Part shown: piece by piece, positions 1-64,000 of the stretch
Layout: each line of letters opens with the position of its first letter
Position numbering within the stretch: the stretch's first letter is position 1
Assembly: GCF_001578105.1 (NCBI RefSeq)
Contig: NZ_CP014276.1
Location: forward strand, 1-64,000
DNA: 64,000 nucleotides
Source of the DNA: Martelella sp. AD-3
GTDB lineage: Bacteria; Pseudomonadota; Alphaproteobacteria; Rhizobiales; Rhizobiaceae
Reading direction: 5' to 3'
Translations under genes and position numbers: made by a program
The notes under the pieces: generated by a model
Databases searched by the model: none
The model's input: the letters and a program-made list of their open reading frames with translations, nothing else
Told to the model about the DNA's origin: nothing

Positions 1-1028
1 TTTCAGGAGGTTGTCCATTCGGAGCGTACCGAGGAGACTGGAGTTACCACGCTTCAGCACTCACCGGAGGCTCCGAATGAACATTCACAAGAATGCCCGA
101 CTGACCCCGCTGCGTCGAGAGGAGATGGCTGTTGCCGTTCTGTCTGGCGCGCTCACGAAAGCGCAGGCGGCTTTAGTCTATGCCGTTTCCCACAAGATCG
201 TGTCTCGTTGGGTCGAGCGCTTCAGAAAGGGTGGACGCGCTGCAATGGCTGACCGGTCGTCGCGGCCCAGAAGCAGTCCCCGGCAGACCGATGCCATCTT
301 GTGCGAGCGCATTGCCGCCCTTCGTCGTCAGCGCCTGACCGGCAGGCACATCGCCATGGAGACAGGCGTGTCACCGGCCACCGTCAGCCGCGTTCTCAAG
401 CGGGTCGGTTTGTCCCGGATGAAGGACATTGCTCCAGCCGAACCGGTCGTGCGTTACGAATATGACGAGCCGGGCGGCCTGATCCATCTCGACATCAAGC
501 GCCTTGGCCGCTTTAATCGCGTCGGCCACCGCATCACAGGCGACAGGACCGGCCAGAGCAATTCACGCGGCATCGGCTGGGAATATGTGCATGTGTGTAT
601 CGACGATGCATCCCGGATCGCATTCACTGACATCTTGCCCAACGAGAAGGCTGAAAGCGCCGTCGCATTTCTCAAGGCGGCAGTCGCCTATTATCAAAGC
701 CTCGGCATCACGGTGAAGCGGGTCATGACCGACAATGGCTCGTGCTACATTGCCGGGGATTTCGCGAAAGCCTGCAAGGCGCTCCATCTGAAACATATTC
801 GTACCAAACCTTACACGCCAAAGACAAACGGCAAGGCCGAGCGCTTCATCCAGACAGCATTGCGCGAATGGGCCTATGCGCGCGCCTATCCATCCTCAGA
901 GCACCGAAAACGGCATCTGCCGAACTGGAACCACATGTACAATTGGCACCGTCCGCATGGCGGCATAAAGTCAAAAACACCGATCAGTCGACTCGGCATG
1001 AACCGAGACAACCTCTTGAGGCTCCACA
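1..1028 (+). mobile_element. IS481-family insertion sequence, left tip outside the window
   Basis: One transposase gene fills the element. The right end, read inward on the minus strand from 1028, begins TGTGGAGCC and continues TCAAGAGGTTGTC; the left end at 4-15 reads nearly the same (TCAGGAGGTTGTC), so these are imperfect terminal inverted repeats. By alignment the left tip should lie about 7 bases before position 1. The right boundary at 1028 is supported because the sequence from 1029 (GTTAGAGCG...) recurs at 43865 without the element, so that part is host DNA. Confidence 0.75.
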
Positions 1029-1033
1029 GTTAG
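77..1033 (+). CDS. IS481-family DDE transposase
   Basis: About 318-residue transposase. An N-terminal helix-turn-helix region (roughly residues 10-110: TKAQAALVYAVSHKIVSRW and TGVSPATVSRVLKR) is followed by an rve-type integrase core with the catalytic acidic residues visible in HLDIKRL, MTDNGSCY and KTNGKAERFIQ. ATG 77 is chosen over upstream in-frame starts because CGGAGG lies 7 bases before it. The element tip is at 1028, so the last residue and the TAG stop (1031-1033) come from flanking DNA. The length is normal for the family and no disruption is seen, so it may be active. Confidence 0.88.
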   Translation: MNIHKNARLTPLRREEMAVAVLSGALTKAQAALVYAVSHKIVSRWVERFRKGGRAAMADRSSRPRSSPRQTDAILCERIAALRRQRLTGRHIAMETGVSPATVSRVLKRVGLSRMKDIAPAEPVVRYEYDEPGGLIHLDIKRLGRFNRVGHRITGDRTGQSNSRGIGWEYVHVCIDDASRIAFTDILPNEKAESAVAFLKAAVAYYQSLGITVKRVMTDNGSCYIAGDFAKACKALHLKHIRTKPYTPKTNGKAERFIQTALREWAYARAYPSSEHRKRHLPNWNHMYNWHRPHGGIKSKTPISRLGMNRDNLLRLHS

Positions 1034-1073
1034 AGCGTCCTTTGTGCGTCCGAATGGACGCACGGCGCTCTAG
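1029..1073. repeat. Rhizobial-type palindromic intergenic repeat (copy 1)
   Basis: TAGAGCG (1031-1037) pairs with CGCTCTA (1066-1072), and GTGCGTCC (1044-1051) pairs with GGACGCAC (1056-1063), giving an imperfect hairpin. The first 23 bases, from GTTAGAGCG, recur at 43865-43887. The IS481 element abuts this copy and probably inserted into it or beside it. Confidence 0.7.
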
Positions 1074-1119
1074 GTCCGCCAGTCGTTTTCAAGAAGAGCC
1101 TGCTGCTCTTTTTTATCTG

Positions 1120-1509
1120 GAACGTCGCGCAATCGAAAAAGCAGGTCCGCAGAAGAGGCTGCAAAGCTTGCTGAGAATGTGCATGTTGTTCCTGAGTTTC
1201 TTGGCAATCGCGCACCATATGCTGATCCGCAGTCAACCGCAGTCATCAGCGGGCTAACACTGGATGCCACCGAGGACAGCTTTATTCGCCTTTATGTCGC
1301 CGGGCTGTGTGGTCTATGCTATGGAACGCGACAGAATGACCAAGACGATATCCGAGATTGCCGAGGCGACTGGTTATTCGCGTACAACAATTGCGATGGC
1401 GTTCGGCGGTCGCGCTGCCCTTGAGCTTCTCCTGCAGCATATGTCCGGCCAGAAGGCCGTAAAGCCTGGCCGGACGATCCTTGAGACGCAGCTGGTTCGT
1501 CTGGGTTGA
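1120..1509 (+). pseudogene. FGGY-family carbohydrate kinase, C-terminal remnant with frameshift
   Basis: Around 1167-1330 one frame reads ENVHVVPEFLGNRAPYADP and then VAGLCGLCYGTRQ, the signature of the second domain of FGGY sugar kinases (ribulokinase/ribulose kinase type). Near 1330 the homology moves to the next frame, which reads EIAEATGYSRTTIAMAFGG and LETQLVRLG to 1509, matching the glycine-rich ATP-site segment and the end of the family domain. The N-terminal two thirds are missing and IS481 lies immediately upstream, so this is a dead tail. At first sight the second frame resembles a LacI helix-turn-helix, but its continuity with the kinase segment argues against that. Confidence 0.6.
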
Positions 1510-1542
1510 TGTATCCCGACTTTGGCGCGCCTTCCGAAAACA

Positions 1543-2283
1543 TCACAGTGTCAGTGAGGCCGAAATACTGAACCTGTCGCTGATCGTGCCGACGACTTCG
1601 CAAGGGGCAGTGAAAGACACTGCGCCACAAAGCGACCCAGTGGTGATGAATGATCCGGCCTGCAACACGCCGATCCTGTCTTCACCGCTCTTTGCATAAG
1701 CGACAACCGGCTTCAAAACGCCGCCGAACGGATGCTTGGCCGGTTTGTTGAAGATTTCGGCACCATTGGCGGTCAGGACCAGAGGTTCGCCATCAACATC
1801 GAGCTTGCCGCTATATTTCTCAGTGCCCGCGATATAGCCGATGCCAGTCAAATTATCGGCCAACTGAGCCCAGGCCGTAGACCGCGCCTGGTCGCTGAAG
1901 CGGGTTCCGATAACTTCGATGCCGAAAACGAAGTGGTCAACGGCTTCCAGCACAGCATCCTCACCAGCTTCCGCCATTTCCGGTGTAATGGTCTTGCCGA
2001 GAACAAAAGCGAGTTCGAACTCAACGCCCATAACACCTTCGGCAGGCAATGCGAGGCTTCCACCCGAACTCGTGAACCTGCTTGCATAAATCGGCGCAGC
2101 AACGGCTTTGCCTTCACCGTTTATCGCAACCTTGAAGCCGCCAGGTGTCTGTCCAAGGCGTTGCGCAACCGCAGACTGTACCGAATAAGCTTCGTCCTGG
2201 GCGATACCGGAGAATGCGTCCTGATCGATCAGCTTCTTGTTTTCATAGGCGTTGACGAGCAGGTCTTCATAATGATTGCTCAC
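1543..2283 (-). CDS. 2-keto-4-pentenoate hydratase / fumarylacetoacetate hydrolase-family protein
   Basis: About 246 residues of the MhpD/HpaH type, cytoplasmic enzymes that add water to 2-oxo-pent-4-enoates in meta-cleavage pathways, or act on related keto acids. The metal-binding acidic motif GVEFELAFVLG, the DHFVFGIEVIGTRF segment and a C-terminal GSFITTGSLCG loop are visible. GTG at 2283 is preferred because AAGGAA lies 7 bases upstream; an ATG at 2313 has no ribosome-binding site. Its neighbours are mobile-element remnants, so the pathway context is lost. The exact substrate cannot be assigned. Confidence 0.75.
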   Translation of the reverse strand: MSNHYEDLLVNAYENKKLIDQDAFSGIAQDEAYSVQSAVAQRLGQTPGGFKVAINGEGKAVAAPIYASRFTSSGGSLALPAEGVMGVEFELAFVLGKTITPEMAEAGEDAVLEAVDHFVFGIEVIGTRFSDQARSTAWAQLADNLTGIGYIAGTEKYSGKLDVDGEPLVLTANGAEIFNKPAKHPFGGVLKPVVAYAKSGEDRIGVLQAGSFITTGSLCGAVSFTAPCEVVGTISDRFSISASLTL

Positions 2284-2471
2284 GGGAAAATTCCTTTGTG
2301 TTTTGTCCGTCATAAAACGATTATGGACGGAATGGGGTTTGACTATCGAGAGGATCCGGCTCGTTTGGTGGGTTCATTTAGGCGACGTTCGCGTGGTTTC
2401 GCAACCGTCGGGGCCGTGTTCCATGGCGTGGTCTAGCTTCGGCCTGCCTTCCGGACAGGGCCGGGAACGGA

Positions 2472-2600
2472 TCAGCTTGCCGCAGGCAGGCTGACGAATG
2501 GATCCAGCCTGACGATGGCGTCATCGTTCGGGAAGATGCCGACGACCTCTGTGCAGAGAGTTGGCTCGGCTTGTCTGAACAGTTTCGGGCGTTTTGCTAA
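2472..2600 (-). pseudogene. IS256-family transposase scar
   Basis: On the minus strand the frame ending at the TGA at 2472-2474 reads AKRPKLFRQAEPTL and then TEVVGIFPNDDAIVRL. The second string is the well-conserved C-terminal motif of IS256-family (mutator-type) transposases. The KRPKL stretch also belongs to that family but is normally separated from it by a longer segment, so an internal deletion is likely. No full reading frame remains. Confidence 0.6.
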
Positions 2601-2617
2601 GTGGATTTCCGCCTCGC

Positions 2618-3448
2618 TTATGCTGGCACGTTCATTGGTTTCAGCGTGTTGAAGTAGGCCTGAACCGGGGTCTGCCGGTCAAGGGATGAATGCGGGCGTC
2701 GGGTGTTGTAGAAGGTCAGATAGCGGCCGATGCCAGCGCGGGCCTCGGACACGGTCTTGTAGGCGTGGAGGTAGACCTCCTCGTATTTGATCGACCGCCA
2801 GAGCTGCTCGACGAAGACGTTGTCCCGCCAAGAACCCTTGCCGTCCATTGAGATGGCGATTCCGGCTTTCTTCAGCACCGCCGTGAAGTCGATGGATGTG
2901 AACTGCGATCCTTGATCCGTGTTGAAGATGTCGGGCTTGCCGTAATGAGCAAGTGCCTCCTCGACCGCTTCGATGCGGAAGTCCGCTTCCATCGTGATCG
3001 ACAGCCGCCACGACAAGACCTTCCGGCTGAACCAATCGACGACCGCGCAAAGATAGACAAATCCCCGCGCCATGGGGATGTAGCTGATGTCCATGGCCCA
3101 GACCTGGTTGGGTCTGGTGACGGCAAACTTGCGCAGCAGATACGGATAGACCTTGTGCCCAGGCGCTGGTTTCGACGTGTTCGGGCGGCGGTAAATCGCC
3201 TCGATGCCCATCTTTTTCATCAGCGTGGCGACGTGCAGCCGCCCGGTTTCCAACCCTTTTCCTCTCAAAAGCCCTTGCAACATCCGGCTTCCGGCAAACG
3301 GGTAATCGAGATGCAGCCCGTCGATCCGCCGCATCAAGGCCAGATCGCCGTTGGACACCGGACGGGGTAGATAATAGACGCTTCCACGACTGAAGCCGAG
3401 AAGCTTCGCCTGGCGTGCGACCGACAATTTGTGCTCGCGGTCGATCAT
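2618..3448 (-). CDS. IS3-family transposase OrfB
   Basis: 276-residue OrfB with an HTH_21-like N-terminus (SVARQAKLLGFSRGSVYYL), a YPFAGSRML segment and an rve integrase core. The DDE triad is visible in WAMDISYIP, FNTDQGSQF and VFVEQLWRSIKYEEVYL, and the end reads YNTRRPHSSLDRQTP. ATG 3448 overlaps the orfA stop (AAATGA), the usual IS3 arrangement. Most of orfA is missing, so OrfAB fusion by frameshifting is not possible here and the element is probably immobile. The OrfB frame stays open upstream to 3676, abutting the 3' end of the TRAP binding-protein gene. Confidence 0.85.
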   Translation of the reverse strand: MIDREHKLSVARQAKLLGFSRGSVYYLPRPVSNGDLALMRRIDGLHLDYPFAGSRMLQGLLRGKGLETGRLHVATLMKKMGIEAIYRRPNTSKPAPGHKVYPYLLRKFAVTRPNQVWAMDISYIPMARGFVYLCAVVDWFSRKVLSWRLSITMEADFRIEAVEEALAHYGKPDIFNTDQGSQFTSIDFTAVLKKAGIAISMDGKGSWRDNVFVEQLWRSIKYEEVYLHAYKTVSEARAGIGRYLTFYNTRRPHSSLDRQTPVQAYFNTLKPMNVPA

Positions 3449-3532
3449 TTCTTGTCCACCAGCAATCCCGCCTTGCCGAGCGCACCGGATAAAGCGCAGA
3501 CTCTCAAATTGAACGTGGAACGCAAGCGGGCA
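3446..3532 (-). pseudogene. IS3-family OrfA, 3' remnant
   Basis: In the frame that stops at the TGA overlapping the OrfB start, the minus strand reads LSGALGKAGLLVDKK, the typical end of an IS3-family OrfA. The frame is closed by a stop about 85 bases upstream, and no helix-turn-helix part is present. The left part of the element has been deleted. Confidence 0.55.
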
Positions 3533-3672
3533 GGTCAATCCGAGCCTGAAATTGAGCCCTGGAAGCAGACCCCCCGGACCGATGTCCGGAGGATTTACGT
3601 GCAAGGAAAGCGAAAAGAGATGTTCTGGCCTGTCTGCAGATTCACTCACCTGCACATCAGGCCTAGCCCGCG

Positions 3673-4650
3673 TCACTTGGTCGTGACAGCCTGGACCTTG
3701 TTGACGAGCGTGTCGCCATATTTGTCGGTGAAGGTCTTCCAGACGGGCTTGACGGCCTCCTGGAAGGCCTGACGGTCGACATCGCTGTTGACGACCATGC
3801 CTTCCTTTTCCAGGTCCGCGATCATCGATGCTTCGCTGTCCTTGGAAAGCTGGCGTTCATAGTCGACTGCAACCTTGGCCGCCTTCATGATGATTTCCTG
3901 CTGGTCTTCCGGCAGGCTGGCGAATTTCTTCCCGTTCATCGCCAGCACCAGCGCGGCATAGGAGTGGTTGGTCAGCGACAGGTATTTCTGGACTTCGTAG
4001 AACTTGAAAGACTGCACGATGGTGATCGGGTGATCCTGTGCATCGACAACGCCGGTTTCCAGAGCGGTGTAGAGCTCCGCGACCGGGATCTGCTGCGGAT
4101 TGGCCTTCAGCAGCGCGAACATGTCATTGAGCGCCTCCGAGTTGTTGGTGCGCATGCGCAGGCCTTCAAGATCCTTCGGCTCGACAATCGGGCCGCGGTT
4201 ATTGGTGATTTCGCGGAAACCGTTTTCCGGGAAACCCAGAACCTTGAGATCGAAGTTTTCGAATTCGGCGGCGGCTTCCTGACCGATCGGCCCGTCATAG
4301 ACTTCGTAGGCCTGATCGCGATCGGTGATCATGAACGGCAGCATCAGTCCGCCGAGTTCGGGCATCATGCCGGTGAAATTGTTCAGACCGCTCATGACGA
4401 TGTCGATGATGCCGGAACGCGCGCCGGTGATCATCTGGGAATCGTTGCCGAGCTGGCCCTGCGGAAAGATCTGAACGGTGATCTTGCCGTCGGACATGGT
4501 TTTGACGTCATCGGCAAAGCGCTCGGCAAGCTTCTGCTGCAGGTCGCCTTGCGGCGCAGCATGCGCCAGACGAAGCGTGGTTGCATTCGCCGAGACTGTT
4601 CCTGCAACCAGCATACCAATGGCGAGAAGGCCTGTTGTAAAACGTTTCAT
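3673..4650 (-). CDS. TRAP transporter periplasmic solute-binding protein (DctP family)
   Basis: 325 residues. The signal peptide (1-23) ends AGTVSANA, followed by the mature start TTLRLAHAAP. The conserved segment LEGLRMRTNNS (about 162-171) contains the arginine that in this family salt-bridges the carboxylate of the ligand, so an organic or sugar acid is expected. It is the last gene of a DctQ-DctM-DctP operon transcribed leftward, with a palindromic operator upstream of dctQ that it shares with gluconate/idonate genes. A sugar acid such as gluconate or idonate is therefore a likely ligand (inference). An IS3 remnant touches its 3' end. Confidence 0.9.
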   Translation of the reverse strand: MKRFTTGLLAIGMLVAGTVSANATTLRLAHAAPQGDLQQKLAERFADDVKTMSDGKITVQIFPQGQLGNDSQMITGARSGIIDIVMSGLNNFTGMMPELGGLMLPFMITDRDQAYEVYDGPIGQEAAAEFENFDLKVLGFPENGFREITNNRGPIVEPKDLEGLRMRTNNSEALNDMFALLKANPQQIPVAELYTALETGVVDAQDHPITIVQSFKFYEVQKYLSLTNHSYAALVLAMNGKKFASLPEDQQEIIMKAAKVAVDYERQLSKDSEASMIADLEKEGMVVNSDVDRQAFQEAVKPVWKTFTDKYGDTLVNKVQAVTTK

Positions 4651-4680
4651 TTCATATCCTCCATAGAAAAAATAGTGAAG

Positions 4681-5961
4681 TCAGCCTGCGATCCATCCAA
4701 GCGGAACCGTGATGATCTGGGGTACAAGGATGAACAGGATCAGCACGAGCAGGTAGACGGCGATGAACGGCAGGACGCCACCGACGGCGTCCTGCACGCG
4801 GGTTTTTCCAACGCCGCAAACGACGTTGAGAACCGTACCGACCGGCGGCGTGATGAGGCCGATACAGGTATTGATGACGAACATCAGACCGAAATAGACA
4901 GGGTCGATGCCGGCTTCCCTGACGACTGGCATCAGCAGCGGAACCAGGATCAAAATCGTGGGGCTCAGATCCATCACCATGCCGACAAGCAGAACCAGAA
5001 CCATGATGGCGGTCATCAGCAGGCGCGGGCTGTCGGTGAGCGGCCCGAGCATGACGGCGAGCTGCTGCGGCAACTGGGCTACCGTGATCAGCCAGGAGGC
5101 GACCATGGCTGAGCCGACAAGGAACATGACCATGGCGGTCGCGCGACCGGAATTGATCAGGACCTGATAGAACTTCGCCGGCGTCAGTTCGCGATAGACG
5201 AGCGTTGAAACGAGGATGGCGTAGACGGCTGCGACAACGGCTGCCTCGGTCGGCGTAAAGATGCCGAAGCGGATACCGCCAATGATGATGAGCGGCAGGA
5301 GCAGAGCCCAGATACCATCCTTCAGGGCGGCGCGGCGCTCTTCCTTGGAAGCCTTTTCATGCTGCTCAAGGTCTTCCTTTCGCATCAGGAACGTCCATGT
5401 GCCGATCAGAGCCATGCCCATGATCAGGCCGGGGACAATGCCGCCGAGGAAGAGTTTGGCAATCGAGATATTGCCGGCAACGCCCATGATGATCAGCGGT
5501 AGCGACGGGGGGATGACCGGCGCGATGATGCCGCCCGCGGCAAGCAGGCCGACGGATCGGTTCTGCGGATAGTTGGCGTTGCGCATCATCGGATAGAGAA
5601 TGGAAACCAGCGCTGCCGCGTCCGCCACAGCCGACCCGGAAAGGCCGGCCAGCACGACGGAAGTCAGAATCGCAACATATCCGAGGCCGCCTTTTCTGTG
5701 ACCGACATAGGCCATGGCCAGACGCACGATCCTGCGCGAAAGACCACCGGTCGACATGGTTTCGCCTGCGACCATGAAGAAGGGAATGGCGAGAAGCGGA
5801 AAGCTGTCGACGCCATTCACCAGTGACTGGGCCAGGATGTCGGGACTGAAGAGGTTCATGTGCAGCATCAGGCCGACGGCGCTCAAGAGCAGCGCGAAGG
5901 CAACCGGAACACCGAGCAGAATGGCACCGATCAGAACGGCAAGAAAAAGCGCAAGCGTCAT
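4681..5961 (-). CDS. TRAP transporter large permease (DctM family)
   Basis: 426 residues, normal for DctM, with about 11-12 hydrophobic segments and no soluble domain. Typical family strings are present: FPLLAIPFFMVAGETM, GLSGSAVADAAALVSIL, IIAPVIPPSLPLIIMG and GLITPPVGTVLNVVCGVG. It forms the sodium-coupled transport channel with the DctQ subunit encoded just upstream; the two reading frames overlap by 4 bases (ATGA type), indicating translational coupling. It lies between dctQ and the binding-protein gene. Confidence 0.93.
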   Translation of the reverse strand: MTLALFLAVLIGAILLGVPVAFALLLSAVGLMLHMNLFSPDILAQSLVNGVDSFPLLAIPFFMVAGETMSTGGLSRRIVRLAMAYVGHRKGGLGYVAILTSVVLAGLSGSAVADAAALVSILYPMMRNANYPQNRSVGLLAAGGIIAPVIPPSLPLIIMGVAGNISIAKLFLGGIVPGLIMGMALIGTWTFLMRKEDLEQHEKASKEERRAALKDGIWALLLPLIIIGGIRFGIFTPTEAAVVAAVYAILVSTLVYRELTPAKFYQVLINSGRATAMVMFLVGSAMVASWLITVAQLPQQLAVMLGPLTDSPRLLMTAIMVLVLLVGMVMDLSPTILILVPLLMPVVREAGIDPVYFGLMFVINTCIGLITPPVGTVLNVVCGVGKTRVQDAVGGVLPFIAVYLLVLILFILVPQIITVPLGWIAG

Positions 5962-6476
5962 TGGGGCGCCTCCTCGGTACCTTCGACATTGCTGGCGAAA
6001 TCGGGCACGGCTCTGCGCGGATCGAGCAGGCGCAACAATGCAATGGCTGCCATCAGCACGCCGCCGACCACGCCTGCGAGATAAAACATGCCGACCGGAA
6101 TACCGCTCATCGGCGATATATTGTCCCAGTTGGCGATGACTTGCGGGACTGCGCCCCAGACCAGCATGACACAGCAGCCGAGGATGACGAGGTTGACGAA
6201 ACGGTGTAGCCAGTATTTTGCCTTGGGGAACATGCCCTCTGCGGCGCCATCCAGTGAGAGGTGTTCAAAGTTGCGCAGGCAAGCCGCCGAGCCGAGCATG
6301 ATGACCCAGACAAACAGGAGCCTTGAGATTTCGACCGAGCCGAGAATGCCGCTGGAAAAGCCGTAACGAAGCACGACATTTGTAAAAACCAGCGCGATCA
6401 TCGCCACGAGCGCGATGGCAATCATCGCGTCAATGATGCGCCAGCCAATGCCGATGATGCGAGTGATCAAACCCAT
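5958..6476 (-). CDS. TRAP transporter small permease (DctQ family)
   Basis: 172 residues with four predicted membrane segments (about 13-35, 48-66, 89-110 and 128-150) and the family pattern SRLLFVWVIMLGSAACLRNFEHLSLD. It is the first gene of the TRAP operon. The start at 6476 follows an AGGTAGC-like sequence. A 20-bp perfect palindrome with the core TGTTATCGATAACA lies 38 bases upstream of the start, where a repressor could block transcription. Confidence 0.9.
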   Translation of the reverse strand: MGLITRIIGIGWRIIDAMIAIALVAMIALVFTNVVLRYGFSSGILGSVEISRLLFVWVIMLGSAACLRNFEHLSLDGAAEGMFPKAKYWLHRFVNLVILGCCVMLVWGAVPQVIANWDNISPMSGIPVGMFYLAGVVGGVLMAAIALLRLLDPRRAVPDFASNVEGTEEAPQ

Positions 6477-6514
6477 TTCATGCTACCTCCCTAGATCGCG
6501 ATTGGGTAAGCGCA

Positions 6515-6534
6515 ATATGTTATCGATAACATAT
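6515..6534. promoter_or_regulatory. Sugar-acid regulon operator, box 1 (TRAP operon)
   Basis: Perfect 20-base palindrome with the core TGTTATCGATAACA at 6518-6531, upstream of the TRAP dctQ gene. The same core recurs at 9329, 14400, 16363 and 18283. It resembles the GntR/IdnR (LacI-family) operators of enterobacteria, whose half site is TGTTA with a CG centre. The proposed binder is the LacI-family protein at 15120-16172 (inference). Confidence 0.75.
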
Positions 6535-6654
6535 ATAAATGCGATAGTCGCGTATTTTCGTCGTCTCGCTTGAATAAAGTTGGGACTTTTACAGGAGCAG
6601 GCGGAAACCCGTCATGGATGCCTATCCAGTCACTAGAGGTCTCGTGGACCAGTT

Positions 6655-6987
6655 TCAGTCCGGCGTGTATTGGTCGCCATCGAACACGTGATGGTGAACG
6701 CGACCGCTGAACATGTCCAGGAGGCCCTTGGTCACTTCACGACCCCTGGTGCGGACATCGGATTCCAGCGCCCTGGCGACAGCTTCGAGGTTGTCGTAGC
6801 GGACACCCATGACGAGCGCATATTCCGGCGCGCCCTTATCGCGTTCGACGCCGAAATAGACCTGCAGGTCCTGTGCGCCGGGAAACTGCCGCCAGATGGG
6901 GATCAGCTTTTCGTGCACATAGGCCTTGAACTCGGCCTCCCGTCCTTCATTGATCGTACCTTCGAAAAGGGCGTAGCGAATGATCAT
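6655..6987 (-). CDS. Small dimeric alpha/beta-barrel (EthD-like) protein
   Basis: About 110 residues, beginning MIIRYALFEGTINEG and containing an HEKLIPIWRQFPG helix and a C-terminal HHHVFDGD strand. This looks like the EthD/ferredoxin-like dimeric alpha-beta barrel group. The start at 6987 is chosen because AGGGAGG lies 5 bases upstream; the ATG one codon earlier (6990) is also possible. It is the last gene of the leftward idnO operon. No enzymatic function can be claimed; similar proteins sit beside sugar-acid and aromatic catabolic genes. Confidence 0.65.
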   Translation of the reverse strand: MIIRYALFEGTINEGREAEFKAYVHEKLIPIWRQFPGAQDLQVYFGVERDKGAPEYALVMGVRYDNLEAVARALESDVRTRGREVTKGLLDMFSGRVHHHVFDGDQYTPD

Positions 6988-7076
6988 CATGTCCTCCCTG
7001 GACAACCGTCACCGGACGGTTTCTCGTTTGCGGCGACGGCGTCATCATGCCTTCGCAGTTAATCAATCCTGCCGGC

Positions 7077-7961
7077 TCACGTGGAGCCGGTGTCGCCATC
7101 AAGCAACCGCATCATCTCGGCCGAATCCTTCGGCCCCAGACCGGCGGCGACAAGCAGGCGGTGAATTTCAGTGACCTGACCGGTCATCGGCAGCGGCGTG
7201 CGGGTCTTCAGCGCAAAAGTCTGCAGGCTGTCGAGATCCTTGAGCATGTTGTCGATGCGACCGGTTGGCGCGTAATCACGGGCGGCGAACTTGCCCATGA
7301 ACTCCTGCATGATGCTGCTGTCGGCCCGTCCGCCCGAGAGCGCCTTCGGAATGCTGGCGGCGTCGACGCCACCGGCTTCCGCCAGCTTGACGGCTTCGGC
7401 GACGGCCTGAAACTGAACGGCACAGAAGAGCTGGTTGATCAGCTTGGTGGTCTGTCCGGCGCCGCTTGGCCCCATCAGAGTGTAGTTGGCGCAGAGATCT
7501 GCCATGACGGCGCGCGCCCTCTCGAAGTCTTCCTTCGTGCCGCCCGCCATCACCGTCAGCCGTCCGCCCAGTGCACCCGGCGCGCCGCCGGAAAGCGGGC
7601 AGTCGACCCAGCCCATTCCGGTTGCCGAGAGAAGCTCAACCGACATTTCGGCCGTCGCCTTCGGGTCGATCGACGACATGTCGATCAGAAGCTTGTCAGC
7701 ACTGGCGGCTTCTGCGACGCCGTTCTTGCCAAACACCACAGCCCTGACGATATCGGCATGGTTCAGGCTCATGATGGTGAAATCAGAGCCAGCCGTGGCC
7801 GCTTTCGGGCTTGCGGCGGCGCTGGCGCCCTTTTCAACCAGTTTGGCGACCTTTGTGTCGTCAAGATCGGAAACGATGACTTTGTGGCCCGTCTCCAGAA
7901 GACGTGTCGCGATCGCGGTGCCCATAATGCCCGCGCCGATGATGGCGATCTGTTCAGTCAT
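7077..7961 (-). CDS. 3-hydroxyisobutyrate dehydrogenase-family oxidoreductase (GarR-like)
   Basis: 294 residues of the beta-hydroxyacid dehydrogenase family. The N-terminal Rossmann motif is IGAGIMGTAIATRL, the substrate-binding motif DCPLSGGAPGALGGRL lies near residue 120, and the catalytic lysine sits in GAGQTTKLINQL near residue 170. Family members reduce tartronate semialdehyde or oxidise 3-hydroxy acids with NAD(P). It overlaps the gluconokinase gene by 8 bases in the idnO operon, so a role in sugar-acid breakdown is likely. The closest known activity would be 2-hydroxy-3-oxopropionate reductase, but the substrate is not proven. Confidence 0.85.
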   Translation of the reverse strand: MTEQIAIIGAGIMGTAIATRLLETGHKVIVSDLDDTKVAKLVEKGASAAASPKAATAGSDFTIMSLNHADIVRAVVFGKNGVAEAASADKLLIDMSSIDPKATAEMSVELLSATGMGWVDCPLSGGAPGALGGRLTVMAGGTKEDFERARAVMADLCANYTLMGPSGAGQTTKLINQLFCAVQFQAVAEAVKLAEAGGVDAASIPKALSGGRADSSIMQEFMGKFAARDYAPTGRIDNMLKDLDSLQTFALKTRTPLPMTGQVTEIHRLLVAAGLGPKDSAEMMRLLDGDTGST

Positions 7962-8469
7962 TTTCGGCTCCTTGTCCCGCTCCCAGAAAGGCGAGAGATT
8001 TCTCGGTGATGATGGCTGGCGACAGGTCGCAATCGAGCGTCAGAACGTCGCCCTCACCATCCGTGGCTTCCAGCGTTGCAAGCTGACTGTCAAGCAGCGA
8101 GACCGGCATGTAGTGGCCGGGACGGTTCGCCATCCGCGCGGCAAGCACCGCGCGCTCGCCTTTCAGGTGAATGAAACGCAGCTCCGGGCCGGCCAGATAG
8201 CGCAGCAGATCACGATAGCTCTTCTTCAGGGCCGAGCAGGAGACGATCACACCTTCATTGCGCGGCGCCTCCGCGAGCGTCCTGCCAATCACGTCGAGCC
8301 ACGGCATGCGGCCTTCATCGCCAAGAGGAATGCCGACGCGCATCTTTTCCACATTGGTTTCAGGGTGCAGGTTGTCGCCCTCGACGAAGCGCGCGCCGAG
8401 CTTTTCCGCCAGCGCACGGGCTGCGGACGACTTTCCGCAGCCGCTGACACCCATGACCACGATTTTCAT
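7954..8469 (-). CDS. gntK: Gluconokinase
   Basis: 171 residues, normal for the small GntK-type kinase. It has a P-loop GVSGCGKSS at residues 7-15, the family signature EGDNLHPETNVEKM, then GIPLGDEGRMPWL, VSCSALKKSYRDLLR and the NRPGHYMPVSLLDSQ lid region. It phosphorylates D-gluconate to 6-phosphogluconate with ATP in the cytoplasm. ATG 8469 immediately follows the idnO stop codon; a GTG at 8478 inside idnO is an alternative start. The gene order idnO-gntK-dehydrogenase and the upstream palindrome fit an idonate/gluconate operon. Confidence 0.92.
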   Translation of the reverse strand: MKIVVMGVSGCGKSSAARALAEKLGARFVEGDNLHPETNVEKMRVGIPLGDEGRMPWLDVIGRTLAEAPRNEGVIVSCSALKKSYRDLLRYLAGPELRFIHLKGERAVLAARMANRPGHYMPVSLLDSQLATLEATDGEGDVLTLDCDLSPAIITEKSLAFLGAGQGAEND

Positions 8470-8470
8470 C

Positions 8471-9235
8471 TCAGACACTCACGGTGATGCCGCCATCAAC
8501 AGCCAGCACGTGGCCATTGATGAAGGAGGAGGCGGGCGATGCAAGGAAGACGGCGGCGCCGACGAGTTCGTCGACATCGCCCCAGCGACCGGCAGGGGTG
8601 CGCTTTTCAAGCCAGGCGGAAAATTCCGGATTGTCGACCAGCGCCTGGTTGAGCGGCGTCTTGAAATAGCCCGGCGCAATGCCGTTGATCTGCAGGCCAT
8701 ACTTGGCCCAGTCCGTGCACATGCCGCGGGTCAGATTGCGGACCGCGCCCTTGGTCGCGGTGTAGGGCGCGATGCCGGGGCGGGCCAGCTCGCTCTGCAC
8801 CGAGCAGATATTGATGATCTTGCCGCGGCCGCGCTTGATCATGTGGCGGGCAACCGCCTGACCGGTGAAGAAGACGCCGGAAATATTGGTTTCCAGTAGG
8901 CGGTGCCATTGTTCTTCCGGATAGTCTTCCAGCGGCGTGCGGTACTGGATGCCGGCATTGTTGATCAGGATCTCGATCGGACCGACCTCGGCCTCAGTCT
9001 GGTTCACGCCGGCTTCGACAGCCGATTTATCGGTAACATCAAAGACCGCGGAATACGCCTTGATGCCCTTGTCTTCGAAGGCCTTGACGGCGGCTTTCGC
9101 GTGATCCGTGCTGCGGGCATTGACGACAGGTATAGCGCCCTCTTCGGCGAGTCCTGAAATCAGTGCATGACCGATTCCCTGGCTGGAGCCCGTTACAAGT
9201 GCGATCTTTCCGTTCAGCTTGAACCTGTCGGACAT
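8471..9235 (-). CDS. idnO: Gluconate 5-dehydrogenase (5-ketogluconate reductase), SDR family
   Basis: 254-residue short-chain dehydrogenase. The cofactor motif is TGSSQGIG (15-22), then NNAG (92-95) and the catalytic Ser145, Tyr158 and Lys162 (in PYTATKGAV). The C-terminus ends VDGGITVSV. It resembles IdnO/Gno proteins, which interconvert 5-keto-D-gluconate and D-gluconate. The start at 9235 is set by AAGGAG 7 bases upstream. It is the first gene of the operon idnO-gntK-dehydrogenase-EthD-like and faces idnD across a shared palindrome at 9329. IdnO's substrate is the product of IdnD, which supports the assignment. Confidence 0.88.
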   Translation of the reverse strand: MSDRFKLNGKIALVTGSSQGIGHALISGLAEEGAIPVVNARSTDHAKAAVKAFEDKGIKAYSAVFDVTDKSAVEAGVNQTEAEVGPIEILINNAGIQYRTPLEDYPEEQWHRLLETNISGVFFTGQAVARHMIKRGRGKIINICSVQSELARPGIAPYTATKGAVRNLTRGMCTDWAKYGLQINGIAPGYFKTPLNQALVDNPEFSAWLEKRTPAGRWGDVDELVGAAVFLASPASSFINGHVLAVDGGITVSV

Positions 9236-9328
9236 GGTGTTCTCCTTCCCTGTGGGCGACGCGATGGGGCGAGGCTTAAGCCTCGGCGCCGAATTCCCAG
9301 CGCCGTCTCCGAATGTTCTTGACTTATC

Positions 9329-9342
9329 TGTTATCGATAACA
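9329..9342. promoter_or_regulatory. Sugar-acid regulon operator, box 2 (idnO/idnD divergent promoter)
   Basis: Perfect 14-base palindrome TGTTATCGATAACA, 94 bases upstream of idnO and 122 bases upstream of idnD, so one site could control both directions. Confidence 0.78.
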
Positions 9343-9463
9343 TAATCAAGACCAAAATCGGTTCTTGAACAAATTCGTCGCGGCAACCGAACGAGAGGCC
9401 GTAAGGGTCCGGACACATGCTTTCCGTTGTTGCGCGGAGCGAAGCTTACCAAGGGAGGTAGCG

Positions 9464-10498
9464 ATGAAAGCTGCAATCATTCACGCGGCAAAGGATCTGC
9501 GCATAGAAGACATCGAAGCCGAGACCGCCGGTCCCGGTCAGCTGGAAATCCGCATCAGAGCGGGCGGCATTTGCGGTTCTGATCTGCATTATTACAATCA
9601 TGGCGGTTTCGGCGATGTGCGCATTCGTGAGCCGATGATCCTCGGTCATGAAGTCGCCGGCACGATCGCCGCGCTTGGCAGCGGCGTCAGCAATTTCGCC
9701 GTCGGTGACCGTGTGGCGATCTCGCCGTCCCGGCCCTGCAACACATGCGAATATTGCCTGAAGGGGCTGCAGAACCACTGCCTCAACATGCGGTTCTACG
9801 GCAGCGCCATGCCGATGCCGCATATTCAGGGCGCTTTCCGTGAAACCCTGGTGGCCGAAGCCTGGCAGTGCCACAAGGTCGCAGACAACGTGTCGTTTGG
9901 CGAGGCCGCCATGGCCGAACCGCTGGCCGTGACGTTGCATGCGGTTTCGCGCGCCGGCTCGCTTCTTGGCAAGCGGGTTCTGGTCTCCGGCTGCGGTCCC
10001 ATCGGCGCGCTCTGCATTGTTGCCGCCCGCGCTCATGGCGCGCGCGAGATCGTGGTCACGGATGTGATGGACGACGTTTTGCCCTACGCGGAAGCCGTCG
10101 GCGCAAACCGTGTCATCAACGTTGCGCAGAAACCTGAGGACCTCGCGGCCTATGCTGACGGCAAGGGCAAATTCGATGTGATGTTCGAAGCCTCCGGCAA
10201 TGCCCGAGCGCTCGCAACCGGCCTACAGACGCTGGCGCCGCGCGGCATTCTGGTTCAACTGGGCCTCGGGGGCGAGGTCGGGCTGCCCCAGAACATGGTG
10301 GTTTCCAAGGAAATCGATATCCGCGGCTCGTTCCGCTTCCATCGGGAATATGGCCTTGCGGTCGATCTTCTCAATCAGGGTCGGATCGACGTCAAGCCGT
10401 TGATTTCCGGCACCTACCCGCTGGCCGATGCCGTTGCCGCCTTCGACGCCGCCAGCGATCGGTCAAAATCGATGAAGGTTCAATTGGCCTTTGGATAG
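9464..10498 (+). CDS. idnD: L-idonate 5-dehydrogenase (zinc-dependent MDR family)
   Basis: 344 residues of the zinc alcohol dehydrogenase superfamily. Catalytic zinc ligands are Cys37 (GGICGSDLHYY), His62 and Glu63 (GHE); structural zinc ligands are Cys92, Cys95, Cys98 and Cys106. The Rossmann motif is SGCGPIGALC. HYYNHGGFGDVRIREPMILGH is characteristic of IdnD. It oxidises L-idonate to 5-ketogluconate with NAD(P)+. ATG 9464 has GGGAGG 7 bases upstream. It is divergent from idnO and followed by a strong bidirectional terminator. Confidence 0.88.
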   Translation: MKAAIIHAAKDLRIEDIEAETAGPGQLEIRIRAGGICGSDLHYYNHGGFGDVRIREPMILGHEVAGTIAALGSGVSNFAVGDRVAISPSRPCNTCEYCLKGLQNHCLNMRFYGSAMPMPHIQGAFRETLVAEAWQCHKVADNVSFGEAAMAEPLAVTLHAVSRAGSLLGKRVLVSGCGPIGALCIVAARAHGAREIVVTDVMDDVLPYAEAVGANRVINVAQKPEDLAAYADGKGKFDVMFEASGNARALATGLQTLAPRGILVQLGLGGEVGLPQNMVVSKEIDIRGSFRFHREYGLAVDLLNQGRIDVKPLISGTYPLADAVAAFDAASDRSKSMKVQLAFG

Positions 10499-10545
10499 GC
10501 GCAGGCTTCTTGCCGCTGGTGATGCCTGGAAGCAGTATCCAAACA

Positions 10546-10579
10546 CAAAACGCCCCGACCTTGCGGCCGGGGCGTTTTG
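10546..10579. terminator. Bidirectional rho-independent terminator
   Basis: A perfect 12-bp stem (CAAAACGCCCCG with CGGGGCGTTTTG) and a 10-base loop. The stem carries A-rich and T-rich ends, so it can terminate idnD from the left and the converging ABC-transporter operon from the right. Confidence 0.88.
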
Positions 10580-10667
10580 CATGCTGAGAGAGGGCCGATC
10601 TATTTGTTTTACGCAATTCCGGACGGCGAACCGGTGTCCACTTCACCGGGAATTGCTCTGGTGAGAC

Positions 10668-11771
10668 TTACTGGACGCCCCAGATCTTCTTGTATTCGTC
10701 GCGGTAGCCATTGCCCGGATCGAATGTGTTGTCGGGACCGCCGTCATATTCGACATTGTCCTTGGTCACGACGTGGAACGGTGCGATATAGCCGGACCAG
10801 TCCTGACCCGCGAGCGCGCGGTTCATCTCGTCGACAAGCTGCCAGCCCTGAAGGTAGAGCGGCTCTGCGACCGTAACGGCCTGATACTGGCCGGCGCGGA
10901 TGCGCTGATAGGCGCTTTCCGAACCGTCGCCGGCGGCGACATTGACCGGCGCGCCATCACCCGGCAAACCGGCAGCGGCCAGCGACGGACCCATGAAGTC
11001 GAAATAGAGGTCGTTGATCGCCAGCGAATGGGTCCATTTGTCTCCGTATTTCTGCAGCAGCGACGTGGTGAGCTGCGGCATGCGCTGGGATGTTTCGGCA
11101 ATCGGCGTATCGACATATTCGAGCACCGTGCCACCAAGATCTTCGATCTGTTTCTTCATCGCGTCGGCCTTGGCAATGGCGATGGCATAGGTCGAGTCGG
11201 TGAAGATGATGACGCCAGGCTTGCCATCGGCGTCAACATAGGCCCAGTCGGCCGCCGCTTTCGAAACCTTCATCGGATCGGTCGTCACATTGGTGAAGAT
11301 GCCGATATCCGGCTCGGGGCCGGCGGCAGGTGCTGCGTGCCAGGCGACCATCGGAATACCAGCGTCCTTGGCCTGCTGCATGGCCGGGCCCTGTTCGACG
11401 GCATCAAAACCGTTGATTATGATGCCATCGGGCTTGAGCGCCATGGCTTGCCCGAAAGCGGCCGTGCGTCCGGCAATCGAGCCGGCGCCGTCGAGTGTCG
11501 TGACTTTCCAGCCGACCGCCTTGGCCGCTTCATCAATGCCATCGACCACCTTCAGGATGCCGCCATTCTTCATGTCTGCGGCCAGCACCACGATCGACTT
11601 GCCGGATTCGGCCTTCGGGCCGCTTGTCGGCCCATCCCAGGTCGTCACCTGCGATGCATATTTGTCGACGAAGGCTTTCGCGTCGGACATGGCATCGGCA
11701 AGGGCCGGCCCTGCCAGCGCCAGCATGGCGACTCCGCCGGCGAGCGTTTGAATGAATGTTCTGCGTTTCAT
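10668..11771 (-). CDS. Ribose-type sugar ABC transporter substrate-binding protein
   Basis: About 367 residues of the periplasmic binding protein 4 (RbsB-like) group. The N-terminus MKRRTFIQTLAGG followed by a hydrophobic stretch and ALADA looks like a Tat-type or Sec signal peptide. The body contains the two-lobe pattern (SIVVLAADMKNGG, GIIINGFDAVEQ, PGVIIFTD). Start 11771 is taken because GGGAGGAGAAG lies just upstream. It is the last gene of a leftward ATPase-permease-binding-protein operon with operator box 3, suggesting that the ligand is a sugar or sugar acid feeding the gluconate pathway. Confidence 0.88.
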   Translation of the reverse strand: MKRRTFIQTLAGGVAMLALAGPALADAMSDAKAFVDKYASQVTTWDGPTSGPKAESGKSIVVLAADMKNGGILKVVDGIDEAAKAVGWKVTTLDGAGSIAGRTAAFGQAMALKPDGIIINGFDAVEQGPAMQQAKDAGIPMVAWHAAPAAGPEPDIGIFTNVTTDPMKVSKAAADWAYVDADGKPGVIIFTDSTYAIAIAKADAMKKQIEDLGGTVLEYVDTPIAETSQRMPQLTTSLLQKYGDKWTHSLAINDLYFDFMGPSLAAAGLPGDGAPVNVAAGDGSESAYQRIRAGQYQAVTVAEPLYLQGWQLVDEMNRALAGQDWSGYIAPFHVVTKDNVEYDGGPDNTFDPGNGYRDEYKKIWGVQ

Positions 11772-11816
11772 GTCTTCTCCTCCCGTTAAAAACAAGACTT
11801 CCGCTTTCGCGAAAGC

Positions 11817-12854
11817 CTATTTGCGCGCGGCGCGTTTGGTGTCGGCGCCGCGTTTGCGCTGGGCGTAACCCGCAATGCCGATTGCCACCAGAAGCGTCAC
11901 GCCGTTGAACAGCGGTTCGACAAAGAACGATCCGCCGAATTGCTGGATGCCGGAGATACCGACCGCCAGAATGATCACGCCAACCACCGTGCCCCAGACA
12001 TTGACGCGGCCGGGCTTGATGGTTGTTGACCCGAGAAATGCGCCGACAAGGGCCGGGAGAAGATACTCAAGCCCGACACTGGCCTGTCCGATCCTCAGCT
12101 TCGAGGCCAGCAGCACGCCGGCGAGCGCCGACAGAAAACCCGAACTGATGAAGGCGCCGACAACGAATTTGCGCACCGGAATACCGTTCAGCGCCGCCGC
12201 CTTCGGGTTCGCCCCAATGGCATAGAGATAGCGGCCGATCGGCAGGTATTCGAGCGTGATCCACATGATCAGCGCAATCGCAAGCACGTAGAAACCGGTG
12301 ATCGGCAGTCCGAAAACCATGGTGCCATTCAGGTCGTAAAACCCTTGCGGAAGCACGCCCACAACCTGGCGTCCGCCGGTATGCCAGAGCGCGATGGCAT
12401 AAAGCACCGTTCCCGTACCGAGCGTCGCAATGAAGGCATCGATCTTGGCGACTTCGACGAGGAAACCGTTGATCAGGCCCGTCAGAGAGCCGAGCGAAAG
12501 CACGATCAGCACCGCGACCGGCCACGGAATGCCGAACACGGTTTGCAGGCTGATGGCCAGAATATGCCAAAGCACAATGCCGTAACCGACCGTCAGGTCG
12601 ATGCGGCCCGCCGCCATCGGGATCATCGCGGCGAGCGACAGGATCGCAATGATCGCCTTGTCGGAAATGATCGAGCGAACATTGAGCAACGTCGGAAAGG
12701 TATTCGGCAGCATGACCGAAAACAGAATGATCAGCAGCGCGGTCAGGATCACCAGGCCATAGACGGGCAGGAACCGCGCGATCCGCTGCAACAGGGAAAG
12801 CCCCTTGAGTTCCGCTCTGGTCGGTTCCAGAGCGGTTGATTCCAGTGATTGCAT
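11817..12854 (-). CDS. Ribose-type sugar ABC transporter permease
   Basis: 345 residues, the usual size for RbsC/AraH-type permeases, with 8-10 hydrophobic segments. Family strings include AGRIDLTVGYGI, LTGLINGFLVEVAKIDAFIATLGT and LPALVGAFLGSTTIKPGRVNVWGT. GGGAG lies 6 bases before ATG 12854. A basic C-terminal tail (QRKRGADTKRAARK) follows the last membrane segment. It is co-transcribed with the ATPase upstream and the binding protein downstream. Confidence 0.9.
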   Translation of the reverse strand: MQSLESTALEPTRAELKGLSLLQRIARFLPVYGLVILTALLIILFSVMLPNTFPTLLNVRSIISDKAIIAILSLAAMIPMAAGRIDLTVGYGIVLWHILAISLQTVFGIPWPVAVLIVLSLGSLTGLINGFLVEVAKIDAFIATLGTGTVLYAIALWHTGGRQVVGVLPQGFYDLNGTMVFGLPITGFYVLAIALIMWITLEYLPIGRYLYAIGANPKAAALNGIPVRKFVVGAFISSGFLSALAGVLLASKLRIGQASVGLEYLLPALVGAFLGSTTIKPGRVNVWGTVVGVIILAVGISGIQQFGGSFFVEPLFNGVTLLVAIGIAGYAQRKRGADTKRAARK

Positions 12855-12867
12855 GTTTTTCTCCCGT

Positions 12868-14364
12868 TCAGGCCGCTTCGGAAGCGGAGGCCGCTGTGAT
12901 CAGCGCCTGTGTCGTCAGTTGATCGCCCTCCAGGGCGCGCACGATTTGGCCGCGCGAAAACACCAGGGCGCGGTTGCAGATATTGGCGACTTCCTCGAAA
13001 TCCGTGGACACCACGACGACAGCAAGCCCGGCATCCACCGCGCGCGCGATCAACCGGTAGATTTCCGCCTTGGCGCCGACATCGACGCCCGCTGTCGGGT
13101 CCTCGGCAATCAAAAGCTTGCGTCCGGTCGCCAGCCAGCGGCCAACGACAACCTTCTGCTGGTTGCCGCCCGATAGCGCCTCGACCGCGATTTCCGGGTC
13201 ATTGGGCCGCAAACCGACGCTGTCGCCTATGGTCGAGGACAGGGCGGCCTCACTCTTGTGGGTGAGGAAGTTGAAAAGGCTGCGGCCGATAGCAGAAGGA
13301 TTGAGAAACATGTTTTCCCGCACCGAAAGCGACATGGCCACCGATTCCTCCGCCCGGTCACGGGCGATCAGGCCGATCCCCGCCCGCATGGCGGATCGCG
13401 GTGAGGAAAGGTCCGGTGTCCCGCCATTCAGCGTGATCTCGCCGGAAAAGGCGACCGAACCGAAAAGCGCACGTCCGACGGCTTCCTGACCGGCGCCGCG
13501 CAGACCGACAAGCCCAAGCAGTTCGCCTTTATGGATATCCATCGAAACCGGACCGACGCCGGGGCAGCAAAGACCGGAGATGCTTGCGACACATTCTCCT
13601 TGCTCGACGGTGCCCTTGGCGAAAAGCTCATCGGTCTTGCGGCCGACGATCATCTCGACAAGTTCGCTCGGCGTGGTATCGCTAACGGCCGTTTCGCCGA
13701 CAAGCTTGCCGTCGCGCAAAACCGCAACGCGGTCGGCAATGCGGAAGATTTCATCGAGCCGGTGGGAAACATAGATCATGCCGACGCCGTGATCCTTCAA
13801 CGGACGGATGGCATCGAAAAGCCGCTCCACCTCGTCGGCCGGCAGGCTGGCGGTCGGCTCATCAAGCACCAGAACATCGGCATCGGTGGCAAGCGCGCGG
13901 GCAATCGCAACCAGTGCCTTTTCTGTTCTGGTCAGACTTGAAATCCGCGTCTGCGGGTCGAAATCGCAACCGACCAGTTTCAGCGCCTCGGCGGCACGCT
14001 CATCGGTGGATGACCAGTCGATCAGGCCGGAGCGCAGCGAAAAGCCCTGCGCCAGCCCGACATTTTCGCCAACGGTCATCCATTCGATCAGGCCCATGTC
14101 CTGATGAATGAAGGCCACCGGCTGGCGCTGCAGCGGTTTTGGCGGACGGTGCACATAGGGCTCGCCGCGAAACAGGATTTCGCCGCTATCCGGTTTGTGA
14201 ATGCCGGCAAGCGTCTTGATGAGCGTCGATTTTCCGGCGCCATTTTCACCGAGCAGCGCCAGAATCTCCCCCGGGCGCAGCTCAAGCGAGACATCGGACA
14301 GCGCCTGCGTACCGCCAAAGACCTTTGTAATCGCGCGAAATGACACGAGGCTTTTATCATTCAT
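12868..14364 (-). CDS. Ribose-type sugar ABC transporter ATP-binding protein (two nucleotide-binding domains)
   Basis: 498 residues in the fused RbsA/MglA form. The first domain has Walker A GENGAGKSTLIK and Walker B VLVLDEPTASLP; its signature loop is degenerate (ISSLTRTEKALVAIARAL). The second domain has the diverged Walker A usual for this family (VGLRGAGQEAVGRALFG), the signature ALSGGNQQKVVVGRWL and LIAEDPTAGVDVGAK. GGAGG lies 8 bases before ATG 14364. It is the first gene of the operon, and operator box 3 lies 36 bases upstream. Confidence 0.92.
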   Translation of the reverse strand: MNDKSLVSFRAITKVFGGTQALSDVSLELRPGEILALLGENGAGKSTLIKTLAGIHKPDSGEILFRGEPYVHRPPKPLQRQPVAFIHQDMGLIEWMTVGENVGLAQGFSLRSGLIDWSSTDERAAEALKLVGCDFDPQTRISSLTRTEKALVAIARALATDADVLVLDEPTASLPADEVERLFDAIRPLKDHGVGMIYVSHRLDEIFRIADRVAVLRDGKLVGETAVSDTTPSELVEMIVGRKTDELFAKGTVEQGECVASISGLCCPGVGPVSMDIHKGELLGLVGLRGAGQEAVGRALFGSVAFSGEITLNGGTPDLSSPRSAMRAGIGLIARDRAEESVAMSLSVRENMFLNPSAIGRSLFNFLTHKSEAALSSTIGDSVGLRPNDPEIAVEALSGGNQQKVVVGRWLATGRKLLIAEDPTAGVDVGAKAEIYRLIARAVDAGLAVVVVSTDFEEVANICNRALVFSRGQIVRALEGDQLTTQALITAASASEAA

Positions 14365-14399
14365 CGAGCATTCCTCCCGAACTCTCGAAGCTGATCAAC

Positions 14400-14413
14400 T
14401 GTTATCGATAACA
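14400..14413. promoter_or_regulatory. Sugar-acid regulon operator, box 3 (sugar ABC operon)
   Basis: Perfect palindrome TGTTATCGATAACA just upstream of the ABC ATPase start at 14364. This is the position expected for a repressor site overlapping the promoter. Confidence 0.75.
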
Positions 14414-14665
14414 TAAACGGGTGTCAAGGCGGAAAATGATGAATGGGGCCTGATGTCGATTTTCACGCGTCATGCGGTTTCAACAGGCGTTTCGGAAACC
14501 ATAGAGTCCGATTTTCTGCGCAGATGTGCCGAACAGTGGCACGCAGACGCCCGTCCTCTGGCCGAGGCGCTTTTGTCGATGCCTTTCGAAAATCCCCTTG
14601 CGCAATGGCATCGTTACGAAGGGCCCCGCCGCGGCGGCATGGCGGCAGGCGAGGCCCGGCGACGG

Positions 14666-15085
14666 TCAGATCTTGTCGGCGCCTATGGCTTCAAGAGCGG
14701 CGGTAGCGACTTCGACATCCTGTTCGCCCGTTCCGGAGCCGATGCCGATGGCGCCGGCCAGCAGGCCATCGAAGCGGATCGGAAACCCGCCCTTGAGGTT
14801 GATCACGTCGCCATCCGTGGCAATCGCTGCGGCAGCGGCAAATTCCGGCGCCATGTGGCCCGTCGCGGTGTTGAGCGACGCAGCGGTGATGGCCTTTGCC
14901 CGTGCGGTCTTCATCGAGGTGAACTTCGCACCGTCCATGCGGAAGACGGCCAGCGTCACGCCGCTTTGATCGACAATGACCACATTCTGCGGGACGCTGA
15001 TCTCTTCCGCCTTGGCAATGGCGGCCGTCAGAGCTGTCATCACGCCCTTATGGCTGAGGGCGGTGGCGGGGCGGGTATTGGTCAA
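14666..15085 (-). CDS. GlcG/HbpS-family (DUF336) heme-binding-like protein
   Basis: 139 residues spanning the whole domain: VVIVDQSGVTLAVFRMDGA, ARAKAITAASLNT, then GGFPIRFDGLLAGAIGIGSG with the conserved EQDVEVATAAL helix. Proteins of this family accompany glycolate, propanediol and sugar-acid catabolic genes; some bind heme or cobalamin-related ligands. It lies just downstream of the LacI regulator (35 bases), so the two are probably co-transcribed. Its role in this regulon is unknown. Confidence 0.8.
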   Translation of the reverse strand: MTNTRPATALSHKGVMTALTAAIAKAEEISVPQNVVIVDQSGVTLAVFRMDGAKFTSMKTARAKAITAASLNTATGHMAPEFAAAAAIATDGDVINLKGGFPIRFDGLLAGAIGIGSGTGEQDVEVATAALEAIGADKI

Positions 15086-15119
15086 CTTGAATTCCTTTTC
15101 TTGGCTTTCGGCAAAACGG

Positions 15120-16172
15120 TCATGTGCTTTCGCGCAGAAGCACCTGGTAGGGCGTCAGAATCAGTTCGTCCCCGCCTGGGTCGTCGCCCCCCAGTTCGCG
15201 CAGTAATTTCTGGGCGGCAAAGCGCCCGATATCGCGACAACCGACATTTACCGTGGAAATGCGCGGATGGCAGAAGGCGGAAATCTCGTAATCGCCAAAA
15301 CCGGCGATCGCAATATCGTCCGGCACCTTGATGCCGCGTCGCTGGCATTCCATCAAGGCGCCGAAGGCAGAAAGGTCGGAGACGCAGATCACCGCCTCTG
15401 TATCCGGCCAGCGTTCAAGCATCGAAACGATGGCCTGCGCGCCCTGTTCGATCGAAATTGGCGGTACGCCGAAAGAGATCATCCGTCCGGGTTCAAGACC
15501 CAGCTCCTTGATTGCATTGAGAAAGCCCGACCGGCGTATGTTGCCGCGCGTATCGCGGGTTGTTGTGCCGCCGATATAGCCAAACTTCCGGTACCCCTTG
15601 GCAGCAAGCGCCTTCACCATGTCGCTCATCACCGCGCTGTTGGAAAAACCGACTACGCTGTCGATCGGGTCTTCGGGGATTTCCCAGGTCTCGATCACCG
15701 GAATGCCTGAATTGACGAGCATGCGTCTGGCGCTGGGCGTATGCGTGCTGTCAGTCAGGATAATGCCTTCCGGTCGGCGCTGCAGCATGGACTGGATCAA
15801 CTGCTCTTCTTTTTTCTCGGAATAGTCTGTGTAACCCAGCAGAAGCTGCAGACCCGAACCTTCAAGCGCTTCGGTAATGCCGCGCGCTGTTTCAGAGAAG
15901 TTCGAATTGTTGATCGATGGCACAAGCGCGGCCACAAAACCGGTCTTGCGCGAGGAGAGAGAGCCGGCCGACTGATCGAGAACATAGCCAAGCTGATCGA
16001 CGGCGGCGAGAATACGTTGCCGTGTTTCCTTCGAGACATGGCTGTCTTTTTTCAACGCCCGAGAGACTGTCATCGTTGAAACGCCGGATAGCCGTGCGAC
16101 ATCCGCCATGGTTGGCGCGCTTTGCGGGCGCTGCGGATTACTCTGGCTTTTTTTCGTTTTGCCTGGTGCCAA
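15120..16172 (-). CDS. LacI-family transcriptional regulator of the sugar-acid regulon
   Basis: About 350 residues. A short basic leader (KTKKSQSNPQRPQ) precedes the helix-turn-helix (TMADVARLSGVSTMTVSRAL) and hinge helix, then a periplasmic-binding-type effector domain (GFVAALVPSINNSNFSE through FGDYEISAFCHPRISTVNV). Its length and domain order match GntR/IdnR-type LacI regulators. The start is uncertain: no good ATG exists, so TTG 16172 with GGGGA upstream is chosen; ATG 16109 would cut into the helix-turn-helix. Five matching palindromes in the neighbourhood are its likely targets. GlcG-like follows it. Confidence 0.85.
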   Translation of the reverse strand: MAPGKTKKSQSNPQRPQSAPTMADVARLSGVSTMTVSRALKKDSHVSKETRQRILAAVDQLGYVLDQSAGSLSSRKTGFVAALVPSINNSNFSETARGITEALEGSGLQLLLGYTDYSEKKEEQLIQSMLQRRPEGIILTDSTHTPSARRMLVNSGIPVIETWEIPEDPIDSVVGFSNSAVMSDMVKALAAKGYRKFGYIGGTTTRDTRGNIRRSGFLNAIKELGLEPGRMISFGVPPISIEQGAQAIVSMLERWPDTEAVICVSDLSAFGALMECQRRGIKVPDDIAIAGFGDYEISAFCHPRISTVNVGCRDIGRFAAQKLLRELGGDDPGGDELILTPYQVLLREST

Positions 16173-16362
16173 TTTCAGTCCCCGTCGAACGGTCCTCCTG
16201 CCCTCCAGCCAGAAAATCGGTCGCCGACCGCTCAGGTCTTTCTCTGGTCCCGGCAATGGGCAGGTGTCAATATTGCGTGTTCTCTTCCCCCAGAAGTTGT
16301 CGAATCCTTTTGTTCGGCATTCGCAGCTTGACAGGGCTTGGTCTTGACGTCCATAACACATC

Positions 16363-16376
16363 TGTTATCGATATCA
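16363..16376. promoter_or_regulatory. Sugar-acid regulon operator, box 4 (gluconolactonase-like gene / regulator)
   Basis: TGTTATCGATATCA, one base off the perfect palindrome. It lies 49 bases before the SMP-30 gene start and about 190 bases upstream of the divergent LacI gene. Confidence 0.65.
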
Positions 16377-16425
16377 TAGACGTTTCTCGCAGTCGCGTCG
16401 GGAATGCAGCTTTTGGGAGGGAGCC

Positions 16426-17352
16426 ATGTTCGGAATTTTGGAGGGAAGCGGCTTCGAAGTGCTCGATCCGCGCTTTGAAACGTGTTTCGTCGGCCATGCG
16501 CGGGTGGAGCGGCTTTGGACCGGAGGCCGTTGGCTGGAAGGGCCTGCGTGGTTTGCTCCGGGCCGGTTTGTGCTGTTTTCCGACATCCCCAACAACCGGA
16601 TGATGCGTTTCGACGAGGCGAGCGGCGAGACCTGCGTTTTTCGTCAACCGTCGAACAACAGCAATGGCAATACGGTCGACCAATTCGGCCGTCTCGTCAC
16701 CTGCGAACACCTTTCCAGGCGTGTTACGTGCACGGAGTTTAACGGTGAGATCCGAGTGATTGCCGATCGCTATGATGGCAAGAGGTTGAACTCTCCCAAT
16801 GATGTTGTGGTCAAATCCGATGGCACGATCTGGTTTACAGATCCCTCTTACGGGATCATGCATGATTACGAGGGCGATTATGGCGAACAGGAAATCGCCG
16901 GTTGCCATGTCTATTGCGTCGATCCCGAGACAGGGCGGACAAGTCGCGTTGCCGACGATTTCGAGAAGCCGAACGGGCTTGCATTTTCGCCCGACGAAGG
17001 CCTGCTCTATATTGCCGATACCGGCGCTACCCATCTGGAGGGCGGACCGCGCCATATCCGCAAGTTTCGTGTCGGTGATGAAAATGAACTCGCGGACCTT
17101 GGGATTTTCGCCACCTGCACAAACGGACTGTTCGACGGTTTCCGTGTTGATCGCAGCGGCAGGATCTGGACCAGTGCGGCCGATGGCGTCCACTGCTACG
17201 ATCCCGACGGAACCCTGATCGGCAAGTTGCATCTGCCGGAAACCGTTTCAAATCTCACCTTTGGCGGCGCAAAGCGCAACCGGTTGTTCATCACCGCAAC
17301 GACCTCGCTTTATGCGGTCTATGTCACCGCCAATGGCAGCAAACTGGGATAA
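16426..17352 (+). CDS. SMP-30/gluconolactonase-family lactonase
   Basis: 308 residues of the six-bladed SGL beta-propeller. Metal-site strings are visible: WLEGPAWFAPGRFVLFSDI (conserved Glu), then NNSNGNTVDQFGRLVTCEH, LNSPNDVVVKSDGTIWFTD (Asn), KPNGLAFSPDEGLLYIADT (Asn) and NGLFDGFRVD (Asp). These enzymes open sugar-acid lactones, for example gluconolactone to gluconate. GGGAGG lies 5 bases before the ATG. It heads the rightward unit with two dehydrogenases and has operator box 4 in its promoter region. Confidence 0.88.
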   Translation: MFGILEGSGFEVLDPRFETCFVGHARVERLWTGGRWLEGPAWFAPGRFVLFSDIPNNRMMRFDEASGETCVFRQPSNNSNGNTVDQFGRLVTCEHLSRRVTCTEFNGEIRVIADRYDGKRLNSPNDVVVKSDGTIWFTDPSYGIMHDYEGDYGEQEIAGCHVYCVDPETGRTSRVADDFEKPNGLAFSPDEGLLYIADTGATHLEGGPRHIRKFRVGDENELADLGIFATCTNGLFDGFRVDRSGRIWTSAADGVHCYDPDGTLIGKLHLPETVSNLTFGGAKRNRLFITATTSLYAVYVTANGSKLG

Positions 17353-17359
17353 GGCAAGC

Positions 17360-18232
17360 ATGAAAATCGCATTTCTGGGGACCGGGTTGATGGGCGCGCC
17401 GATGGCGCTGAACCTTATCAAGGCAGGCTTTTCCCTTACCGTCTGGAACCGAAGCCCGGGAAAGACTGCCGCACTCGAAAAGGCGGGGGCGTCCGTCGCC
17501 GAAACGCCTGCCGCCGCGGTGATCGGCGCCGATGTCGTGATCACCATGATCTCGGATGGTCCGGCCGTCGCCGACCTTCTGTTCACGCAGGGTGTGGCCG
17601 AGAAAATCCCGGCCGGTGCGATCGTTATCGACATGAGTTCGATCAAGCCGGGAGAGGCGCGCGACCACGCCGGGCGGCTGGCGGAAATCGGCGTCAGCCA
17701 TATCGACGCGCCGGTCAGCGGCGGAACGCGCGGCGCCGAGGCGGGACGTTTGGCGATCATGGCCGGTGGCGACGAGGCCGCGTTCGCACGGGTCGCCACC
17801 GTTTTTGAGCCAATGGGAAACGCGATCCTGCTTGGGCCCTCCGGCAGCGGGCAACTGGCCAAGCTCGCCAATCAGGCGATTGTCGCCATCACCATCGGCG
17901 CGGTGGCCGAGGCAACGCTTCTGGTCCGCGAAGGCGGTGTGGATCCGGCGCGTTTCCGAGCCGTGCTTCAGGGCGGTTTCGCCGATTCCGTCATCCTGCA
18001 GCAGCACGGCGCCCGCATGCAATCGGGCGATTTCACCCCCGGCGGACGCTCCGCCTTTCAACTGAAGGACCTGGAAAATGTGCTGGCGGAATGCCGCGTG
18101 ATGGGGCTTTCCCTGCCCCTGACGATGCTGCAGCGCGATCGCTTCGCCGATCTTGTGATCCGGCTTGAGGGCGGTGATCTGGACCATTCAGCACTGTTTC
18201 TTGAACTGCTCGACTGCAACAACCTGTCCTGA
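17360..18232 (+). CDS. 3-hydroxyisobutyrate dehydrogenase-family oxidoreductase (second paralogue)
   Basis: 290 residues. The Rossmann motif is FLGTGLMGAPMALNLIKAG, the substrate motif DAPVSGGTRGAEAGRL lies near residue 118, and the catalytic lysine is in GQLAKLANQAIV near residue 170. It differs clearly from the paralogue at 7077-7961, so the two probably act on different hydroxy acids. It starts 7 bases after the lactonase stop with AAGGCAAG as ribosome-binding site, so the two are one transcript. A terminator-like hairpin follows. Confidence 0.87.
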   Translation: MKIAFLGTGLMGAPMALNLIKAGFSLTVWNRSPGKTAALEKAGASVAETPAAAVIGADVVITMISDGPAVADLLFTQGVAEKIPAGAIVIDMSSIKPGEARDHAGRLAEIGVSHIDAPVSGGTRGAEAGRLAIMAGGDEAAFARVATVFEPMGNAILLGPSGSGQLAKLANQAIVAITIGAVAEATLLVREGGVDPARFRAVLQGGFADSVILQQHGARMQSGDFTPGGRSAFQLKDLENVLAECRVMGLSLPLTMLQRDRFADLVIRLEGGDLDHSALFLELLDCNNLS

Positions 18233-18239
18233 ATTCGAG

Positions 18240-18269
18240 AGCCGCCGGCACGTAAGCAGCGGCTTTTTT
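18240..18269 (+). terminator. Rho-independent terminator
   Basis: AGCCGC pairs with GCGGCT across a 13-base loop and is followed by six T residues. It lies 8 bases after the dehydrogenase stop and before operator box 5, so it separates the two rightward units. Confidence 0.6.
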
Positions 18270-18282
18270 GTTTACAACCGAA

Positions 18283-18296
18283 TGATATCGATAACA
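18283..18296. promoter_or_regulatory. Sugar-acid regulon operator, box 5 (2-hydroxyacid dehydrogenase)
   Basis: TGATATCGATAACA, one base from the perfect palindrome, 16 bases before the ATG at 18313. It follows a terminator, suggesting that this gene has its own regulated promoter, although no clear -35/-10 pair stands out. Confidence 0.62.
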
Positions 18297-18312
18297 GAAA
18301 TTGGAGGCGCCT

Positions 18313-19260
18313 ATGACGAAAGTTGAAATTCTGCAGATCGGTCCTTATCCGAGCTGGGATGACGAGCGGCTGAACGCGCATTTCACCATGCATCGCCTGT
18401 TCGAAGCGGCCGACAAAGAGGCCTTTATCAAGGCGCATGCAGCCAATATCCGGGGCATTGCAACGCGCGGCGAACTGGGCGCGAACCGGGCGCTGATCGA
18501 GGCGCTTCCGGCGCTGGAAATCATCAGCGTTTATGGCGTCGGCTATGATGCCGTCGATCTTGATGCCGCGCGCGAACGCGGTATCCGCGTCACCAACACG
18601 CCGGACGTGCTGACCAAGGACGTCGCCGATCTGGGCGTTGCGATGATGATGTGTCAGTCACGCGGTATGGTCGGGGCCGAAGCCTGGGCCAGAAGCGGCA
18701 ACTGGGCCTCGAAGGGGCTTTATCCGCTGATGCATCGCGTTCACGGAAAGCGCGTCGGTATTCTCGGCCTTGGCCGCATCGGCTATGAGGTCGGCCGCCG
18801 GCTCGCCGGTTTCGACATGCAAATCTCCTACAGTGATGTTGCCGCAAAGGACTATGCGCCCGACTGGACCTTTGTCGAAAGTGCCGAAAAACTTGCCGAA
18901 GGCTCTGACTTCCTGTTCGTGACGCTGGCGGCTTCGGCAGCGACCCGCCACATCGTCGGCAAATCGGTCATTGAGGCGCTTGGGCCCGAAGGCATGCTGA
19001 TCAACATTTCCCGCGCATCGAATATCGATGAAGAGGCGCTTCTCGATGCGCTTGAAGGCGGCAAGCTCGGCTCGGCGGCACTCGATGTGTTCGACGGCGA
19101 ACCGAACATCAATCCGCGCTTCCTTGCGCTCGAAAACGTCCTCCTGCAGCCGCACCATGCCTCCGGCACCTATGAAACGCGCAAGGCCATGGGCAAGCTG
19201 GTCTTCGACAATCTCGAGGCGCAATTCTCCGGCAAAGCGCTGCCGACATCGGTGCTGTAA
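18313..19260 (+). CDS. D-isomer-specific 2-hydroxyacid dehydrogenase
   Basis: 315 residues of the GhrB/TkrA-like group, NAD(P)-dependent reductases of glyoxylate, hydroxypyruvate and 2-ketogluconate. The nucleotide motif is GILGLGRIGYEVGRRL (near 154), the catalytic Arg is in LINISRASNIDE, the Glu in DVFDGEPNIN, and the active-site His in LQPHHASGTYETR. GGAGG lies 7 bases before ATG 18313. Its operator and neighbours make 2-ketogluconate (to gluconate) an attractive substrate, but glyoxylate/hydroxypyruvate reductase activity is equally compatible. Confidence 0.87.
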   Translation: MTKVEILQIGPYPSWDDERLNAHFTMHRLFEAADKEAFIKAHAANIRGIATRGELGANRALIEALPALEIISVYGVGYDAVDLDAARERGIRVTNTPDVLTKDVADLGVAMMMCQSRGMVGAEAWARSGNWASKGLYPLMHRVHGKRVGILGLGRIGYEVGRRLAGFDMQISYSDVAAKDYAPDWTFVESAEKLAEGSDFLFVTLAASAATRHIVGKSVIEALGPEGMLINISRASNIDEEALLDALEGGKLGSAALDVFDGEPNINPRFLALENVLLQPHHASGTYETRKAMGKLVFDNLEAQFSGKALPTSVL

Positions 19261-19597
19261 TCCAAAATCGGTCACCGCAATCAGCCCCGGTTCTGGCCCT
19301 GACAGCATGCCAAGTCACATCCGAAGACAAGCCAGCGTCTCCGCGACGCTGGCCTCGTTGCCGCAAAGACATGTCCATAAACAGGCTCGTAGTCGACCCT
19401 CGCTGCAGACGACAAAGCCGGCTGTTTCGCGCGCCTCGCCGAATGGCAGATTTTCGGAGTGCGTCAGTCTAAATCGGAGGGTCTCCTCCCAGACCGTTTC
19501 TGCCGGTCGGCAGAGCGCCCTCGAGCGGGCCGTTCGATCGGCTGCGCGGGGTTCCCGAAAGCAGTCATGAAGGCGGTGCAGGGCAGAAGCGCGCCGA
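19261..19597. other. Intergenic, no recognisable gene
   Basis: 337 bases between two convergent genes. An open frame runs leftward from inside the helicase gene to 19315, but its composition (Arg/Ala/Cys-rich, no family features) suggests chance. No terminator hairpin with a T tract was found. Confidence 0.5.
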
Positions 19598-21397
19598 TCA
19601 GGCTGGGCGCTTCGGTTTGCGGCTCTTGTGTTTCGACGTCTTGCCGCGATCGGCCGATGGGGCCTGGGGTTTGCGGGTCGGCTTGCCGTCCTGCCTGAAT
19701 TTCGGTTTCGCTTGTCTCGGCTTTTCGCGCATCTCACCGGCCGGCGCGATCATGATGCCTCTTTCGAGGTTGCCCGGCTGCTTGATCTGTTTCGCATAGC
19801 CGGCGGCCTTGTCGGCGGAAATTTCGAAACGGGTTTCGGTGTCATCGATTTTGATCTTGCCGACATCGCGTTTGGTCACGCCGCCGGCGTTGCAGATCAT
19901 CGGCAGCAGGAATTTCGGATCGGCGCGCTGCTTGCGCCCGAGCGAGATGGTGAACCATACGCCGTCCTGCATGTCCGGCCCGTGCGGCTCGCGAACCGAT
20001 GCGTTTTTGTCTGCGGACCGGCGCGCGCGGGCCGTCTTGTTATCGAGCGCTGCGGCGGGGAGCGGCGAGAGTTCCTCGGGAACGGGGTGGGCGGCCAATT
20101 GCTGGCGAAGAAACGCCGCAGCAATGCGCTCAGGCCCCGCCCGGTCCAGCAATTCGGCCACGAAGTCCGCCTCCGCCCCGGCGGGCTCAGCGGCAGAGGC
20201 GGCGGCATCGATGATCCGCCGGCGGTTGCGCGCCTCGATATCGGCAATGCCCGGCGCCGCACGCACGGTCGCCGTCAGCTTCGCCAACGCAAGCACGCGC
20301 TGAACCGCGCCCCGCCTGTTTTCCGGAACGATGAGCACGCAGACGCCCTTTCGACCGGCACGGCCGGTCCGGCCGGAGCGATGCAGCAGGGTTTCCGGGT
20401 TGCTCGGCACGTCGGCGTGGACCACGAGGTCGAGGTTCGGAAGGTCGATGCCGCGGGCCGCGACATCGGTCGCCACGCAGACTTGCGCACGTCCGTCGCG
20501 CATGGATTGCAGCGCATTCGATCTCTCCGATTGCGCCATTTCGCCCGAAAGCGAAACCACCGAGAAGCCGCGATTGGCGAGGCGCGCCGTGAGATGGCGG
20601 ACCGCTTCGCGGGTGTGGCAGAACACCAGTGCGCTGGTCGAATCGGAATCGAGCAGCGTGTTGATGATCGCGTGTTCGCGCTCGTCGCGCCGCACCAGCA
20701 TCAACTGGTATTCAATGTCGGCATGCTGTTCGGTGGATGCGGTCGTCTCGATGCGCACCGCGTTCGTCTGCACGGCTCGGGCGAGTTCCGCGATGCCGCG
20801 CCGCACGGTCGCCGAAAACAGCAGCGTGCGACGCTCCTTGGGGGCGGCACCGAGGATGAACTCCAGGTCGTCGCGAAACCCGAGATCCAGCATCTCGTCG
20901 GCTTCGTCGAGCACCACGGCGCGGAGGGCGCTCAGGTCCAGCGTTCCCCGCGTGATGTGATCGCGCAGGCGTCCGGGGGTGCCGACGACGAGATGGGCGC
21001 CGCGGTCGAGCGCGCGGCGTTCGTTGCGCATATCCATGCCGCCCACGCAGGTCGCGGTCCTCACCTCGGCTGTCGCGTAGAGCCAGTCGAGTTCCCTTTG
21101 GACCTGAACGGCGAGTTCGCGCGTCGGCGCAATGACCAGACCGAGCGGTGCTGCGGCGGCGTTGAAATGCGCGTCGCGCCCAAGCAGCGTCGGCGCGATT
21201 GCGATGCCGAAGGCGACCGTCTTTCCCGAGCCCGTCTGCGCCGAGACCAGGAGATCCACGTCACGATGATCTTCATTCGTCATCGCCATTTGAACCGGGG
21301 TCAGCGCGCTGTAGCCTTTCGCCGCCAGGGCGGAGGCAAGCGCCGGATGGATGGCGGCGATCGGGGATGTGGCGTTGGAATCGGTATTCGGCGTCAT
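19598..21397 (-). CDS. DEAD-box ATP-dependent RNA helicase
   Basis: 599 residues. The Q motif (ALTPVQMAM) is followed by the helicase core: motif I AQTGSGKT, Ia PTRELA, Ib TPGRLRD, II DEAD, III SAT, V VATDVAARGIDLP and VI HRSGRTGRAGR. After about residue 440 come an Ala-rich linker, a DbpA-type RNA-binding fold (GVWFTISLGRKQRADPKFLL, VGKIKIDDTETRFEI) and a basic tail (KPTRKPQAPSADRGKTSKH). This layout is that of CsdA/DbpA-like proteins acting in ribosome assembly or cold response. ATG 21397 is preferred (AAGGTGG upstream) over the GTG at 21406. Confidence 0.93.
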   Translation of the reverse strand: MTPNTDSNATSPIAAIHPALASALAAKGYSALTPVQMAMTNEDHRDVDLLVSAQTGSGKTVAFGIAIAPTLLGRDAHFNAAAAPLGLVIAPTRELAVQVQRELDWLYATAEVRTATCVGGMDMRNERRALDRGAHLVVGTPGRLRDHITRGTLDLSALRAVVLDEADEMLDLGFRDDLEFILGAAPKERRTLLFSATVRRGIAELARAVQTNAVRIETTASTEQHADIEYQLMLVRRDEREHAIINTLLDSDSTSALVFCHTREAVRHLTARLANRGFSVVSLSGEMAQSERSNALQSMRDGRAQVCVATDVAARGIDLPNLDLVVHADVPSNPETLLHRSGRTGRAGRKGVCVLIVPENRRGAVQRVLALAKLTATVRAAPGIADIEARNRRRIIDAAASAAEPAGAEADFVAELLDRAGPERIAAAFLRQQLAAHPVPEELSPLPAAALDNKTARARRSADKNASVREPHGPDMQDGVWFTISLGRKQRADPKFLLPMICNAGGVTKRDVGKIKIDDTETRFEISADKAAGYAKQIKQPGNLERGIMIAPAGEMREKPRQAKPKFRQDGKPTRKPQAPSADRGKTSKHKSRKPKRPA

Positions 21398-21583
21398 GGT
21401 CACCACCTTTGCTGGCCGCCGAATATCATCATGTGCGCGCTCTGGGTAGCGATAGTTTTCCGATATCTGCGCCCTTGGCGCCCGGGGCTGATGATGACAT
21501 CCGGCGAAATTGAACGGAGGACGGAGTTGGCATCCTGCACGAGGAACCGGGTCTTCTGCTCGACCTTGCCGGCCTCGTCGGAC

Positions 21584-22312
21584 TCAGTCATCCAGAAGCT
21601 GGCGCAAGCGTTTGGTTGCGGATCGTCCAAGGGGGATCTCGCGGTCGTTTGCGCTGAAGCGCAGCAGGCCCCGGCCGCCGGCCTGCCATTCGACCGAGTG
21701 GATCTGGTCGAGGTTGACCAGAAGCGAGCGGTCCAGCCGGCGAAAGGGAGGCGATGGCAGGTCAGTCTCGAACTTACCGAGCAATCCCGCGGCGAGATAG
21801 GTCTGGTCGGTATCGAGATGCACCCGGGTGAAGTCCGCTTCGGCCTGCAGCAGCGTGATGGAATTGACCGGGACCAGAACCGAAGACATCATCGATTTCA
21901 GGAGAATGCGCGCCGGCGGCTGGGCGCCGGCGCCCGTGCCAGCCGACGGCTGCTTTTGGGCAAGGCGTTCCCGGAGACGGCCGACCGCGGTCTGGAGACG
22001 ATCCGGATCGACCGGCTTGACCAGAAAGTCGAGCGCGGCGACATCGAAGGCGTCGGTGGCATATAGGCTGTAGGCGGTAACAACGATCACGGCGGTCTCG
22101 GACGACAGATCGGCAACAATCTCGAAACCCTTGCCGCTCGATAGTTCGATATCGAGGAATACGGCGTCCGGGCACAGCGTTCCGATCAACGTCCGCGCCT
22201 GATCGATCGTGCCGGCCTCGCCGATGATTTCGATATCGTCGAAGGCTGCGAGCATGCGTCTCAGACCGCGCCGGGCCGGCGGCTCGTCATCGATGAGGAT
22301 TACACGAGGCAT
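21584..22312 (-). CDS. LytTR-family response regulator
   Basis: 242 residues. Receiver domain 1-115 with the acidic pair Asp8/Asp9, phospho-acceptor Asp54 (VFLDIEL), a Thr in VVTAYS and a Lys in LVKPVDPDRL. Then a LytTR DNA-binding domain (about 140-240) with FRRLDRSLLVNLDQIHSVEW. Such proteins bind pairs of direct repeats two helical turns apart, and one such pair lies at 23480-23510. It overlaps the histidine kinase gene by 13 bases, so the two are translated together. Confidence 0.92.
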   Translation of the reverse strand: MPRVILIDDEPPARRGLRRMLAAFDDIEIIGEAGTIDQARTLIGTLCPDAVFLDIELSSGKGFEIVADLSSETAVIVVTAYSLYATDAFDVAALDFLVKPVDPDRLQTAVGRLRERLAQKQPSAGTGAGAQPPARILLKSMMSSVLVPVNSITLLQAEADFTRVHLDTDQTYLAAGLLGKFETDLPSPPFRRLDRSLLVNLDQIHSVEWQAGGRGLLRFSANDREIPLGRSATKRLRQLLDD

Positions 22313-23403
22313 GCGGACCCCCTCAACATCAGTCTGGCGACGACGCGGTCGCCCGCTTGTTTCAGGGTCAGTTCATAGCCGTCCGGGTAGTGAAGACGAA
22401 GGCGCTGTCTGGTATTGGCAAGGCCGATGGCGGGGCGGCCCGTTCGTTCGGGTTGCAGCGTGCCGGAATTGACGACTTCGATGACGATGCTCCTGTCATC
22501 AAGGCGCTCCACCCTGACGCCGATCTCGATGGCATCGTCCTGATGCTGCAAGCCGTGCTTGACCGCATTTTCGACCAGTCCCTGGAGGATCATGTGCGGC
22601 ACCAGCACGGTGAGGGCTGCGGGATCGACGGTCACGGTCGTACTCAGCCTTTCCTCGAAGCGCAGTTCCTGAATGCGTAGATAGGCGCGCATCGCTTCCA
22701 GTTCGTCGGCAAGCGGACACCTGGAATGGGCCGCGTGGTCGAGGCAGTAGCGAAGATAGGCGGCAATGCGGCGCACCATCTCCAGCGCCTCGCCCGGCCG
22801 ATCGTGAATTTCCGAGGCGACCGAATTGAGGGCGTTGAAGAGGAAATGCGGGGCAAGCTGCAGATGCAGCCGTTCCATTTCGAGCCGGACCGCCTCCGCC
22901 CGCGCCTCGGCCGCGCGCAGGCGTTCGGAACGCGCCTCGAGCAAAGCGGTGCGCCAGAAATACATCAGCGACCAGCCGATCAGGGTGATCGTGTAGAACA
23001 CGGTCATCATCGCCGGGCTGAGCGGTAGCGGCATGTCATTGAGCGCGAGCCGGCGCACGACGTCGGCGATTTCCCGCAGCACCAGCCCGCCGGCAAGCGA
23101 GAAACCCAGCAGAAAGATGATAATCGGGATGGTTGTGATCCGCCGTCGTCGCGACAGGAACACCACATGAAGCGCTCCCGTCATAAGGAAGGCGAGCGGA
23201 TCCACGGTCAGCGTCATCACCGTGGCGGCAAAGACATCGCCGAAGGTGATGAGGCGCGCCGTCCAGCCAAACAGGATCAGGAAGCTCCAGACCGCGCACT
23301 GCGCGCCCCAGAACGTCCGGAGCACGGGCACGGGGTCGCCGTCGGTCGCTTCTTCGCGCGCTATGCCATCCGCGGCGCGCGGTTCCACCGTATCACTGAC
23401 CAT
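22300..23403 (-). CDS. LytS-type (HisKA_7TM-less) membrane sensor histidine kinase
   Basis: 367 residues. Four hydrophobic segments (about 33-52, 60-83, 92-110 and 130-150) form the membrane input region without a recognisable extracytoplasmic domain. A coiled-coil linker (EARSERLRAAEARAEAVRLE) leads to the His_kinase domain with the phospho-acceptor His186 in LAPHFLFNALNSV. The ATPase domain has the N box GLVENAVKHGL and the G box AIGLANTRQRL. It is divergent from a giant autotransporter gene, the obvious candidate target of this pair. Confidence 0.9.
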   Translation of the reverse strand: MVSDTVEPRAADGIAREEATDGDPVPVLRTFWGAQCAVWSFLILFGWTARLITFGDVFAATVMTLTVDPLAFLMTGALHVVFLSRRRRITTIPIIIFLLGFSLAGGLVLREIADVVRRLALNDMPLPLSPAMMTVFYTITLIGWSLMYFWRTALLEARSERLRAAEARAEAVRLEMERLHLQLAPHFLFNALNSVASEIHDRPGEALEMVRRIAAYLRYCLDHAAHSRCPLADELEAMRAYLRIQELRFEERLSTTVTVDPAALTVLVPHMILQGLVENAVKHGLQHQDDAIEIGVRVERLDDRSIVIEVVNSGTLQPERTGRPAIGLANTRQRLRLHYPDGYELTLKQAGDRVVARLMLRGSACLV

Positions 23404-23479
23404 GGGCGGGCACCGTTTCCTCTTCCATCGCGTCGATCGCCATCGATTTTACGCCCTTCCGCGCGGGAACGAATGCCGG

Positions 23480-23510
23480 TTCATCGAAAAAATCATGGCT
23501 TTCATCGAAA
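23480..23510. promoter_or_regulatory. Candidate LytTR binding site (spaced direct repeats)
   Basis: TTCATCGAAA occurs at 23480-23489 and again at 23501-23510, exactly 21 bases apart start to start. LytTR regulators typically bind two 9-10-bp direct repeats with an 11-13-bp spacer. The site lies in the 223-base gap between the histidine kinase and the autotransporter, 117 bases before the autotransporter start. Confidence 0.5.
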
Positions 23511-23626
23511 TGCAGATGAATTCGCGCCATCCTTTGGCATGATGCACGTCAATCCGACCCTGCGGGATTTCGCATGAAATGCTGAAAGCGGCCGCGATCG
23601 ATGACCAGTGGCTTCGGGAGGTTCAG

Positions 23627-26600
23627 ATGTTTTTCAGCGTATCACGCGGCGCCGGGATGGCAAATGCGAGGCCGGCGACCGCCGCCCCGAGCTTTCGGGC
23701 AATCATGTTCGGCTCGGTTTGCGCCGCCTCCCTCATCGCCGCCGCCCCGGGCTACGCTGACGATTGCGACGAAACCGGCGACCCCTTCACCTGTTCGTTC
23801 AATTCCGGCAGCGCCTCCGTCAATCTTGATGTGACTGCGGCTTCGGTCGATTCCGGGGACGACGGCGCCGCGATAGAGGTTACACAGGACGGCTCGACGC
23901 AGACGCTCACGATCGACTCGAGCACCGCCGATGCCGGCTGGCAGATCAGCTCTGCGGGCGCCGGAGGTGATGACAATGGCGGCGCGGCCGGCGAAGGCGG
24001 CTGGCTGACGATCAACAATACCGGCGGCTCGTTCACCGGCACTGCCAGTGTTTCGAGCGGCATCGCATCGCTGATCCATATGCAAAGCGCCGGTGGCTCT
24101 GGTGATGCGACCAACAATAACTACAAATCGAGCGGCGGAGCGGGCGGGTCCGGCGGGGCGCTGACATTCACCAGTAACTCAGGCACCAGTTACACGATGA
24201 GCGGCTCGAGCAGTGACGGGGCGGCGGTCCTCTATGCTTTCACTGCAGGCGGAGCCGGCGGCAACCAGAACAGCGGGCTGACCGGCGATCAGTATGGCGG
24301 CGTCGGCGGGGCCGGCGGCGCGATCACAATCAGCGGCGACAGCAGTGGTTCGGCCAGGATCGGCACGTCGTCGTCGCGTTTCTCCGGCATTGCCCAGGGC
24401 GGTGGTTTCATTGCCGAATCTGTCGCCGGTGGCGGCGGTTACAGCAACGGCAATGCGGGCAGCGGCGGCACGATTTCCATCACCGGAACCCCGGCGGTCT
24501 CGATCTACTGGAACGCCACTTCCTCCGGCGGCGCCGGTCTGTTCGGGCTCGCCGGCATGAGCGTCGGCGGCGGCGGCTACAGCAATACCAAGAACGACGC
24601 CTCCGATCCGGGCGGCGAAGGCGGGGCCGGCGGCAATGTCACGGTTCAAAGCGACACCAGCATCGTCGTCGATGTCGCGGGCTCGACGCCCTATATCAGC
24701 GCCGCGATGGCAGCACGCAGCATCGGCGGCAAGGGCGGCACGGGTCCGACCAAGGACGAGCCGGGCGGCAATGGCGGCACGGGTGGCGCGATCACGCTCG
24801 GCAATACCGGCGGCGCGATGTCGATCACGACGGCCGGCGATTATGTCTACGGCGTGATCGGCCAGAGCGTTGGCGGACAGGGCGGCGATGGCGGCGACGG
24901 AACGGCGCTTGCCGGCCAGGGCGGTGGCGGCGGCTTCGGCGGCAATGCCGGCGGCATCAGCGTCAGCTTTACCAATGCCGGAACGCTGACCACGGCCGGC
25001 GATTATGCGGCCGGCATCCTGGCCCATTCGATCGGCGGCGGCGGCGGCACGGGCGGCGAGTTCGTCAGCGTGCTCGGCGGTCAGGCGGGCAATGGCGGCA
25101 ATGGCGGCAATGCGGGTAATGTCGGCGTCTACAGCGATATCGCCATTACCACGGGCGGTGACAATGCCTTCGGCGTGGTCGCGCAGTCGATTGCCGGCAG
25201 CGGCGGTACGGGCGGCATCGACGTCTCGTCATTGGTCGGCCTCGGCGGCGACGGCGCGGGCGGCGGGACGCCGGGCATGGTTACGGTCAACTATGCCGCC
25301 GACATCACGACGGCGGGCTACAATGCGCTGGGCATCATCGCCCAGTCCATCGGCGGCGGCGGCGGGGCTGCGGGTTCGGCGACCGGACTTGTCAGCGTCG
25401 GGGGCAATGCGGCCGGCACCACCACGGCGAACGGCGGAACCGTGGGGATATCCAATACTGCCAGGATTTCGACCGGCGGCGGCTCCTCCATCGGCATTCT
25501 GGCGCAGTCGATCGGCGGCGGCGGCGGCTCGGGCGGCGATGCGCTCGGCATGGCCGGCGTTGGCGGTCAGGGTAGCGCCGGCGGTAGTGGCGGCACGGTC
25601 GCCGTCTCCAACCTCGGCGGCATCAGCACGGCCGGCGAATTTTCGCCTGGCGCAGTGGTTCAGTCGATCGGCGGCGGCGGCGGCAATGGCGGCGCGGTGA
25701 TGACCCTGTCCGCGATCACCTCGATCGGGCTTGGCGGCACGGCCTCGCAGGGCGGCAATGGCGGGACGATCTGCATCGATAATACGGCGGTGTGCGGGAC
25801 CACGAATTCGAGTGGCGATATTACGGCCTATGATTCGACGCTTGCCGCCGCGACGGGTTCCGGCGATGGCGCCATCAGCACGGCCGCCGACTTCTCTCCG
25901 GGCCTGATTGCCCAATCGATCGGCGGCGGCGGCGGCAATGGCGGCAGCGTCAAGAACTACAGCGCCCTCTCATTCATCGCGCTTCAGACCGGCGGCAACG
26001 CCGGTTCAGGCGGCGCAGGCGGCTCGGTGAAGATCAGGCAGGACAACCTGCAGATCGCGACGGCGGGCGCGCAGGCCCCCGGCATCATCGCCCAATCGAT
26101 CGGCGGCGGCGGTGGAACCGGCGGCAGCGCCAATTATTTCGACGCCACGGTCGGCTTTAACGCCGCGTTCATCCTCGGCGGCAGCGGCGGGACCGGCGGC
26201 ACGGCCAACAGCGTCAATGTCGCCCTCGAGGGCTCCACCATCTCCACGGGCACTGTCGTGCGCAGCGACAGCGTCAATCTGCCCGGCGATTCCGCCGGCA
26301 TCGTCGCCCAGTCGATCGGCGGCGGCGGCGGCAGCGGCGGCGCCACTTCGGCCAAGGACTTTCTCGTTGCCGCGCCGACGGGTACCGGGGTTCCGGTGGC
26401 GTTCAACTATCAGGCCGCGGTCGGCGGTAATGGCGGTAATGCGGGCAATGGCGGCGCAGTCAGCGTCTCGCTCGATTCAGCTTCGCGGCTGACCACGCTC
26501 GGCGATGCCTCCAATGGCATCATCGCCCAGTCGATCGGCGGCGGTGGCGGCAATGGCGGCGATTCCTCGGTTCTTTCGACGACGCTTGGCGACAAGGACA

Positions 26601-29600
26601 CGGTCGAGCTGACGGCAAGCGTCTCCTTTGGCGGCGGCGCGGGCAATATCCTGGACGATACCGACAACGGCGGCACCAACAACAATTACGATTTCTCGAC
26701 CTCGGGCGGCGGCGCGGGCAACACTGTCACCGTGACGCTTGGTGAATGGAGCGGCGCCACCAATGCCAATGTGACCGATCCCATCAGGGGCGAAACGCCG
26801 GCGGCCACGCTTCTGACCTACAGCGATAGTTCCTACGGCGTTCTCGCGCAGTCGATCGGCGGCGGTGGCGGCAATGGCGGCATCGGCAACAGCAACGCCT
26901 ATTCGCAGGGCGGAACCGTGTCGATAAAGGCCGATATCGGGCTGGGCGGCAAGGGCGGTACAGGCGGCGACGGCGGCAATGTGACCGTTGATCATTACGG
27001 CAACTACAACATTCAGACTCAGGGTTCGGGCTCTCGCGGGATCGTGGCGCAGTCGATCGGCGGCGGCGGCGGAACCTCGCAGGGCGGCACGATGTATCTC
27101 GCCGGCAGCGCTGGCGGCTATGATGCAAGGCTGAATGTCGGGTTGGGGCTTACGGGCGGCTCGGGCGGCAAGGGCCAGTCGGTCACGGGCTCGGTCTATG
27201 GCGGCGTCCAGACCTTCGGCGGCGATGCCGACGCGATCGTGATGCAGTCGATCGGCGGCGGTGGCGGCATTGGCGGCTCGCTCGGCAGCGATGCCTCGTC
27301 GCACAAGATTCTCGATGCGATCGGCAATATCGAAGACCAGATAGGGCGGCTGACGGATGCGGGCAATACCTATGAACTCACCGTCGATGTCGGCGGCAAG
27401 GGCGGTACCGGGGGCACGGGCGGCGCTGTCTATCTCGATTTCGGCGGCCAGGTGACCACGATGGGCGACTGGGCCGATGGGGCGGTGCTGCAGTCGATCG
27501 GCGGCGGCGGCGGACAGGGTGGTTCTTCCGTCGCATCCGGCAGCGAGATCACCGCCAATATCGAGGTTGCGGTCGGCGGCAAGGGCGGCAGCGGCAGCGA
27601 CGGCGGTGCTGTTTCTTTCGATTTCGAGGGTTATGGTACCGACTATATCCACACATATGGTTATGGCGCCTATGGCATCCTTGCCCAGTCGATTGGCGGC
27701 GGCGGCGGACAGGGCGCTGACGGCTCGGACCAGCAGACCGGTACGCTTGCAATCGGCGGCGATGCCGGCGGTACGGGCGGCGTCGGCGGAAACGGCGGCC
27801 CGGTTTCGACAACCAATTCGAGCACGCCGCATATCGTGACCCATGGCTCCGACGCGATCGGCATCGCCGCGCAGTCGATCGGCGGCGGCGGCGGCCAGGG
27901 CGGCGTCGGCAACAGCGCCGAGGCCACCCGCATCCGCAGCGCCGAACTGAGCATGTCGATCGGCGGCAAGGGCGGCATGGCCGGCAATGGCAGCACGGTT
28001 GATTTCAGTTTTGGGACCGGGACTGACATCGTCACCTATGGCGACCGTGCTTTCGGACTTCTCATGCAGTCGATTGGCGGCGGCGGCGGTATCGGGGTCA
28101 CCGGTGAGGTTGCCGGTGGTCTCGACCTTGCCATTGGCGGCCAGGGCGGAGCTGGCGGTTACGGCAATACCGTGACGCTCGACTTCACCTCAACCTCTGA
28201 CGCGGGCATCAGGACCAGCGGCGCAGGCGCGCATGCGCTCGTCGCCCAATCGATTGGCGGCGGTGGCGGCATTGGTGGCGATGCGACCGGCGGGCTTCTC
28301 AGCCTGCTGCCGGTCAATACGTCTGCCTCCGGCGGCGCAACCGGCAATGGCGGCGCCGTCAACCTGACTCTCAACGGCGCACTGGCGACAACCGGCGCCG
28401 ATGCCTTCGGCATTCTCGCCCAGTCGATCGGCGGCGGCGGCGGCTTTGGCGGCGCAGGCGCCGGGTCCGGCTTCGCCGGCCTCTCGCCGACGGCCACCTC
28501 CGGCACCAGCAGCACGATCACGATTAACGCGTCGGGCATCATCTCGGCGACCGGAGCACGCGGCGTCGGCATCTTTGCGCAGAGCGAGGGTGTTTCCGGC
28601 AACGGCCAGATTGCCATTAACCTCAGCGGCAGCGGCAAGGTTTCCGGCGGCCAGAGCGATGATTCCGCGGCGATCTGGGTCGTCGGCGGTACCGCCAACA
28701 CGCTCACGCTCACCGACAGCGCCAGCATCCAGTCCGGCGCCTCGGCGACCGGCAATGATTACACCGACAGCTATGCCGTTCTGTATTCCGCCAATGGTAC
28801 CACCAGCGGGTCGCTTACGCTCGACAATCAGGGCTCCGGCAGCATCAGCGGCGGCGTTCAGAATACCAGCCAGGCCAGTGATGGCGATGCCATGGCGATC
28901 TCGGTCAACAACGGCGTTCGCGGCACGCTGACGGATGGCTATATCTATGCTGCCGACATCGTCAACCACGGCACGTTCGAGATCGGCCGCTTCCGGCGGC
29001 CCGGAACCACGGTGGTCTCCGGCGATTTGGAGCAGAGCGCCACAGGCTGGCTGATCCCGGATATCGACCTCAACAACTCCAATGCCGACCTGTTGTCGCT
29101 GGAAGGCGATGCGCAATTCGACGGCACGCTCGGTCTCAACGCGATCAGCCTGCTGCCGAACCGCTCTGCCCGCTTCCTGACGGTGGCAGGCGACATGACC
29201 GGTGGACTGACGCCGCGGGACTCGACGTTGTTTGACTACAAGATCGATACAGTGGGCAAAGAGATGTTCTTCAGCGTCGCCGGCGCCGACTTCACGCCGG
29301 CCTCGGTGACCAATCTCAACAACGACCAGCACCAGCTCGCCAATACGCTGCAGACGATCTGGGATGCCGGCGGCAACAACGCCTTCGGCAGCCTGTTCGG
29401 CGCTTTCGCCAGCCAGACGGACGGAGCGCCGGGCAAATATCCCGGAACGCTCGACGAGTTGCGCCCGCGCGCGGCCTTTGCGACCGCCGTGGAGCAGAAC
29501 TTCGAAATGCTCGAATTCGGCGCGAGCCTGATGAGCTGCCCGGAATTCGAGGGCGCCACCGTGAAGGTCACCGAGGGAAGCTGCGCCTGGGCGTCGGTTT

Positions 29601-30403
29601 CCGGCAGCAACGACCGGCGCGCGGCCGTCGCCAATGCCGCAAGCTATGATCTCGACACGCTGACCTTCCAGTTCGGCGGACAGAAGGAGTTCACGCCCGG
29701 CTGGTTCCTCGGCGGCTCGCTCGCCTACCAGCAGAGCTGGCTGTCGCAGGACAGCGGTTCCGTCAGCGGCGACGGCGATGCCGGCTATGCCGGCGTCAGC
29801 CTGAAGCACGAGATCGACGGCTGGACCTTTGCCGGCGCGCTTGCCGGAAGCTATGGCAGCTACGATATCGACCGTGTGATCAACATTCCCTATGTCGCCG
29901 AGGTGGTTTCCAGTTCACCCAACGTCGCGGCGGGATCATTCACCGGCCGGATCGCGAAGATGATCGATCTCGAAAGCGTCTATCTGAAACCCTATGTCGA
30001 TCTCGACGCGATCTATACGTGGCAGGACAGCTACACCGAAAGCGGCGCCTACGGTCTGAAAGTCGACAGTCACGGCCAATGGAGCCTTGCCGCATCGCCG
30101 AACATCGAGATCGGCAGTCGCCACAATTTCGACAGCGGCGAGACGCTGAGGCTTTACGGCCGGCTCGGTATGACGGTGATGTCGAGCGATGACTGGAAAA
30201 CAACCGCGCGGTTTACCGGCTCGCCGGTCGCAGACAGCGCGTTCAACACCTCGCTCGATTACGGCAGCACCTTCGCCACGGTCGCCGCGGGCTTCCAGCT
30301 CACGACCCTGAAAAACGTCGACCTGCGCCTCGAATATGAAGGACACTTCTCCGACAAGATCACCTCGAGCGCCGGCAAGGTCCGCCTTAGCGTACCGTTC
30401 TGA
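23627..30403 (+). CDS. Giant glycine-rich autotransporter (type Va secretion)
   Basis: 2258 residues. A long signal peptide (about 1-45, with the extended N-terminus typical of large autotransporters) ends AAPGYA, followed by DDCDETGD. The passenger (about 46-1980) is Gly/Ser/Asn-rich and contains some 19 near-identical GIxAQSIGGGGGxGG units spaced 45-80 residues apart, likely forming a long beta-helix. From about 1985 (SCAWASVSGSNDRR) the C-terminal 270 residues form an autotransporter beta-barrel ending in the aromatic signature RLSVPF. ATG 23627 has GGGAGG 5 bases upstream. Few cysteines occur, in widely spaced pairs. A surface or adhesion role is likely but unproven. Confidence 0.92.
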   Translation: MFFSVSRGAGMANARPATAAPSFRAIMFGSVCAASLIAAAPGYADDCDETGDPFTCSFNSGSASVNLDVTAASVDSGDDGAAIEVTQDGSTQTLTIDSSTADAGWQISSAGAGGDDNGGAAGEGGWLTINNTGGSFTGTASVSSGIASLIHMQSAGGSGDATNNNYKSSGGAGGSGGALTFTSNSGTSYTMSGSSSDGAAVLYAFTAGGAGGNQNSGLTGDQYGGVGGAGGAITISGDSSGSARIGTSSSRFSGIAQGGGFIAESVAGGGGYSNGNAGSGGTISITGTPAVSIYWNATSSGGAGLFGLAGMSVGGGGYSNTKNDASDPGGEGGAGGNVTVQSDTSIVVDVAGSTPYISAAMAARSIGGKGGTGPTKDEPGGNGGTGGAITLGNTGGAMSITTAGDYVYGVIGQSVGGQGGDGGDGTALAGQGGGGGFGGNAGGISVSFTNAGTLTTAGDYAAGILAHSIGGGGGTGGEFVSVLGGQAGNGGNGGNAGNVGVYSDIAITTGGDNAFGVVAQSIAGSGGTGGIDVSSLVGLGGDGAGGGTPGMVTVNYAADITTAGYNALGIIAQSIGGGGGAAGSATGLVSVGGNAAGTTTANGGTVGISNTARISTGGGSSIGILAQSIGGGGGSGGDALGMAGVGGQGSAGGSGGTVAVSNLGGISTAGEFSPGAVVQSIGGGGGNGGAVMTLSAITSIGLGGTASQGGNGGTICIDNTAVCGTTNSSGDITAYDSTLAAATGSGDGAISTAADFSPGLIAQSIGGGGGNGGSVKNYSALSFIALQTGGNAGSGGAGGSVKIRQDNLQIATAGAQAPGIIAQSIGGGGGTGGSANYFDATVGFNAAFILGGSGGTGGTANSVNVALEGSTISTGTVVRSDSVNLPGDSAGIVAQSIGGGGGSGGATSAKDFLVAAPTGTGVPVAFNYQAAVGGNGGNAGNGGAVSVSLDSASRLTTLGDASNGIIAQSIGGGGGNGGDSSVLSTTLGDKDTVELTASVSFGGGAGNILDDTDNGGTNNNYDFSTSGGGAGNTVTVTLGEWSGATNANVTDPIRGETPAATLLTYSDSSYGVLAQSIGGGGGNGGIGNSNAYSQGGTVSIKADIGLGGKGGTGGDGGNVTVDHYGNYNIQTQGSGSRGIVAQSIGGGGGTSQGGTMYLAGSAGGYDARLNVGLGLTGGSGGKGQSVTGSVYGGVQTFGGDADAIVMQSIGGGGGIGGSLGSDASSHKILDAIGNIEDQIGRLTDAGNTYELTVDVGGKGGTGGTGGAVYLDFGGQVTTMGDWADGAVLQSIGGGGGQGGSSVASGSEITANIEVAVGGKGGSGSDGGAVSFDFEGYGTDYIHTYGYGAYGILAQSIGGGGGQGADGSDQQTGTLAIGGDAGGTGGVGGNGGPVSTTNSSTPHIVTHGSDAIGIAAQSIGGGGGQGGVGNSAEATRIRSAELSMSIGGKGGMAGNGSTVDFSFGTGTDIVTYGDRAFGLLMQSIGGGGGIGVTGEVAGGLDLAIGGQGGAGGYGNTVTLDFTSTSDAGIRTSGAGAHALVAQSIGGGGGIGGDATGGLLSLLPVNTSASGGATGNGGAVNLTLNGALATTGADAFGILAQSIGGGGGFGGAGAGSGFAGLSPTATSGTSSTITINASGIISATGARGVGIFAQSEGVSGNGQIAINLSGSGKVSGGQSDDSAAIWVVGGTANTLTLTDSASIQSGASATGNDYTDSYAVLYSANGTTSGSLTLDNQGSGSISGGVQNTSQASDGDAMAISVNNGVRGTLTDGYIYAADIVNHGTFEIGRFRRPGTTVVSGDLEQSATGWLIPDIDLNNSNADLLSLEGDAQFDGTLGLNAISLLPNRSARFLTVAGDMTGGLTPRDSTLFDYKIDTVGKEMFFSVAGADFTPASVTNLNNDQHQLANTLQTIWDAGGNNAFGSLFGAFASQTDGAPGKYPGTLDELRPRAAFATAVEQNFEMLEFGASLMSCPEFEGATVKVTEGSCAWASVSGSNDRRAAVANAASYDLDTLTFQFGGQKEFTPGWFLGGSLAYQQSWLSQDSGSVSGDGDAGYAGVSLKHEIDGWTFAGALAGSYGSYDIDRVINIPYVAEVVSSSPNVAAGSFTGRIAKMIDLESVYLKPYVDLDAIYTWQDSYTESGAYGLKVDSHGQWSLAASPNIEIGSRHNFDSGETLRLYGRLGMTVMSSDDWKTTARFTGSPVADSAFNTSLDYGSTFATVAAGFQLTTLKNVDLRLEYEGHFSDKITSSAGKVRLSVPF
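24850..28445 (+). repeat. Coding repeat array QSIGGGGGxGG in the autotransporter passenger
   Basis: The DNA string CAGTCGATCGGCGGCGGCGG or a close variant recurs about 19 times between 24860 and 28440, each time encoding QSIGGGGG. The sequence between the cores varies, so only a short core is repeated. Near-identical blocks of about 25 bases offer substrate for recombination and repeat-number change. Confidence 0.8.
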
Positions 30404-30740
30404 TATCGCGCACCTCCGGTGGATTTTCGGTTCTCGTTCTAGGTCCAGCGGACATGCTCGTGTGCCAAGTCGATACGATCCGCTTGCGCTCGATTTGATG
30501 GAGGATTTGCGGCGGTCATCCGGGCAGGCGTGCGTGCTGCGCGAACCGCAAGCGTGCCAATAAATGCCGGAGGTTTCGCGCCTCCGTCAGTTATTTGGGA
30601 TAGTTGCCTTTTCACCTTTGCGACAACCGGCGTCCAAGCGCCTTTTCGGTAAACGCAGCTTCGTGCGAAGGCCCTGCTTTCCTCAGCAATATAAACCGCT
30701 TATCATCACCCAGTCGCCTCCCACGCGGAGGCGTGGATTG

Positions 30741-30980
30741 GGCTTCGAGAAGAAGGATGATACGCGGGAGATGCTCTTGGCCCTCAAGGCACGGCTGGGC
30801 GAATTTGGTCTGGCGTTCCATGAAGAGAAGACGCGACTCGTCGAACTTGGCCGGTTCGCGGCTTTATCTCGACAACGACGTGGTGAGCGAAAACCGGAGA
30901 CCTTCGCGTCCCTGGGCTTCATTCACCATCGTGGATTGACCCGTGATGGTCGGTTTATGTCGCGAGGCTGTGGGCATTGA
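30741..30980 (+). pseudogene. Group II intron reverse transcriptase/maturase fragment
   Basis: The frame reads LKARLGEFGLAFHEEKTRL, VELGRFAALSRQRRGERKP and then ETFASLGFIHHRGLTRDGRF, matching the region of group II intron-encoded reverse transcriptases just after the catalytic YADD box (consensus LHPEKTRLIEFG, then KPETFDFLGFTH). The YADD box and everything before it, and the maturase and endonuclease parts after it, are absent. The 708-base gap between the autotransporter and the MerR gene (30404-31111) contains nothing else recognisable except the MerR promoter. Confidence 0.6.
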
Positions 30981-31050
30981 CTTGACTGAGATGCAATTGC
31001 TGTTGTGGACTTGGCTCTGGCGACAACCCCTGCCTAGCTCATTTTTTCTA

Positions 31051-31081
31051 TTGACCTAGAGTGCGCTCCAAGCGGTAGATG
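31051..31081 (+). promoter_or_regulatory. MerR-type promoter with 19-bp spacer
   Basis: TTGACC (31051-31056) and TAGATG (31076-31081) are separated by 19 bases that contain the dyad TAGAG-TGCG-CTCCA. This is the overlong spacer used by MerR regulators, which untwist the DNA to activate. It lies 30 bases before the merR start, so autoregulation is expected. Confidence 0.65.
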
Positions 31082-31111
31082 TTTCTGCGTCGTGACGAAA
31101 GAAGGGCACCC

Positions 31112-31525
31112 ATGAAGATTGGCGAACTGGCTAGGCGTTCGGGTTTGTCGGCCCACACCATCCGTTACTATGAGCGGATCGGACTGCTTCCTTATGCCGG
31201 TAGGGACCAATCGGGCCAACGTGATTACGACGCATCGATCCTGATCTGGATAGAGTTTCTCAACCGCCTCAAAACGACAGGGATGCCTATTCGGGAAATG
31301 CTGCATTATGCGGCTTTGCGGGAGCGCGGCGTTAGTACGGAGGCGGAGCGAAGCGCATTGCTAGAACAGCACCGCGAGCGTGTCCGTGCCCAAGTGGCCG
31401 AACTTCAAGCCTGCCTTGTCGTCCTCGACACCAAAATTGCCGGATATGCCGGCAAGGAACAGAGGATGAAAAACTATGACGCATCAATCCCCCAACGTTG
31501 GCGAAAGCCGGCTGGAACGCGGTAA
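31112..31525 (+). CDS. MerR-family transcriptional regulator
   Basis: 137 residues. The N-terminal winged helix-turn-helix MKIGELARRSGLSAHTIRYYERIGLLP is followed by a dimerisation coiled coil (about 80-118, ERSALLEQHRERVRAQVAELQ). No cysteine pattern for metal binding exists beyond Cys 102, so it is closer to the AdhR/NmlR stress-sensing branch than to metal sensors. The last 16 codons overlap the next gene in another frame. The start follows AGAAGGGCACCC. Confidence 0.85.
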   Translation: MKIGELARRSGLSAHTIRYYERIGLLPYAGRDQSGQRDYDASILIWIEFLNRLKTTGMPIREMLHYAALRERGVSTEAERSALLEQHRERVRAQVAELQACLVVLDTKIAGYAGKEQRMKNYDASIPQRWRKPAGTR

Positions 31526-31895
31526 ACGCGCGCTTGCTGAAATCGATGGTGATGCCGGCAAGAATGTTGTTTCCGCCCTGGCGGACATTGCCCCTGATTT
31601 CGCAAGTTACCTGTTCGAATTTCCGTTTGGCGACATCTACAGCCGCCCCGGTCTGGATCTGCGCGCACGGGAAATCGCCACCATCGCTGCGCTCACCGCG
31701 ATGGGAACTGCGGCCCCACAGCTGAAAGTCCATATTGAGGCAGGGCTGAATGTCGGGGTGACGAGGGAAGAAATCACCGAGATCATCATGCAGATGGCGG
31801 TCTATGCCGGCTTTCCTGCGGCGCTCAACGGTCTCTTCGCGGCCAAGGATGTCTTCGCCGCTCGGCCCCCCACCCAGACGGAGGACGCGGCATAA
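31476..31895 (+). CDS. Carboxymuconolactone decarboxylase-family protein
   Basis: 139 residues with the CMD/AhpD-like helical core (RAREIATIAALTAMGTAAPQL, KVHIEAGLNVGVTREEITEII). It contains no cysteine at all, so the CxxC peroxidase activity of AhpD is excluded; it is closer to gamma-carboxymuconolactone decarboxylase-like proteins of unknown reaction. It overlaps the MerR gene by 50 bases and has GAGGATG 8-10 bases before its ATG, so it is translated from the same mRNA and probably controlled by that MerR protein. Confidence 0.82.
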   Translation: MTHQSPNVGESRLERGKRALAEIDGDAGKNVVSALADIAPDFASYLFEFPFGDIYSRPGLDLRAREIATIAALTAMGTAAPQLKVHIEAGLNVGVTREEITEIIMQMAVYAGFPAALNGLFAAKDVFAARPPTQTEDAA

Positions 31896-31915
31896 CGAAT
31901 ACGTTCCGCATTTTG

Positions 31916-32002
31916 ATGGCCGCCAGCGCGCTCGCCCTGGCGGTGGTCCCAACCTTCCCGATCCTGGGGCCGACTTGCGCATATGCGATGCTGCCGCCAT
32001 AG
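31916..32002 (+). pseudogene. Possible truncated secretory-protein start
   Basis: A 28-codon frame reads MAASALALAVVPTFPILGP followed by TCAYAMLPP and a stop, resembling a signal peptide cut short soon after its cleavage region. It follows the carboxymuconolactone decarboxylase gene by 20 bases. The rest of the 314-base gap to 32210 shows no coding or regulatory signal I can support. Confidence 0.3.
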
Positions 32003-32209
32003 TTCAGCGCTGTTTCGTCATCCGGCTTCCCATTGCGCCTCAAGCCAGGGCAGATGCGGTTCGAGCGAGCTCTGGGAATTCTCTATCCAGTTGATTAGTC
32101 CTGTGTACGCTCTATGTTCAGCCTCGGGTGCAAAGTTAACTTTACAGTGCCCTTTAACGTTTTGACGCCGGTGACCCAAACCGCCGGTGGCTGCGCGCGG
32201 TTCTTGTCT

Positions 32210-33850
32210 TCAGGCGCTTTCCAGCCCCGCTTTTTCTAGCGCCAGCCGCGCCTTCCGGTGTTCTGCCTGGACATCCGGATCGGGGTCGAGGCCGGCGGCG
32301 AGCAGGCGCTGGGTGTAAAGCTCCTGCGGGTTTTCGAAAATCTGGCGGACGGTGCCCTGTTCGACGATCTCGCCGCGCTGCATCACCAGCACCCGGTCGG
32401 CGAAGTCGCGCACCACGGGCAGGTCGTGGGCGATGAAGATGAAGGCGATGCCAAGCCGGTCGCGCAGTTCGCCGAGAAGGGCGATCACCTGTGCCTGTAT
32501 CGAGACATCGAGCGCCGAGACCGCCTCGTCGCAGATGATCACCTCCGGTTCGAGCGCCAGAGCGCGGGCGATCGCGATGCGCTGGCGCTGTCCGCCGGAA
32601 AACTGGTGCGGATGTCGCGCCGCATGCTCGGGCTTCAGCCCCACCTGCTGCAACAGCTCATCCACCCGGTCGCGCCATTGCGCCTTCGGCAGGATCTCGG
32701 GGTGGATAACCCATGCCTCGGAGATGATCTGGTAGATCGACATATGCGGGTTGAGCGACTGCGTCGGGTCCTGAAAGACCATCTGCAGGTGGCGGCGGAC
32801 AGCGCGCATCTGCCGGTGCGATTTCGTCAGCAGATCCTCGCCCTTCCAGAGCACCTTGCCGCCGGAGGCCTCCTCGAGCCTGAGGACCAGCTTGGCGACG
32901 GTCGACTTTCCTGAGCCGCTTTCGCCGACGACGGCGAGCGTTTCGCCGGCATGAAGCTCGAAATCGGCGTTCTTCAGCGCGGTGAACGCGCCGTAGATCT
33001 TGGTGAGGCCGGAGACCTGCAGGATCGGCTGGCGCGCGCTTTCGCCCGTTCGCATCTCGCCCTTGCCGGGAGCGGCGGCGAGCAGCTTTCGCGTGTAGGG
33101 GTGCCGGGCGTTGTGATAGAGGTCGCGCGGCGTGCCGGTCTCGACGATCCTTCCGCCTTCCATTACCACCGCCCGGTCAGCCGCCTCGGCGACGACGCCG
33201 AGATCATGGGTGATCAGCAAGAGGCCCATGCCGGTTTCCGCCTGTAGCTCCTCAAGGAGCGACAGCACCTCCGCCTGCACGGTGACGTCAAGCGCGGTGG
33301 TCGGCTCGTCGGCGATCAGAATGTCGGGTTTGAGCGCCAGCGCCATGGCGATCATCAGCCGCTGGCGCTGTCCGCCGGAAAACTGGTGCGGGTATTTCTT
33401 CAGCGCGGCCGTGGCGTCAGGAATGCCGACGCGCTGCATCAGCTTCAGGGCGCGTTCAAAGGCTTCCGGCTTGCCCGTGCCGTGGCACATCGCCGCCTCG
33501 GCAATCTGCCAGCCGACCGGATAGACCGGGTTCAGGTGGCTGAGCGGGTCCTGGAAGATCATCGCGATCCGCTTGCCGTTGATCTGGCGGCGTTCCTCGC
33601 TGGAAAGCGTCAACAGGTCGCGGCCCTCGAACAGCACTTCACCGCTCACGATTTCGCCGGGCGGGCAGTCGATCAGGTTCATGATCGCCGACGCCGAGAC
33701 CGATTTGCCCGAGCCGCTTTCGCCCAGGATCGCCAGCGTCTCGCCGCGGTCCAGATGCCATGACACGTCATTGACCGCATCGACCGTACCGCGCGCGGTG
33801 TGGAAACGGACCGAGAGGTTGCGCACTTCAAGGAGGTGGGAACTAGCCAT
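32210..33850 (-). CDS. Dipeptide/oligopeptide-type ABC transporter ATPase, fused DppD-DppF form
   Basis: 546 residues with two complete nucleotide-binding domains: first Walker A GESGSGKSVSASAI, signature FSGGQRQRLMIAMAL, Walker [13 protein letters not shown]; second GESGSGKSTVAKLVL, FSGGQRQRIAIARAL and VIICDEAVSALD (note Ala in place of the usual Pro/Thr context). Each domain ends in the oligopeptide-type C-terminal extension. It is the last gene of a leftward operon (binding protein, two permeases, ATPase) and overlaps the permease gene by 8 bases. Confidence 0.92.
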   Translation of the reverse strand: MASSHLLEVRNLSVRFHTARGTVDAVNDVSWHLDRGETLAILGESGSGKSVSASAIMNLIDCPPGEIVSGEVLFEGRDLLTLSSEERRQINGKRIAMIFQDPLSHLNPVYPVGWQIAEAAMCHGTGKPEAFERALKLMQRVGIPDATAALKKYPHQFSGGQRQRLMIAMALALKPDILIADEPTTALDVTVQAEVLSLLEELQAETGMGLLLITHDLGVVAEAADRAVVMEGGRIVETGTPRDLYHNARHPYTRKLLAAAPGKGEMRTGESARQPILQVSGLTKIYGAFTALKNADFELHAGETLAVVGESGSGKSTVAKLVLRLEEASGGKVLWKGEDLLTKSHRQMRAVRRHLQMVFQDPTQSLNPHMSIYQIISEAWVIHPEILPKAQWRDRVDELLQQVGLKPEHAARHPHQFSGGQRQRIAIARALALEPEVIICDEAVSALDVSIQAQVIALLGELRDRLGIAFIFIAHDLPVVRDFADRVLVMQRGEIVEQGTVRQIFENPQELYTQRLLAAGLDPDPDVQAEHRKARLALEKAGLESA

Positions 33851-34778
33851 TGGACTTTCCTCCGATTTCCAGCCGCCAGCGCTGGGTCGGGTTCAGCGCG
33901 ATCCGCATCCAGCTTGAAAGCAGATTGAGCGACATGGTGGTCATGATGATCGCAAGCCCCGGCCAGAAGGCGAGCCACCACGCGCTGGTCAGATATTGCC
34001 GCCCCTGGCTCACCATCAGGCCCCAGGTGATTTCCGGCGGCTGGATGCCGATGCCGAGGAAGGAGAGGGCGGATTCGGCCAGCATCACGAAGGCGAAGTC
34101 GAGCGTGGCGATGGTCAGCAGCGTCGGCAGCACCACCGGCAGAATGTGAAACAGCACGATGCGGAGATTGGACGCGCCCATGACCTGCGCCGCCTGAACG
34201 AACATGCGCTTGCGCACTTCCAGAACCTCCGCGCGCGTGGTGCGCAGATAGATCGGGATGCGGGTAATGGCGAGCACCAGCACCAGATTGGCGATCGACG
34301 GCTCCAGCACGTAGAGCACGGTGACGGCCAGAAGCAGCGAAGGAAACGACATGATCACATCGGCAAGCCGCATGATGATTTCGCTGTGCCATCTGTCGCG
34401 GTAGCCGGCGATGAGGCCGAGCGTGGACCCGATCAGCAGCGAGGCGGCAACCGCGCCGGCGGACACCACCATTGTGTTGCGGGCCGCAACGATGATGCGG
34501 GCGAGAAGCGGCCGGCCAAGCGCATCGCCGCCGAGCAGATAGAGAAAACCGCGATCAAGGGAAAACGGCGGCGCATTACGGGCGCGCAGGTTCTGCTTTG
34601 CGGCAACGCCATCCAGCAGCATCGGGCCAAAGATCGCGAAAGCCACGATGACGATCAGGAACAGTACCGCCGCGAAGGCGAGCTTGTCGGCCCACAGCAT
34701 TTTGAGGAAACGCCGGAAGGCGCCGGGTTCCTGCCGGGCCATGGTCTCGCCGCCGGTTTGTGTAATGGGTGCACTCAT
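33843..34778 (-). CDS. Dpp/Opp-type ABC permease (DppC-like)
   Basis: 311 residues. A cytoplasmic N-terminal stretch is followed by a first membrane segment (about 33-53), an N-terminal OppC-like region (LGGDALGRPLLARIIVAARNT) and five more segments with the EAA loop in AAQVMGASNLRIVLFHILP. The end GIGIQPPEITWGLMVSQGRQYL is typical of DppC. It partners with the DppB-like gene 9 bases upstream and the fused ATPase downstream. Confidence 0.92.
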   Translation of the reverse strand: MSAPITQTGGETMARQEPGAFRRFLKMLWADKLAFAAVLFLIVIVAFAIFGPMLLDGVAAKQNLRARNAPPFSLDRGFLYLLGGDALGRPLLARIIVAARNTMVVSAGAVAASLLIGSTLGLIAGYRDRWHSEIIMRLADVIMSFPSLLLAVTVLYVLEPSIANLVLVLAITRIPIYLRTTRAEVLEVRKRMFVQAAQVMGASNLRIVLFHILPVVLPTLLTIATLDFAFVMLAESALSFLGIGIQPPEITWGLMVSQGRQYLTSAWWLAFWPGLAIIMTTMSLNLLSSWMRIALNPTQRWRLEIGGKSNG

Positions 34779-34787
34779 CGGCGTCCC

Positions 34788-35702
34788 TCAGGTTCGAATG
34801 CGCGGATCGAGCACCGCATAGGCGAGATCGATCAGGAGGTTCATGATGAAGATCGCGATCGCGGTCACCATGATTGCGGCGAGGATGACGTTGAAATCAC
34901 GCTGCATGATGGAATCGATCATCAGCTTGCCGACGCCGGGAAAGCCGAAAATCGTTTCCACGACCACCGCGCCGTTCAGAAGGGCCGCCGCCTGATCGCC
35001 GATCACGGTGATCACGGGCAGCATGGCATTGCGCAGCGCGTGGACGAAAATGATCGGCCGGTTCTTCACACCCTTCGCCCGTGCCGTCTTCACATAGGCC
35101 GAGCCGAGCGCGTTGATCATCGATCCGCGCACGATCTGCAGGATCAGCCCGAAAGGCCGGATGAACAGCACGGCGACCGGCAAGACCCAGTGCCAGGGCG
35201 TGCCGGTTCCTGAGGTCGGAAGCCAGCCGAGCGTGACGGAAAAGACCACGATGCCGACGATCGCCACCCAGAAATCCGGCGCCGAGGCGCCGATCAGCGA
35301 TAGGACCGAGGCTGCCCGGTCGAACCAGGTGCCGACATTGAAGGCCGCGATGGCGCCGACCGTGATGGCGGCGGCGGTCACCAGAACCATGGTGATGAAG
35401 GCAAGCTGCAGCGTCCAGGCGAAGGCCTCGATGACCACTTCCAGCGCGGGGCGTGCCTTTCTCAGGCTGTCGCCGAAATCGAGACGGGCGATATCGGTGA
35501 CATAGTGCCAGAACTGCACCAGAACGGGGTCGTTCAGGCCGTGTATTTCACGAAAATTCTCGCGCATCGTCTCGGATGCGTCGACCGGCAGGTAAAGCGA
35601 TGTCGGATCGCCCGTCAGCCGGGACAGGAAGAACACAAGCACGATCAGGACCAGCAGCGAGACGAAGCTCGTCAACCCGCGTTTTCCCAGCGTTTTCTTC
35701 AT
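34788..35702 (-). CDS. Dpp/Opp-type ABC permease (DppB-like)
   Basis: 304 residues with six hydrophobic segments. DppB features include FFLSRLTGDPTSLYLP near the N-terminus, DFGDSLRKARPA, the EAA loop YVKTARAKGVKNRPIIFVHALRN and the C-terminal FPGVGKLMIDSIMQRDF. Located between the binding-protein gene, with a hairpin in the gap, and the DppC-like gene. Confidence 0.92.
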   Translation of the reverse strand: MKKTLGKRGLTSFVSLLVLIVLVFFLSRLTGDPTSLYLPVDASETMRENFREIHGLNDPVLVQFWHYVTDIARLDFGDSLRKARPALEVVIEAFAWTLQLAFITMVLVTAAAITVGAIAAFNVGTWFDRAASVLSLIGASAPDFWVAIVGIVVFSVTLGWLPTSGTGTPWHWVLPVAVLFIRPFGLILQIVRGSMINALGSAYVKTARAKGVKNRPIIFVHALRNAMLPVITVIGDQAAALLNGAVVVETIFGFPGVGKLMIDSIMQRDFNVILAAIMVTAIAIFIMNLLIDLAYAVLDPRIRT

Positions 35703-35730
35703 CGTGTTCTCTCGTTCTCACAAAAAGGGA

Positions 35731-35757
35731 AGCACGCGCGGGATGACCGCGCGCGCT
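35731..35757 (-). promoter_or_regulatory. Intercistronic hairpin after binding-protein gene
   Basis: AGCACGCGCGG pairs with CCGCGCGCGCT over 11 bp (one mismatch that becomes G-U in RNA) with a 5-base loop and no T tract. Located between the binding-protein and DppB-like genes of one operon. Similar GC-rich hairpins occupy the same junction at 51915 and 57011. Confidence 0.6.
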
Positions 35758-35773
35758 CTTCGTTCGAAAGGTC

Positions 35774-37273
35774 TTACTTCAGGCCGATTTCGGCAAGCTG
35801 AAGCTGGCTGTTGGTCGCGATCGTGGGCGTGAAGTCGACATCCTCGCCGACGCGGGCGAACCCGACCATGTGGAACAGCAGCACGTCCGCGATCACATCG
35901 TCATGCAGGTAGCCGAAGAGTTCAGACCACAGCGCCTCGCGCTCCGCGCCGGTTGCCGCGGTTGCTTCCTCGATCAGCTCGTCGGCATGCGCGTCGGCAA
36001 TGCCCGACTGGCGGCCTTCGGAGTGGTACTTGAAGAACATCGAGAACACCGGATCGCCGCGCGAATTGTCATGCTGCGCGCCGACCATGATCGGGCCGCG
36101 ATCATCGACATAGGGCTTGGAGTAGAACTGTTCGTGTTCCGCCACCTCGACCATCTGGAGCTTCACGTTGAAGCCCGCTTCGTTCAGCATGCTGGTGATT
36201 GCTTCGTAGAATTCTGTGGCGCCGGGGAAATTGCCGGTGCGGCCGACCAGCAGGATCTCGGTGTCCACCGGAACGCCGTCAGCGGCGGCTTCCTCGAGAA
36301 GTTCACGAGCGCGTTCGGGATCATAGGGCCATGCTTCGGTGTCAGGGTTCCAGCCGAGCGTTGTCGGCACGTTGATCGCCGTGGCGATATCCGCGCCTTC
36401 GGGCAGGATGGTGCCGATGAAGGCTTCCCGGTCGATGGCGATGTTGAGCGCCTCACGAACCCGCTTGTCGGAAAGCGGCGGCACGGAATGATCGATCCGG
36501 AGATAGGTCGTTTCCGAGTTCGGATAGGCGTGGTCGAGATCGGTGGTCGCGTCGATTGCCGAGATCGAAGGCGCGATGTCAGCCTCCCCGGTCTCCACCA
36601 TGGCGGCGCGCACGGCGGCGTCGGTGCGGAACACGTATTCCGCCGTCTCCACGGCCGGGGCGTCGCCCCAGTAATCGTCGCGGCGCGTCAGCGTGATGCT
36701 CTGGCCCGGCGTCCAGTCGGTAAGCACGTAAGGCCCTGTGCCGATCGGTTCGCGCGTGAATTCAATCGGTGTCTCCGACGGCACGATGGTCAGAAGCGAC
36801 AGAAGAAGCGGCAGGATCGGCTGCGCCGGCTCGGTGGTGAAATCGATCGTGTGCTCGTCGACGACATTTGGCGTGATCGAGATGCCGTCATAATAGCGCG
36901 AGATTTCACACACGATCTGATCGCTTTGCGCCCTGTCGAAGGAGTGCTTGACGTCTTCCGCGTCGAAGGCCGAACCGTCGGAGAAGCTGACGCCTTCGCG
37001 CAGGTGGAAGCGCCAGGTGTTGTCGTCGGTCATTTCCCAGCTTTCCGCCAGGCGCGGTTTCAGCCCCTCATCGCCGCGAACGTCGAGTTCTGTCAGCGTT
37101 TCGGAGATGTTCTGGAGCACGATGCGTCCGATATTGGAGCGCGTCGCCATGCACGGCTCCACCAGATCCGGCTCTTCCGCCAGAACGACGGTGACCACCC
37201 CTTCCTCCTGTGCAAAGGCCGGCGTCAGCGACGACGCCAGCAAAAGCCCGGCAAGCAAAGTTCTGCGTTTCAT
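35774..37273 (-). CDS. Dpp/Opp-type ABC transporter substrate-binding protein (SBP_bac_5)
   Basis: 499 residues. Signal peptide MKRRTLLAGLLLASSLTPAFA, then a mature SBP_bac_5 protein (EPDLVEPCMATRSNIGRIVLQ, WEMTDDNTWRFHLREGVSFSDG, VREALNIAIDREAFI). ATG 37273 has GGAGG upstream at a normal distance. The family carries peptides but also oligosaccharides, nickel and opines. The facing genes for acid-sugar breakdown make a sugar or sugar-acid conjugate a reasonable guess. It is the first gene of its operon. Confidence 0.9.
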   Translation of the reverse strand: MKRRTLLAGLLLASSLTPAFAQEEGVVTVVLAEEPDLVEPCMATRSNIGRIVLQNISETLTELDVRGDEGLKPRLAESWEMTDDNTWRFHLREGVSFSDGSAFDAEDVKHSFDRAQSDQIVCEISRYYDGISITPNVVDEHTIDFTTEPAQPILPLLLSLLTIVPSETPIEFTREPIGTGPYVLTDWTPGQSITLTRRDDYWGDAPAVETAEYVFRTDAAVRAAMVETGEADIAPSISAIDATTDLDHAYPNSETTYLRIDHSVPPLSDKRVREALNIAIDREAFIGTILPEGADIATAINVPTTLGWNPDTEAWPYDPERARELLEEAAADGVPVDTEILLVGRTGNFPGATEFYEAITSMLNEAGFNVKLQMVEVAEHEQFYSKPYVDDRGPIMVGAQHDNSRGDPVFSMFFKYHSEGRQSGIADAHADELIEEATAATGAEREALWSELFGYLHDDVIADVLLFHMVGFARVGEDVDFTPTIATNSQLQLAEIGLK

Positions 37274-37398
37274 TGTTTTCCTCCTCCAGGAACGTCGCAG
37301 CATAACGTCGTTCAGGCCCTCGCGCCGCTGCCCGCGCAAATTAAACAGGGCCGTCGATGACGCAGGTCCGGCCTCAATGCCGGATCAAGCTTGTCGCA

Positions 37399-37427
37399 AT
37401 ATTGGTAAAGTTGATAACATTTGTCAA
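37399..37427 (-). promoter_or_regulatory. Candidate sigma-70 promoter in AT-rich divergent control region
   Basis: On the minus strand TTGACA (37427-37422) lies 17 bases before a weak -10 element CAATAT (37404-37399), directed at the binding-protein gene. The whole gap 37274-37604 (331 bases) is unusually AT-rich from 37400 to 37570 and must also hold the promoter of the rightward sialidase-like gene; a TTGACA at about 37543 may serve it. No convincing palindromic operator was identified. Confidence 0.35.
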
Positions 37428-37604
37428 ACGCCTTCTCCGTTTAGTCGCCGAATCCGATTTTGATATTATTATAAATTGCTGAAAACAAACGATAAATATA
37501 AGGATATGTACGACTTTGTGGGTGATCGTTCGAAAACTTCAACTTGACAACTTGTTTTCTCGCCTGTTTTTTTGAAGGCCAGAACCAAGCCGAGGAGCAT
37601 GTGC

Positions 37605-38795
37605 ATGACGCCGGAGGATATCGCCCGGAAGATGATGGGAAAATTTGAGGCGCGTCCGGATGGCAGGCAGGCCATTCTTCCCGCGCCGACGGTGCAGAAC
37701 CACGCCGCCTTCCTGTCGCGCCTGCCAGGCGGGCGCCTTGTCTGCGCCTGGTTCGGCGGCACGCTTGAAGGCAAGTCCGACATTTCCATCCACGCCTCGC
37801 TGCTCGATCCCGATGCGGAGGCGTGGGGCGAGGCCATGCGGCTGAGCGATGATCCCGACTGCTCGGAACAGAACCCGGTGATCTTCGTGACGCCGGCAGG
37901 CGAGATACTGCTGTTCAACACCGCGCAGCCCGCCGGCAATCAGGATGAGTCGCGCGTCTTCATGCGCCGGCTCACGCTTGAAGGCGGCCGGCTGGCGGCT
38001 GCTGAGGCGCGCGACACGGGCCTGCCGCCCGGCACCTTCGTTCGCGCCGCTCCCTATGTGCGGGATGACGGGGCCTGGTGTCTGCCGCTCTTCCGTTGCA
38101 ACCCGCGGCCCGGCATTCGCTGGACCGGCGCCTTCGACACCGCGGCGATCGCCATCAGCACGGATGATGGCGAAAGCTTTGAGGTTGTCGACGTTCCGGG
38201 CTCGCAGGGCGCGGTGCACATGACGCCGGTCAGCCTGGGCGGGGCGGAGATGATCGCGCTTTATCGCCGTCGTCAGGCCGATTTCGTTCATCGCTCCGAA
38301 AGCCATGACGGCGGGCGGAGCTGGAGCGCGCCCGCGCCGACGGATGTGCCGAACAACAACAGTTCCGTCAACGCCGTGCGCCTTGAGGGGAGTATCGTGG
38401 CCATGGTCTGCAATCCGGTCTCGTCCGCGCAATCGGATGCGCGCCGCGCCTCGCTTTATGACGAGCTTGAGGAGGCGGATGGTCGGCCCGAGGCGGCCGA
38501 GGGCTGCAATCCGATCTGGGGCGTCGAGCGCGCGCCGCTCACGCTCTGTCTTTCGGGCGATGGCGGCCGCACCTTTCCGGTGCGCTACACGATCGAGGAC
38601 AGCCCCGGCACCTGCCTCACCAACAACTCGCTCGACGGCAGGAACAAGGAGCTTTCCTATCCCGTGCTGCTGCCGCGCGCCGATGGCGGGCTCGACATAG
38701 CCTACACGCTTTACCGCCGCGCCATCCGGCATGTCGCGCTCGATGCCGCAATCGTCGCCGGGCTTGTTGCGCGGGTTCCGGAAAACCGGACGTGA
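37605..38795 (+). CDS. Sialidase-family (BNR repeat) protein, cytoplasmic
   Basis: 396 residues with three Asp boxes (STDDGESF, SHDGGRSW, SGDGGRTF) and blades such as FLSRLPGGRLVCAWFGGTLEG, the BNR_2 sialidase-like propeller. No signal peptide is present, so it is cytoplasmic and would act on imported material. ATG 37605 is chosen (GAGGAG 7 bases upstream); ATG 37599 is too close. Homologues are often annotated as exo-alpha-sialidases, yet many act on other glycosides. It begins the rightward unit with the iron-dependent dehydrogenase. Confidence 0.82.
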   Translation: MTPEDIARKMMGKFEARPDGRQAILPAPTVQNHAAFLSRLPGGRLVCAWFGGTLEGKSDISIHASLLDPDAEAWGEAMRLSDDPDCSEQNPVIFVTPAGEILLFNTAQPAGNQDESRVFMRRLTLEGGRLAAAEARDTGLPPGTFVRAAPYVRDDGAWCLPLFRCNPRPGIRWTGAFDTAAIAISTDDGESFEVVDVPGSQGAVHMTPVSLGGAEMIALYRRRQADFVHRSESHDGGRSWSAPAPTDVPNNNSSVNAVRLEGSIVAMVCNPVSSAQSDARRASLYDELEEADGRPEAAEGCNPIWGVERAPLTLCLSGDGGRTFPVRYTIEDSPGTCLTNNSLDGRNKELSYPVLLPRADGGLDIAYTLYRRAIRHVALDAAIVAGLVARVPENRT

Positions 38796-38806
38796 AAGGA
38801 GAGAAG

Positions 38807-39928
38807 ATGAACAGCATGGATCGCCCGATCACGCTCCATCAACCGAAGCGACTTGAAGTCGGCATCGGCACGGCGGCAAAGCTCGGCGACTGGGCGGCGA
38901 CCGCAAAGCGGCTTTTCGTCATCGCCGGCGGCCCGACGGCGCATTATGTCGAACGGCTTTGCCTTCCCGGCGATGTCCGCGTCTATGCCGAAGCGCCGCC
39001 GGAGCCCGATCTTCCCGCCTTTGAGGCGGTTCTGGAGGCGGCCCGGATGCACAAGCCGGATCTCGTCGTTGGTCTCGGCGGCGGCTCCGTTCTCGATGTC
39101 GCCAAGCTGACGGCTGCGCTCTGGGACGGGCAGCAATCCGTCCGCGATGTTGTCGGTCCGAACAAGGTCGCCGGCAGGCGCACGCCGCTGGCCCAGGTCG
39201 CGACCACGGCGGGCACCGGCTCGGAAGCGGGCATCCGTGCGCTGCTGACCGATCCCGAAACCAAGTCGAAACTGGCGGTCGAAAGCCCGTTCCTGCTGGC
39301 CGATATCGCCATCCTCGACCCCGAGTTGACCTATTCCGTGCCGCCGGCGGTAACGGCTGCGACGGGGATCGACGCATTGGCTCATTGCGTCGAGGCCTTC
39401 ACCAATATCAGGGCTCACGACCTGATCGACGGTTACGCCCGGCTCGGCATCGGCCTGATTGGCCGATATCTCGGCCGCGCGGTCGAAAACGGCAATGACG
39501 CCGAGGCGCGCGCGGGCATGATGCTCGCCTCCTATTACGGCGGCATCTGCCTCGGGCCGGTCAATACCGCTGCGGGCCATGCGCTCGCCTATCCGCTCGG
39601 CACCCGGCTCGGCCTGCCGCACGGGCTCGCCAACGCCATCATCTTTCCGCATGTGCTGGCCTTCAATCAGCCCGTGGCGGCTGAGAAGACCGGTGAAATC
39701 ATGGCCGCGCTCGGCCTTGCGGCGGAAACGCCGGAAGCGGTTCATCGTGCCGCCCATCAGTTCTGCGCGGGCCTCGGCGTCGAGATGCGGCTGGGGGCCC
39801 ACGGCGCCGACGAGGCGGATCTGCGGCTCTGGGCCGAAGAGGCCCATGCCATCCGCCGGCTGATGGACAACAATCCGCGCGACATGCCGGTCGATGATGT
39901 CCACGCGATCTATCGGGCTGCGTTCTAG
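38807..39928 (+). CDS. Iron-containing alcohol dehydrogenase
   Basis: 373 residues of the group III (iron-dependent) alcohol dehydrogenases. The GGGS nucleotide loop (VVGLGGGSVLDVAK) lies near residue 87. Metal ligands are in GIDALAHCVEAF (Asp, His), TAAGHALAYPLG (His) and GLPHGLANAI (His). The catalytic site is TTAGTGSEAG. GGAGAG precedes ATG 38807, 11 bases after the BNR gene stop. It probably oxidises or reduces a hydroxyl of the sugar handled by this locus; the substrate is unknown. It converges on the GntR gene. Confidence 0.88.
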   Translation: MNSMDRPITLHQPKRLEVGIGTAAKLGDWAATAKRLFVIAGGPTAHYVERLCLPGDVRVYAEAPPEPDLPAFEAVLEAARMHKPDLVVGLGGGSVLDVAKLTAALWDGQQSVRDVVGPNKVAGRRTPLAQVATTAGTGSEAGIRALLTDPETKSKLAVESPFLLADIAILDPELTYSVPPAVTAATGIDALAHCVEAFTNIRAHDLIDGYARLGIGLIGRYLGRAVENGNDAEARAGMMLASYYGGICLGPVNTAAGHALAYPLGTRLGLPHGLANAIIFPHVLAFNQPVAAEKTGEIMAALGLAAETPEAVHRAAHQFCAGLGVEMRLGAHGADEADLRLWAEEAHAIRRLMDNNPRDMPVDDVHAIYRAAF

Positions 39929-39979
39929 GCATTGCCGCAAGAAGGGGAGCGCGGCTGCCTTGCCGCCTCCATTCTGTTT

Positions 39980-40720
39980 TCAGAGTGAAAGATCGAACAG
40001 GCCGCCGCCGAAAAGTCGCTCGCGCGAATGCTCGATATGGGCGCGCATGGCGGCGCGGGCGGCGTCCGGCGCGTGTTCCCTGATGGCGGTGTAGATCGCC
40101 TTGTGCTCGGCCAGAACCTCCTCCAGCGCCCAGGCGCCATCGGACATCAGCGTCTCGCCGTGCAGCTTCATACCAACATAGATGTGGTCGCGCAGCGCCT
40201 TCAGCGTTTCGCCGTAATACTGGTTGTTGGTGGCTTGGGCGACCGACTGGTGAAAGGCGAAATCGGCGTCCTCGCGGTGCAGCTGCTGGCCGGTCGCATC
40301 CGACAGGAGGTGCAGCGCCCGTTCCATCTCTGCGAGCGCCGCCTCGTTGCGTCTCAGCGCTGCAAGGGCGGCGGCATCGGTCTCGACGGTCAGGCGGAAT
40401 TCGTAGCAGCGCTGGATATCGGCGATGGTTTCGACGGGCGTGTAGCCGAGCGCCGTCTCGCGCTTGATCCGCACGAAATTGCCGGCGCCCTGGCGCGAAT
40501 AGATCAGCCGCTCGTCCCGCAACCGCTCCAGCGCCACGCGCAGCACCGGGCGCGACACGCCGAACTTGACCGACAAATCCTTTTCCGCCGGCAATTTTTC
40601 ATTGGCGCCGTAATCGCCGCGCATGATCCGCCCGCGCAACGCCTCGTAGACCTTGTCCGACAGCGAGGTGCGCCGGTTTGCTGCGCCGCGATCCGCGTCC
40701 TGGTTCAGATTGTCGGTCAT
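39980..40720 (-). CDS. FadR-type GntR-family transcriptional regulator
   Basis: 246 residues. The winged helix-turn-helix (about 18-85: LSDKVYEALRGRIMRGDYG, LPAEKDLSVKFGVSRPVLR) is followed by an FCD effector-binding domain with helices carrying His residues (DADFAFHQSVAQATNNQYY, DHIYVGMKL, EHKAIYTAIREHAPD). The start ATG overlaps the kinase stop by 4 bases. It is the likely local regulator of the acid-sugar genes, responding to a carboxylic acid (family knowledge). Confidence 0.88.
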   Translation of the reverse strand: MTDNLNQDADRGAANRRTSLSDKVYEALRGRIMRGDYGANEKLPAEKDLSVKFGVSRPVLRVALERLRDERLIYSRQGAGNFVRIKRETALGYTPVETIADIQRCYEFRLTVETDAAALAALRRNEAALAEMERALHLLSDATGQQLHREDADFAFHQSVAQATNNQYYGETLKALRDHIYVGMKLHGETLMSDGAWALEEVLAEHKAIYTAIREHAPDAARAAMRAHIEHSRERLFGGGLFDLSL

Positions 40721-41772
40721 CGCATGTCCTCTTCGTCATCGCCGCTCTCCGCCTCGGCAAAAATCTCGGCGAGAAGCGACGGCGTACCAAAACCGCCCGA
40801 TTTTGTCACGAGTTGTAAATTTCCCCAAGGCGCCGCGGCATGACTGGCCGGCAGGCCGGGCCGCAATTCGGCGACCACTTGTAAACTCCGGATATCGAGG
40901 CGGTCGAGAATGCCGTTGCAGCTTTCGCCGCCCGCCACCAGCAGTGACCGTGGCCTGAGCGGGTGCAGCAGGCGGCTGACACCGTCGCAGAAGCGGGCGC
41001 CGGCTGCTTCGCCGGAAAGGCCGCCGCCGCCATTACAGATGGACACGGCGCGCGGCAATCCGGTCTCGGCGGTTGCCGGAACCCCACCATCGGGCGCTTC
41101 GAGCACCGATGTCAGTGCCCGCAGGCGCTCGACCTGCGCCATCGTGATCGGATCGCGCGAGCCGCTGACGATCATCAGCGGCGGCGTGAGCCGGAAAGGC
41201 CTGGGTTCGGGGTGCCCTGCGGCGCGCGCCAGCGCAAAGGCAAGCCCGCGCGCGCCGACCCACAGCACGCCGGAATCGGCGGAACGGACAAGATCATCCA
41301 TGTCGCGGTCGCTCTCGGTATCCGGTATTGCGGCAGAGACCCCGATGCGGGAGGCGACGTCGATCGGCGCGGCAATGCCATCGCCGTCCAGCATTCCGCC
41401 CGTTACGCGACGGCCCATCGTCGGGATCGCCGGGGCGGCGATGATGCGGCGCGTGCCGAGGGCTGCCTGTAGCGCGCCCATTTCGGCAGCGATATTGCCC
41501 TTGAGTCGCGAGTCGACCTTCTTCATGATGATCGGAATATCGGCTATCGGCAGGAAGGCGAGGGCCGCCGCCACGCGTTTTGCCGCCTCGTCCGCACCGC
41601 ATTCCCGGCTTGCCGTGTTGACGGCGAGCACATCCGGCGATTGGCGCAGAAGCGCGGGAATGGCATCCGGTTTGCGCGCCACCAGCACGGATCGCCCCGG
41701 TCCCGCAAAGGCAACGCTCGAATCGAGCGCGCCCGTCAGGTCATCGGCTATGATCAGAACGTCCGGCGGCAC
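40717..41772 (-). CDS. DUF1537 four-carbon acid-sugar kinase
   Basis: 351 residues. N-terminal motifs LIIADDLTGALDSSVAFAG and KKVDSRLKGNIAAEMGAL define the OtnK/DtnK kinase family, which phosphorylates D-erythronate, D-threonate or related four-carbon acids. The C-terminal ATP-binding part is present (IVSGSRDPITMAQ, LLVAGGESCNGILDRL, GFGTPSLLAEI). It is shorter than the usual 400-plus residues, mostly in the middle, but motifs at both ends are kept. It is divergent from the PdxA2-like gene, which by known pathways acts on its product, and overlaps the GntR gene by ATGA. Confidence 0.87.
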   Translation of the reverse strand: MPPDVLIIADDLTGALDSSVAFAGPGRSVLVARKPDAIPALLRQSPDVLAVNTASRECGADEAAKRVAAALAFLPIADIPIIMKKVDSRLKGNIAAEMGALQAALGTRRIIAAPAIPTMGRRVTGGMLDGDGIAAPIDVASRIGVSAAIPDTESDRDMDDLVRSADSGVLWVGARGLAFALARAAGHPEPRPFRLTPPLMIVSGSRDPITMAQVERLRALTSVLEAPDGGVPATAETGLPRAVSICNGGGGLSGEAAGARFCDGVSRLLHPLRPRSLLVAGGESCNGILDRLDIRSLQVVAELRPGLPASHAAAPWGNLQLVTKSGGFGTPSLLAEIFAEAESGDDEEDMR

Positions 41773-41789
41773 AATCGTCTCCCGAGGTT

Positions 41790-41806
41790 GTCATTATTGT
41801 TATGAC
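41790..41806. promoter_or_regulatory. Candidate operator in kinase/pdxA2 divergent region
   Basis: GTCAT and ATGAC flank a 7-base spacer (TATTGTT), 18 bases before the kinase start. It is short and unique in the window, so it is a weak candidate for the GntR protein at 39980-40720. Confidence 0.3.
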
Positions 41807-41937
41807 TCGATCTTGCGATAAAAAGAGGATAAATTTCAAGGTGAAATGACGTTTCCCATTAATTTATGTGCCGGTTATTGAAACCTGTTTACCTATAAGT
41901 TAAAAGCTGTGCGACGCGTCGTTCTCGGGAGGCCTTC

Positions 41938-42912
41938 ATGAAACAGTCAATCGTCATCACCATGGGGGATCCCTCCGGGGTGGGCGCTGAGGTAACGGTG
42001 AGGGCGCTGGCCGCGCGCGGTGCGGCTTTGCGGGAGCAGGTCCGCGTCATCGGGGACCGGTCGACGGTCGCCCGCGCCGCGGCGGTTTGCGGCGTCGATC
42101 TGCCGGTCCTTGCTCCGGATGAGGCGGGTGACGGTATCCGCGTCGACCATGTCGCCGTCGATGGATTGCCGGAGACATTCGGCGTCCTGAGCCCGGCCTG
42201 CGGCGAGGCCTCCTACCGCTATATCGCCCGCGCGGTGGATCTGGCCATGGACGGCGAGGCCGCCTCAATCGTCACCGCGCCGATCAACAAGGAAGCGCTG
42301 AATGCGGCGGGGCATCACTATGACGGCCATACCGGCATGCTGGCGCATCTGACGGGTTCGAAATCCTCATGGATGCTGCTCGCCTCCGAGCGGCTCAACG
42401 TCGTGCATGTCTCGACCCATGTCTCGCTCAGGGATGCGATCGGGCGGGCCACCACGGAGCGCGTGCTCGAAACCATCCGCACCGGCCACAAACACATGAA
42501 GCGCATGGGGCTCGAAGCGCCGCGCATCGCGGTGGCGGGCATCAATCCGCATTGCGGCGAGAACGGGCTTTTCGGCCGGGAGGATGACGAGGCGATCGCG
42601 CCCGCCGTGGCGGCCGCAAAAGCAGAGGGCATCAATGTAGTGGGGCCGATCTCGGCCGATACCGTCTATCATCGTGCCTATAACGGCGCTTTCGATCTGG
42701 TCATCGCCCAGTATCACGATCAGGGCCATATCCCGATCAAGCTCGTTGCCTTCGATACTGCCGTCAACGTCTCGCTCGGCCTGCCGATCGATCGTTGCTC
42801 GGTCGATCACGGCACGGCCTTCGATATCGCCGGTACGGGCAAGGCCAATCACGTCAATATGCTGGCGGCGCTCGATTATGCCGCAAGAATGGGCGCCGCC
42901 GCGCGCGGCTGA
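41938..42912 (+). CDS. pdxA2: PdxA2-like 4-phospho-hydroxy-acid dehydrogenase
   Basis: 324 residues of the PdxA family. Motifs: [13 protein letters not shown] near the start, [19 protein letters not shown], then [11 protein letters not shown], metal-ligand histidines in [11 protein letters not shown] and [14 protein letters not shown], and [21 protein letters not shown]. The PdxA2 branch oxidises and decarboxylates 4-phospho-D-threonate or -erythronate to dihydroxyacetone phosphate together with a DUF1537 kinase. Here the kinase lies divergently next door, which separates this gene from a vitamin B6 role. GGGAGG precedes ATG 41938. Confidence 0.87.
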
Positions 42913-42921
42913 GGGGGAAGA

Positions 42922-43806
42922 ATGACCGACAAGAAGGAAGCGTTCGTCGCGCTCGTCACCTGTTTCAACGACGACGAAACCATCAATTACGAGGCGACGC
43001 GGGCGCAGGTGCGCCGGCAGGTTTCGGCCGGCAACAACATCATGTGCGCCGGCACCAACGGCGATTTCTCGGCGCTGACCTTCGACGAGAAGGTGCGGCT
43101 TTGCGGCGAGGTGGTCGATGAGGTCGCCGGTCGCGCCCGCGTCATCGTCAATGCCGGCATGCCCGCGACCTTCGAGACGGTGAAGCTCGCGCGCGAGTTC
43201 GACCGCATCGGCGTCGACGGCATCGCCGTCATCACGCCCTTCTTCATCGCCTGCACGCAGGATGGGCTCGAGCGCCATTTCACCACGGTCGCCGATGCGG
43301 TGGAAACGCCGATCTATCTCTACGACATTCCGGCGCGCACCCAGAACCACATCGAACCCGAGACTGCGCGCCGGCTGGCCGGCCACGGCAATATCGCGGG
43401 CATCAAGGATTCGGGCGGCGCGCAGGACACGCTTGAGGCCTATATGGAGGTCGGACGTGACGTTGACGGATTCGACGTCTATTCCGGTCCGGACCAGCTT
43501 GTGCACTGGGCGCTGGCCAACGGCGCGAAGGGCTGCATTTCCGGCCTCGGCAACGTCATGCCCGACGTGCTGGCGAGAATCGTGTCATGCGTCAACGCAG
43601 GCGACGAGGCGGGGGCGAAGGAGGCCCAGGAAACCTACGCCGCCTTCCGCACCGATCTCTACAAGCTCGGCTATCCGCCGGCCCTGGTGAAGCGGGCGCT
43701 CTATTTGCGTGATCCGTCCGTGGGTCTCTCCCGCCAGCCGGCCCTTCTGCCGGACCCCGCGCAGGACCACGCGATTGAAGCGATAATGGCGAGGTACGAC
43801 CTCTAG
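42922..43806 (+). CDS. DapA/NanA-family Schiff-base aldolase
   Basis: 294 residues forming a TIM barrel of the dihydrodipicolinate synthase / N-acetylneuraminate lyase superfamily. CAGTNGDFSALT is the glycine/threonine motif (replacing GTTGE), the proton-relay Tyr134 is in LYDIPARTQNH, and the Schiff-base Lys162 is in AGIKDSGG. The change from GTTGE to GTNGDF suggests a substrate other than pyruvate plus aspartate semialdehyde. It starts 9 bases after pdxA2 with GGGGAAG and is co-transcribed. Lyase cleavage of a sugar-acid or sialic-acid-like compound is likely. Confidence 0.87.
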   Translation: MTDKKEAFVALVTCFNDDETINYEATRAQVRRQVSAGNNIMCAGTNGDFSALTFDEKVRLCGEVVDEVAGRARVIVNAGMPATFETVKLAREFDRIGVDGIAVITPFFIACTQDGLERHFTTVADAVETPIYLYDIPARTQNHIEPETARRLAGHGNIAGIKDSGGAQDTLEAYMEVGRDVDGFDVYSGPDQLVHWALANGAKGCISGLGNVMPDVLARIVSCVNAGDEAGAKEAQETYAAFRTDLYKLGYPPALVKRALYLRDPSVGLSRQPALLPDPAQDHAIEAIMARYDL

Positions 43807-43807
43807 C

Positions 43808-43851
43808 GCATCGGCCCGAAAATCGGAATCGATTTTCGGAAAGCACGATGC
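43808..43851. repeat. Palindromic intergenic repeat after aldolase gene
   Basis: A nested hairpin: GCATCG (43808-43813) pairs with CGATGC (43846-43851), and CCGAAAATCG (43816-43825) pairs with CGATTTTCGG (43830-43839). Located 2 bases after the aldolase stop. This sequence type is scattered through rhizobial genomes. It may stop or stabilise the transcript. Confidence 0.65.
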
Positions 43852-43865
43852 GTAGATTCAATAGG

Positions 43866-43909
43866 TTAGAGCGTCCTTTGTGCGTCCTAACGGTCGCACG
43901 GCGCTTTAA
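43866..43909. repeat. Rhizobial-type palindromic intergenic repeat (copy 2)
   Basis: TAGAGCG-TCCTTTGTGCGTCC then CGGTCGCACGGCGCTTTAA: the same repeat as at 1029-1073 with several mismatches in the second half. The left half is identical over 23 bases. Confidence 0.68.
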
Positions 43910-44342
43910 GATATCGGTCGAAATGTCTCAAAGCTCTTCCAGCTTTACAGCGTGTGCTAGCGTAAAGGTCTGGGGGGCCTGTGAAATAACCGAAAAGGAC
44001 AGGTTTCGACGGATCGACGGATCAGGCTTACTTCAACGCGCTGCCCGCAATATCAGCGGCAGCGTGAATGCGGCCGGACGTCACTCAGAAACGACCATCT
44101 GTCTGTTCAAACGAACCGAGCCACTTCACCTTCCCGTGCGACGACGAGAGCGATGCATGATGCGGTTCAGGTCGGCGTCGCAATGCGTTAAGCAGGACGC
44201 CGTGCTACGCATGCCGCAGGGACGCCACGGGAGCGGGCGCCGGTGCAAGACGCGCCTGCCCGGTCGTGGCGTAATTCGCGCTCAGGCGGAATCACCTGCC
44301 ATTCGCGAAAATGAGCCCGGTAACAGATAGAGCCGCGCCGCC
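43910..44342. other. Intergenic, no recognisable gene
   Basis: 433 bases between two convergent genes after the palindromic repeats. Open frames on both strands show no family features and the codon usage is unlike that of the neighbours. No T-tract terminator was found. Confidence 0.45.
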
Positions 44343-45575
44343 TCAGCCGTTGCCAAGCCAGCGCAGATAGCCTTCCGTGCCGCCGTTGCGGGCGGAGGCG
44401 AGCGCTTCCTCCGGGTCGATCCCCTCCCACGCGCCGCGCGAGATTTCGTCCCTGAGCGCTTCGGCGACGAGTTCGGCGTGGCCCGGCAGAAGATTGCAGG
44501 GATCGAGCTGGAAGTATCCGAGCTCGGCCTCGTGGCCGCGCACGATGATGGCCGGATCACGTCTGCCGAGGGCGGCCGCGATCACGGGAGCGCCCGCGCC
44601 GGCTTTGTCCGGATCGACGTCGACCTGCAGCCGTTCCAGCGGATTGCCGGTCGGGTCGGGAACGCGATAGGCGGAAATGCCGGGGAGATCGCCGAGCGCC
44701 TCGCGCCACAGTTCGAGCGCCGCCGTCTCCCGCGCGCGGATCGCCGCGTGGTCGCGCTTCATCCAGGCCCGCATGGCGGCGATCGCGCCCATGATGCTTT
44801 CCTTGCCGATTTTCATGCCGCGGCCAATGCCGATATTCTGCAGATAGCAGGCCCGCACAAGATCGCGCCGGCCGGCAATGATGCCCGAGGTCGGGCCGCC
44901 GAGGAACTTGTGGCCGGAATAGATGACCAGGTCCGCGCCCTTCTCGAGAAAGCCGCGCAAGTCATATTCCGAGGCCGCATCGACGATCACCGGCACGCCC
45001 TTTTCATGGGCAAGCCGCGCAAAGCGCTCGAACGGGATCTGGCCGTAATGAACCACGTGATGCGACACCACGTAAAGCGCGGCCGCGGTGTTCTCGTCCA
45101 GAACCGCGGAAAGCTGAAAGTCCTTGCACAGCGTCGCCGTGCCGGCGACGCGGACATTCGCGCCGGCAAGCGCGACCCCGGTCGTGATCGAGGACCCGTA
45201 TTCGCACAGATGCCCCATCTGCACCGCGACCCCCGACTTCGGGCCGGGGTTGAGAGGCAGCGCCTCCACCCGCGCCGGGTCGAGGCCGGTGATGCAGGCC
45301 GCCACCGCAAGCGATATGCCGGCCCCCGCCGAAGCCGTCAGGCAGCCCGCCTCGGCGCCGGTCAGTTCCGTAATCGTCCTGCTGGCGAGCGCCTGCAATT
45401 CATGCATGTCGACGAAACGCTCGGTGGCGGCGGCCGTCTCGCGCGAGACCTCCGGGGCGGGCGCTACCGAGGCGCCGAGCCCCGTCATCGTGCCAGCGAC
45501 GTTGACGACGCGCCGGAAGCCGTTTTCGTCATGCCAGCGCCAGTCCGGCGTTGTGGAGGGTTGGTCATTGCCCAT
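44343..45575 (-). CDS. SelA-like PLP-dependent enzyme
   Basis: 410 residues of the SelA-related aminotransferase-fold family (fold type I), which includes D-glucosaminate-6-phosphate ammonia lyase-like enzymes. NVAGTMTGLGASVAPAPEV opens the fold and the PLP lysine is Lys223 in YSGHKFLGGPTSGII. ATG 45575 is chosen because GGAG lies 9 bases upstream; a more upstream in-frame start (45617) has no such site. The conserved 18-bp motif at 45585 overlaps its ribosome-binding site. The likely reaction is dehydration/deamination of an amino sugar acid. It is divergent from the IclR gene. Confidence 0.85.
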   Translation of the reverse strand: MGNDQPSTTPDWRWHDENGFRRVVNVAGTMTGLGASVAPAPEVSRETAAATERFVDMHELQALASRTITELTGAEAGCLTASAGAGISLAVAACITGLDPARVEALPLNPGPKSGVAVQMGHLCEYGSSITTGVALAGANVRVAGTATLCKDFQLSAVLDENTAAALYVVSHHVVHYGQIPFERFARLAHEKGVPVIVDAASEYDLRGFLEKGADLVIYSGHKFLGGPTSGIIAGRRDLVRACYLQNIGIGRGMKIGKESIMGAIAAMRAWMKRDHAAIRARETAALELWREALGDLPGISAYRVPDPTGNPLERLQVDVDPDKAGAGAPVIAAALGRRDPAIIVRGHEAELGYFQLDPCNLLPGHAELVAEALRDEISRGAWEGIDPEEALASARNGGTEGYLRWLGNG

Positions 45576-45584
45576 TGAAAAATA

Positions 45585-45602
45585 CTCCATAATTATGAAA
45601 TA
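45585..45602. promoter_or_regulatory. Shared motif A (SelA-like gene leader / IclR promoter)
   Basis: CTCCATAATTATGAAATA. It matches CTCCATTATTATGTAATA at 53474-53491 in 16 of 18 positions and contains the palindrome CATAATTATG. On the minus strand it ends in GGAG, the ribosome-binding site of the SelA-like gene. Confidence 0.55.
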
Positions 45603-45634
45603 AGAGACGTCAAACAAGGAAGGTCGGAACTGGA

Positions 45635-46429
45635 ATGCAAGACACCAGCAAAGCGCCGCGTTCGCGCACCAGCGGTATCGACAGGACGCTGCAGATCATG
45701 GATATCCTGCTCGACTACAGGCGTCCCATGACCGCCTACGAACTTGCCAAGAGCGCCGCCGCGCCGGTTTCCACGATCTACCGACTGATCGATGAACTGG
45801 TCGAACGCGGCATGTTGAGCCGGACGTCCGAGAGCCTTGTCTGGTTCGGACCGCGGCTGATGCATTACGGCCTTGCCTACCGCTCGCGCATGAACATGTA
45901 TGTCGAGGCCGAGAAGGAGATGCTCGCGCTCAGCCGGCGAACCGGCGAGATGGTTCAGGTCTGCGCCCGCGACGGCGGCATGATGGTCGTCATCGGCATG
46001 GCCGAGGGCGAGGGCCACTTTCGCGTGACCTCCGATGTCGGCACCCGCGTTCCGCTCAACTGGACCGCCTCGGGCCTGCTTCTGCTCGGCCACCTCGATC
46101 CGGCCGAACGCGCCGCCGCCTTCGCCGAAAGCGCCCGTCCCTCCAACACCGGGCTTGCCGAAACCGATCCGGAAGCTCTTTCCGAGCGCAGCCGCAAGGA
46201 CTTTCTCGAAGGGCTTTCGGTGCAGTCGGGCAGTTCCGAGGAGGGCGTGGTCTGCATCGCCGCCCCCATCCGCGACGCTGACGGCGCCTGCCAGCTCACC
46301 ATGTCCGTGGTCATGCCGCGCCACCGGCTCGAGGAGAAGTTCGACAGCATTTCCGTGCAGGTGCGCGAGGCCGCAAAACTTGTCGAGCGCGCCGTGGGTC
46401 ATAGAACGTCCGCCATTGTTCCGGCTTGA
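45635..46429 (+). CDS. IclR-family transcriptional regulator
   Basis: 264 residues. The N-terminal winged helix-turn-helix (about 15-75: SGIDRTLQIMDILLDYRRP, YELAKSAAAPVSTIYRLID) is followed by an IclR effector domain (from about 95: TGEMVQVCARDGGMMVVIG, NWTASGLLLLGHLD, IAAPIRDADGACQLTMSVV). Short gap of 59 bases to the divergent SelA-like gene; its 3' end overlaps the RidA gene by 31 bases tail to tail. It is the likely regulator of both the PLP gene and the transporter operon via the shared motif. Confidence 0.9.
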   Translation: MQDTSKAPRSRTSGIDRTLQIMDILLDYRRPMTAYELAKSAAAPVSTIYRLIDELVERGMLSRTSESLVWFGPRLMHYGLAYRSRMNMYVEAEKEMLALSRRTGEMVQVCARDGGMMVVIGMAEGEGHFRVTSDVGTRVPLNWTASGLLLLGHLDPAERAAAFAESARPSNTGLAETDPEALSERSRKDFLEGLSVQSGSSEEGVVCIAAPIRDADGACQLTMSVVMPRHRLEEKFDSISVQVREAAKLVERAVGHRTSAIVPA

Positions 46430-46926
46430 ATGCCGTCCGCATCGATTTCGAAGATTGCCTCGATCTCGACCGTGATCTGGTTGGGCAGCGAGCCCACGCC
46501 AAACGCGGAGCGCGAGTGAATGCCGGCCTGTCCGAAGATGGGGGCGAGCAGATCCGAGGCGCCGTCGATGACATAGGGGTGGCGCGAAAACTCCGGCGTC
46601 GCGTTGACGAGGCCAAGCAGTTTCACCACGCCTCTCACCCGGTCGAGCGAGCCGTCGCAAAACGCGCGCAGGGCGGTGAGGATGTTGATCGCGACGAGTT
46701 CGGCATGTTCACGCGCCTCTTCCGCCGAAACCGTGTCGCCGACCTTCCCGGTCATCAGCGTGCCATCGGCGAGCACGGGCCCCTGACCGGATACGAACAG
46801 CAGGTTGCCGGACCGGCGTACGTTGCAGAACGAGCCCACCGGCCGGGGCGGATCCGCCGGGAGCGCGAGGCCGGACCGGACGAGTCTCGCCTCGGGCGAT
46901 TCCCGCAAATTATCAATTTTCACCAA
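46399..46926 (-). CDS. RidA-family enamine/imine deaminase
   Basis: 175 residues, longer than archetypal RidA (about 130) owing to an N-terminal extension. Core strands GSFCNVRRSGNLLFVSGQGP and GVVKLLGLVNATPEF are present. The conserved Arg139 in HSRSAFGVGSLP and Glu in VEIEAIFEI match the residues that bind the imine carboxylate in active RidA. GTG 46926 with AGAGG 6 bases upstream is the start, overlapping the DppF gene by 14 bases. It would hydrolyse reactive enamine/imine products of PLP enzymes, which fits the neighbouring SelA-like gene. Last gene of its operon. Confidence 0.88.
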   Translation of the reverse strand: MVKIDNLRESPEARLVRSGLALPADPPRPVGSFCNVRRSGNLLFVSGQGPVLADGTLMTGKVGDTVSAEEAREHAELVAINILTALRAFCDGSLDRVRGVVKLLGLVNATPEFSRHPYVIDGASDLLAPIFGQAGIHSRSAFGVGSLPNQITVEIEAIFEIDADGIQAGTMADVL

Positions 46927-47871
46927 TTGCCTCTATTCTCTTGCAGTGACTGTAATGACCCGCGGAAACCTCCACGGGCGAGGGAATGCCGGAGGCGCAG
47001 ATCTCGCGCGCATGCGCGCATCGGGTCCGAAAGACGCATCCGGATGGCGGCGACATCGGACTGGGGATATCGCCCTTGAGGACCTCCCGGTTGCGCGCGG
47101 CGCCAGGCCGCGGCATCGGAATTGCCGAGTTCAGCGCCAGCGTGTAGGGGTGGCGCGGACGTTCGTGGATATCGGCTGCGGGACCGATTTCCATCAGCCG
47201 GCCCAGATACATGACAGCGACCTGATCGCAGAGATAGTCGACCACCGACAGGTCGTGGGCGATGAACAGCATGGTCAGGTTGCGCCGTTCGCGCAGATCG
47301 AGCAGCAGATTGAGCACCTGCGCCTGGATCGACACATCGAGGGCGGAGACGCTCTCGTCGGCGACGATGAATTCCGGCTCCAGCGCGAGCGCGCGGGCAA
47401 TGCCGATGCGCTGACGCTGGCCGCCCGAGAATTCGTGCGGATAGCGCCGCATGTGGTCGGCGCTGAGACCGACCTCCTCCAGAAGCGAAGCCACCTTGTC
47501 GCGGCGGGTGCGCCGCGAGCCGATGCCATGCGCGACGAGACCTTCGGCAATGATCGCCTCGACCGAAAGCCTGGGGTTGAGAGAGGAGACCGGGTCCTGA
47601 AACACCATCTGCATGCGCTGCCGCATGGCCCTCAGATCGCCGGCCTTCAGGCTGTTGAGGTCGCAGCCGTCGAAAACCGTGCTGCCCGATGTCGGCTCGA
47701 TCAGCCTGAGCAGGCTGCGCCCCAGCGTGGACTTTCCCGAACCGCTTTCTCCGACCAGCCCCGTTATCGACCCCTTCGGGATATCGAAGCTGACGTCGTT
47801 GACGGCATAGACCGGGTCGCTCGCAGGGCCGAACGTCTTGGTCATGTTGCGAATGCTGATAAACGGCTCTG

Positions 47872-47875
<4 letters not shown>
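46913..47875 (-). CDS. Dpp/Opp-type ABC transporter ATPase (DppF-like)
   Basis: 320 residues. Walker A GESGSGKSTLGRSL, signature FSGGQRQRIGIARALAL, Walker B FIVADESVSALDVSIQ (Ser-Val in place of Pro-Thr), H loop LFIAHDLSVV, and the oligopeptide-type C-terminal extension with the cysteine cluster (CVFRTRCAHAREIC) that may bind an iron-sulphur centre. Overlaps the DppD-like gene by ATGA and RidA by 14 bases. Confidence 0.92.
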
Positions 47876-48863
<988 letters not shown>

Positions 48864-48867
<4 letters not shown>

Positions 48868-49979
48868 GAGGCCCTCCGCGCGGCCGGCTGAACATCGTTG
48901 CCGATCACCGTCATGCGCGGCTCGAACAGCCGTTCCAGCGTCATGCTGTTGCCCTGGCTGTCGAGGACCGGCAGCGAAGCCTCGGCAAAATCGAAAACCG
49001 TGAAATCGGCGCGCGTGCCCGCGGCAAGACCGCCGCGCCCGCTGAGACCGAGCACGCCGCGCGGTCCGGCGCAGACCGCCTCGATACAGTCCTCGAACGA
49101 CAATCCGAGGCCGTAGAGCTTGGACATGGTGGTCGCGAGGTCGCGCACCGGGTCCTCGATGCTGTGGAGGTGAAGGTCCGTCGAGATCGAGAACGGTTTC
49201 AGGCCATCGGCCATCGAGGCGCGTGCGGTCTCGAAATTGAACGAGGCCCCGCCATGTCCGATATCCATCAATATGCCCCGCGCCGCCATGTCCTGCGCCA
49301 TCTTGAACAGCGCATCGGTGTCGCGGATCGAGCCGGCGGCCTTGCCGTTGAAACAATGGGTCACGATATCGCCCGGCGTCAGAAGTTCGAAGACCTCGTC
49401 AATCAGCGGCGGCGGTTCGCCTACATGCACCATCAGCGGCAGCTTGGTCATTTCGGCGACGCGCTTGGCGATCTTGGCGGGCGTGATCCCCCAGGAGCCG
49501 ACGATCACGCCCGAGGCGCGAACCTTGATGCCGCAGATGACGTCGCGATTGGCCTCGACCACGGCCAGCGTCTTGTCGATGTCGATCGAGCGCCAGTCGA
49601 TCAGTTCCGGCACCCGGTTGCAGGCGACGAGGCCGATCGAGCCGATATTGAGAAACGCCCGGACGGTTTCGGACTGGCGGTCGATCACGTATTCGCGCAA
49701 ACCGTGAAAGCTTGCCTCACCGGCCGAGCCGGCATCGGCCATGGCGGTGACGCCGGTCGGCCGGCCTGCCTGCGAGGCCCGCACCGAAATGTCCGTGCCG
49801 CCATGCCAGACATGGACATGCAGGTCGCACCAGCCGGGCGACAGAAAGGCGCCGTTGCAATCGATGATCCGGGCGTCCGGCGCGGCGTTCTTCGCGACCA
49901 GGCCGTCATCGCCGATGTGGATTTGATCGGGCGCGTCATCGAACCCGATAATGCGGAAATTGACGAGGGTGAGAGACAT
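48864..49979 (-). CDS. Amidohydrolase/deacetylase-family metallohydrolase
   Basis: 371 residues of the EF_0837/AHA_3915-type branch of the amidohydrolase superfamily. Metal ligands: HVH in GWCDLHVHVWHGG, a candidate carbamylated Lys in CGIKVRASG, His in LMVHVGEPP, His in DIVTHCFNG, and Asp in SISTDLH. In other bacteria this family is encoded beside SelA-like PLP enzymes, as it is here. It likely removes an N-acyl group or opens an amide ring of an imported compound. The start directly follows the DppC stop. Confidence 0.87.
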
Positions 49980-50873
49980 TCAGGCTTCCTTGGCAAGATG
50001 CGGGTCGAGAGCGTCGCGCAGCGCGTCGCCGACGATCTGGAGCGTCAGTACGGACAGCGATATGGCAACGCCCGGAAACAGGATGAGATAGATGGCTGAG
50101 TCGAGGTACTGGCGGCCCTCATTCACCATGATGCCCCAGGTCGGCGTCTCGGGATCGACGCCGATGCCGAGGAAAGAGAGGCCGGCCTCGGCCAGCATCG
50201 CATAGGCGAAGATGAAGGTGGCCTGCACCAGGATCGGCGAAACGATGTTGCGCAGCGCATGCGTGATCATGATGCGCCAGGTCCGCGTTCCCAGAGCCCG
50301 GGCGGCCTCGACATAAGGCATTTCGCGGATGACCATCGTCGAGGCGCGGACGATGCGGGCGACGCGCGGCGCATAAACGATCGAGAGCGCGACCACGACA
50401 TTGGTGAGGGTGCCGCCGAAAATCGCGACGAGCGACAGCGCCATGAGGATGTCCGGAAACGCCATCATCGCGTCGATCAACCGCGAAAACGGCCAGTCGA
50501 GCCGGCTGAAGAAGCCTGCCGTCAGGCCAATCACCACGCCAATCAGCGACGACAGGATCGCCACCGAAAGCCCGATGCTGAGCGAAGAGCGCCCTGCGTA
50601 GAGAAGGCGCGACAGAACATCGCGTCCGAACGCATCCGTGCCGAACCAGTGGGCAGCACTCGGTCCCTGCAGGCGCATGCGCACCGACATCGCATCGGGA
50701 TTGGCGGGCGCCACCAGCGATGCGAACAGACAGAGAATCGCGATTGTCAGGAACACGACCAGCGAGACCTGAACCGAGCGCCGCGCAAGCAGGACACGGA
50801 AGAAACCGGGTTCGCCCGTGCCTTCCGGTTCGGCCGTGTCCGGCGTGCTTGAGGAAAGTGTCGTATCGGCCAT
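49980..50873 (-). CDS. Dpp/Opp-type ABC permease (DppC-like)
   Basis: 297 residues. After a soluble N-terminus (MADTTLSSSTPDTAEP), the first membrane segment (about 33-55), LQGPSAAHWFGTDAFGRDVL and five more segments with an EAA loop (YVEAARALGTRTWRIMITHAL), ending in GIGVDPETPTWGIMVNEGRQ. It starts 2 bases after the DppB stop. The N-terminal frame is open much further upstream, but that is antisense shadow of DppB. Confidence 0.92.
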   Translation of the reverse strand: MADTTLSSSTPDTAEPEGTGEPGFFRVLLARRSVQVSLVVFLTIAILCLFASLVAPANPDAMSVRMRLQGPSAAHWFGTDAFGRDVLSRLLYAGRSSLSIGLSVAILSSLIGVVIGLTAGFFSRLDWPFSRLIDAMMAFPDILMALSLVAIFGGTLTNVVVALSIVYAPRVARIVRASTMVIREMPYVEAARALGTRTWRIMITHALRNIVSPILVQATFIFAYAMLAEAGLSFLGIGVDPETPTWGIMVNEGRQYLDSAIYLILFPGVAISLSVLTLQIVGDALRDALDPHLAKEA

Positions 50874-50875
50874 GG

Positions 50876-51817
50876 TCAGTACCGCACCCGCTTGTCGATG
50901 ACCAGATAGAGAAGGTCGGTCAGAAGATTGATGAAGACGTAGAGGATCGCCACCACGATGAGCGTGCCCTGGATCACCGGATAATCCCGCCGCAGCACCG
51001 CATTCACCACAAGGCTGCCAAGCCCCGGCAGATTGAACACCCGCTCCGTGACGACGGCGCCGGCCACCAGCAGCGCGAAGGTGAGCCCGACGACGGTGAT
51101 GATCGGAATGCCGGCGTTCTTGAGCGCGTGACGCAGCACCACGCGGCGCTCGCTCATGCCTTTGGCCCGGGCGGTGCGCACATAGTCTTCGCTGAGAATG
51201 TCCAGCATCGAAGCGCGGGTGAAACGCAGGATCAGCGCGGAGTTCACGATGCCGAGCGTGATCGAGGGCAGCACAAGATGCCACATCCGATCGAGGAAAC
51301 CGGCGTCGGGCCCGCCATAGCCGGAGGCGGGAAACCAGCCGAGTTCGGTGGCGAGATAGCGCTGAAAGATGAGGCCGGTCAGGAAGCTCGGAACCGATGC
51401 GGCGAGCATGGCGGTCGTCACCGCCGACTGATCCAGCGCCGAGCCGCGCCGGTAGGCGGCGTAGATGCCGATCGGCGTGGCGATGACGAGGGCGAAGATC
51501 AGCGAGAACAGCGACAGGAACACGGTCGGTTCGGCCCGCGCCGCCAGCACCGAGGTCACCGAATTGTCGAAGAACAGCGAGCGTCCGAGATCGCCCTGTG
51601 CGGCATTGGCGACGAAGGTGAGGTATTGCACGAAGATGGGTTGATCGAGGCCGAGGCTGGCGCGCAGATCCATGACGTCCTGAGGCGTCGCGTCCGGCCC
51701 CAGCATCAGGGCCGCCGGATCTCCCGGCGCGAGCCGCACAAGCACGAAGGCGATCGTCAGCACGAGGAAGGTCACGACCACCATGCCCATAAAGCGCCTG
51801 ATGAGATAATTTGTCAT
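50876..51817 (-). CDS. Dpp/Opp-type ABC permease (DppB-like)
   Basis: 313 residues with six membrane segments. FVLVRLAPGDPAALMLGP near the N-terminus, GDLGRSLFFDNSV, the EAA loop YVRTARAKGMSERRVVLRHAL and the end FNLPGLGSLVVNAVLRRDYP are all DppB hallmarks. Located between the binding-protein gene (with a hairpin in the 136-base gap) and the DppC-like gene. Confidence 0.92.
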   Translation of the reverse strand: MTNYLIRRFMGMVVVTFLVLTIAFVLVRLAPGDPAALMLGPDATPQDVMDLRASLGLDQPIFVQYLTFVANAAQGDLGRSLFFDNSVTSVLAARAEPTVFLSLFSLIFALVIATPIGIYAAYRRGSALDQSAVTTAMLAASVPSFLTGLIFQRYLATELGWFPASGYGGPDAGFLDRMWHLVLPSITLGIVNSALILRFTRASMLDILSEDYVRTARAKGMSERRVVLRHALKNAGIPIITVVGLTFALLVAGAVVTERVFNLPGLGSLVVNAVLRRDYPVIQGTLIVVAILYVFINLLTDLLYLVIDKRVRY

Positions 51818-51914
51818 TCAGTTCGATTCCCTGGCATATCGACGAAGCATATCCGAACCCCGGACGATAACCGCATTCGACGTCTCGCGACCATGAAGGA
51901 CTTTTCAGGAGCCG

Positions 51915-51945
51915 GCCGGCGCAGCGATCAAGGTGCCGCGCCGGC
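51915..51945 (-). promoter_or_regulatory. Intercistronic hairpin after binding-protein gene
   Basis: GCCGGCGC (51915-51922) pairs with GCGCCGGC (51938-51945), a perfect 8-bp stem with a 15-base loop and no T tract, 9 bases after the binding-protein stop and before the permease genes. Same place as the hairpins at 35731 and 57011 in the other two operons. Confidence 0.6.
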
Positions 51946-51953
51946 ATGCCTCG

Positions 51954-53465
51954 TTATTCGGACGTCGAGGCATTCCAGAACTGCGGCCACGGCGAAGCGC
52001 TGACGCCTTCGAGCGTCTTCGACTTGCCTTGAAGCGCATTGAAGTTGCCGATCTTGATGAAGCCGACATTCTCGTAAAGTTCGGTCTGGAGTTCCTTGAA
52101 CACGGCCTTGCGGGTTTCCGGATCCGTCTCGGTGGTGAAACGGGCGTATATCTCGTTCTTGACCGGATCATTCCAGCCTTCACGCGCTTCGGCTGAAAAG
52201 CTGGAGATCAGCGCCGGCTCGGGCAGGAACGGGGAGTGGGTGATGTAGATATCCCACAGATCGGGGTTGTTGCGTCGCTCGGCGAGTGTGGCCCAGTCCA
52301 CGACATCCATCTGTACGTTGAAGCCGGCGGCTTCAAGTGCGGCTTTTGCGACCAGGGCCATCTGGTAGTGGAACTCGTACTGGCGCGAGGTCAGGATGCG
52401 CAGCGGCGTGTCGTCATAACCCGCCTTCTCCAGGTGCTCGGCGGCGGCTTTTATATCGTTCTGATTATAGAGTTCGACGCCGCCGTCATTGTTCCAGACC
52501 CAGCCTTCCGGGTACATCGCGCCTTCGACCTGATAGAATTTCTCGTCGCCAAAGGCGGCATACAGCATGTCGTCGAAGGGCAGGGCGGCCTGGACGGCTT
52601 TGCGGACCTCGATATCGGTCATCATGCCCTTCTTGTGGTTCATTGCGAACAGCGGCCAACCGAAGGGCTCCAGCAGCAATGGCTCGGCGACGTCGCTCGA
52701 CTCCAGCCTGTCATAAGATTCCGACGACAGACTGTCGGCAAAATCGAACTGGCCGGAAAGCAAGCCCTCAACCCGCGTATTCGGATCGGTAACGGGCACG
52801 AAGCGGATTTCATCGGGAATCTGTTTGCGTTCGGCCGCGCCCGTCGGCTGGGTATAGCCGTCGAAGCGGACGAGCTGGATGTACTGGTCCGGCACATAGT
52901 CGGCTATCTCGTAAGGACCGGTTCCGACCACATTGTCGATATGGTCGGCGAGGATCTCCTCGGGATAGACCACCGCCGCCGAGTTTGAGAATGCGAGCAG
53001 GGAAAGAAGCGGCGCGTAAGGCTGGTTGAGCTTGATGGTCACCTCATAATCGCCGGTCGCCTCGACGCTGTCGACATAGGCGGCGACGCTCTTGCCGCGG
53101 GAGGCCACTTCGAGCCAACGCTCCAGCGAGCCGACAACGTCAGCCGAATCCATGGTGGAGCCGTCGTGGAAGGTGACGCCTTCGCGGATCGGAATGACAT
53201 AAGTCAGCCCGTCATCGCTGACATCGGGCATGGCCGCGGCAAGCAGCGGAACCGTCGCCCAATTGTCGTCGAAGGTGAACAGGGTCTCGACGAAGTGCTG
53301 GGTCACGATGCTGACCACGTCCTTGGTGGAGACCATGGGGTCGAACGTATCGGGTTCGCCGATCATGGCGACATCGACTTCGGTTTGCGCCTGGGCGTGG
53401 CCGGACACGGCCATCGCGAGCGCCAGCGCCGAAGCGCATGACAATTGAGAGAGAAGACGGTTCAT
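51954..53465 (-). CDS. Dpp/Opp-type ABC transporter substrate-binding protein (SBP_bac_5)
   Basis: 503 residues. Signal peptide MNRLLSQLSCASALALAMA to HAQAQ, then EVDVAMIGEPDTFDPMVST and the SBP_bac_5 body (GLTYVIPIREGVTFHDGST, YAPLLSLLAFSNSAAVVY, RKAVQAALPFDDML). First gene of the operon that also encodes the amidohydrolase, two ATPases and RidA. GGAG lies 8 bases before ATG 53465, inside the motif shared with the SelA-like leader. Given the downstream enzymes, an N-acylated amino acid, peptide or amino-sugar acid is a reasonable ligand. Confidence 0.9.
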   Translation of the reverse strand: MNRLLSQLSCASALALAMAVSGHAQAQTEVDVAMIGEPDTFDPMVSTKDVVSIVTQHFVETLFTFDDNWATVPLLAAAMPDVSDDGLTYVIPIREGVTFHDGSTMDSADVVGSLERWLEVASRGKSVAAYVDSVEATGDYEVTIKLNQPYAPLLSLLAFSNSAAVVYPEEILADHIDNVVGTGPYEIADYVPDQYIQLVRFDGYTQPTGAAERKQIPDEIRFVPVTDPNTRVEGLLSGQFDFADSLSSESYDRLESSDVAEPLLLEPFGWPLFAMNHKKGMMTDIEVRKAVQAALPFDDMLYAAFGDEKFYQVEGAMYPEGWVWNNDGGVELYNQNDIKAAAEHLEKAGYDDTPLRILTSRQYEFHYQMALVAKAALEAAGFNVQMDVVDWATLAERRNNPDLWDIYITHSPFLPEPALISSFSAEAREGWNDPVKNEIYARFTTETDPETRKAVFKELQTELYENVGFIKIGNFNALQGKSKTLEGVSASPWPQFWNASTSE

Positions 53466-53473
53466 GATTGCTG

Positions 53474-53491
53474 CTCCATTATTATGTAATA
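53474..53491. promoter_or_regulatory. Shared motif B (transporter operon leader)
   Basis: CTCCATTATTATGTAATA, 16 of 18 identical to the motif at 45585-45602 and in the same position relative to the ATG and ribosome-binding site. Candidate IclR operator. Confidence 0.55.
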
Positions 53492-53650
53492 TAGTCCCAT
53501 TTAAGAGAATATAAATTGCTCTATATGCTGTCAACGGATTTGTTTCGGGGGCCTTGACTGGTCAGTCCTCGTCCCGCCATTCGTCATCGCAACATGCTTC
53601 GAGCCGGCGACACGGGGCGGTAACAAGAGCAGTTCAAAATCCTGCGCGGT

Positions 53651-53857
53651 CTTAATCAATGCTCAAGCGGCGATTGCCGGTTCCAGTTCAAGGTGACGAC
53701 CCACACCCCGATGCATTCGACAAGACAAACTTTGAGCACATGGCTCAAGGCGATGGGATTGCTGCTGCAGTCCGACAAGGGTATGTCTCAATCCGTCTTG
53801 CGGAAACACTTTGGGGTCAGTCAGCCTACCGCGTGGCGGATCCAACATGCTATGGGA
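53651..53857 (+). pseudogene. IS1595-family transposase fragment
   Basis: One frame reads CSSGDCRFQFKVTTHTPM, then TWLKAMGLLLQSDKGMSQ and LRKHFGVSQPTAWRIQHAM. This matches the zinc-ribbon end and first helical domain of IS1595-type transposases (consensus CRRQFSVT..GT, LWLMLQSDKG, LGVSQPTAWR). The start, catalytic domain and element ends are missing, and the frame leaves the homology after about 53857. Confidence 0.55.
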
Positions 53858-54389
53858 CGCCGGCGCAGGGAGCTGTTCCGGCGCGGCGCGCGATCTTGGG
53901 CTGAACGAGGCGATTGACGACGCCGCGCGGCAAGGCGACGGCGCGTTGTTCTGGACATCCTCGGAAGCGATGCCCGACATGTTCTACTTCTTCGACTTCA
54001 CCAACGGTTTCTTCGACATGCACAGCCAGGGCTTCCGCCTGTCCGTCCTGCTCATGAAAGACAGTTTGCAATGAAGCGCCTGTCCATGCCCGCGTCGCCG
54101 AAGTGCTGAGTTCCCACGCCGCACAAAGGCCAACGAGGGAAAAAGACACGGCCATGGGGATGAAGTCGACGGGCGTTTCCTGCGCTGTTCCGTCTATCCG
54201 ACCGTTTGCCTATCGGCCGAAAGCCGAAGGAACCAATCTGAGGGGGGGCTGTCTGCCATCCCGATATTATCGGACCCTGCGTCGCGAGCTACTGCCGTCC
54301 GAGACGAGCGATCGGGGCTTTTGCCATCGTGGCTTCCGCTGGCGCCACAACGCCGAACCGAAGGGCCGGGAACTACTTATCTCACCTGT
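53858..54389. other. Intergenic debris after IS1595 fragment
   Basis: 532 bases with short open frames on both strands. A rightward frame (to 54074) contains FYFFDFTNGFFDMHSQGF but matches no family I know. It is probably decayed mobile-element or gene remnant downstream of the leftward LacI gene. Confidence 0.35.
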
Positions 54390-55400
54390 TCAGTTTTCAC
54401 GGGTCACATCACTCCGTTGCGTTGACCCGCGAATGATGAGGGCGGGTTCCAGTGCCAGGCCTTCCGGCTGCGGCTTGTCCTCGATCATTGCCATGATCCG
54501 CTTCATGACGACCTCACCCGTTGCCTGGCTGCAGACGTCGACGGTGGTCAGCGGCGGCGTTATGTATCGGCTTGTCGGAATATTATCGATGCCGGCAAAG
54601 GCCACGTCATCGGGCACCTTGAAGCCAAGCGCGCGCGCTTCACTCATCAGGCCGATTGCGACGAGGTCGTTGCAGCCGATGATGACATCAGGACGATCCG
54701 GGTTCAGCAGCGCGCGGGCGGCCGCCCGCTCGCCGGCCTCGCTGGTTGGTTCCTCAACATCAAAGACTTGCAGGTCCAGTCCTGCGGGATCCAGAACGTC
54801 GCGCAATCCGCGAAGACGTTCGATATTCCATGATGCCCGCGAATAGCCGACATAGCCGAACTTCCTGAAGCCCTGGCGCACCAGATATTGCGCCAGGAGC
54901 GAGGCGACCTGAACGCTGTCCGTGCCGACAGTGAGAACATCGTCGCGTTCCGGCTGGCCAAGAAAGGCCACCGGCTTGTCGAGGTCGGCCAGCCATTCCA
55001 CGACATCCTGCGGAATGCGGGCGCTGACAATCAGCCCGTCGGTGCGCGGTGAGAGAGCCTCGAGCAGCGGCCGGGCCGCTGCGATGCTCTCTTCCATGTC
55101 GACGACGAGGAGATTGTAGCCGTTTTCCAGTGCCACGCGGTTGGCGCCTTTGACCACATTGGCATAATGCGGGTTGGCGATATCCATGACGGCAAGTCCG
55201 ATCGCCGTCGTCCGTCCTGTTACCATAGAGCGTGCAAGCGGGTTCTGGCTATAGCTCAGTTCCTTGATGGCGCTGCGCAGCTTGTCCTCGACCGGCTGGG
55301 AGAAGGATTGCTGCCTGTTTACATATTTGGAAACGGTTGCAATGGAAACGCCGGCTCTTTCCGCCACATCGCGTATCGTCGGTCTTCGTTGGCGGCTCAT
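54390..55400 (-). CDS. LacI-family transcriptional regulator (uronide operon)
   Basis: 336 residues. The helix-turn-helix TIRDVAERAGVSIATVSKYV starts at residue 8, with the hinge helix around NPLARSMVTG and a sugar-binding effector domain (TAIGLAVMDIANPHYANVV, DGLIVSARIPQ, DVAFAGIDNIPTSRYITPP). It is divergent from the carbohydrate ABC operon. Three LacI-type half-palindromes (AACGCTTT, AACGTTT) lie in the 306-base gap, consistent with repression of that operon and of itself. Confidence 0.9.
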   Translation of the reverse strand: MSRQRRPTIRDVAERAGVSIATVSKYVNRQQSFSQPVEDKLRSAIKELSYSQNPLARSMVTGRTTAIGLAVMDIANPHYANVVKGANRVALENGYNLLVVDMEESIAAARPLLEALSPRTDGLIVSARIPQDVVEWLADLDKPVAFLGQPERDDVLTVGTDSVQVASLLAQYLVRQGFRKFGYVGYSRASWNIERLRGLRDVLDPAGLDLQVFDVEEPTSEAGERAAARALLNPDRPDVIIGCNDLVAIGLMSEARALGFKVPDDVAFAGIDNIPTSRYITPPLTTVDVCSQATGEVVMKRIMAMIEDKPQPEGLALEPALIIRGSTQRSDVTREN

Positions 55401-55404
55401 ACGA

Positions 55405-55418
55405 GGTAAACGCTTTCC
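55405..55418. promoter_or_regulatory. LacI-type operator O1
   Basis: GGTAAACGCTTTCC: an imperfect palindrome around a CG centre, 5 bases upstream of the regulator start. Fits autoregulation. Confidence 0.5.
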
Positions 55419-55474
55419 TATAATATCATCTCATTCCAGGAATGAGATTGTCTCGATGCTGTTTCTAACGGGCG

Positions 55475-55486
55475 GGAACGCTTTCT
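55475..55486. promoter_or_regulatory. LacI-type operator O2
   Basis: GGAACGCTTTCT: shares AACGCTTTC with O1, 70 bases away (near an integral number of helical turns). Confidence 0.42.
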
Positions 55487-55567
55487 ATCGCCGTAATTGC
55501 CCACCTGTCAGGCCCGATATAGCCTTCTATATACCACTAAGTGTCGCTCATAACACGAGAAAATTTT

Positions 55568-55583
55568 AGTTAAACGTTTTCTT
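55568..55583. promoter_or_regulatory. LacI-type operator O3
   Basis: AGTTAAACGTTTTCTT with the perfect core AAACGTTT. It overlaps the -35 region of the promoter at 55582-55611, so binding would block the transporter operon. Confidence 0.58.
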
Positions 55584-55611
55584 GATTTGTCGAAAAATCT
55601 GTGCGTATAGT
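55582..55611 (+). promoter_or_regulatory. Sigma-70-like promoter of the uronide operon
   Basis: TTGATT (55582-55587), 18-base spacer, TATAGT (55606-55611), about 95 bases before the binding-protein start. Confidence 0.5.
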
Positions 55612-55706
55612 CCGCCCATGCTCAGGAGAGCATGCCCTGCCGTGGGTCATCTGAAGGTCCTATCCGGGAGGCGTGCAGGGAAAAGACAACTTTGAGGAGG
55701 TTTCCC

Positions 55707-56996
55707 ATGAGGAAAGCAGGAGCTTTCGCAGCCGTGGTGCTGGCAGGCACGACGCTTGCAACAACAGCCTATTCCGCCGAAACGCTTGAAGTCTGGATGC
55801 GCTATGGCGACGCCGAGCGCCCGACGATTGAACGCATCATCGACGGCTTTACCGCCGAAACCGGCATCAATGTCGATTTGTTTCTGGCCAATATCGATTT
55901 TGAAACGCGTCTTGCACGGGCGGCGGCGGGCGGCAGCCTGCCGGACCTGATCATCAACGATGCCACGTCGATGGGCCAGTTGCAGGAGATGGGCATCGTC
56001 AAGCAGATCGATCGCGAGTCGATTTCAGGCGGCGACCAGCTCTACGATGTCGCATGGAACAGCGTGCACGCGCCTGACGGCAACTACTATGGCGTTCCCA
56101 CCTCCGCACAGGCCTTTGCGGTGTTCGTCCGGAAGGACTGGCGCGAGAAGCTGGGCTATGACGTGCCGGAAACCTGGGACGATCTCTACAATCTGGCAAA
56201 GGCCTTTACCGAGGAAGACCCGGACGGCAACGGCGCCGATGACACCTATGGCTATGTGATGCCGCTTTCAAGCACACGCGGATATGCCTCCTGGTTCATG
56301 TCGGATCTGATCTGGCAGGCGGGCGGACAGTTCCTGCAGCCTGAGGGCGACGGCTATGTTTCATCCATGGCAACGCCGGAGGTCGTCGAAGCTGTCGGCT
56401 TTGCCCGCAAAATGATCTGCGAAGGCTATGCGCAGCCCGCGGCAATCACGTCGACCACCGGCGATGCGACGCCTGTCTTTTCGTCGGGTCAGGCCGGCAT
56501 CTATCGCTCCGGACCGTATCACATCGCGGCTTTCGTGCGCGAGCCCGGCCGCGACAAGTTCGAAGTCATTGCGCCGCCCGCCGGTCCGGCCGGCCAGGCC
56601 GAGCTCGCCGAAGGCGAAGCCGCCTTCGTGATGGTCACCACCGAGCAGGAGGACGCGGCCAAGCAGTTCATCGAATATCTGATCTCCGAAAAGGGGCAGG
56701 AAACCGGCATGGCCGCCGGTACCGGCGACAACGCGATTGTGCGCCTTTCGGTCAACAAGAATGTGGATACCAAGGCGGTCCAGCCCGATCCGGCATGGGC
56801 AACCTATGCCGATCTCTATGCCACGTCGGCCCGTTATTTCCCCAGCGTGCCCAACTGGAAACCGATCCGGCAGGCCGCAGCCGAGGGTCTCAATCAGGTG
56901 CTTTCAAGCTGCGATTCCGATATCATGGCTGGCCTTGAGAACACAGACGAGGTCATCAACGCCGAACTCGACCAGCAGGGCGTCCTCGCCAGGTAG
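55707..56996 (+). CDS. Carbohydrate ABC transporter substrate-binding protein (SBP_bac_1)
   Basis: 429 residues. Signal peptide MRKAGAFAAVVLAGTTLAT to AYSA, then ETLEVWMRYGDAERPTIER and the family 1 body (LPDLIINDATSMGQLQEMG, NYYGVPTSAQAFAVFVRKD, YGYVMPLSSTRGYASWFM). GAGGAGG lies 6 bases before ATG 55707. It is the first gene of an operon with two MalF/MalG-type permeases, an ATPase, a polysaccharide lyase-type protein and a KdgF-like cupin, so the ligand is likely an unsaturated or acidic oligosaccharide. Confidence 0.9.
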   Translation: MRKAGAFAAVVLAGTTLATTAYSAETLEVWMRYGDAERPTIERIIDGFTAETGINVDLFLANIDFETRLARAAAGGSLPDLIINDATSMGQLQEMGIVKQIDRESISGGDQLYDVAWNSVHAPDGNYYGVPTSAQAFAVFVRKDWREKLGYDVPETWDDLYNLAKAFTEEDPDGNGADDTYGYVMPLSSTRGYASWFMSDLIWQAGGQFLQPEGDGYVSSMATPEVVEAVGFARKMICEGYAQPAAITSTTGDATPVFSSGQAGIYRSGPYHIAAFVREPGRDKFEVIAPPAGPAGQAELAEGEAAFVMVTTEQEDAAKQFIEYLISEKGQETGMAAGTGDNAIVRLSVNKNVDTKAVQPDPAWATYADLYATSARYFPSVPNWKPIRQAAAEGLNQVLSSCDSDIMAGLENTDEVINAELDQQGVLAR

Positions 56997-57010
56997 GGTC
57001 CGTCCAAACA

Positions 57011-57052
57011 GTCAGGCGCCGCGCATTTGTGTTCCGTGGCGCAGCGCCTGAC
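57011..57052 (+). promoter_or_regulatory. Intercistronic hairpin after binding-protein gene
   Basis: GTCAGGCGC (57011-57019) pairs perfectly with GCGCCTGAC (57044-57052); the inner bases can extend the fold. No T tract. Placed 15 bases after the binding-protein stop, as in malE-type operons where such a structure keeps the binding-protein mRNA abundant. Confidence 0.65.
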
Positions 57053-57164
57053 AGCCATCGGAGAATGTCCGGCTGCAAGCCATTGCCGTCAGTTTTCGCA
57101 CGTTTCGGCGCCGGTGGTGTTTCCGGCGCCTGCCAGAGCTTTCTGGCGTTCCGCGGAGGAGCAT

Positions 57165-58046
57165 ATGCGGTTTCATTCCAAAAACCTGAGCTGGATTATT
57201 CCCTGGCTTTTTCTGGCTCCGGCGCTGATCGTTTTCACCTGGTTCAAGTTCGTGCCCATCGTCAAGGGGCTTTTCATGAGCTTCTACAAGGTGAAATTCA
57301 TCGGCGCCGACCAGTGGGTCGGACTTGCCAATTTTGAACGCGCCTTTTCCGACAGCGCGTTGCATGCGGCAACGCTCAATACGCTTATCTATGTCGTCGT
57401 GACCACGCTCGCAGGCGGCATGATCGCCTTTGCCGTCGCCATGGCTCTGGAGGGGCAGGCCCGTCATATCCGCCTGATCCGGACCGCGATCTTCTTCCCG
57501 GCGGTGACATCGATTGCCGTTCTCGCCGAAATCTGGAGAATTCTCTTCTATCCAGGGGCGACCGGCGTGGTGAACCAGCTGATTGGCGTCTTCGGCGTTG
57601 CGCCGCAAGGGTTCATGTCCGATCCCGATCAGGCGCTGTTCATCGTCATACTGCTGCAGATCTGGAAAAATGTGCCCTACAACATGGTGATCTTCATCGC
57701 CGGTCTCGCGGGCATCAACCGGGAGCTTTACGACGCCGCCGATGTCGATGGCGCAAGCCCGCTGCGCAAGCTCTGGCATGTCACGATCCCCGGTCTCGTG
57801 CCTGCCTTTTCGGTGGTGATCATGCTTTCGCTCATCCGTGGCTTCCGCGTCTTCACCGAAGTCTACACCACAACCGGCGGCGGGCCGGCCGGCGCCACCG
57901 AAGTGATCATGACCAGTATCTTCAAGACCGGTTTCGAGCGCTTCGATTACGGCTATGCCTCGGCGGTGTCCTTCCTGCTGTTCGTCTTCACGGTGACCCT
58001 GACCATCGTCCATGTCACCGTGAAGAACCGGATCGACCGGACGTGA
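57165..58046 (+). CDS. Carbohydrate ABC transporter permease (MalF/UgpA-like)
   Basis: 293 residues with six membrane segments. The EAA loop reads LYDAADVDGASPLRKLWHVT, followed by IPGLVPAFSVVIMLSLIRG. ATG 57165 (GGAGGAG 5-8 bases upstream) is preferred; the upstream open frame is not coding. It pairs with the MalG-like gene 10 bases downstream. Confidence 0.92.
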   Translation: MRFHSKNLSWIIPWLFLAPALIVFTWFKFVPIVKGLFMSFYKVKFIGADQWVGLANFERAFSDSALHAATLNTLIYVVVTTLAGGMIAFAVAMALEGQARHIRLIRTAIFFPAVTSIAVLAEIWRILFYPGATGVVNQLIGVFGVAPQGFMSDPDQALFIVILLQIWKNVPYNMVIFIAGLAGINRELYDAADVDGASPLRKLWHVTIPGLVPAFSVVIMLSLIRGFRVFTEVYTTTGGGPAGATEVIMTSIFKTGFERFDYGYASAVSFLLFVFTVTLTIVHVTVKNRIDRT

Positions 58047-58056
58047 GGATGATCTG

Positions 58057-58896
58057 ATGAAAATGACGCTCTCTCAACGTATCGCCCGCGGGCTGGTCTA
58101 TGCCCTGTTGCTCATCGTCTTTTGCGGCCCGTTCTGGGGTATTGTCGCCACCGCCTTTACCAAGAACACGGTTCAGCCGGGTCAGCTGGTGCTCTGGCCG
58201 AGCCAGCCGACGCTCGACCATTTCATCTACGCCTGGACGGAAGTGAAGGTCTGGATCTACCTCTTCAACTCCATGTTCGTCGTTGTCATCGCGACGGCAC
58301 TGCAGACGCTGGTCAGTGCTCTCGCCGCCTATGCGCTCGCCCGCAAGAAGTTTCGGGGTGCCGCCATCGTCAGCCTTGCGATCCTGTCGACGATGATGCT
58401 GCCGGATGAAGTGATCGCGATCCCGCTCTACCTGATCCTGCATGCAAAACTGCCGATCCTGCATACGTCCATCTACAACACCTATGCGGCGATGATCCTG
58501 CCGGTGGTTGGCTGGGCATTCTCGGTGTTCCTGTTGACGGAGTTCATGAAAGCGATTCCGCGCGATCTTGAAGATGCGGCAAGGGTCGATGGCGCCAATG
58601 AGCTGCAGATCTTCTGGCGCGTGGTTCTGCCGCTCGTCAAGCCGGCGCTGGGTACGGCAACCATCTTCGGCTTCCTGATGATCTGGGATCAGTATCTTCT
58701 GCCGCTGATTGCTGTCGACGACCGCAATCTCTATACGCTGCCCGTTGTCCTGCGCTCGCTGCGCGTCGACGAGATCATGCAGCAGAACATCTTCATCGCC
58801 GTTACCGTCATCGCCACGGTGCCCTGCATCATTGTCTATCTCCTGCTTCAAAAACAGTTCAATCGCGGGCTGATGTCCGGCGCGGTCAAGGGCTAA
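58057..58896 (+). CDS. Carbohydrate ABC transporter permease (MalG/UgpE-like)
   Basis: 279 residues with six membrane segments, the EAA loop LEDAARVDGANELQIFWRVV and the C-terminal end LLLQKQFNRGLMSGAVKG typical of MalG-type proteins. GAGGATG precedes ATG 58057. Co-transcribed with MalF-like and the ATPase. Confidence 0.92.
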   Translation: MKMTLSQRIARGLVYALLLIVFCGPFWGIVATAFTKNTVQPGQLVLWPSQPTLDHFIYAWTEVKVWIYLFNSMFVVVIATALQTLVSALAAYALARKKFRGAAIVSLAILSTMMLPDEVIAIPLYLILHAKLPILHTSIYNTYAAMILPVVGWAFSVFLLTEFMKAIPRDLEDAARVDGANELQIFWRVVLPLVKPALGTATIFGFLMIWDQYLLPLIAVDDRNLYTLPVVLRSLRVDEIMQQNIFIAVTVIATVPCIIVYLLLQKQFNRGLMSGAVKG

Positions 58897-58916
58897 GCGA
58901 AAGGTTCAGGTGAAAA

Positions 58917-60011
58917 ATGGGTTCAGTAAGCCTCAAAAATGTCAACAAGTCCTTCGGCGCGGTCGACGTGATTCATGACGTGTCGCTTGATATCGAAGAT
59001 GGCGAGTTCTGTGTTCTGATCGGGCCCTCCGGTTCGGGAAAGTCGACGCTGCTGCGCATTATCGCCGGTCTCGAAGACGTCACAAGCGGCGCGATAAGGA
59101 TCGACGAGCGCGACGTGACCGAACTGCCGCCGAAACAGCGCGATATCGCCATGGTCTTTCAGACCTATGCCCTTTATCCGCAGATGACGGTGGCCGAGAA
59201 TATGGGTTTTGTGCTGAAGCTTGCCGGCATGCCGAAGGCGCAGATTGCCGAAAAGGTGCAGGAGACCGCGCGTATGCTCGAGCTCGAGCCATTGCTTGAG
59301 CGCTTGCCGAAGGCGCTTTCCGGCGGCCAGCGGCAGCGCGTTTCGATGGGCCGTGCCATCGTACGCGATCCGTCGGTGTTCCTGTTCGACGAACCACTCT
59401 CCAATCTCGATGCGAAGCTCAGGGTACAGGTGCGCGGCGAGATCGCCGATCTGCATCGGCGCCTGGGCACGACCTCCGTTTACGTGACGCATGACCAGGT
59501 GGAGGCCATGACGCTCGGTCAGAAGATCGTCGTGCTGCGCGATGGCAGGGTTGAGCAGGCGGGACCGCCGCTGACGCTGTACGAGGACCCGGTCAACACC
59601 TTCGTTGCCAGCTTTCTCGGCACGCCCTCGATCAACCTTGTCGAGGCGCGTGTGGAAGGCGGTCATGGCGAGGCGGCGGCGCGGCTTGTCGACGGAACCC
59701 TGCTCTCGCTTGGATCGGGTCATGATTGCCGCGACGGGCAGGCTATTCTGTACGGCATCCGCCCGGAACATGTCGGCATTGTTGCGGGGCATCCGGGGGG
59801 CGGCATTTCCGCCACAATTCATGCCGTCGAGAACACCGGCTCGGACATGGTGATCGTGTCGGATGCGGGCGGCTATCGCCTTACCGCGGCCTTCAAGGAA
59901 CAGCGTCCGCTGCAAGCGGGGCAGGCTGTCACGATCATCCCCGACCTTTCGAAGGTTCGGGTCTTCGATGCCGGAAGCGGAAAACGGATCCGCCGCCGCG
60001 AAGACAGCTGA
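58917..60011 (+). CDS. Carbohydrate ABC transporter ATPase (MalK/UgpC-like)
   Basis: 364 residues. Walker A GPSGSGKSTLLRII, Q loop MVFQTYALYPQMTV, signature LSGGQRQRVSMGRAIV, Walker B VFLFDEPLSNLDAKLR, H loop YVTHDQVEAM. A C-terminal TOBE/MalK regulatory domain follows (IRPEHVGIV, NTGSDMVIVSD). This single ATPase should serve the two permeases as a homodimer. Confidence 0.93.
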   Translation: MGSVSLKNVNKSFGAVDVIHDVSLDIEDGEFCVLIGPSGSGKSTLLRIIAGLEDVTSGAIRIDERDVTELPPKQRDIAMVFQTYALYPQMTVAENMGFVLKLAGMPKAQIAEKVQETARMLELEPLLERLPKALSGGQRQRVSMGRAIVRDPSVFLFDEPLSNLDAKLRVQVRGEIADLHRRLGTTSVYVTHDQVEAMTLGQKIVVLRDGRVEQAGPPLTLYEDPVNTFVASFLGTPSINLVEARVEGGHGEAAARLVDGTLLSLGSGHDCRDGQAILYGIRPEHVGIVAGHPGGGISATIHAVENTGSDMVIVSDAGGYRLTAAFKEQRPLQAGQAVTIIPDLSKVRVFDAGSGKRIRRREDS

Positions 60012-60086
60012 AGTTCAAGACATATCGAAAATAACCAGCCGGCCGCTGCTATGCGGTCACCGGCCTGTGCCCGAACGGGAAATGAA

Positions 60087-62027
60087 ATGTTCAAAGATGC
60101 GATGAAAATCGAGCGGCTCCTTGATGGGCTGCAAAAACACAAAGACTGGAAACCGTTTCCCGGTATCGAGGAGCGCGACCGGTGGGCCGCCGTTGCCGAA
60201 GATCCGGCTTTGAAAATGCCGGTTGCGGCCATCATCGCCGTTGCCGATCGGCTTCTGGATGAAGAGATCGATCCGCTGACCGGCACGATGTACATGAATT
60301 TCATGACCAATGGCGACCGGACATTCTATGAGGAAAGCTATTTTCGCCGGCGCTATGAACTCTCGCATCTCGTCATCGCGGAATGCCTGACGGCCAAGGG
60401 CACATATCTTGCGAAGATCATCGACTATCTCTGGGAAATTCTCGGCGAGGTGAGCTGGTGCGTGCCGGCGCATAATTTTGCCGGCCAGCACGACATGGTG
60501 ATGTTCAAGCGGGCCAATCCCTGGAAGGAGGATGACCCTCTGCCTGTTCCCGGCGACGATTATCTCGATCTTTTCGCCTGTGAAACGGCCGCAACGCTGG
60601 CCGAGACGTGCTATCTTCTCAGGCATACACTGCTTGAAACGGTTCCTTCCCTCTACCACCGCATTCATGGCGAAATCGACCGGCGCGCACTGCAATTGCT
60701 CGAAGGGCCCAAGCTTTATGGCTGGTATCTCGGGCGCAACAACTGGACGGCGTGGTGTTCGCATAATCTTCTGCTGGCCGCCTGCTATACGGTTGAGGAT
60801 GAACAGCGCCTCGTCAGCCTTGCGCTGAAACTCATGGTGCCCATGCAGCGTTTCTTTGACACGATCGAGCCATCGGGCGCCTGTATCGAAGGGCCGGGCT
60901 ACTGGGTTGTGAGTGCAGGGCGCCTCGCCGGGTTTGTCAGTCTCATCGAAGACCGTTTCGGCCTGGGCCTGAATGCGGCGGAGAATGAGAAGTTCCGCAA
61001 TTTCGGGCAGCATATCCTGCCCCTCAACATCGCCGAGAATCTCTTCGTCAACTTCGCCGATGGCGGCCTGAAGCTGGACCTCGACCAGGGGCTCTTGAGC
61101 CGCTATGCCGGTCTGATCGGGTCGGAGCAGCTTGCAAGTCTCGTCAGCGCGGATATCGACCGGCTGGCGGCGCGCAAGCTTGCCAATCCGGGCAGGGCGC
61201 GCGGACGCAATGACTATGCCCGGCAGTTTCTCGTGCATCTGACCCGGCTTTTGTTCTGGACGCCTGAAAACCGGAACGCCACGCCGCGGAGCTGTGAAAA
61301 ATCGGTCTGGCTTGCCGATATGCAGATGATGATCGCGCGCTCGGATGAGCGACCGGGAACAGGTCTGATGCTGAGCGCAATCGCCGGCAGCAATGATCCG
61401 GAGGTCAACCATCACTCCCATAACGACGTCGGGCATTTCAGCGTCTATCTCGATGGTGAACCGATGATCATCGATCTCGGGCAAGGCGCCTATTCGCGCG
61501 CGACCTTTACCGAAACGCGCTACGACATGTGGCACATCAGCTCGAAGGGCCATAATGTTCCGAGCGTCAATGAACAGCTGCAGTATGCGGGGGCGGGGGC
61601 TGCCGCACGCGATGTTGACTACCGGCATGACGGCATCTCAACTGTTCTCAGCCTCGACGCCGGACCGGCCTATTTCAGCGAGCCGGGCTCCCGACGCATC
61701 CAACGCAAGATCACGTTCAGGCACGAGGCCGCCGAAATCCGGATCGATGACGACATAAAGCTCGGCGAACCGCTGAGGCGCTTCATGCTGCCGCTGCATG
61801 TCTCCGACCGTAAAATCACGGTGCAGGAGGACGGATCATGCCGGATTGCCGGTGAGAACCGAACACTCGTCATTACGCCGGAAAATCTGCGCGTTAGTCA
61901 TGTGGAACCGATCGAGATCACCGATCCGCGCCATCTGGAAGTCTGGGGCGGGCGCATCTTCCGCATTTGCTTCGAGGCCGCAGATCTCGCCACGCCCCGT
62001 TTCGGACTGACGATGCACGTTGAATGA
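60087..62027 (+). CDS. Heparinase II/III-family polysaccharide lyase-like protein
   Basis: 646 residues. The N-terminal helical (alpha/alpha toroid) part holds LGRNNWTAWCSHNLLLAAC and GACIEGPGYWVVSAGRLAGF, and the central heparinase II/III domain holds NHHSHNDVGHFSVYLDGE and HISSKGHNVPSVNEQLQY. Tyr and His residues in these regions are the usual catalytic or metal-binding ones. There is no signal peptide, so it acts in the cytoplasm on imported oligosaccharides, as oligoalginate lyases do. ATG 60087 has GGGA 7 bases upstream. Alginate-, heparin- or hyaluronan-type uronides are possible; sequence alone cannot choose. Confidence 0.85.
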   Translation: MFKDAMKIERLLDGLQKHKDWKPFPGIEERDRWAAVAEDPALKMPVAAIIAVADRLLDEEIDPLTGTMYMNFMTNGDRTFYEESYFRRRYELSHLVIAECLTAKGTYLAKIIDYLWEILGEVSWCVPAHNFAGQHDMVMFKRANPWKEDDPLPVPGDDYLDLFACETAATLAETCYLLRHTLLETVPSLYHRIHGEIDRRALQLLEGPKLYGWYLGRNNWTAWCSHNLLLAACYTVEDEQRLVSLALKLMVPMQRFFDTIEPSGACIEGPGYWVVSAGRLAGFVSLIEDRFGLGLNAAENEKFRNFGQHILPLNIAENLFVNFADGGLKLDLDQGLLSRYAGLIGSEQLASLVSADIDRLAARKLANPGRARGRNDYARQFLVHLTRLLFWTPENRNATPRSCEKSVWLADMQMMIARSDERPGTGLMLSAIAGSNDPEVNHHSHNDVGHFSVYLDGEPMIIDLGQGAYSRATFTETRYDMWHISSKGHNVPSVNEQLQYAGAGAAARDVDYRHDGISTVLSLDAGPAYFSEPGSRRIQRKITFRHEAAEIRIDDDIKLGEPLRRFMLPLHVSDRKITVQEDGSCRIAGENRTLVITPENLRVSHVEPIEITDPRHLEVWGGRIFRICFEAADLATPRFGLTMHVE

Positions 62028-62063
62028 CGGACGGTTTTCGTCCCGTCGAAAGGAGGAAGAAAG

Positions 62064-62393
62064 ATGTTTGTTTACAGCAATGACGTCCAGGTCGAGGATC
62101 TGGGCGACGGCGTGAGCCGGAAAATCCTTGCCTACAGCGAGAACGGCATGTCGGTCGAAGTTTCCTTCGAGGAAGGCGCCGTCGGGCCGCTTCATCACCA
62201 CTACCATGAGCAGTTCACCTATGTTCTTTCCGGCACGTTCGAATTCACCATCGGCGATGAAACCAAGATCGTGAAGGCCGGCGACTTGCTCTACAAGGCT
62301 CCCGATGTTCCGCATGGCTGCCGCTGCCTGAAAGCCGGCAAGCTGCTCGACACTTTCGTGCCGATGCGTGAGGACTTTCTGAAATTATCCTGA
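62064..62393 (+). CDS. kdgF: KdgF-like cupin (unsaturated uronate converter)
   Basis: 109 residues, a single cupin barrel. Metal ligands: His-x-His and Glu in PLHHHYHEQFTYVLSG and a later His in DVPHGCRCL. The C-terminal DTFVPMREDFL matches the KdgF signature. KdgF converts 4,5-unsaturated uronates released by polysaccharide lyases into a linear ketouronate, so it is the logical next enzyme after the lyase encoded 36 bases upstream. AAAGGAGG lies 8 bases before the ATG. Last gene of the operon. Confidence 0.82.
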   Translation: MFVYSNDVQVEDLGDGVSRKILAYSENGMSVEVSFEEGAVGPLHHHYHEQFTYVLSGTFEFTIGDETKIVKAGDLLYKAPDVPHGCRCLKAGKLLDTFVPMREDFLKLS

Positions 62394-62527
62394 GCGGTCT
62401 TGATCCCCCGCCACAGCGCCCTTCCGGCTTGGAATTCAAGGCTTGTCACGAGGGGCGGAATCACGATTGACGGTGTCCGCATGAAGAGCCTGACGCCCGC
62501 GCGCTGGCGCATCATGGCATAGCCTTC

Positions 62528-62986
62528 GTGCGCCAGGAACGGAAGCCGTTCTCAAGACTCGATGTGGCCGGCAATGCGATGCTGGGTCGAGAAATGCGAA
62601 AGGGGCTCTTCGGCTTCATGGACCGCGCCGCGATGGAAGGGCGTGCCCGGCTCTTGCTCGACATGCGCGGCACGCCTTTCGACCCGTCGGATTCGGCCGC
62701 GGAGCTTGCGCGCGCCATTTCGGCATTGATCCGGTCGAGGCCGGCCGTAATTGCGGTTGCCGGCAGGCCGATTGTGTCGGGCTCCCTGCCCGAGGCGGTC
62801 ACCGACACGCAATTCCCGGCCTGTCGCGAAAGGCGCAGGTATCAGGCGGCGATGTCTTTGCTGGGCGAAGCCGCGACGACCTCTCGAAGCTGCCGCGAGC
62901 AGCGCCCCTCGCGTCACTTGCAGCGGGCCCCCCCAACGGCTCACGTCCAGTTCGCCGCGGTGTGGGCCGCATCGCATTCGGCCTGA
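62528..62986 (+). pseudogene. Unrecognised ORF, possibly a decayed gene
   Basis: The first 95 or so residues (LDVAGNAMLGREMRKGLFG, LLLDMRGTPFDPSDSAAEL, AVIAVAGRPIVSGSLPEAV) look like real protein with normal codon use, while the remainder is Arg/Ser-rich and runs antisense into the LysR gene. It lacks a clear ribosome-binding site. It resembles no family I can name with confidence, although the VIAVAGRPIVSGS string is reminiscent of molybdopterin-binding folds. The rest of 62394-62940 shows no other feature. Confidence 0.35.
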
Positions 62987-63864
62987 CCGGCGGCGGCGTT
63001 GATCAGGCTGCGGATCAACGCCAGCCAGCGCGGCTTCTCGCCCTCGCGGTGGTACAGGATCACCGGCGACGTCGCATGGAGCTCGGCGAGGGGGCGGTAG
63101 TGTACATCGGAACGCATCTGGCGGGCCGAGCCCGGGATCACGCAAACCCCGGCGCCGGCCGCGACCAGACCGAGCGCCGTTTGTAGTTCGCGCACTTCCT
63201 GCACCGCGCCTGCGTGCGCGTCGGACTGGAGCAACAGGTTCAGAACCTGATCGGCATAACTCGGTCGCGGCTCCTTGGGGTAGACAATCAGTCTCTGCTC
63301 TCCCAGCCGTGAAAGAGAGAGCGGCCCGTCCTCCTGCGCCAGTTCTGAACCCGGCGGGACGGCGAGAACCAGCCGCTCCTCGTAAAGCACGGTGCTGACA
63401 ATGCCGGGATCTGTCTGGCGAAGCCGGCCGAAGCCGAGATCGATCCGGCCTTCCTTCAGCGCTGGAATCTGCTGCACCGATAGAAGTTCGACGAGCTGGA
63501 TGTCCAGCTCCGGAGCGGATTGCCGAAGCCGGCCGATGAGAGCCGGCAGGCCGGCATAGAGCATTGAGGCAACGAAACCGATGGACAGGACCTGCTTCTC
63601 CTTCAACCCCGCCCGGCGGGTGGAGGCCACCATCTGGTCAACTCGCCCCAGAACCTGAAGCGCCTGCTCGTAGAACAGCCGCCCGCCATCGGTCAGACGG
63701 ACGGGACGGCTTGTCCGGTGGAACAGCGCAACCCCCAGTTCTTCCTCCAGCAGCTGGATCTGCCGGCTGAGCGGCGGCTGCGTGATGTTCAGGATTTCCG
63801 CGGCCCGGGTGAAATTGCGCTGCTGCGCCACGGCGATGAAATAGCGCAACTGACGGAGTTCCAT
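62941..63864 (-). CDS. LysR-family transcriptional regulator
   Basis: 307 residues. N-terminal winged helix-turn-helix MELRQLRYFIAVAQQRNFTRAAEILNITQPPLSRQIQ, quoted here in part as FTRAAEILNITQPPLSRQ, and an LysR substrate-binding domain (VLSIGFVASMLYAGLPALI, LQTALGLVAAGAGVCVIPG). Its closest type is CatR/BenM-like, which sense aromatic-ring acids. It reads toward the uronide operon but is likely to control a divergent gene beyond position 64000; the 136 bases from 63865 hold that promoter region. Confidence 0.9.
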   Translation of the reverse strand: MELRQLRYFIAVAQQRNFTRAAEILNITQPPLSRQIQLLEEELGVALFHRTSRPVRLTDGGRLFYEQALQVLGRVDQMVASTRRAGLKEKQVLSIGFVASMLYAGLPALIGRLRQSAPELDIQLVELLSVQQIPALKEGRIDLGFGRLRQTDPGIVSTVLYEERLVLAVPPGSELAQEDGPLSLSRLGEQRLIVYPKEPRPSYADQVLNLLLQSDAHAGAVQEVRELQTALGLVAAGAGVCVIPGSARQMRSDVHYRPLAELHATSPVILYHREGEKPRWLALIRSLINAAAGQAECDAAHTAANWT

Positions 63865-64000
63865 AGCCTTCCTCGCAAGCCAAGGTTTTCGGTATTCTGG
63901 GGCATGACGATCGCGATTTCAGCCCATTGGGCGTAAAACTATGCGCAAAAGGTATTAAAGCCAATAGAAATAATGTTGGACGCGATGCAGGGTCGCGCGC

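What the first reader, a model, noticed from the sequence alone, without database searches (positions are those of the whole stretch)
6515..18296. Five copies of a TGTTATCGATAACA palindrome define a local sugar-acid regulon
Seen: perfect or one-off copies at 6518, 9329, 14400, 16363 and 18283, each upstream of a different transcription unit (TRAP operon, idnO/idnD divergent promoter, ribose-type ABC operon, lactonase gene, 2-hydroxyacid dehydrogenase), and none found elsewhere in the window. Known: enterobacterial GntR and IdnR, LacI-family proteins, bind very similar palindromes and control gluconate and idonate genes. Inference: the LacI-family protein at 15120-16172 is the cognate regulator and the effector is a gluconate or idonate derivative. 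Box 1 extends to a 20-bp perfect palindrome, suggesting the tightest control is on uptake.
Basis: partly seen in the sequence, partly recalled or inferred. Interest (0 to 1): 0.75.

Follow-up and report, generated by a model that had tools for sequence, protein, structure and literature searches.

The report
LacI-type regulon for sugar-acid breakdown
Five near-identical DNA boxes mark the switches of one local set of genes for taking up and breaking down sugar acids, very probably controlled by the neighbouring LacI-type regulator; it is a clear, conserved example of a familiar kind of bacterial gene control.

Summary
Five copies of TGTTATCGATAACA (three exact, two with one mismatch) lie at the stated places and are the only sites with at most one mismatch in the 5.04-Mb genome, against about 0.12 expected. 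In aligned promoters of relatives the box keeps 12-14 of 14 columns invariant; flanks are 32-67% identical. Boxes go with the LacI protein: in the genus, 5 of 5 genomes with a close ortholog have 4-5 boxes, 8 of 8 without have none. The same genes and boxes occur on Rhizobium plasmids. Five boxes serve seven predicted promoters, the regulator's own among them. The enzymes fit 2-keto-L-gulonate -> L-idonate -> 5-ketogluconate -> gluconate -> 6-phosphogluconate. I read it as an autoregulated repressor induced by a pathway metabolite; binding, mode and effector are not shown. The regulator belongs to an alpha-/betaproteobacterial clade apart from enterobacterial GntR/IdnR, though the operator is one base from the E. 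coli gntKU site. The idea that box 1 means tightest control of uptake is not supported. New member of a known kind.

The parts
6515..6534 (.). Operator box 1 (core 6518-6531), 20-bp perfect palindrome, upstream of dctQ-dctM-dctP
9329..9342 (.). Operator box 2 between divergent idnO and idnD, overlapping a promoter-like TTGACT-16-CATAAT (9319-9346, + strand)
14400..14413 (.). Operator box 3, 35 bases before the ABC ATPase gene
16363..16376 (.). Operator box 4 (one mismatch) between divergent lacI and lactonase genes
18283..18296 (.). Operator box 5 (one mismatch), 16 bases before the ATG of the 2-hydroxyacid dehydrogenase
15120..16172 (-). LacI-family regulator, predicted cognate repressor (start codon uncertain: the frame is open up to 16361)
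3673..6476 (-). TRAP transporter dctQ (5958-6476), dctM (4681-5961), dctP (3673-4650); permeases nearest YiaM/YiaN (2,3-diketo-L-gulonate), below equivalog cut-offs
8471..9238 (-). IdnO-like SDR (5-keto-D-gluconate reductase), 53% to E. coli IdnO
7954..8478 (-). gluconokinase (GntK/IdnK type), 42-46% to E. coli
7077..7961 (-). beta-hydroxyacid dehydrogenase tsr1, same operon, exact step unknown
6655..7005 (-). small EthD-like protein (weak match), last gene of the idnO operon
9464..10498 (+). IdnD-like L-idonate 5-dehydrogenase, 41% to E. coli IdnD
10668..14364 (-). ribose-type ABC transporter: ATPase 12868-14364, permease 11817-12854, binding protein 10668-11795
14666..15085 (-). HbpS/GlcG-like protein downstream of lacI
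16426..17352 (+). SMP-30/gluconolactonase-like lactonase
17354..18232 (+). second beta-hydroxyacid dehydrogenase (tsr2), follows the lactonase
18313..19260 (+). D-2-hydroxyacid dehydrogenase (dhD), full-length match to K. vulgare 2-hydroxyacid dehydrogenase 4LSW (E 1.5e-153); probable 2-ketoaldonate (2-keto-L-gulonate) reductase

Best explanation
The five boxes are operators of the LacI-family protein encoded at 15120-16172. A dimer binds each 14-bp palindrome. Without inducer it represses seven predicted promoters: dctQMP, idnO-gntK-tsr1-ethD, idnD, the ABC operon, its own gene with the HbpS-like gene, lactonase-tsr2, and the 2-hydroxyacid dehydrogenase. An incoming sugar acid or a pathway intermediate releases it. 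The genes take up sugar acids by TRAP and ABC transporters, open lactones, and run 2-keto-L-gulonate -> L-idonate -> 5-keto-D-gluconate -> D-gluconate -> 6-phosphogluconate. Shown by computation: the sites, their conservation, their exclusivity in this genome and their linkage to this regulator. Inferred: binding, repression rather than activation, and the enzyme steps. Effector identity is open.
For: Only five sites with at most 1 mismatch in the genome, all here, against about 0.12 expected. Promoter alignments: box invariant in 14 of 14 columns in four promoters and 12 of 14 in the lacI-lactonase one; other intergenic columns 32-67% identical; no other 14-column window in any of the five alignments is as conserved. 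Genus: 5 of 5 genomes with an ortholog of at least 84% (own included) have 4-5 boxes, 8 of 8 others have 0; over 151 genomes, 16 of 16 with a LacI match of at least 50% identity have a box (59 sites, reversed-pattern control 5) against 30 of 135 others (38 sites, control 30, so near background) (site totals also, control totals counted). Rhizobium-type loci, boxes up to 2 mismatches: before lacI in 13 of 13, lactonase 12 of 12, idnO 10 of 10, rbsA 11 of 11, dhD 11 of 11. S. meliloti pSymA has the enzyme operon, with neither lacI ortholog nor box in the 23 kb examined. Recognition-helix core MTVSR is shared with E. coli GntR and IdnR, while the two paralogs next in score to the IdnR model read ITVSR and ATVSR. 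E. coli gntKU site one base away. Box 2 overlaps a 10-of-12 promoter match.
Against: No binding or expression data. The promoter scan as a whole finds no more promoter-like sites than shuffles (3 against 3.6). E. coli IdnR is annotated as a dual regulator, so activation is not excluded. In ten deeper loci a box precedes lacI in only 2 of 10, lactonase in 3 of 8 and idnD in 4 of 9. There not all sites are local: in G029, 4 of 6 sites lie outside the cluster (not examined), and in G113, 3 of 6 lie on other contigs, one beside an rbsA homolog and one (L122) beside no mapped gene. G078 has boxes before the same enzyme genes, but no ortholog of at least 50% was found in that fragmented assembly. 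In five loci from four other genomes a second LacI-type protein (about 30%) sits beside a boxed transporter-like gene. NCBIfam GntR and IdnR cut-offs are not met. The 50% cut was set after seeing the counts and phylogeny was not corrected for. Another paralog of this genome, L107, reads MTASR.
Confidence: 0.85

Rival explanations
1. The boxes are operators, but another LacI-family paralog in the genome is the main binder, alone or together with this one, as GntR and IdnR share operators in E. coli.
For: The genome has 37 stretches matching the IdnR model, with C1:2895281 (206.6 bits) close behind the window protein (208.6 bits); a looser palindrome TGCTATCGCTAGCA lies about 8 kb from that paralog. 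In other genomes a second LacI-type protein lies beside boxed transporter-like genes. PMC4052901 says GntR recognises IdnR sites in E. coli (passages).
Against: The 8 genus genomes lacking this ortholog each have 13 scored LacI-family matches but no box. The two next-scoring paralogs differ from this protein at the recognition helix (ITVSR, ATVSR), and 18-19 kb around each holds no box at up to 2 mismatches. A box lies in this regulator's own promoter region.
Confidence: 0.08
2. The regulator activates rather than represses, or does both, at these sites.
For: E. coli IdnR is annotated as a dual regulator.
Against: Boxes end 16-49 bases before the start codon at four units, and box 2 overlaps a predicted promoter, which suits repression.
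Confidence: 0.15
3. The boxes are an unrelated repeat, for example a mobile-element or structural repeat, not regulator sites.
For: Transposase frames lie nearby (11-1033, 2618-3676).
Against: All five lie between genes before relevant units, none elsewhere in the genome at up to 1 mismatch, and they are conserved against diverged flanks while gene order changes between relatives.
Confidence: 0.01

Closest known systems
E. coli GntR (LacI family) and the gntKU operator
   Same: Same kind of palindrome: a site TGTTATCGGTAACA before gntK, one base different; same recognition-helix core MTVSR; controls a gluconokinase gene.
   Different: 35% protein identity; separate clade; equivalog cut-off not met (190 against 433 bits); regulon here includes TRAP and ABC transporters, a lactonase and a probable ketoaldonate reductase.
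E. coli IdnR with idnDOTR and idnK
   Same: Same three enzyme steps IdnD, IdnO and kinase (41%, 53% and 42% identity) under a local LacI-family regulator.
   Different: 33% regulator identity, 209 against 500 bits; no IdnT found among the mapped genes; idnD and idnO divergent here; extra genes.
Pseudomonas GntR (LacI type)
   Same: Best NCBIfam match of the regulator (295.6 bits).
   Different: Below its cut-off of 400 bits; the motif footprinted in P. plecoglossicida is AG-N2-AGCGCT-N-TCT (PMC12195362, passages).
Fungal D-glucuronate pathway, gluD-gluE cluster
   Same: [quoted passage not shown] PMC6353982 passages).
   Different: Eukaryotic; no LacI-type regulator (my general knowledge).

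Membership tests
LacI-family transcription regulator | N-terminal LacI helix-turn-helix plus periplasmic-binding-protein-like domain | tested here: met
   PF00356 and PF13377 above cut-offs
LacI-family transcription regulator | CG-centred palindromic operator (feature recalled) | tested here: met
   binding itself not shown
LacI-family transcription regulator | DNA binding changed by a small effector | not testable with these tools
   needs protein
GntR/IdnR equivalogs | score above the NCBIfam equivalog cut-off | tested here: not met
   209 of 500 (IdnR), 190 of 433 (E. coli GntR), 295.6 of 400 (Pseudomonas GntR). The IdnR cut-off was reached in none of the 14 control genomes either, E. coli included, so for IdnR this is a weak test
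GntR/IdnR equivalogs | groups with E. coli GntR/IdnR in a tree | tested here: not met
   E. coli and Pasteurellaceae rows form a separate starred clade of four; several paralog branches are long
Idn (L-idonate) catabolic gene set | idnD, idnO and gluconokinase genes together | tested here: met
   homology and linkage; IdnD and gluconate 5-dehydrogenase equivalog cut-offs not met
Idn (L-idonate) catabolic gene set | enzymes act on L-idonate and 5-ketogluconate | not testable with these tools
   needs assay

The most novel reading that the evidence does not exclude
The regulator defines its own alpha-/betaproteobacterial group that senses a ketoaldonate or L-idonate (2-keto-L-gulonate branch, from vitamin C or uronate breakdown) rather than gluconate. 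Its regulon works as a module in which interchangeable transporters each come with the operator. Within the group, operator specificity has shifted from TGTTATCGATAACA in rhizobia to AG(A/T)TA(C/T)CGGTA(A/T)CT in Variovorax.
Probability: 0.4. Interest if true: 0.5.

Novelty: new member of a known kind. Interest (0 to 1): 0.35.

Why it matters
It assigns a likely function to a regulator and about 15 genes that recur, in varying order, in Martelella and on Rhizobium plasmids. It predicts a testable carbon source (L-idonate, 5-ketogluconate or 2-keto-L-gulonate) for these bacteria. Its relatives offer a natural series for studying how LacI-type operators drift while the gene set largely stays.

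Tried and rejected
Genome-wide extra sites: three 2-mismatch sites and two sites of the looser pattern lie in or beside genes without evident link to sugar acids; not counted as members. Box 1 as strongest operator: the outer symmetry is kept in L003 but lost in L002 and L089; rejected as an argument. Ligand by solved binding proteins: the ABC binding protein has only weak PDB matches (4 at E below 1e-4, best 3.4e-6); the TRAP one matches 76 sequences, those shown (60) mostly named only as TRAP/DctP or sialic-acid binding; no ligand inferred. Literature: the exact 14-mer occurs in one held paper, on Lactobacillus crispatus glycogen genes, seen only in the listing. Of nine other searches, three listed the LacI review PMC4052901, which I read in passages; its table counts 7 gluconate/idonate LacI groups. 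Its supplements could not be read, so I cannot say this regulon is unlisted there. PMC5507952 passages did not describe this regulon. The FAH-like gene at 1543-2313 was considered as part of the TRAP operon; a transposase frame separates them and it was not found in L002; left out.
Full report
Observation. One search finds the palindrome exactly at 6518, 9329 and 14400 and with one mismatch at 16363 and 18283. At up to three mismatches there are 7 matches in the window against 0.73 expected. In the whole genome (3 contigs, 5,036,008 bases; the window is the first 64 kb of contig C2, 314,776 bases) these five are the only places with at most one mismatch; a dinucleotide model expects 0.11-0.13. 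The three 2-mismatch places are elsewhere: two in coding DNA and one between an FCD-type regulator frame and an ABC ATPase frame (read by eye). A looser pattern finds two further places and is at the level of its reversed control (7 against 6).

Layout. Bases between box and start codon: dctQ 41, idnO 90, idnD 121, ABC ATPase 35, lactonase 49, lacI 190 (start codon uncertain), 2-hydroxyacid dehydrogenase (dhD) 16. Boxes 2 and 4 lie between divergent genes, so five boxes serve seven predicted units, among them the regulator's own. Operons are inferred from gene spacing. Box 2 overlaps the best of three promoter matches of the region (TTGACT-16-CATAAT, 10 of 12), although the scan as a whole gave no more than shuffles (3 against 3.6).

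Conservation. The closest named relatives are Martelella. For each of five promoters I aligned the window with relatives that have the gene (7, 6, 7, 6 and 3 rows in all). The box was invariant in 14 of 14 columns in four promoters and 12 of 14 in the lacI-lactonase one, where L082 carries the mirrored variant. Other intergenic columns were 60%, 32%, 46%, 50% and 67% identical to the window. No other 14-column window reached the box's conservation in any of the five.

Linkage to the regulator. In 13 genomes of the genus (own included) the 5 with a close LacI ortholog (84-100%) have 4-5 boxes, all on one contig, and the 8 without have none. Over 151 genomes, all 16 whose best LacI match is at least 50% identical have at least one box (59 sites; reversed-pattern control 5), against 30 of the other 135 (38 sites; control 30, about background) (site totals, control totals counted). 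The 50% cut was chosen after seeing the data and relatedness was not corrected for. G078 carries boxes before idnO/dhD, the lactonase and rbsA on short contigs, without a close ortholog found in that assembly. The reverse case: S. meliloti pSymA has dhD-idnD-idnO-gntK-tsr1-ethD in a row with neither a lacI ortholog nor a box in the 23 kb read (one locus; the rest of that genome was not searched).

Distribution. I mapped window genes on 30 of the loci then held and counted 29 of them (L086, a continuation of L085, was left out; genes near locus ends and weak matches were not counted; boxes up to 2 mismatches; some loci may be near-identical strains). In 13 Rhizobium-type loci, including R. etli p42c and R. 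ruizarguesonis pRlX4, a box lies before lacI in 13 of 13, lactonase 12 of 12, idnO 10 of 10, rbsA 11 of 11 and dhD 11 of 11; idnD follows dhD there and has no box of its own (0 of 11). In five Martelella-type loci and G073: lacI 6 of 6, dhD 6 of 6, idnO 6 of 6, rbsA 5 of 5, lactonase 5 of 5, dctQ 2 of 2, idnD 5 of 6. In ten deeper loci: rbsA 5 of 5, idnO 7 of 9, dhD 5 of 6, dctQ 1 of 1, idnD 4 of 9, but lacI only 2 of 10 and lactonase 3 of 8; in G029 and G113 some sites lie outside the cluster (4 of 6 and 3 of 6). tsr1, an internal operon gene, has none (0 of 22 counts, one gene split in L003 counted twice). The transporters come and go: L001, L004 and L005 show ABC only in the stretch read, L002 TRAP only, the window, L003 and L089 both; each of these has its own box. 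L003 has split genes and may carry sequencing errors.

Regulator. Pfam shows a standard LacI-family protein. NCBIfam ranks Pseudomonas GntR, IdnR and E. coli GntR first, all below cut-off (the IdnR cut-off was not reached in any control genome either). It is 35% identical to E. coli GntR and 33% to IdnR. In a tree of 40 rows chosen by me it falls with Martelella and Rhizobium proteins inside an alpha-/betaproteobacterial group, apart from the E. coli/Pasteurellaceae group (several paralog branches are long). Its recognition helix keeps the MTVSR of E. coli GntR and IdnR; the next two paralogs of this genome by IdnR score have ITVSR and ATVSR, another (L107) MTASR.

Pathway. IdnO, IdnD and the kinase are 53%, 41% and 42-46% identical to E. 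coli enzymes. The 2-hydroxyacid dehydrogenase matches PDB 4LSW over its full length, without gaps, at E 1.5e-153; PMC6827314 (passages) names 4LSW as K. vulgare 2DH and reports that this enzyme can reduce 2-keto-L-gulonate to L-idonate, noting broad substrate ranges in the family. The TRAP permeases resemble the 2,3-diketo-L-gulonate system YiaMN, below cut-off. The set therefore reads as 2-keto-L-gulonate -> L-idonate -> 5-ketogluconate -> gluconate -> 6-phosphogluconate, the order known from the fungal D-glucuronate pathway (PMC6353982 passages; PMC5306355 abstract). Substrates and effector are inferred. The roles of the two beta-hydroxyacid dehydrogenases, the EthD-like and the HbpS-like proteins are not explained.

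Operator drift. Of 20 Variovorax loci (regulators 54-58% identical) none has the rhizobial box at up to one mismatch, but 13 of 20 hold AG(A/T)TA(C/T)CGGTA(A/T)CT-type sites, against 0 of 20 for the reversed pattern. The pattern was derived from these same loci, so this is not an independent test. In the four Variovorax loci mapped, the sites lie before lactonase/lacI or idnO/dhD. Their regulators read SKMTVSR and have F where rhizobial ones have L in the hinge segment. This suggests the same regulon with a shifted operator; it is a lead.

Verdict. The finding is correct and well supported: a local, conserved, probably autoregulated LacI-type regulon for ketoaldonate/L-idonate/gluconate catabolism. 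It is a new member of a known kind. Whether RegPrecise (recalled) or the LacI review's supplement already lists it could not be checked.

Noticed in passing
L127 (S. meliloti pSymA 264787-287731): The same enzyme operon dhD-idnD-idnO-gntK-tsr1-ethD occurs without the LacI regulator or its box in the 23 kb read, so it is probably controlled otherwise there.
   Followed up: partly
L015-L032, L036, L051: Variovorax orthologs have a shifted palindrome AG(A/T)TA(C/T)CGGTA(A/T)CT in 13 of 20 loci.
   Followed up: partly
L084, L085, L089, L118, L123: A second LacI-type protein (about 30% identity) sits beside a transporter-like gene with a similar box, a possible GntR/IdnR-like pair.
   Followed up: partly
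window 2618-3676: A transposase-like frame abuts the dctP stop codon, separating the TRAP operon from an FAH-like gene at 1543-2313 (transposase judged by eye).
   Followed up: no
window 11-1033 and L097 4759-5799: The transposase-like frame at the start of the window has what looks like another copy on the chromosome (same opening protein sequence).
   Followed up: no
window 23579-30403: A 2274-aa glycine-rich repetitive protein that looks like an autotransporter (judged by eye from the translation).
   Followed up: no
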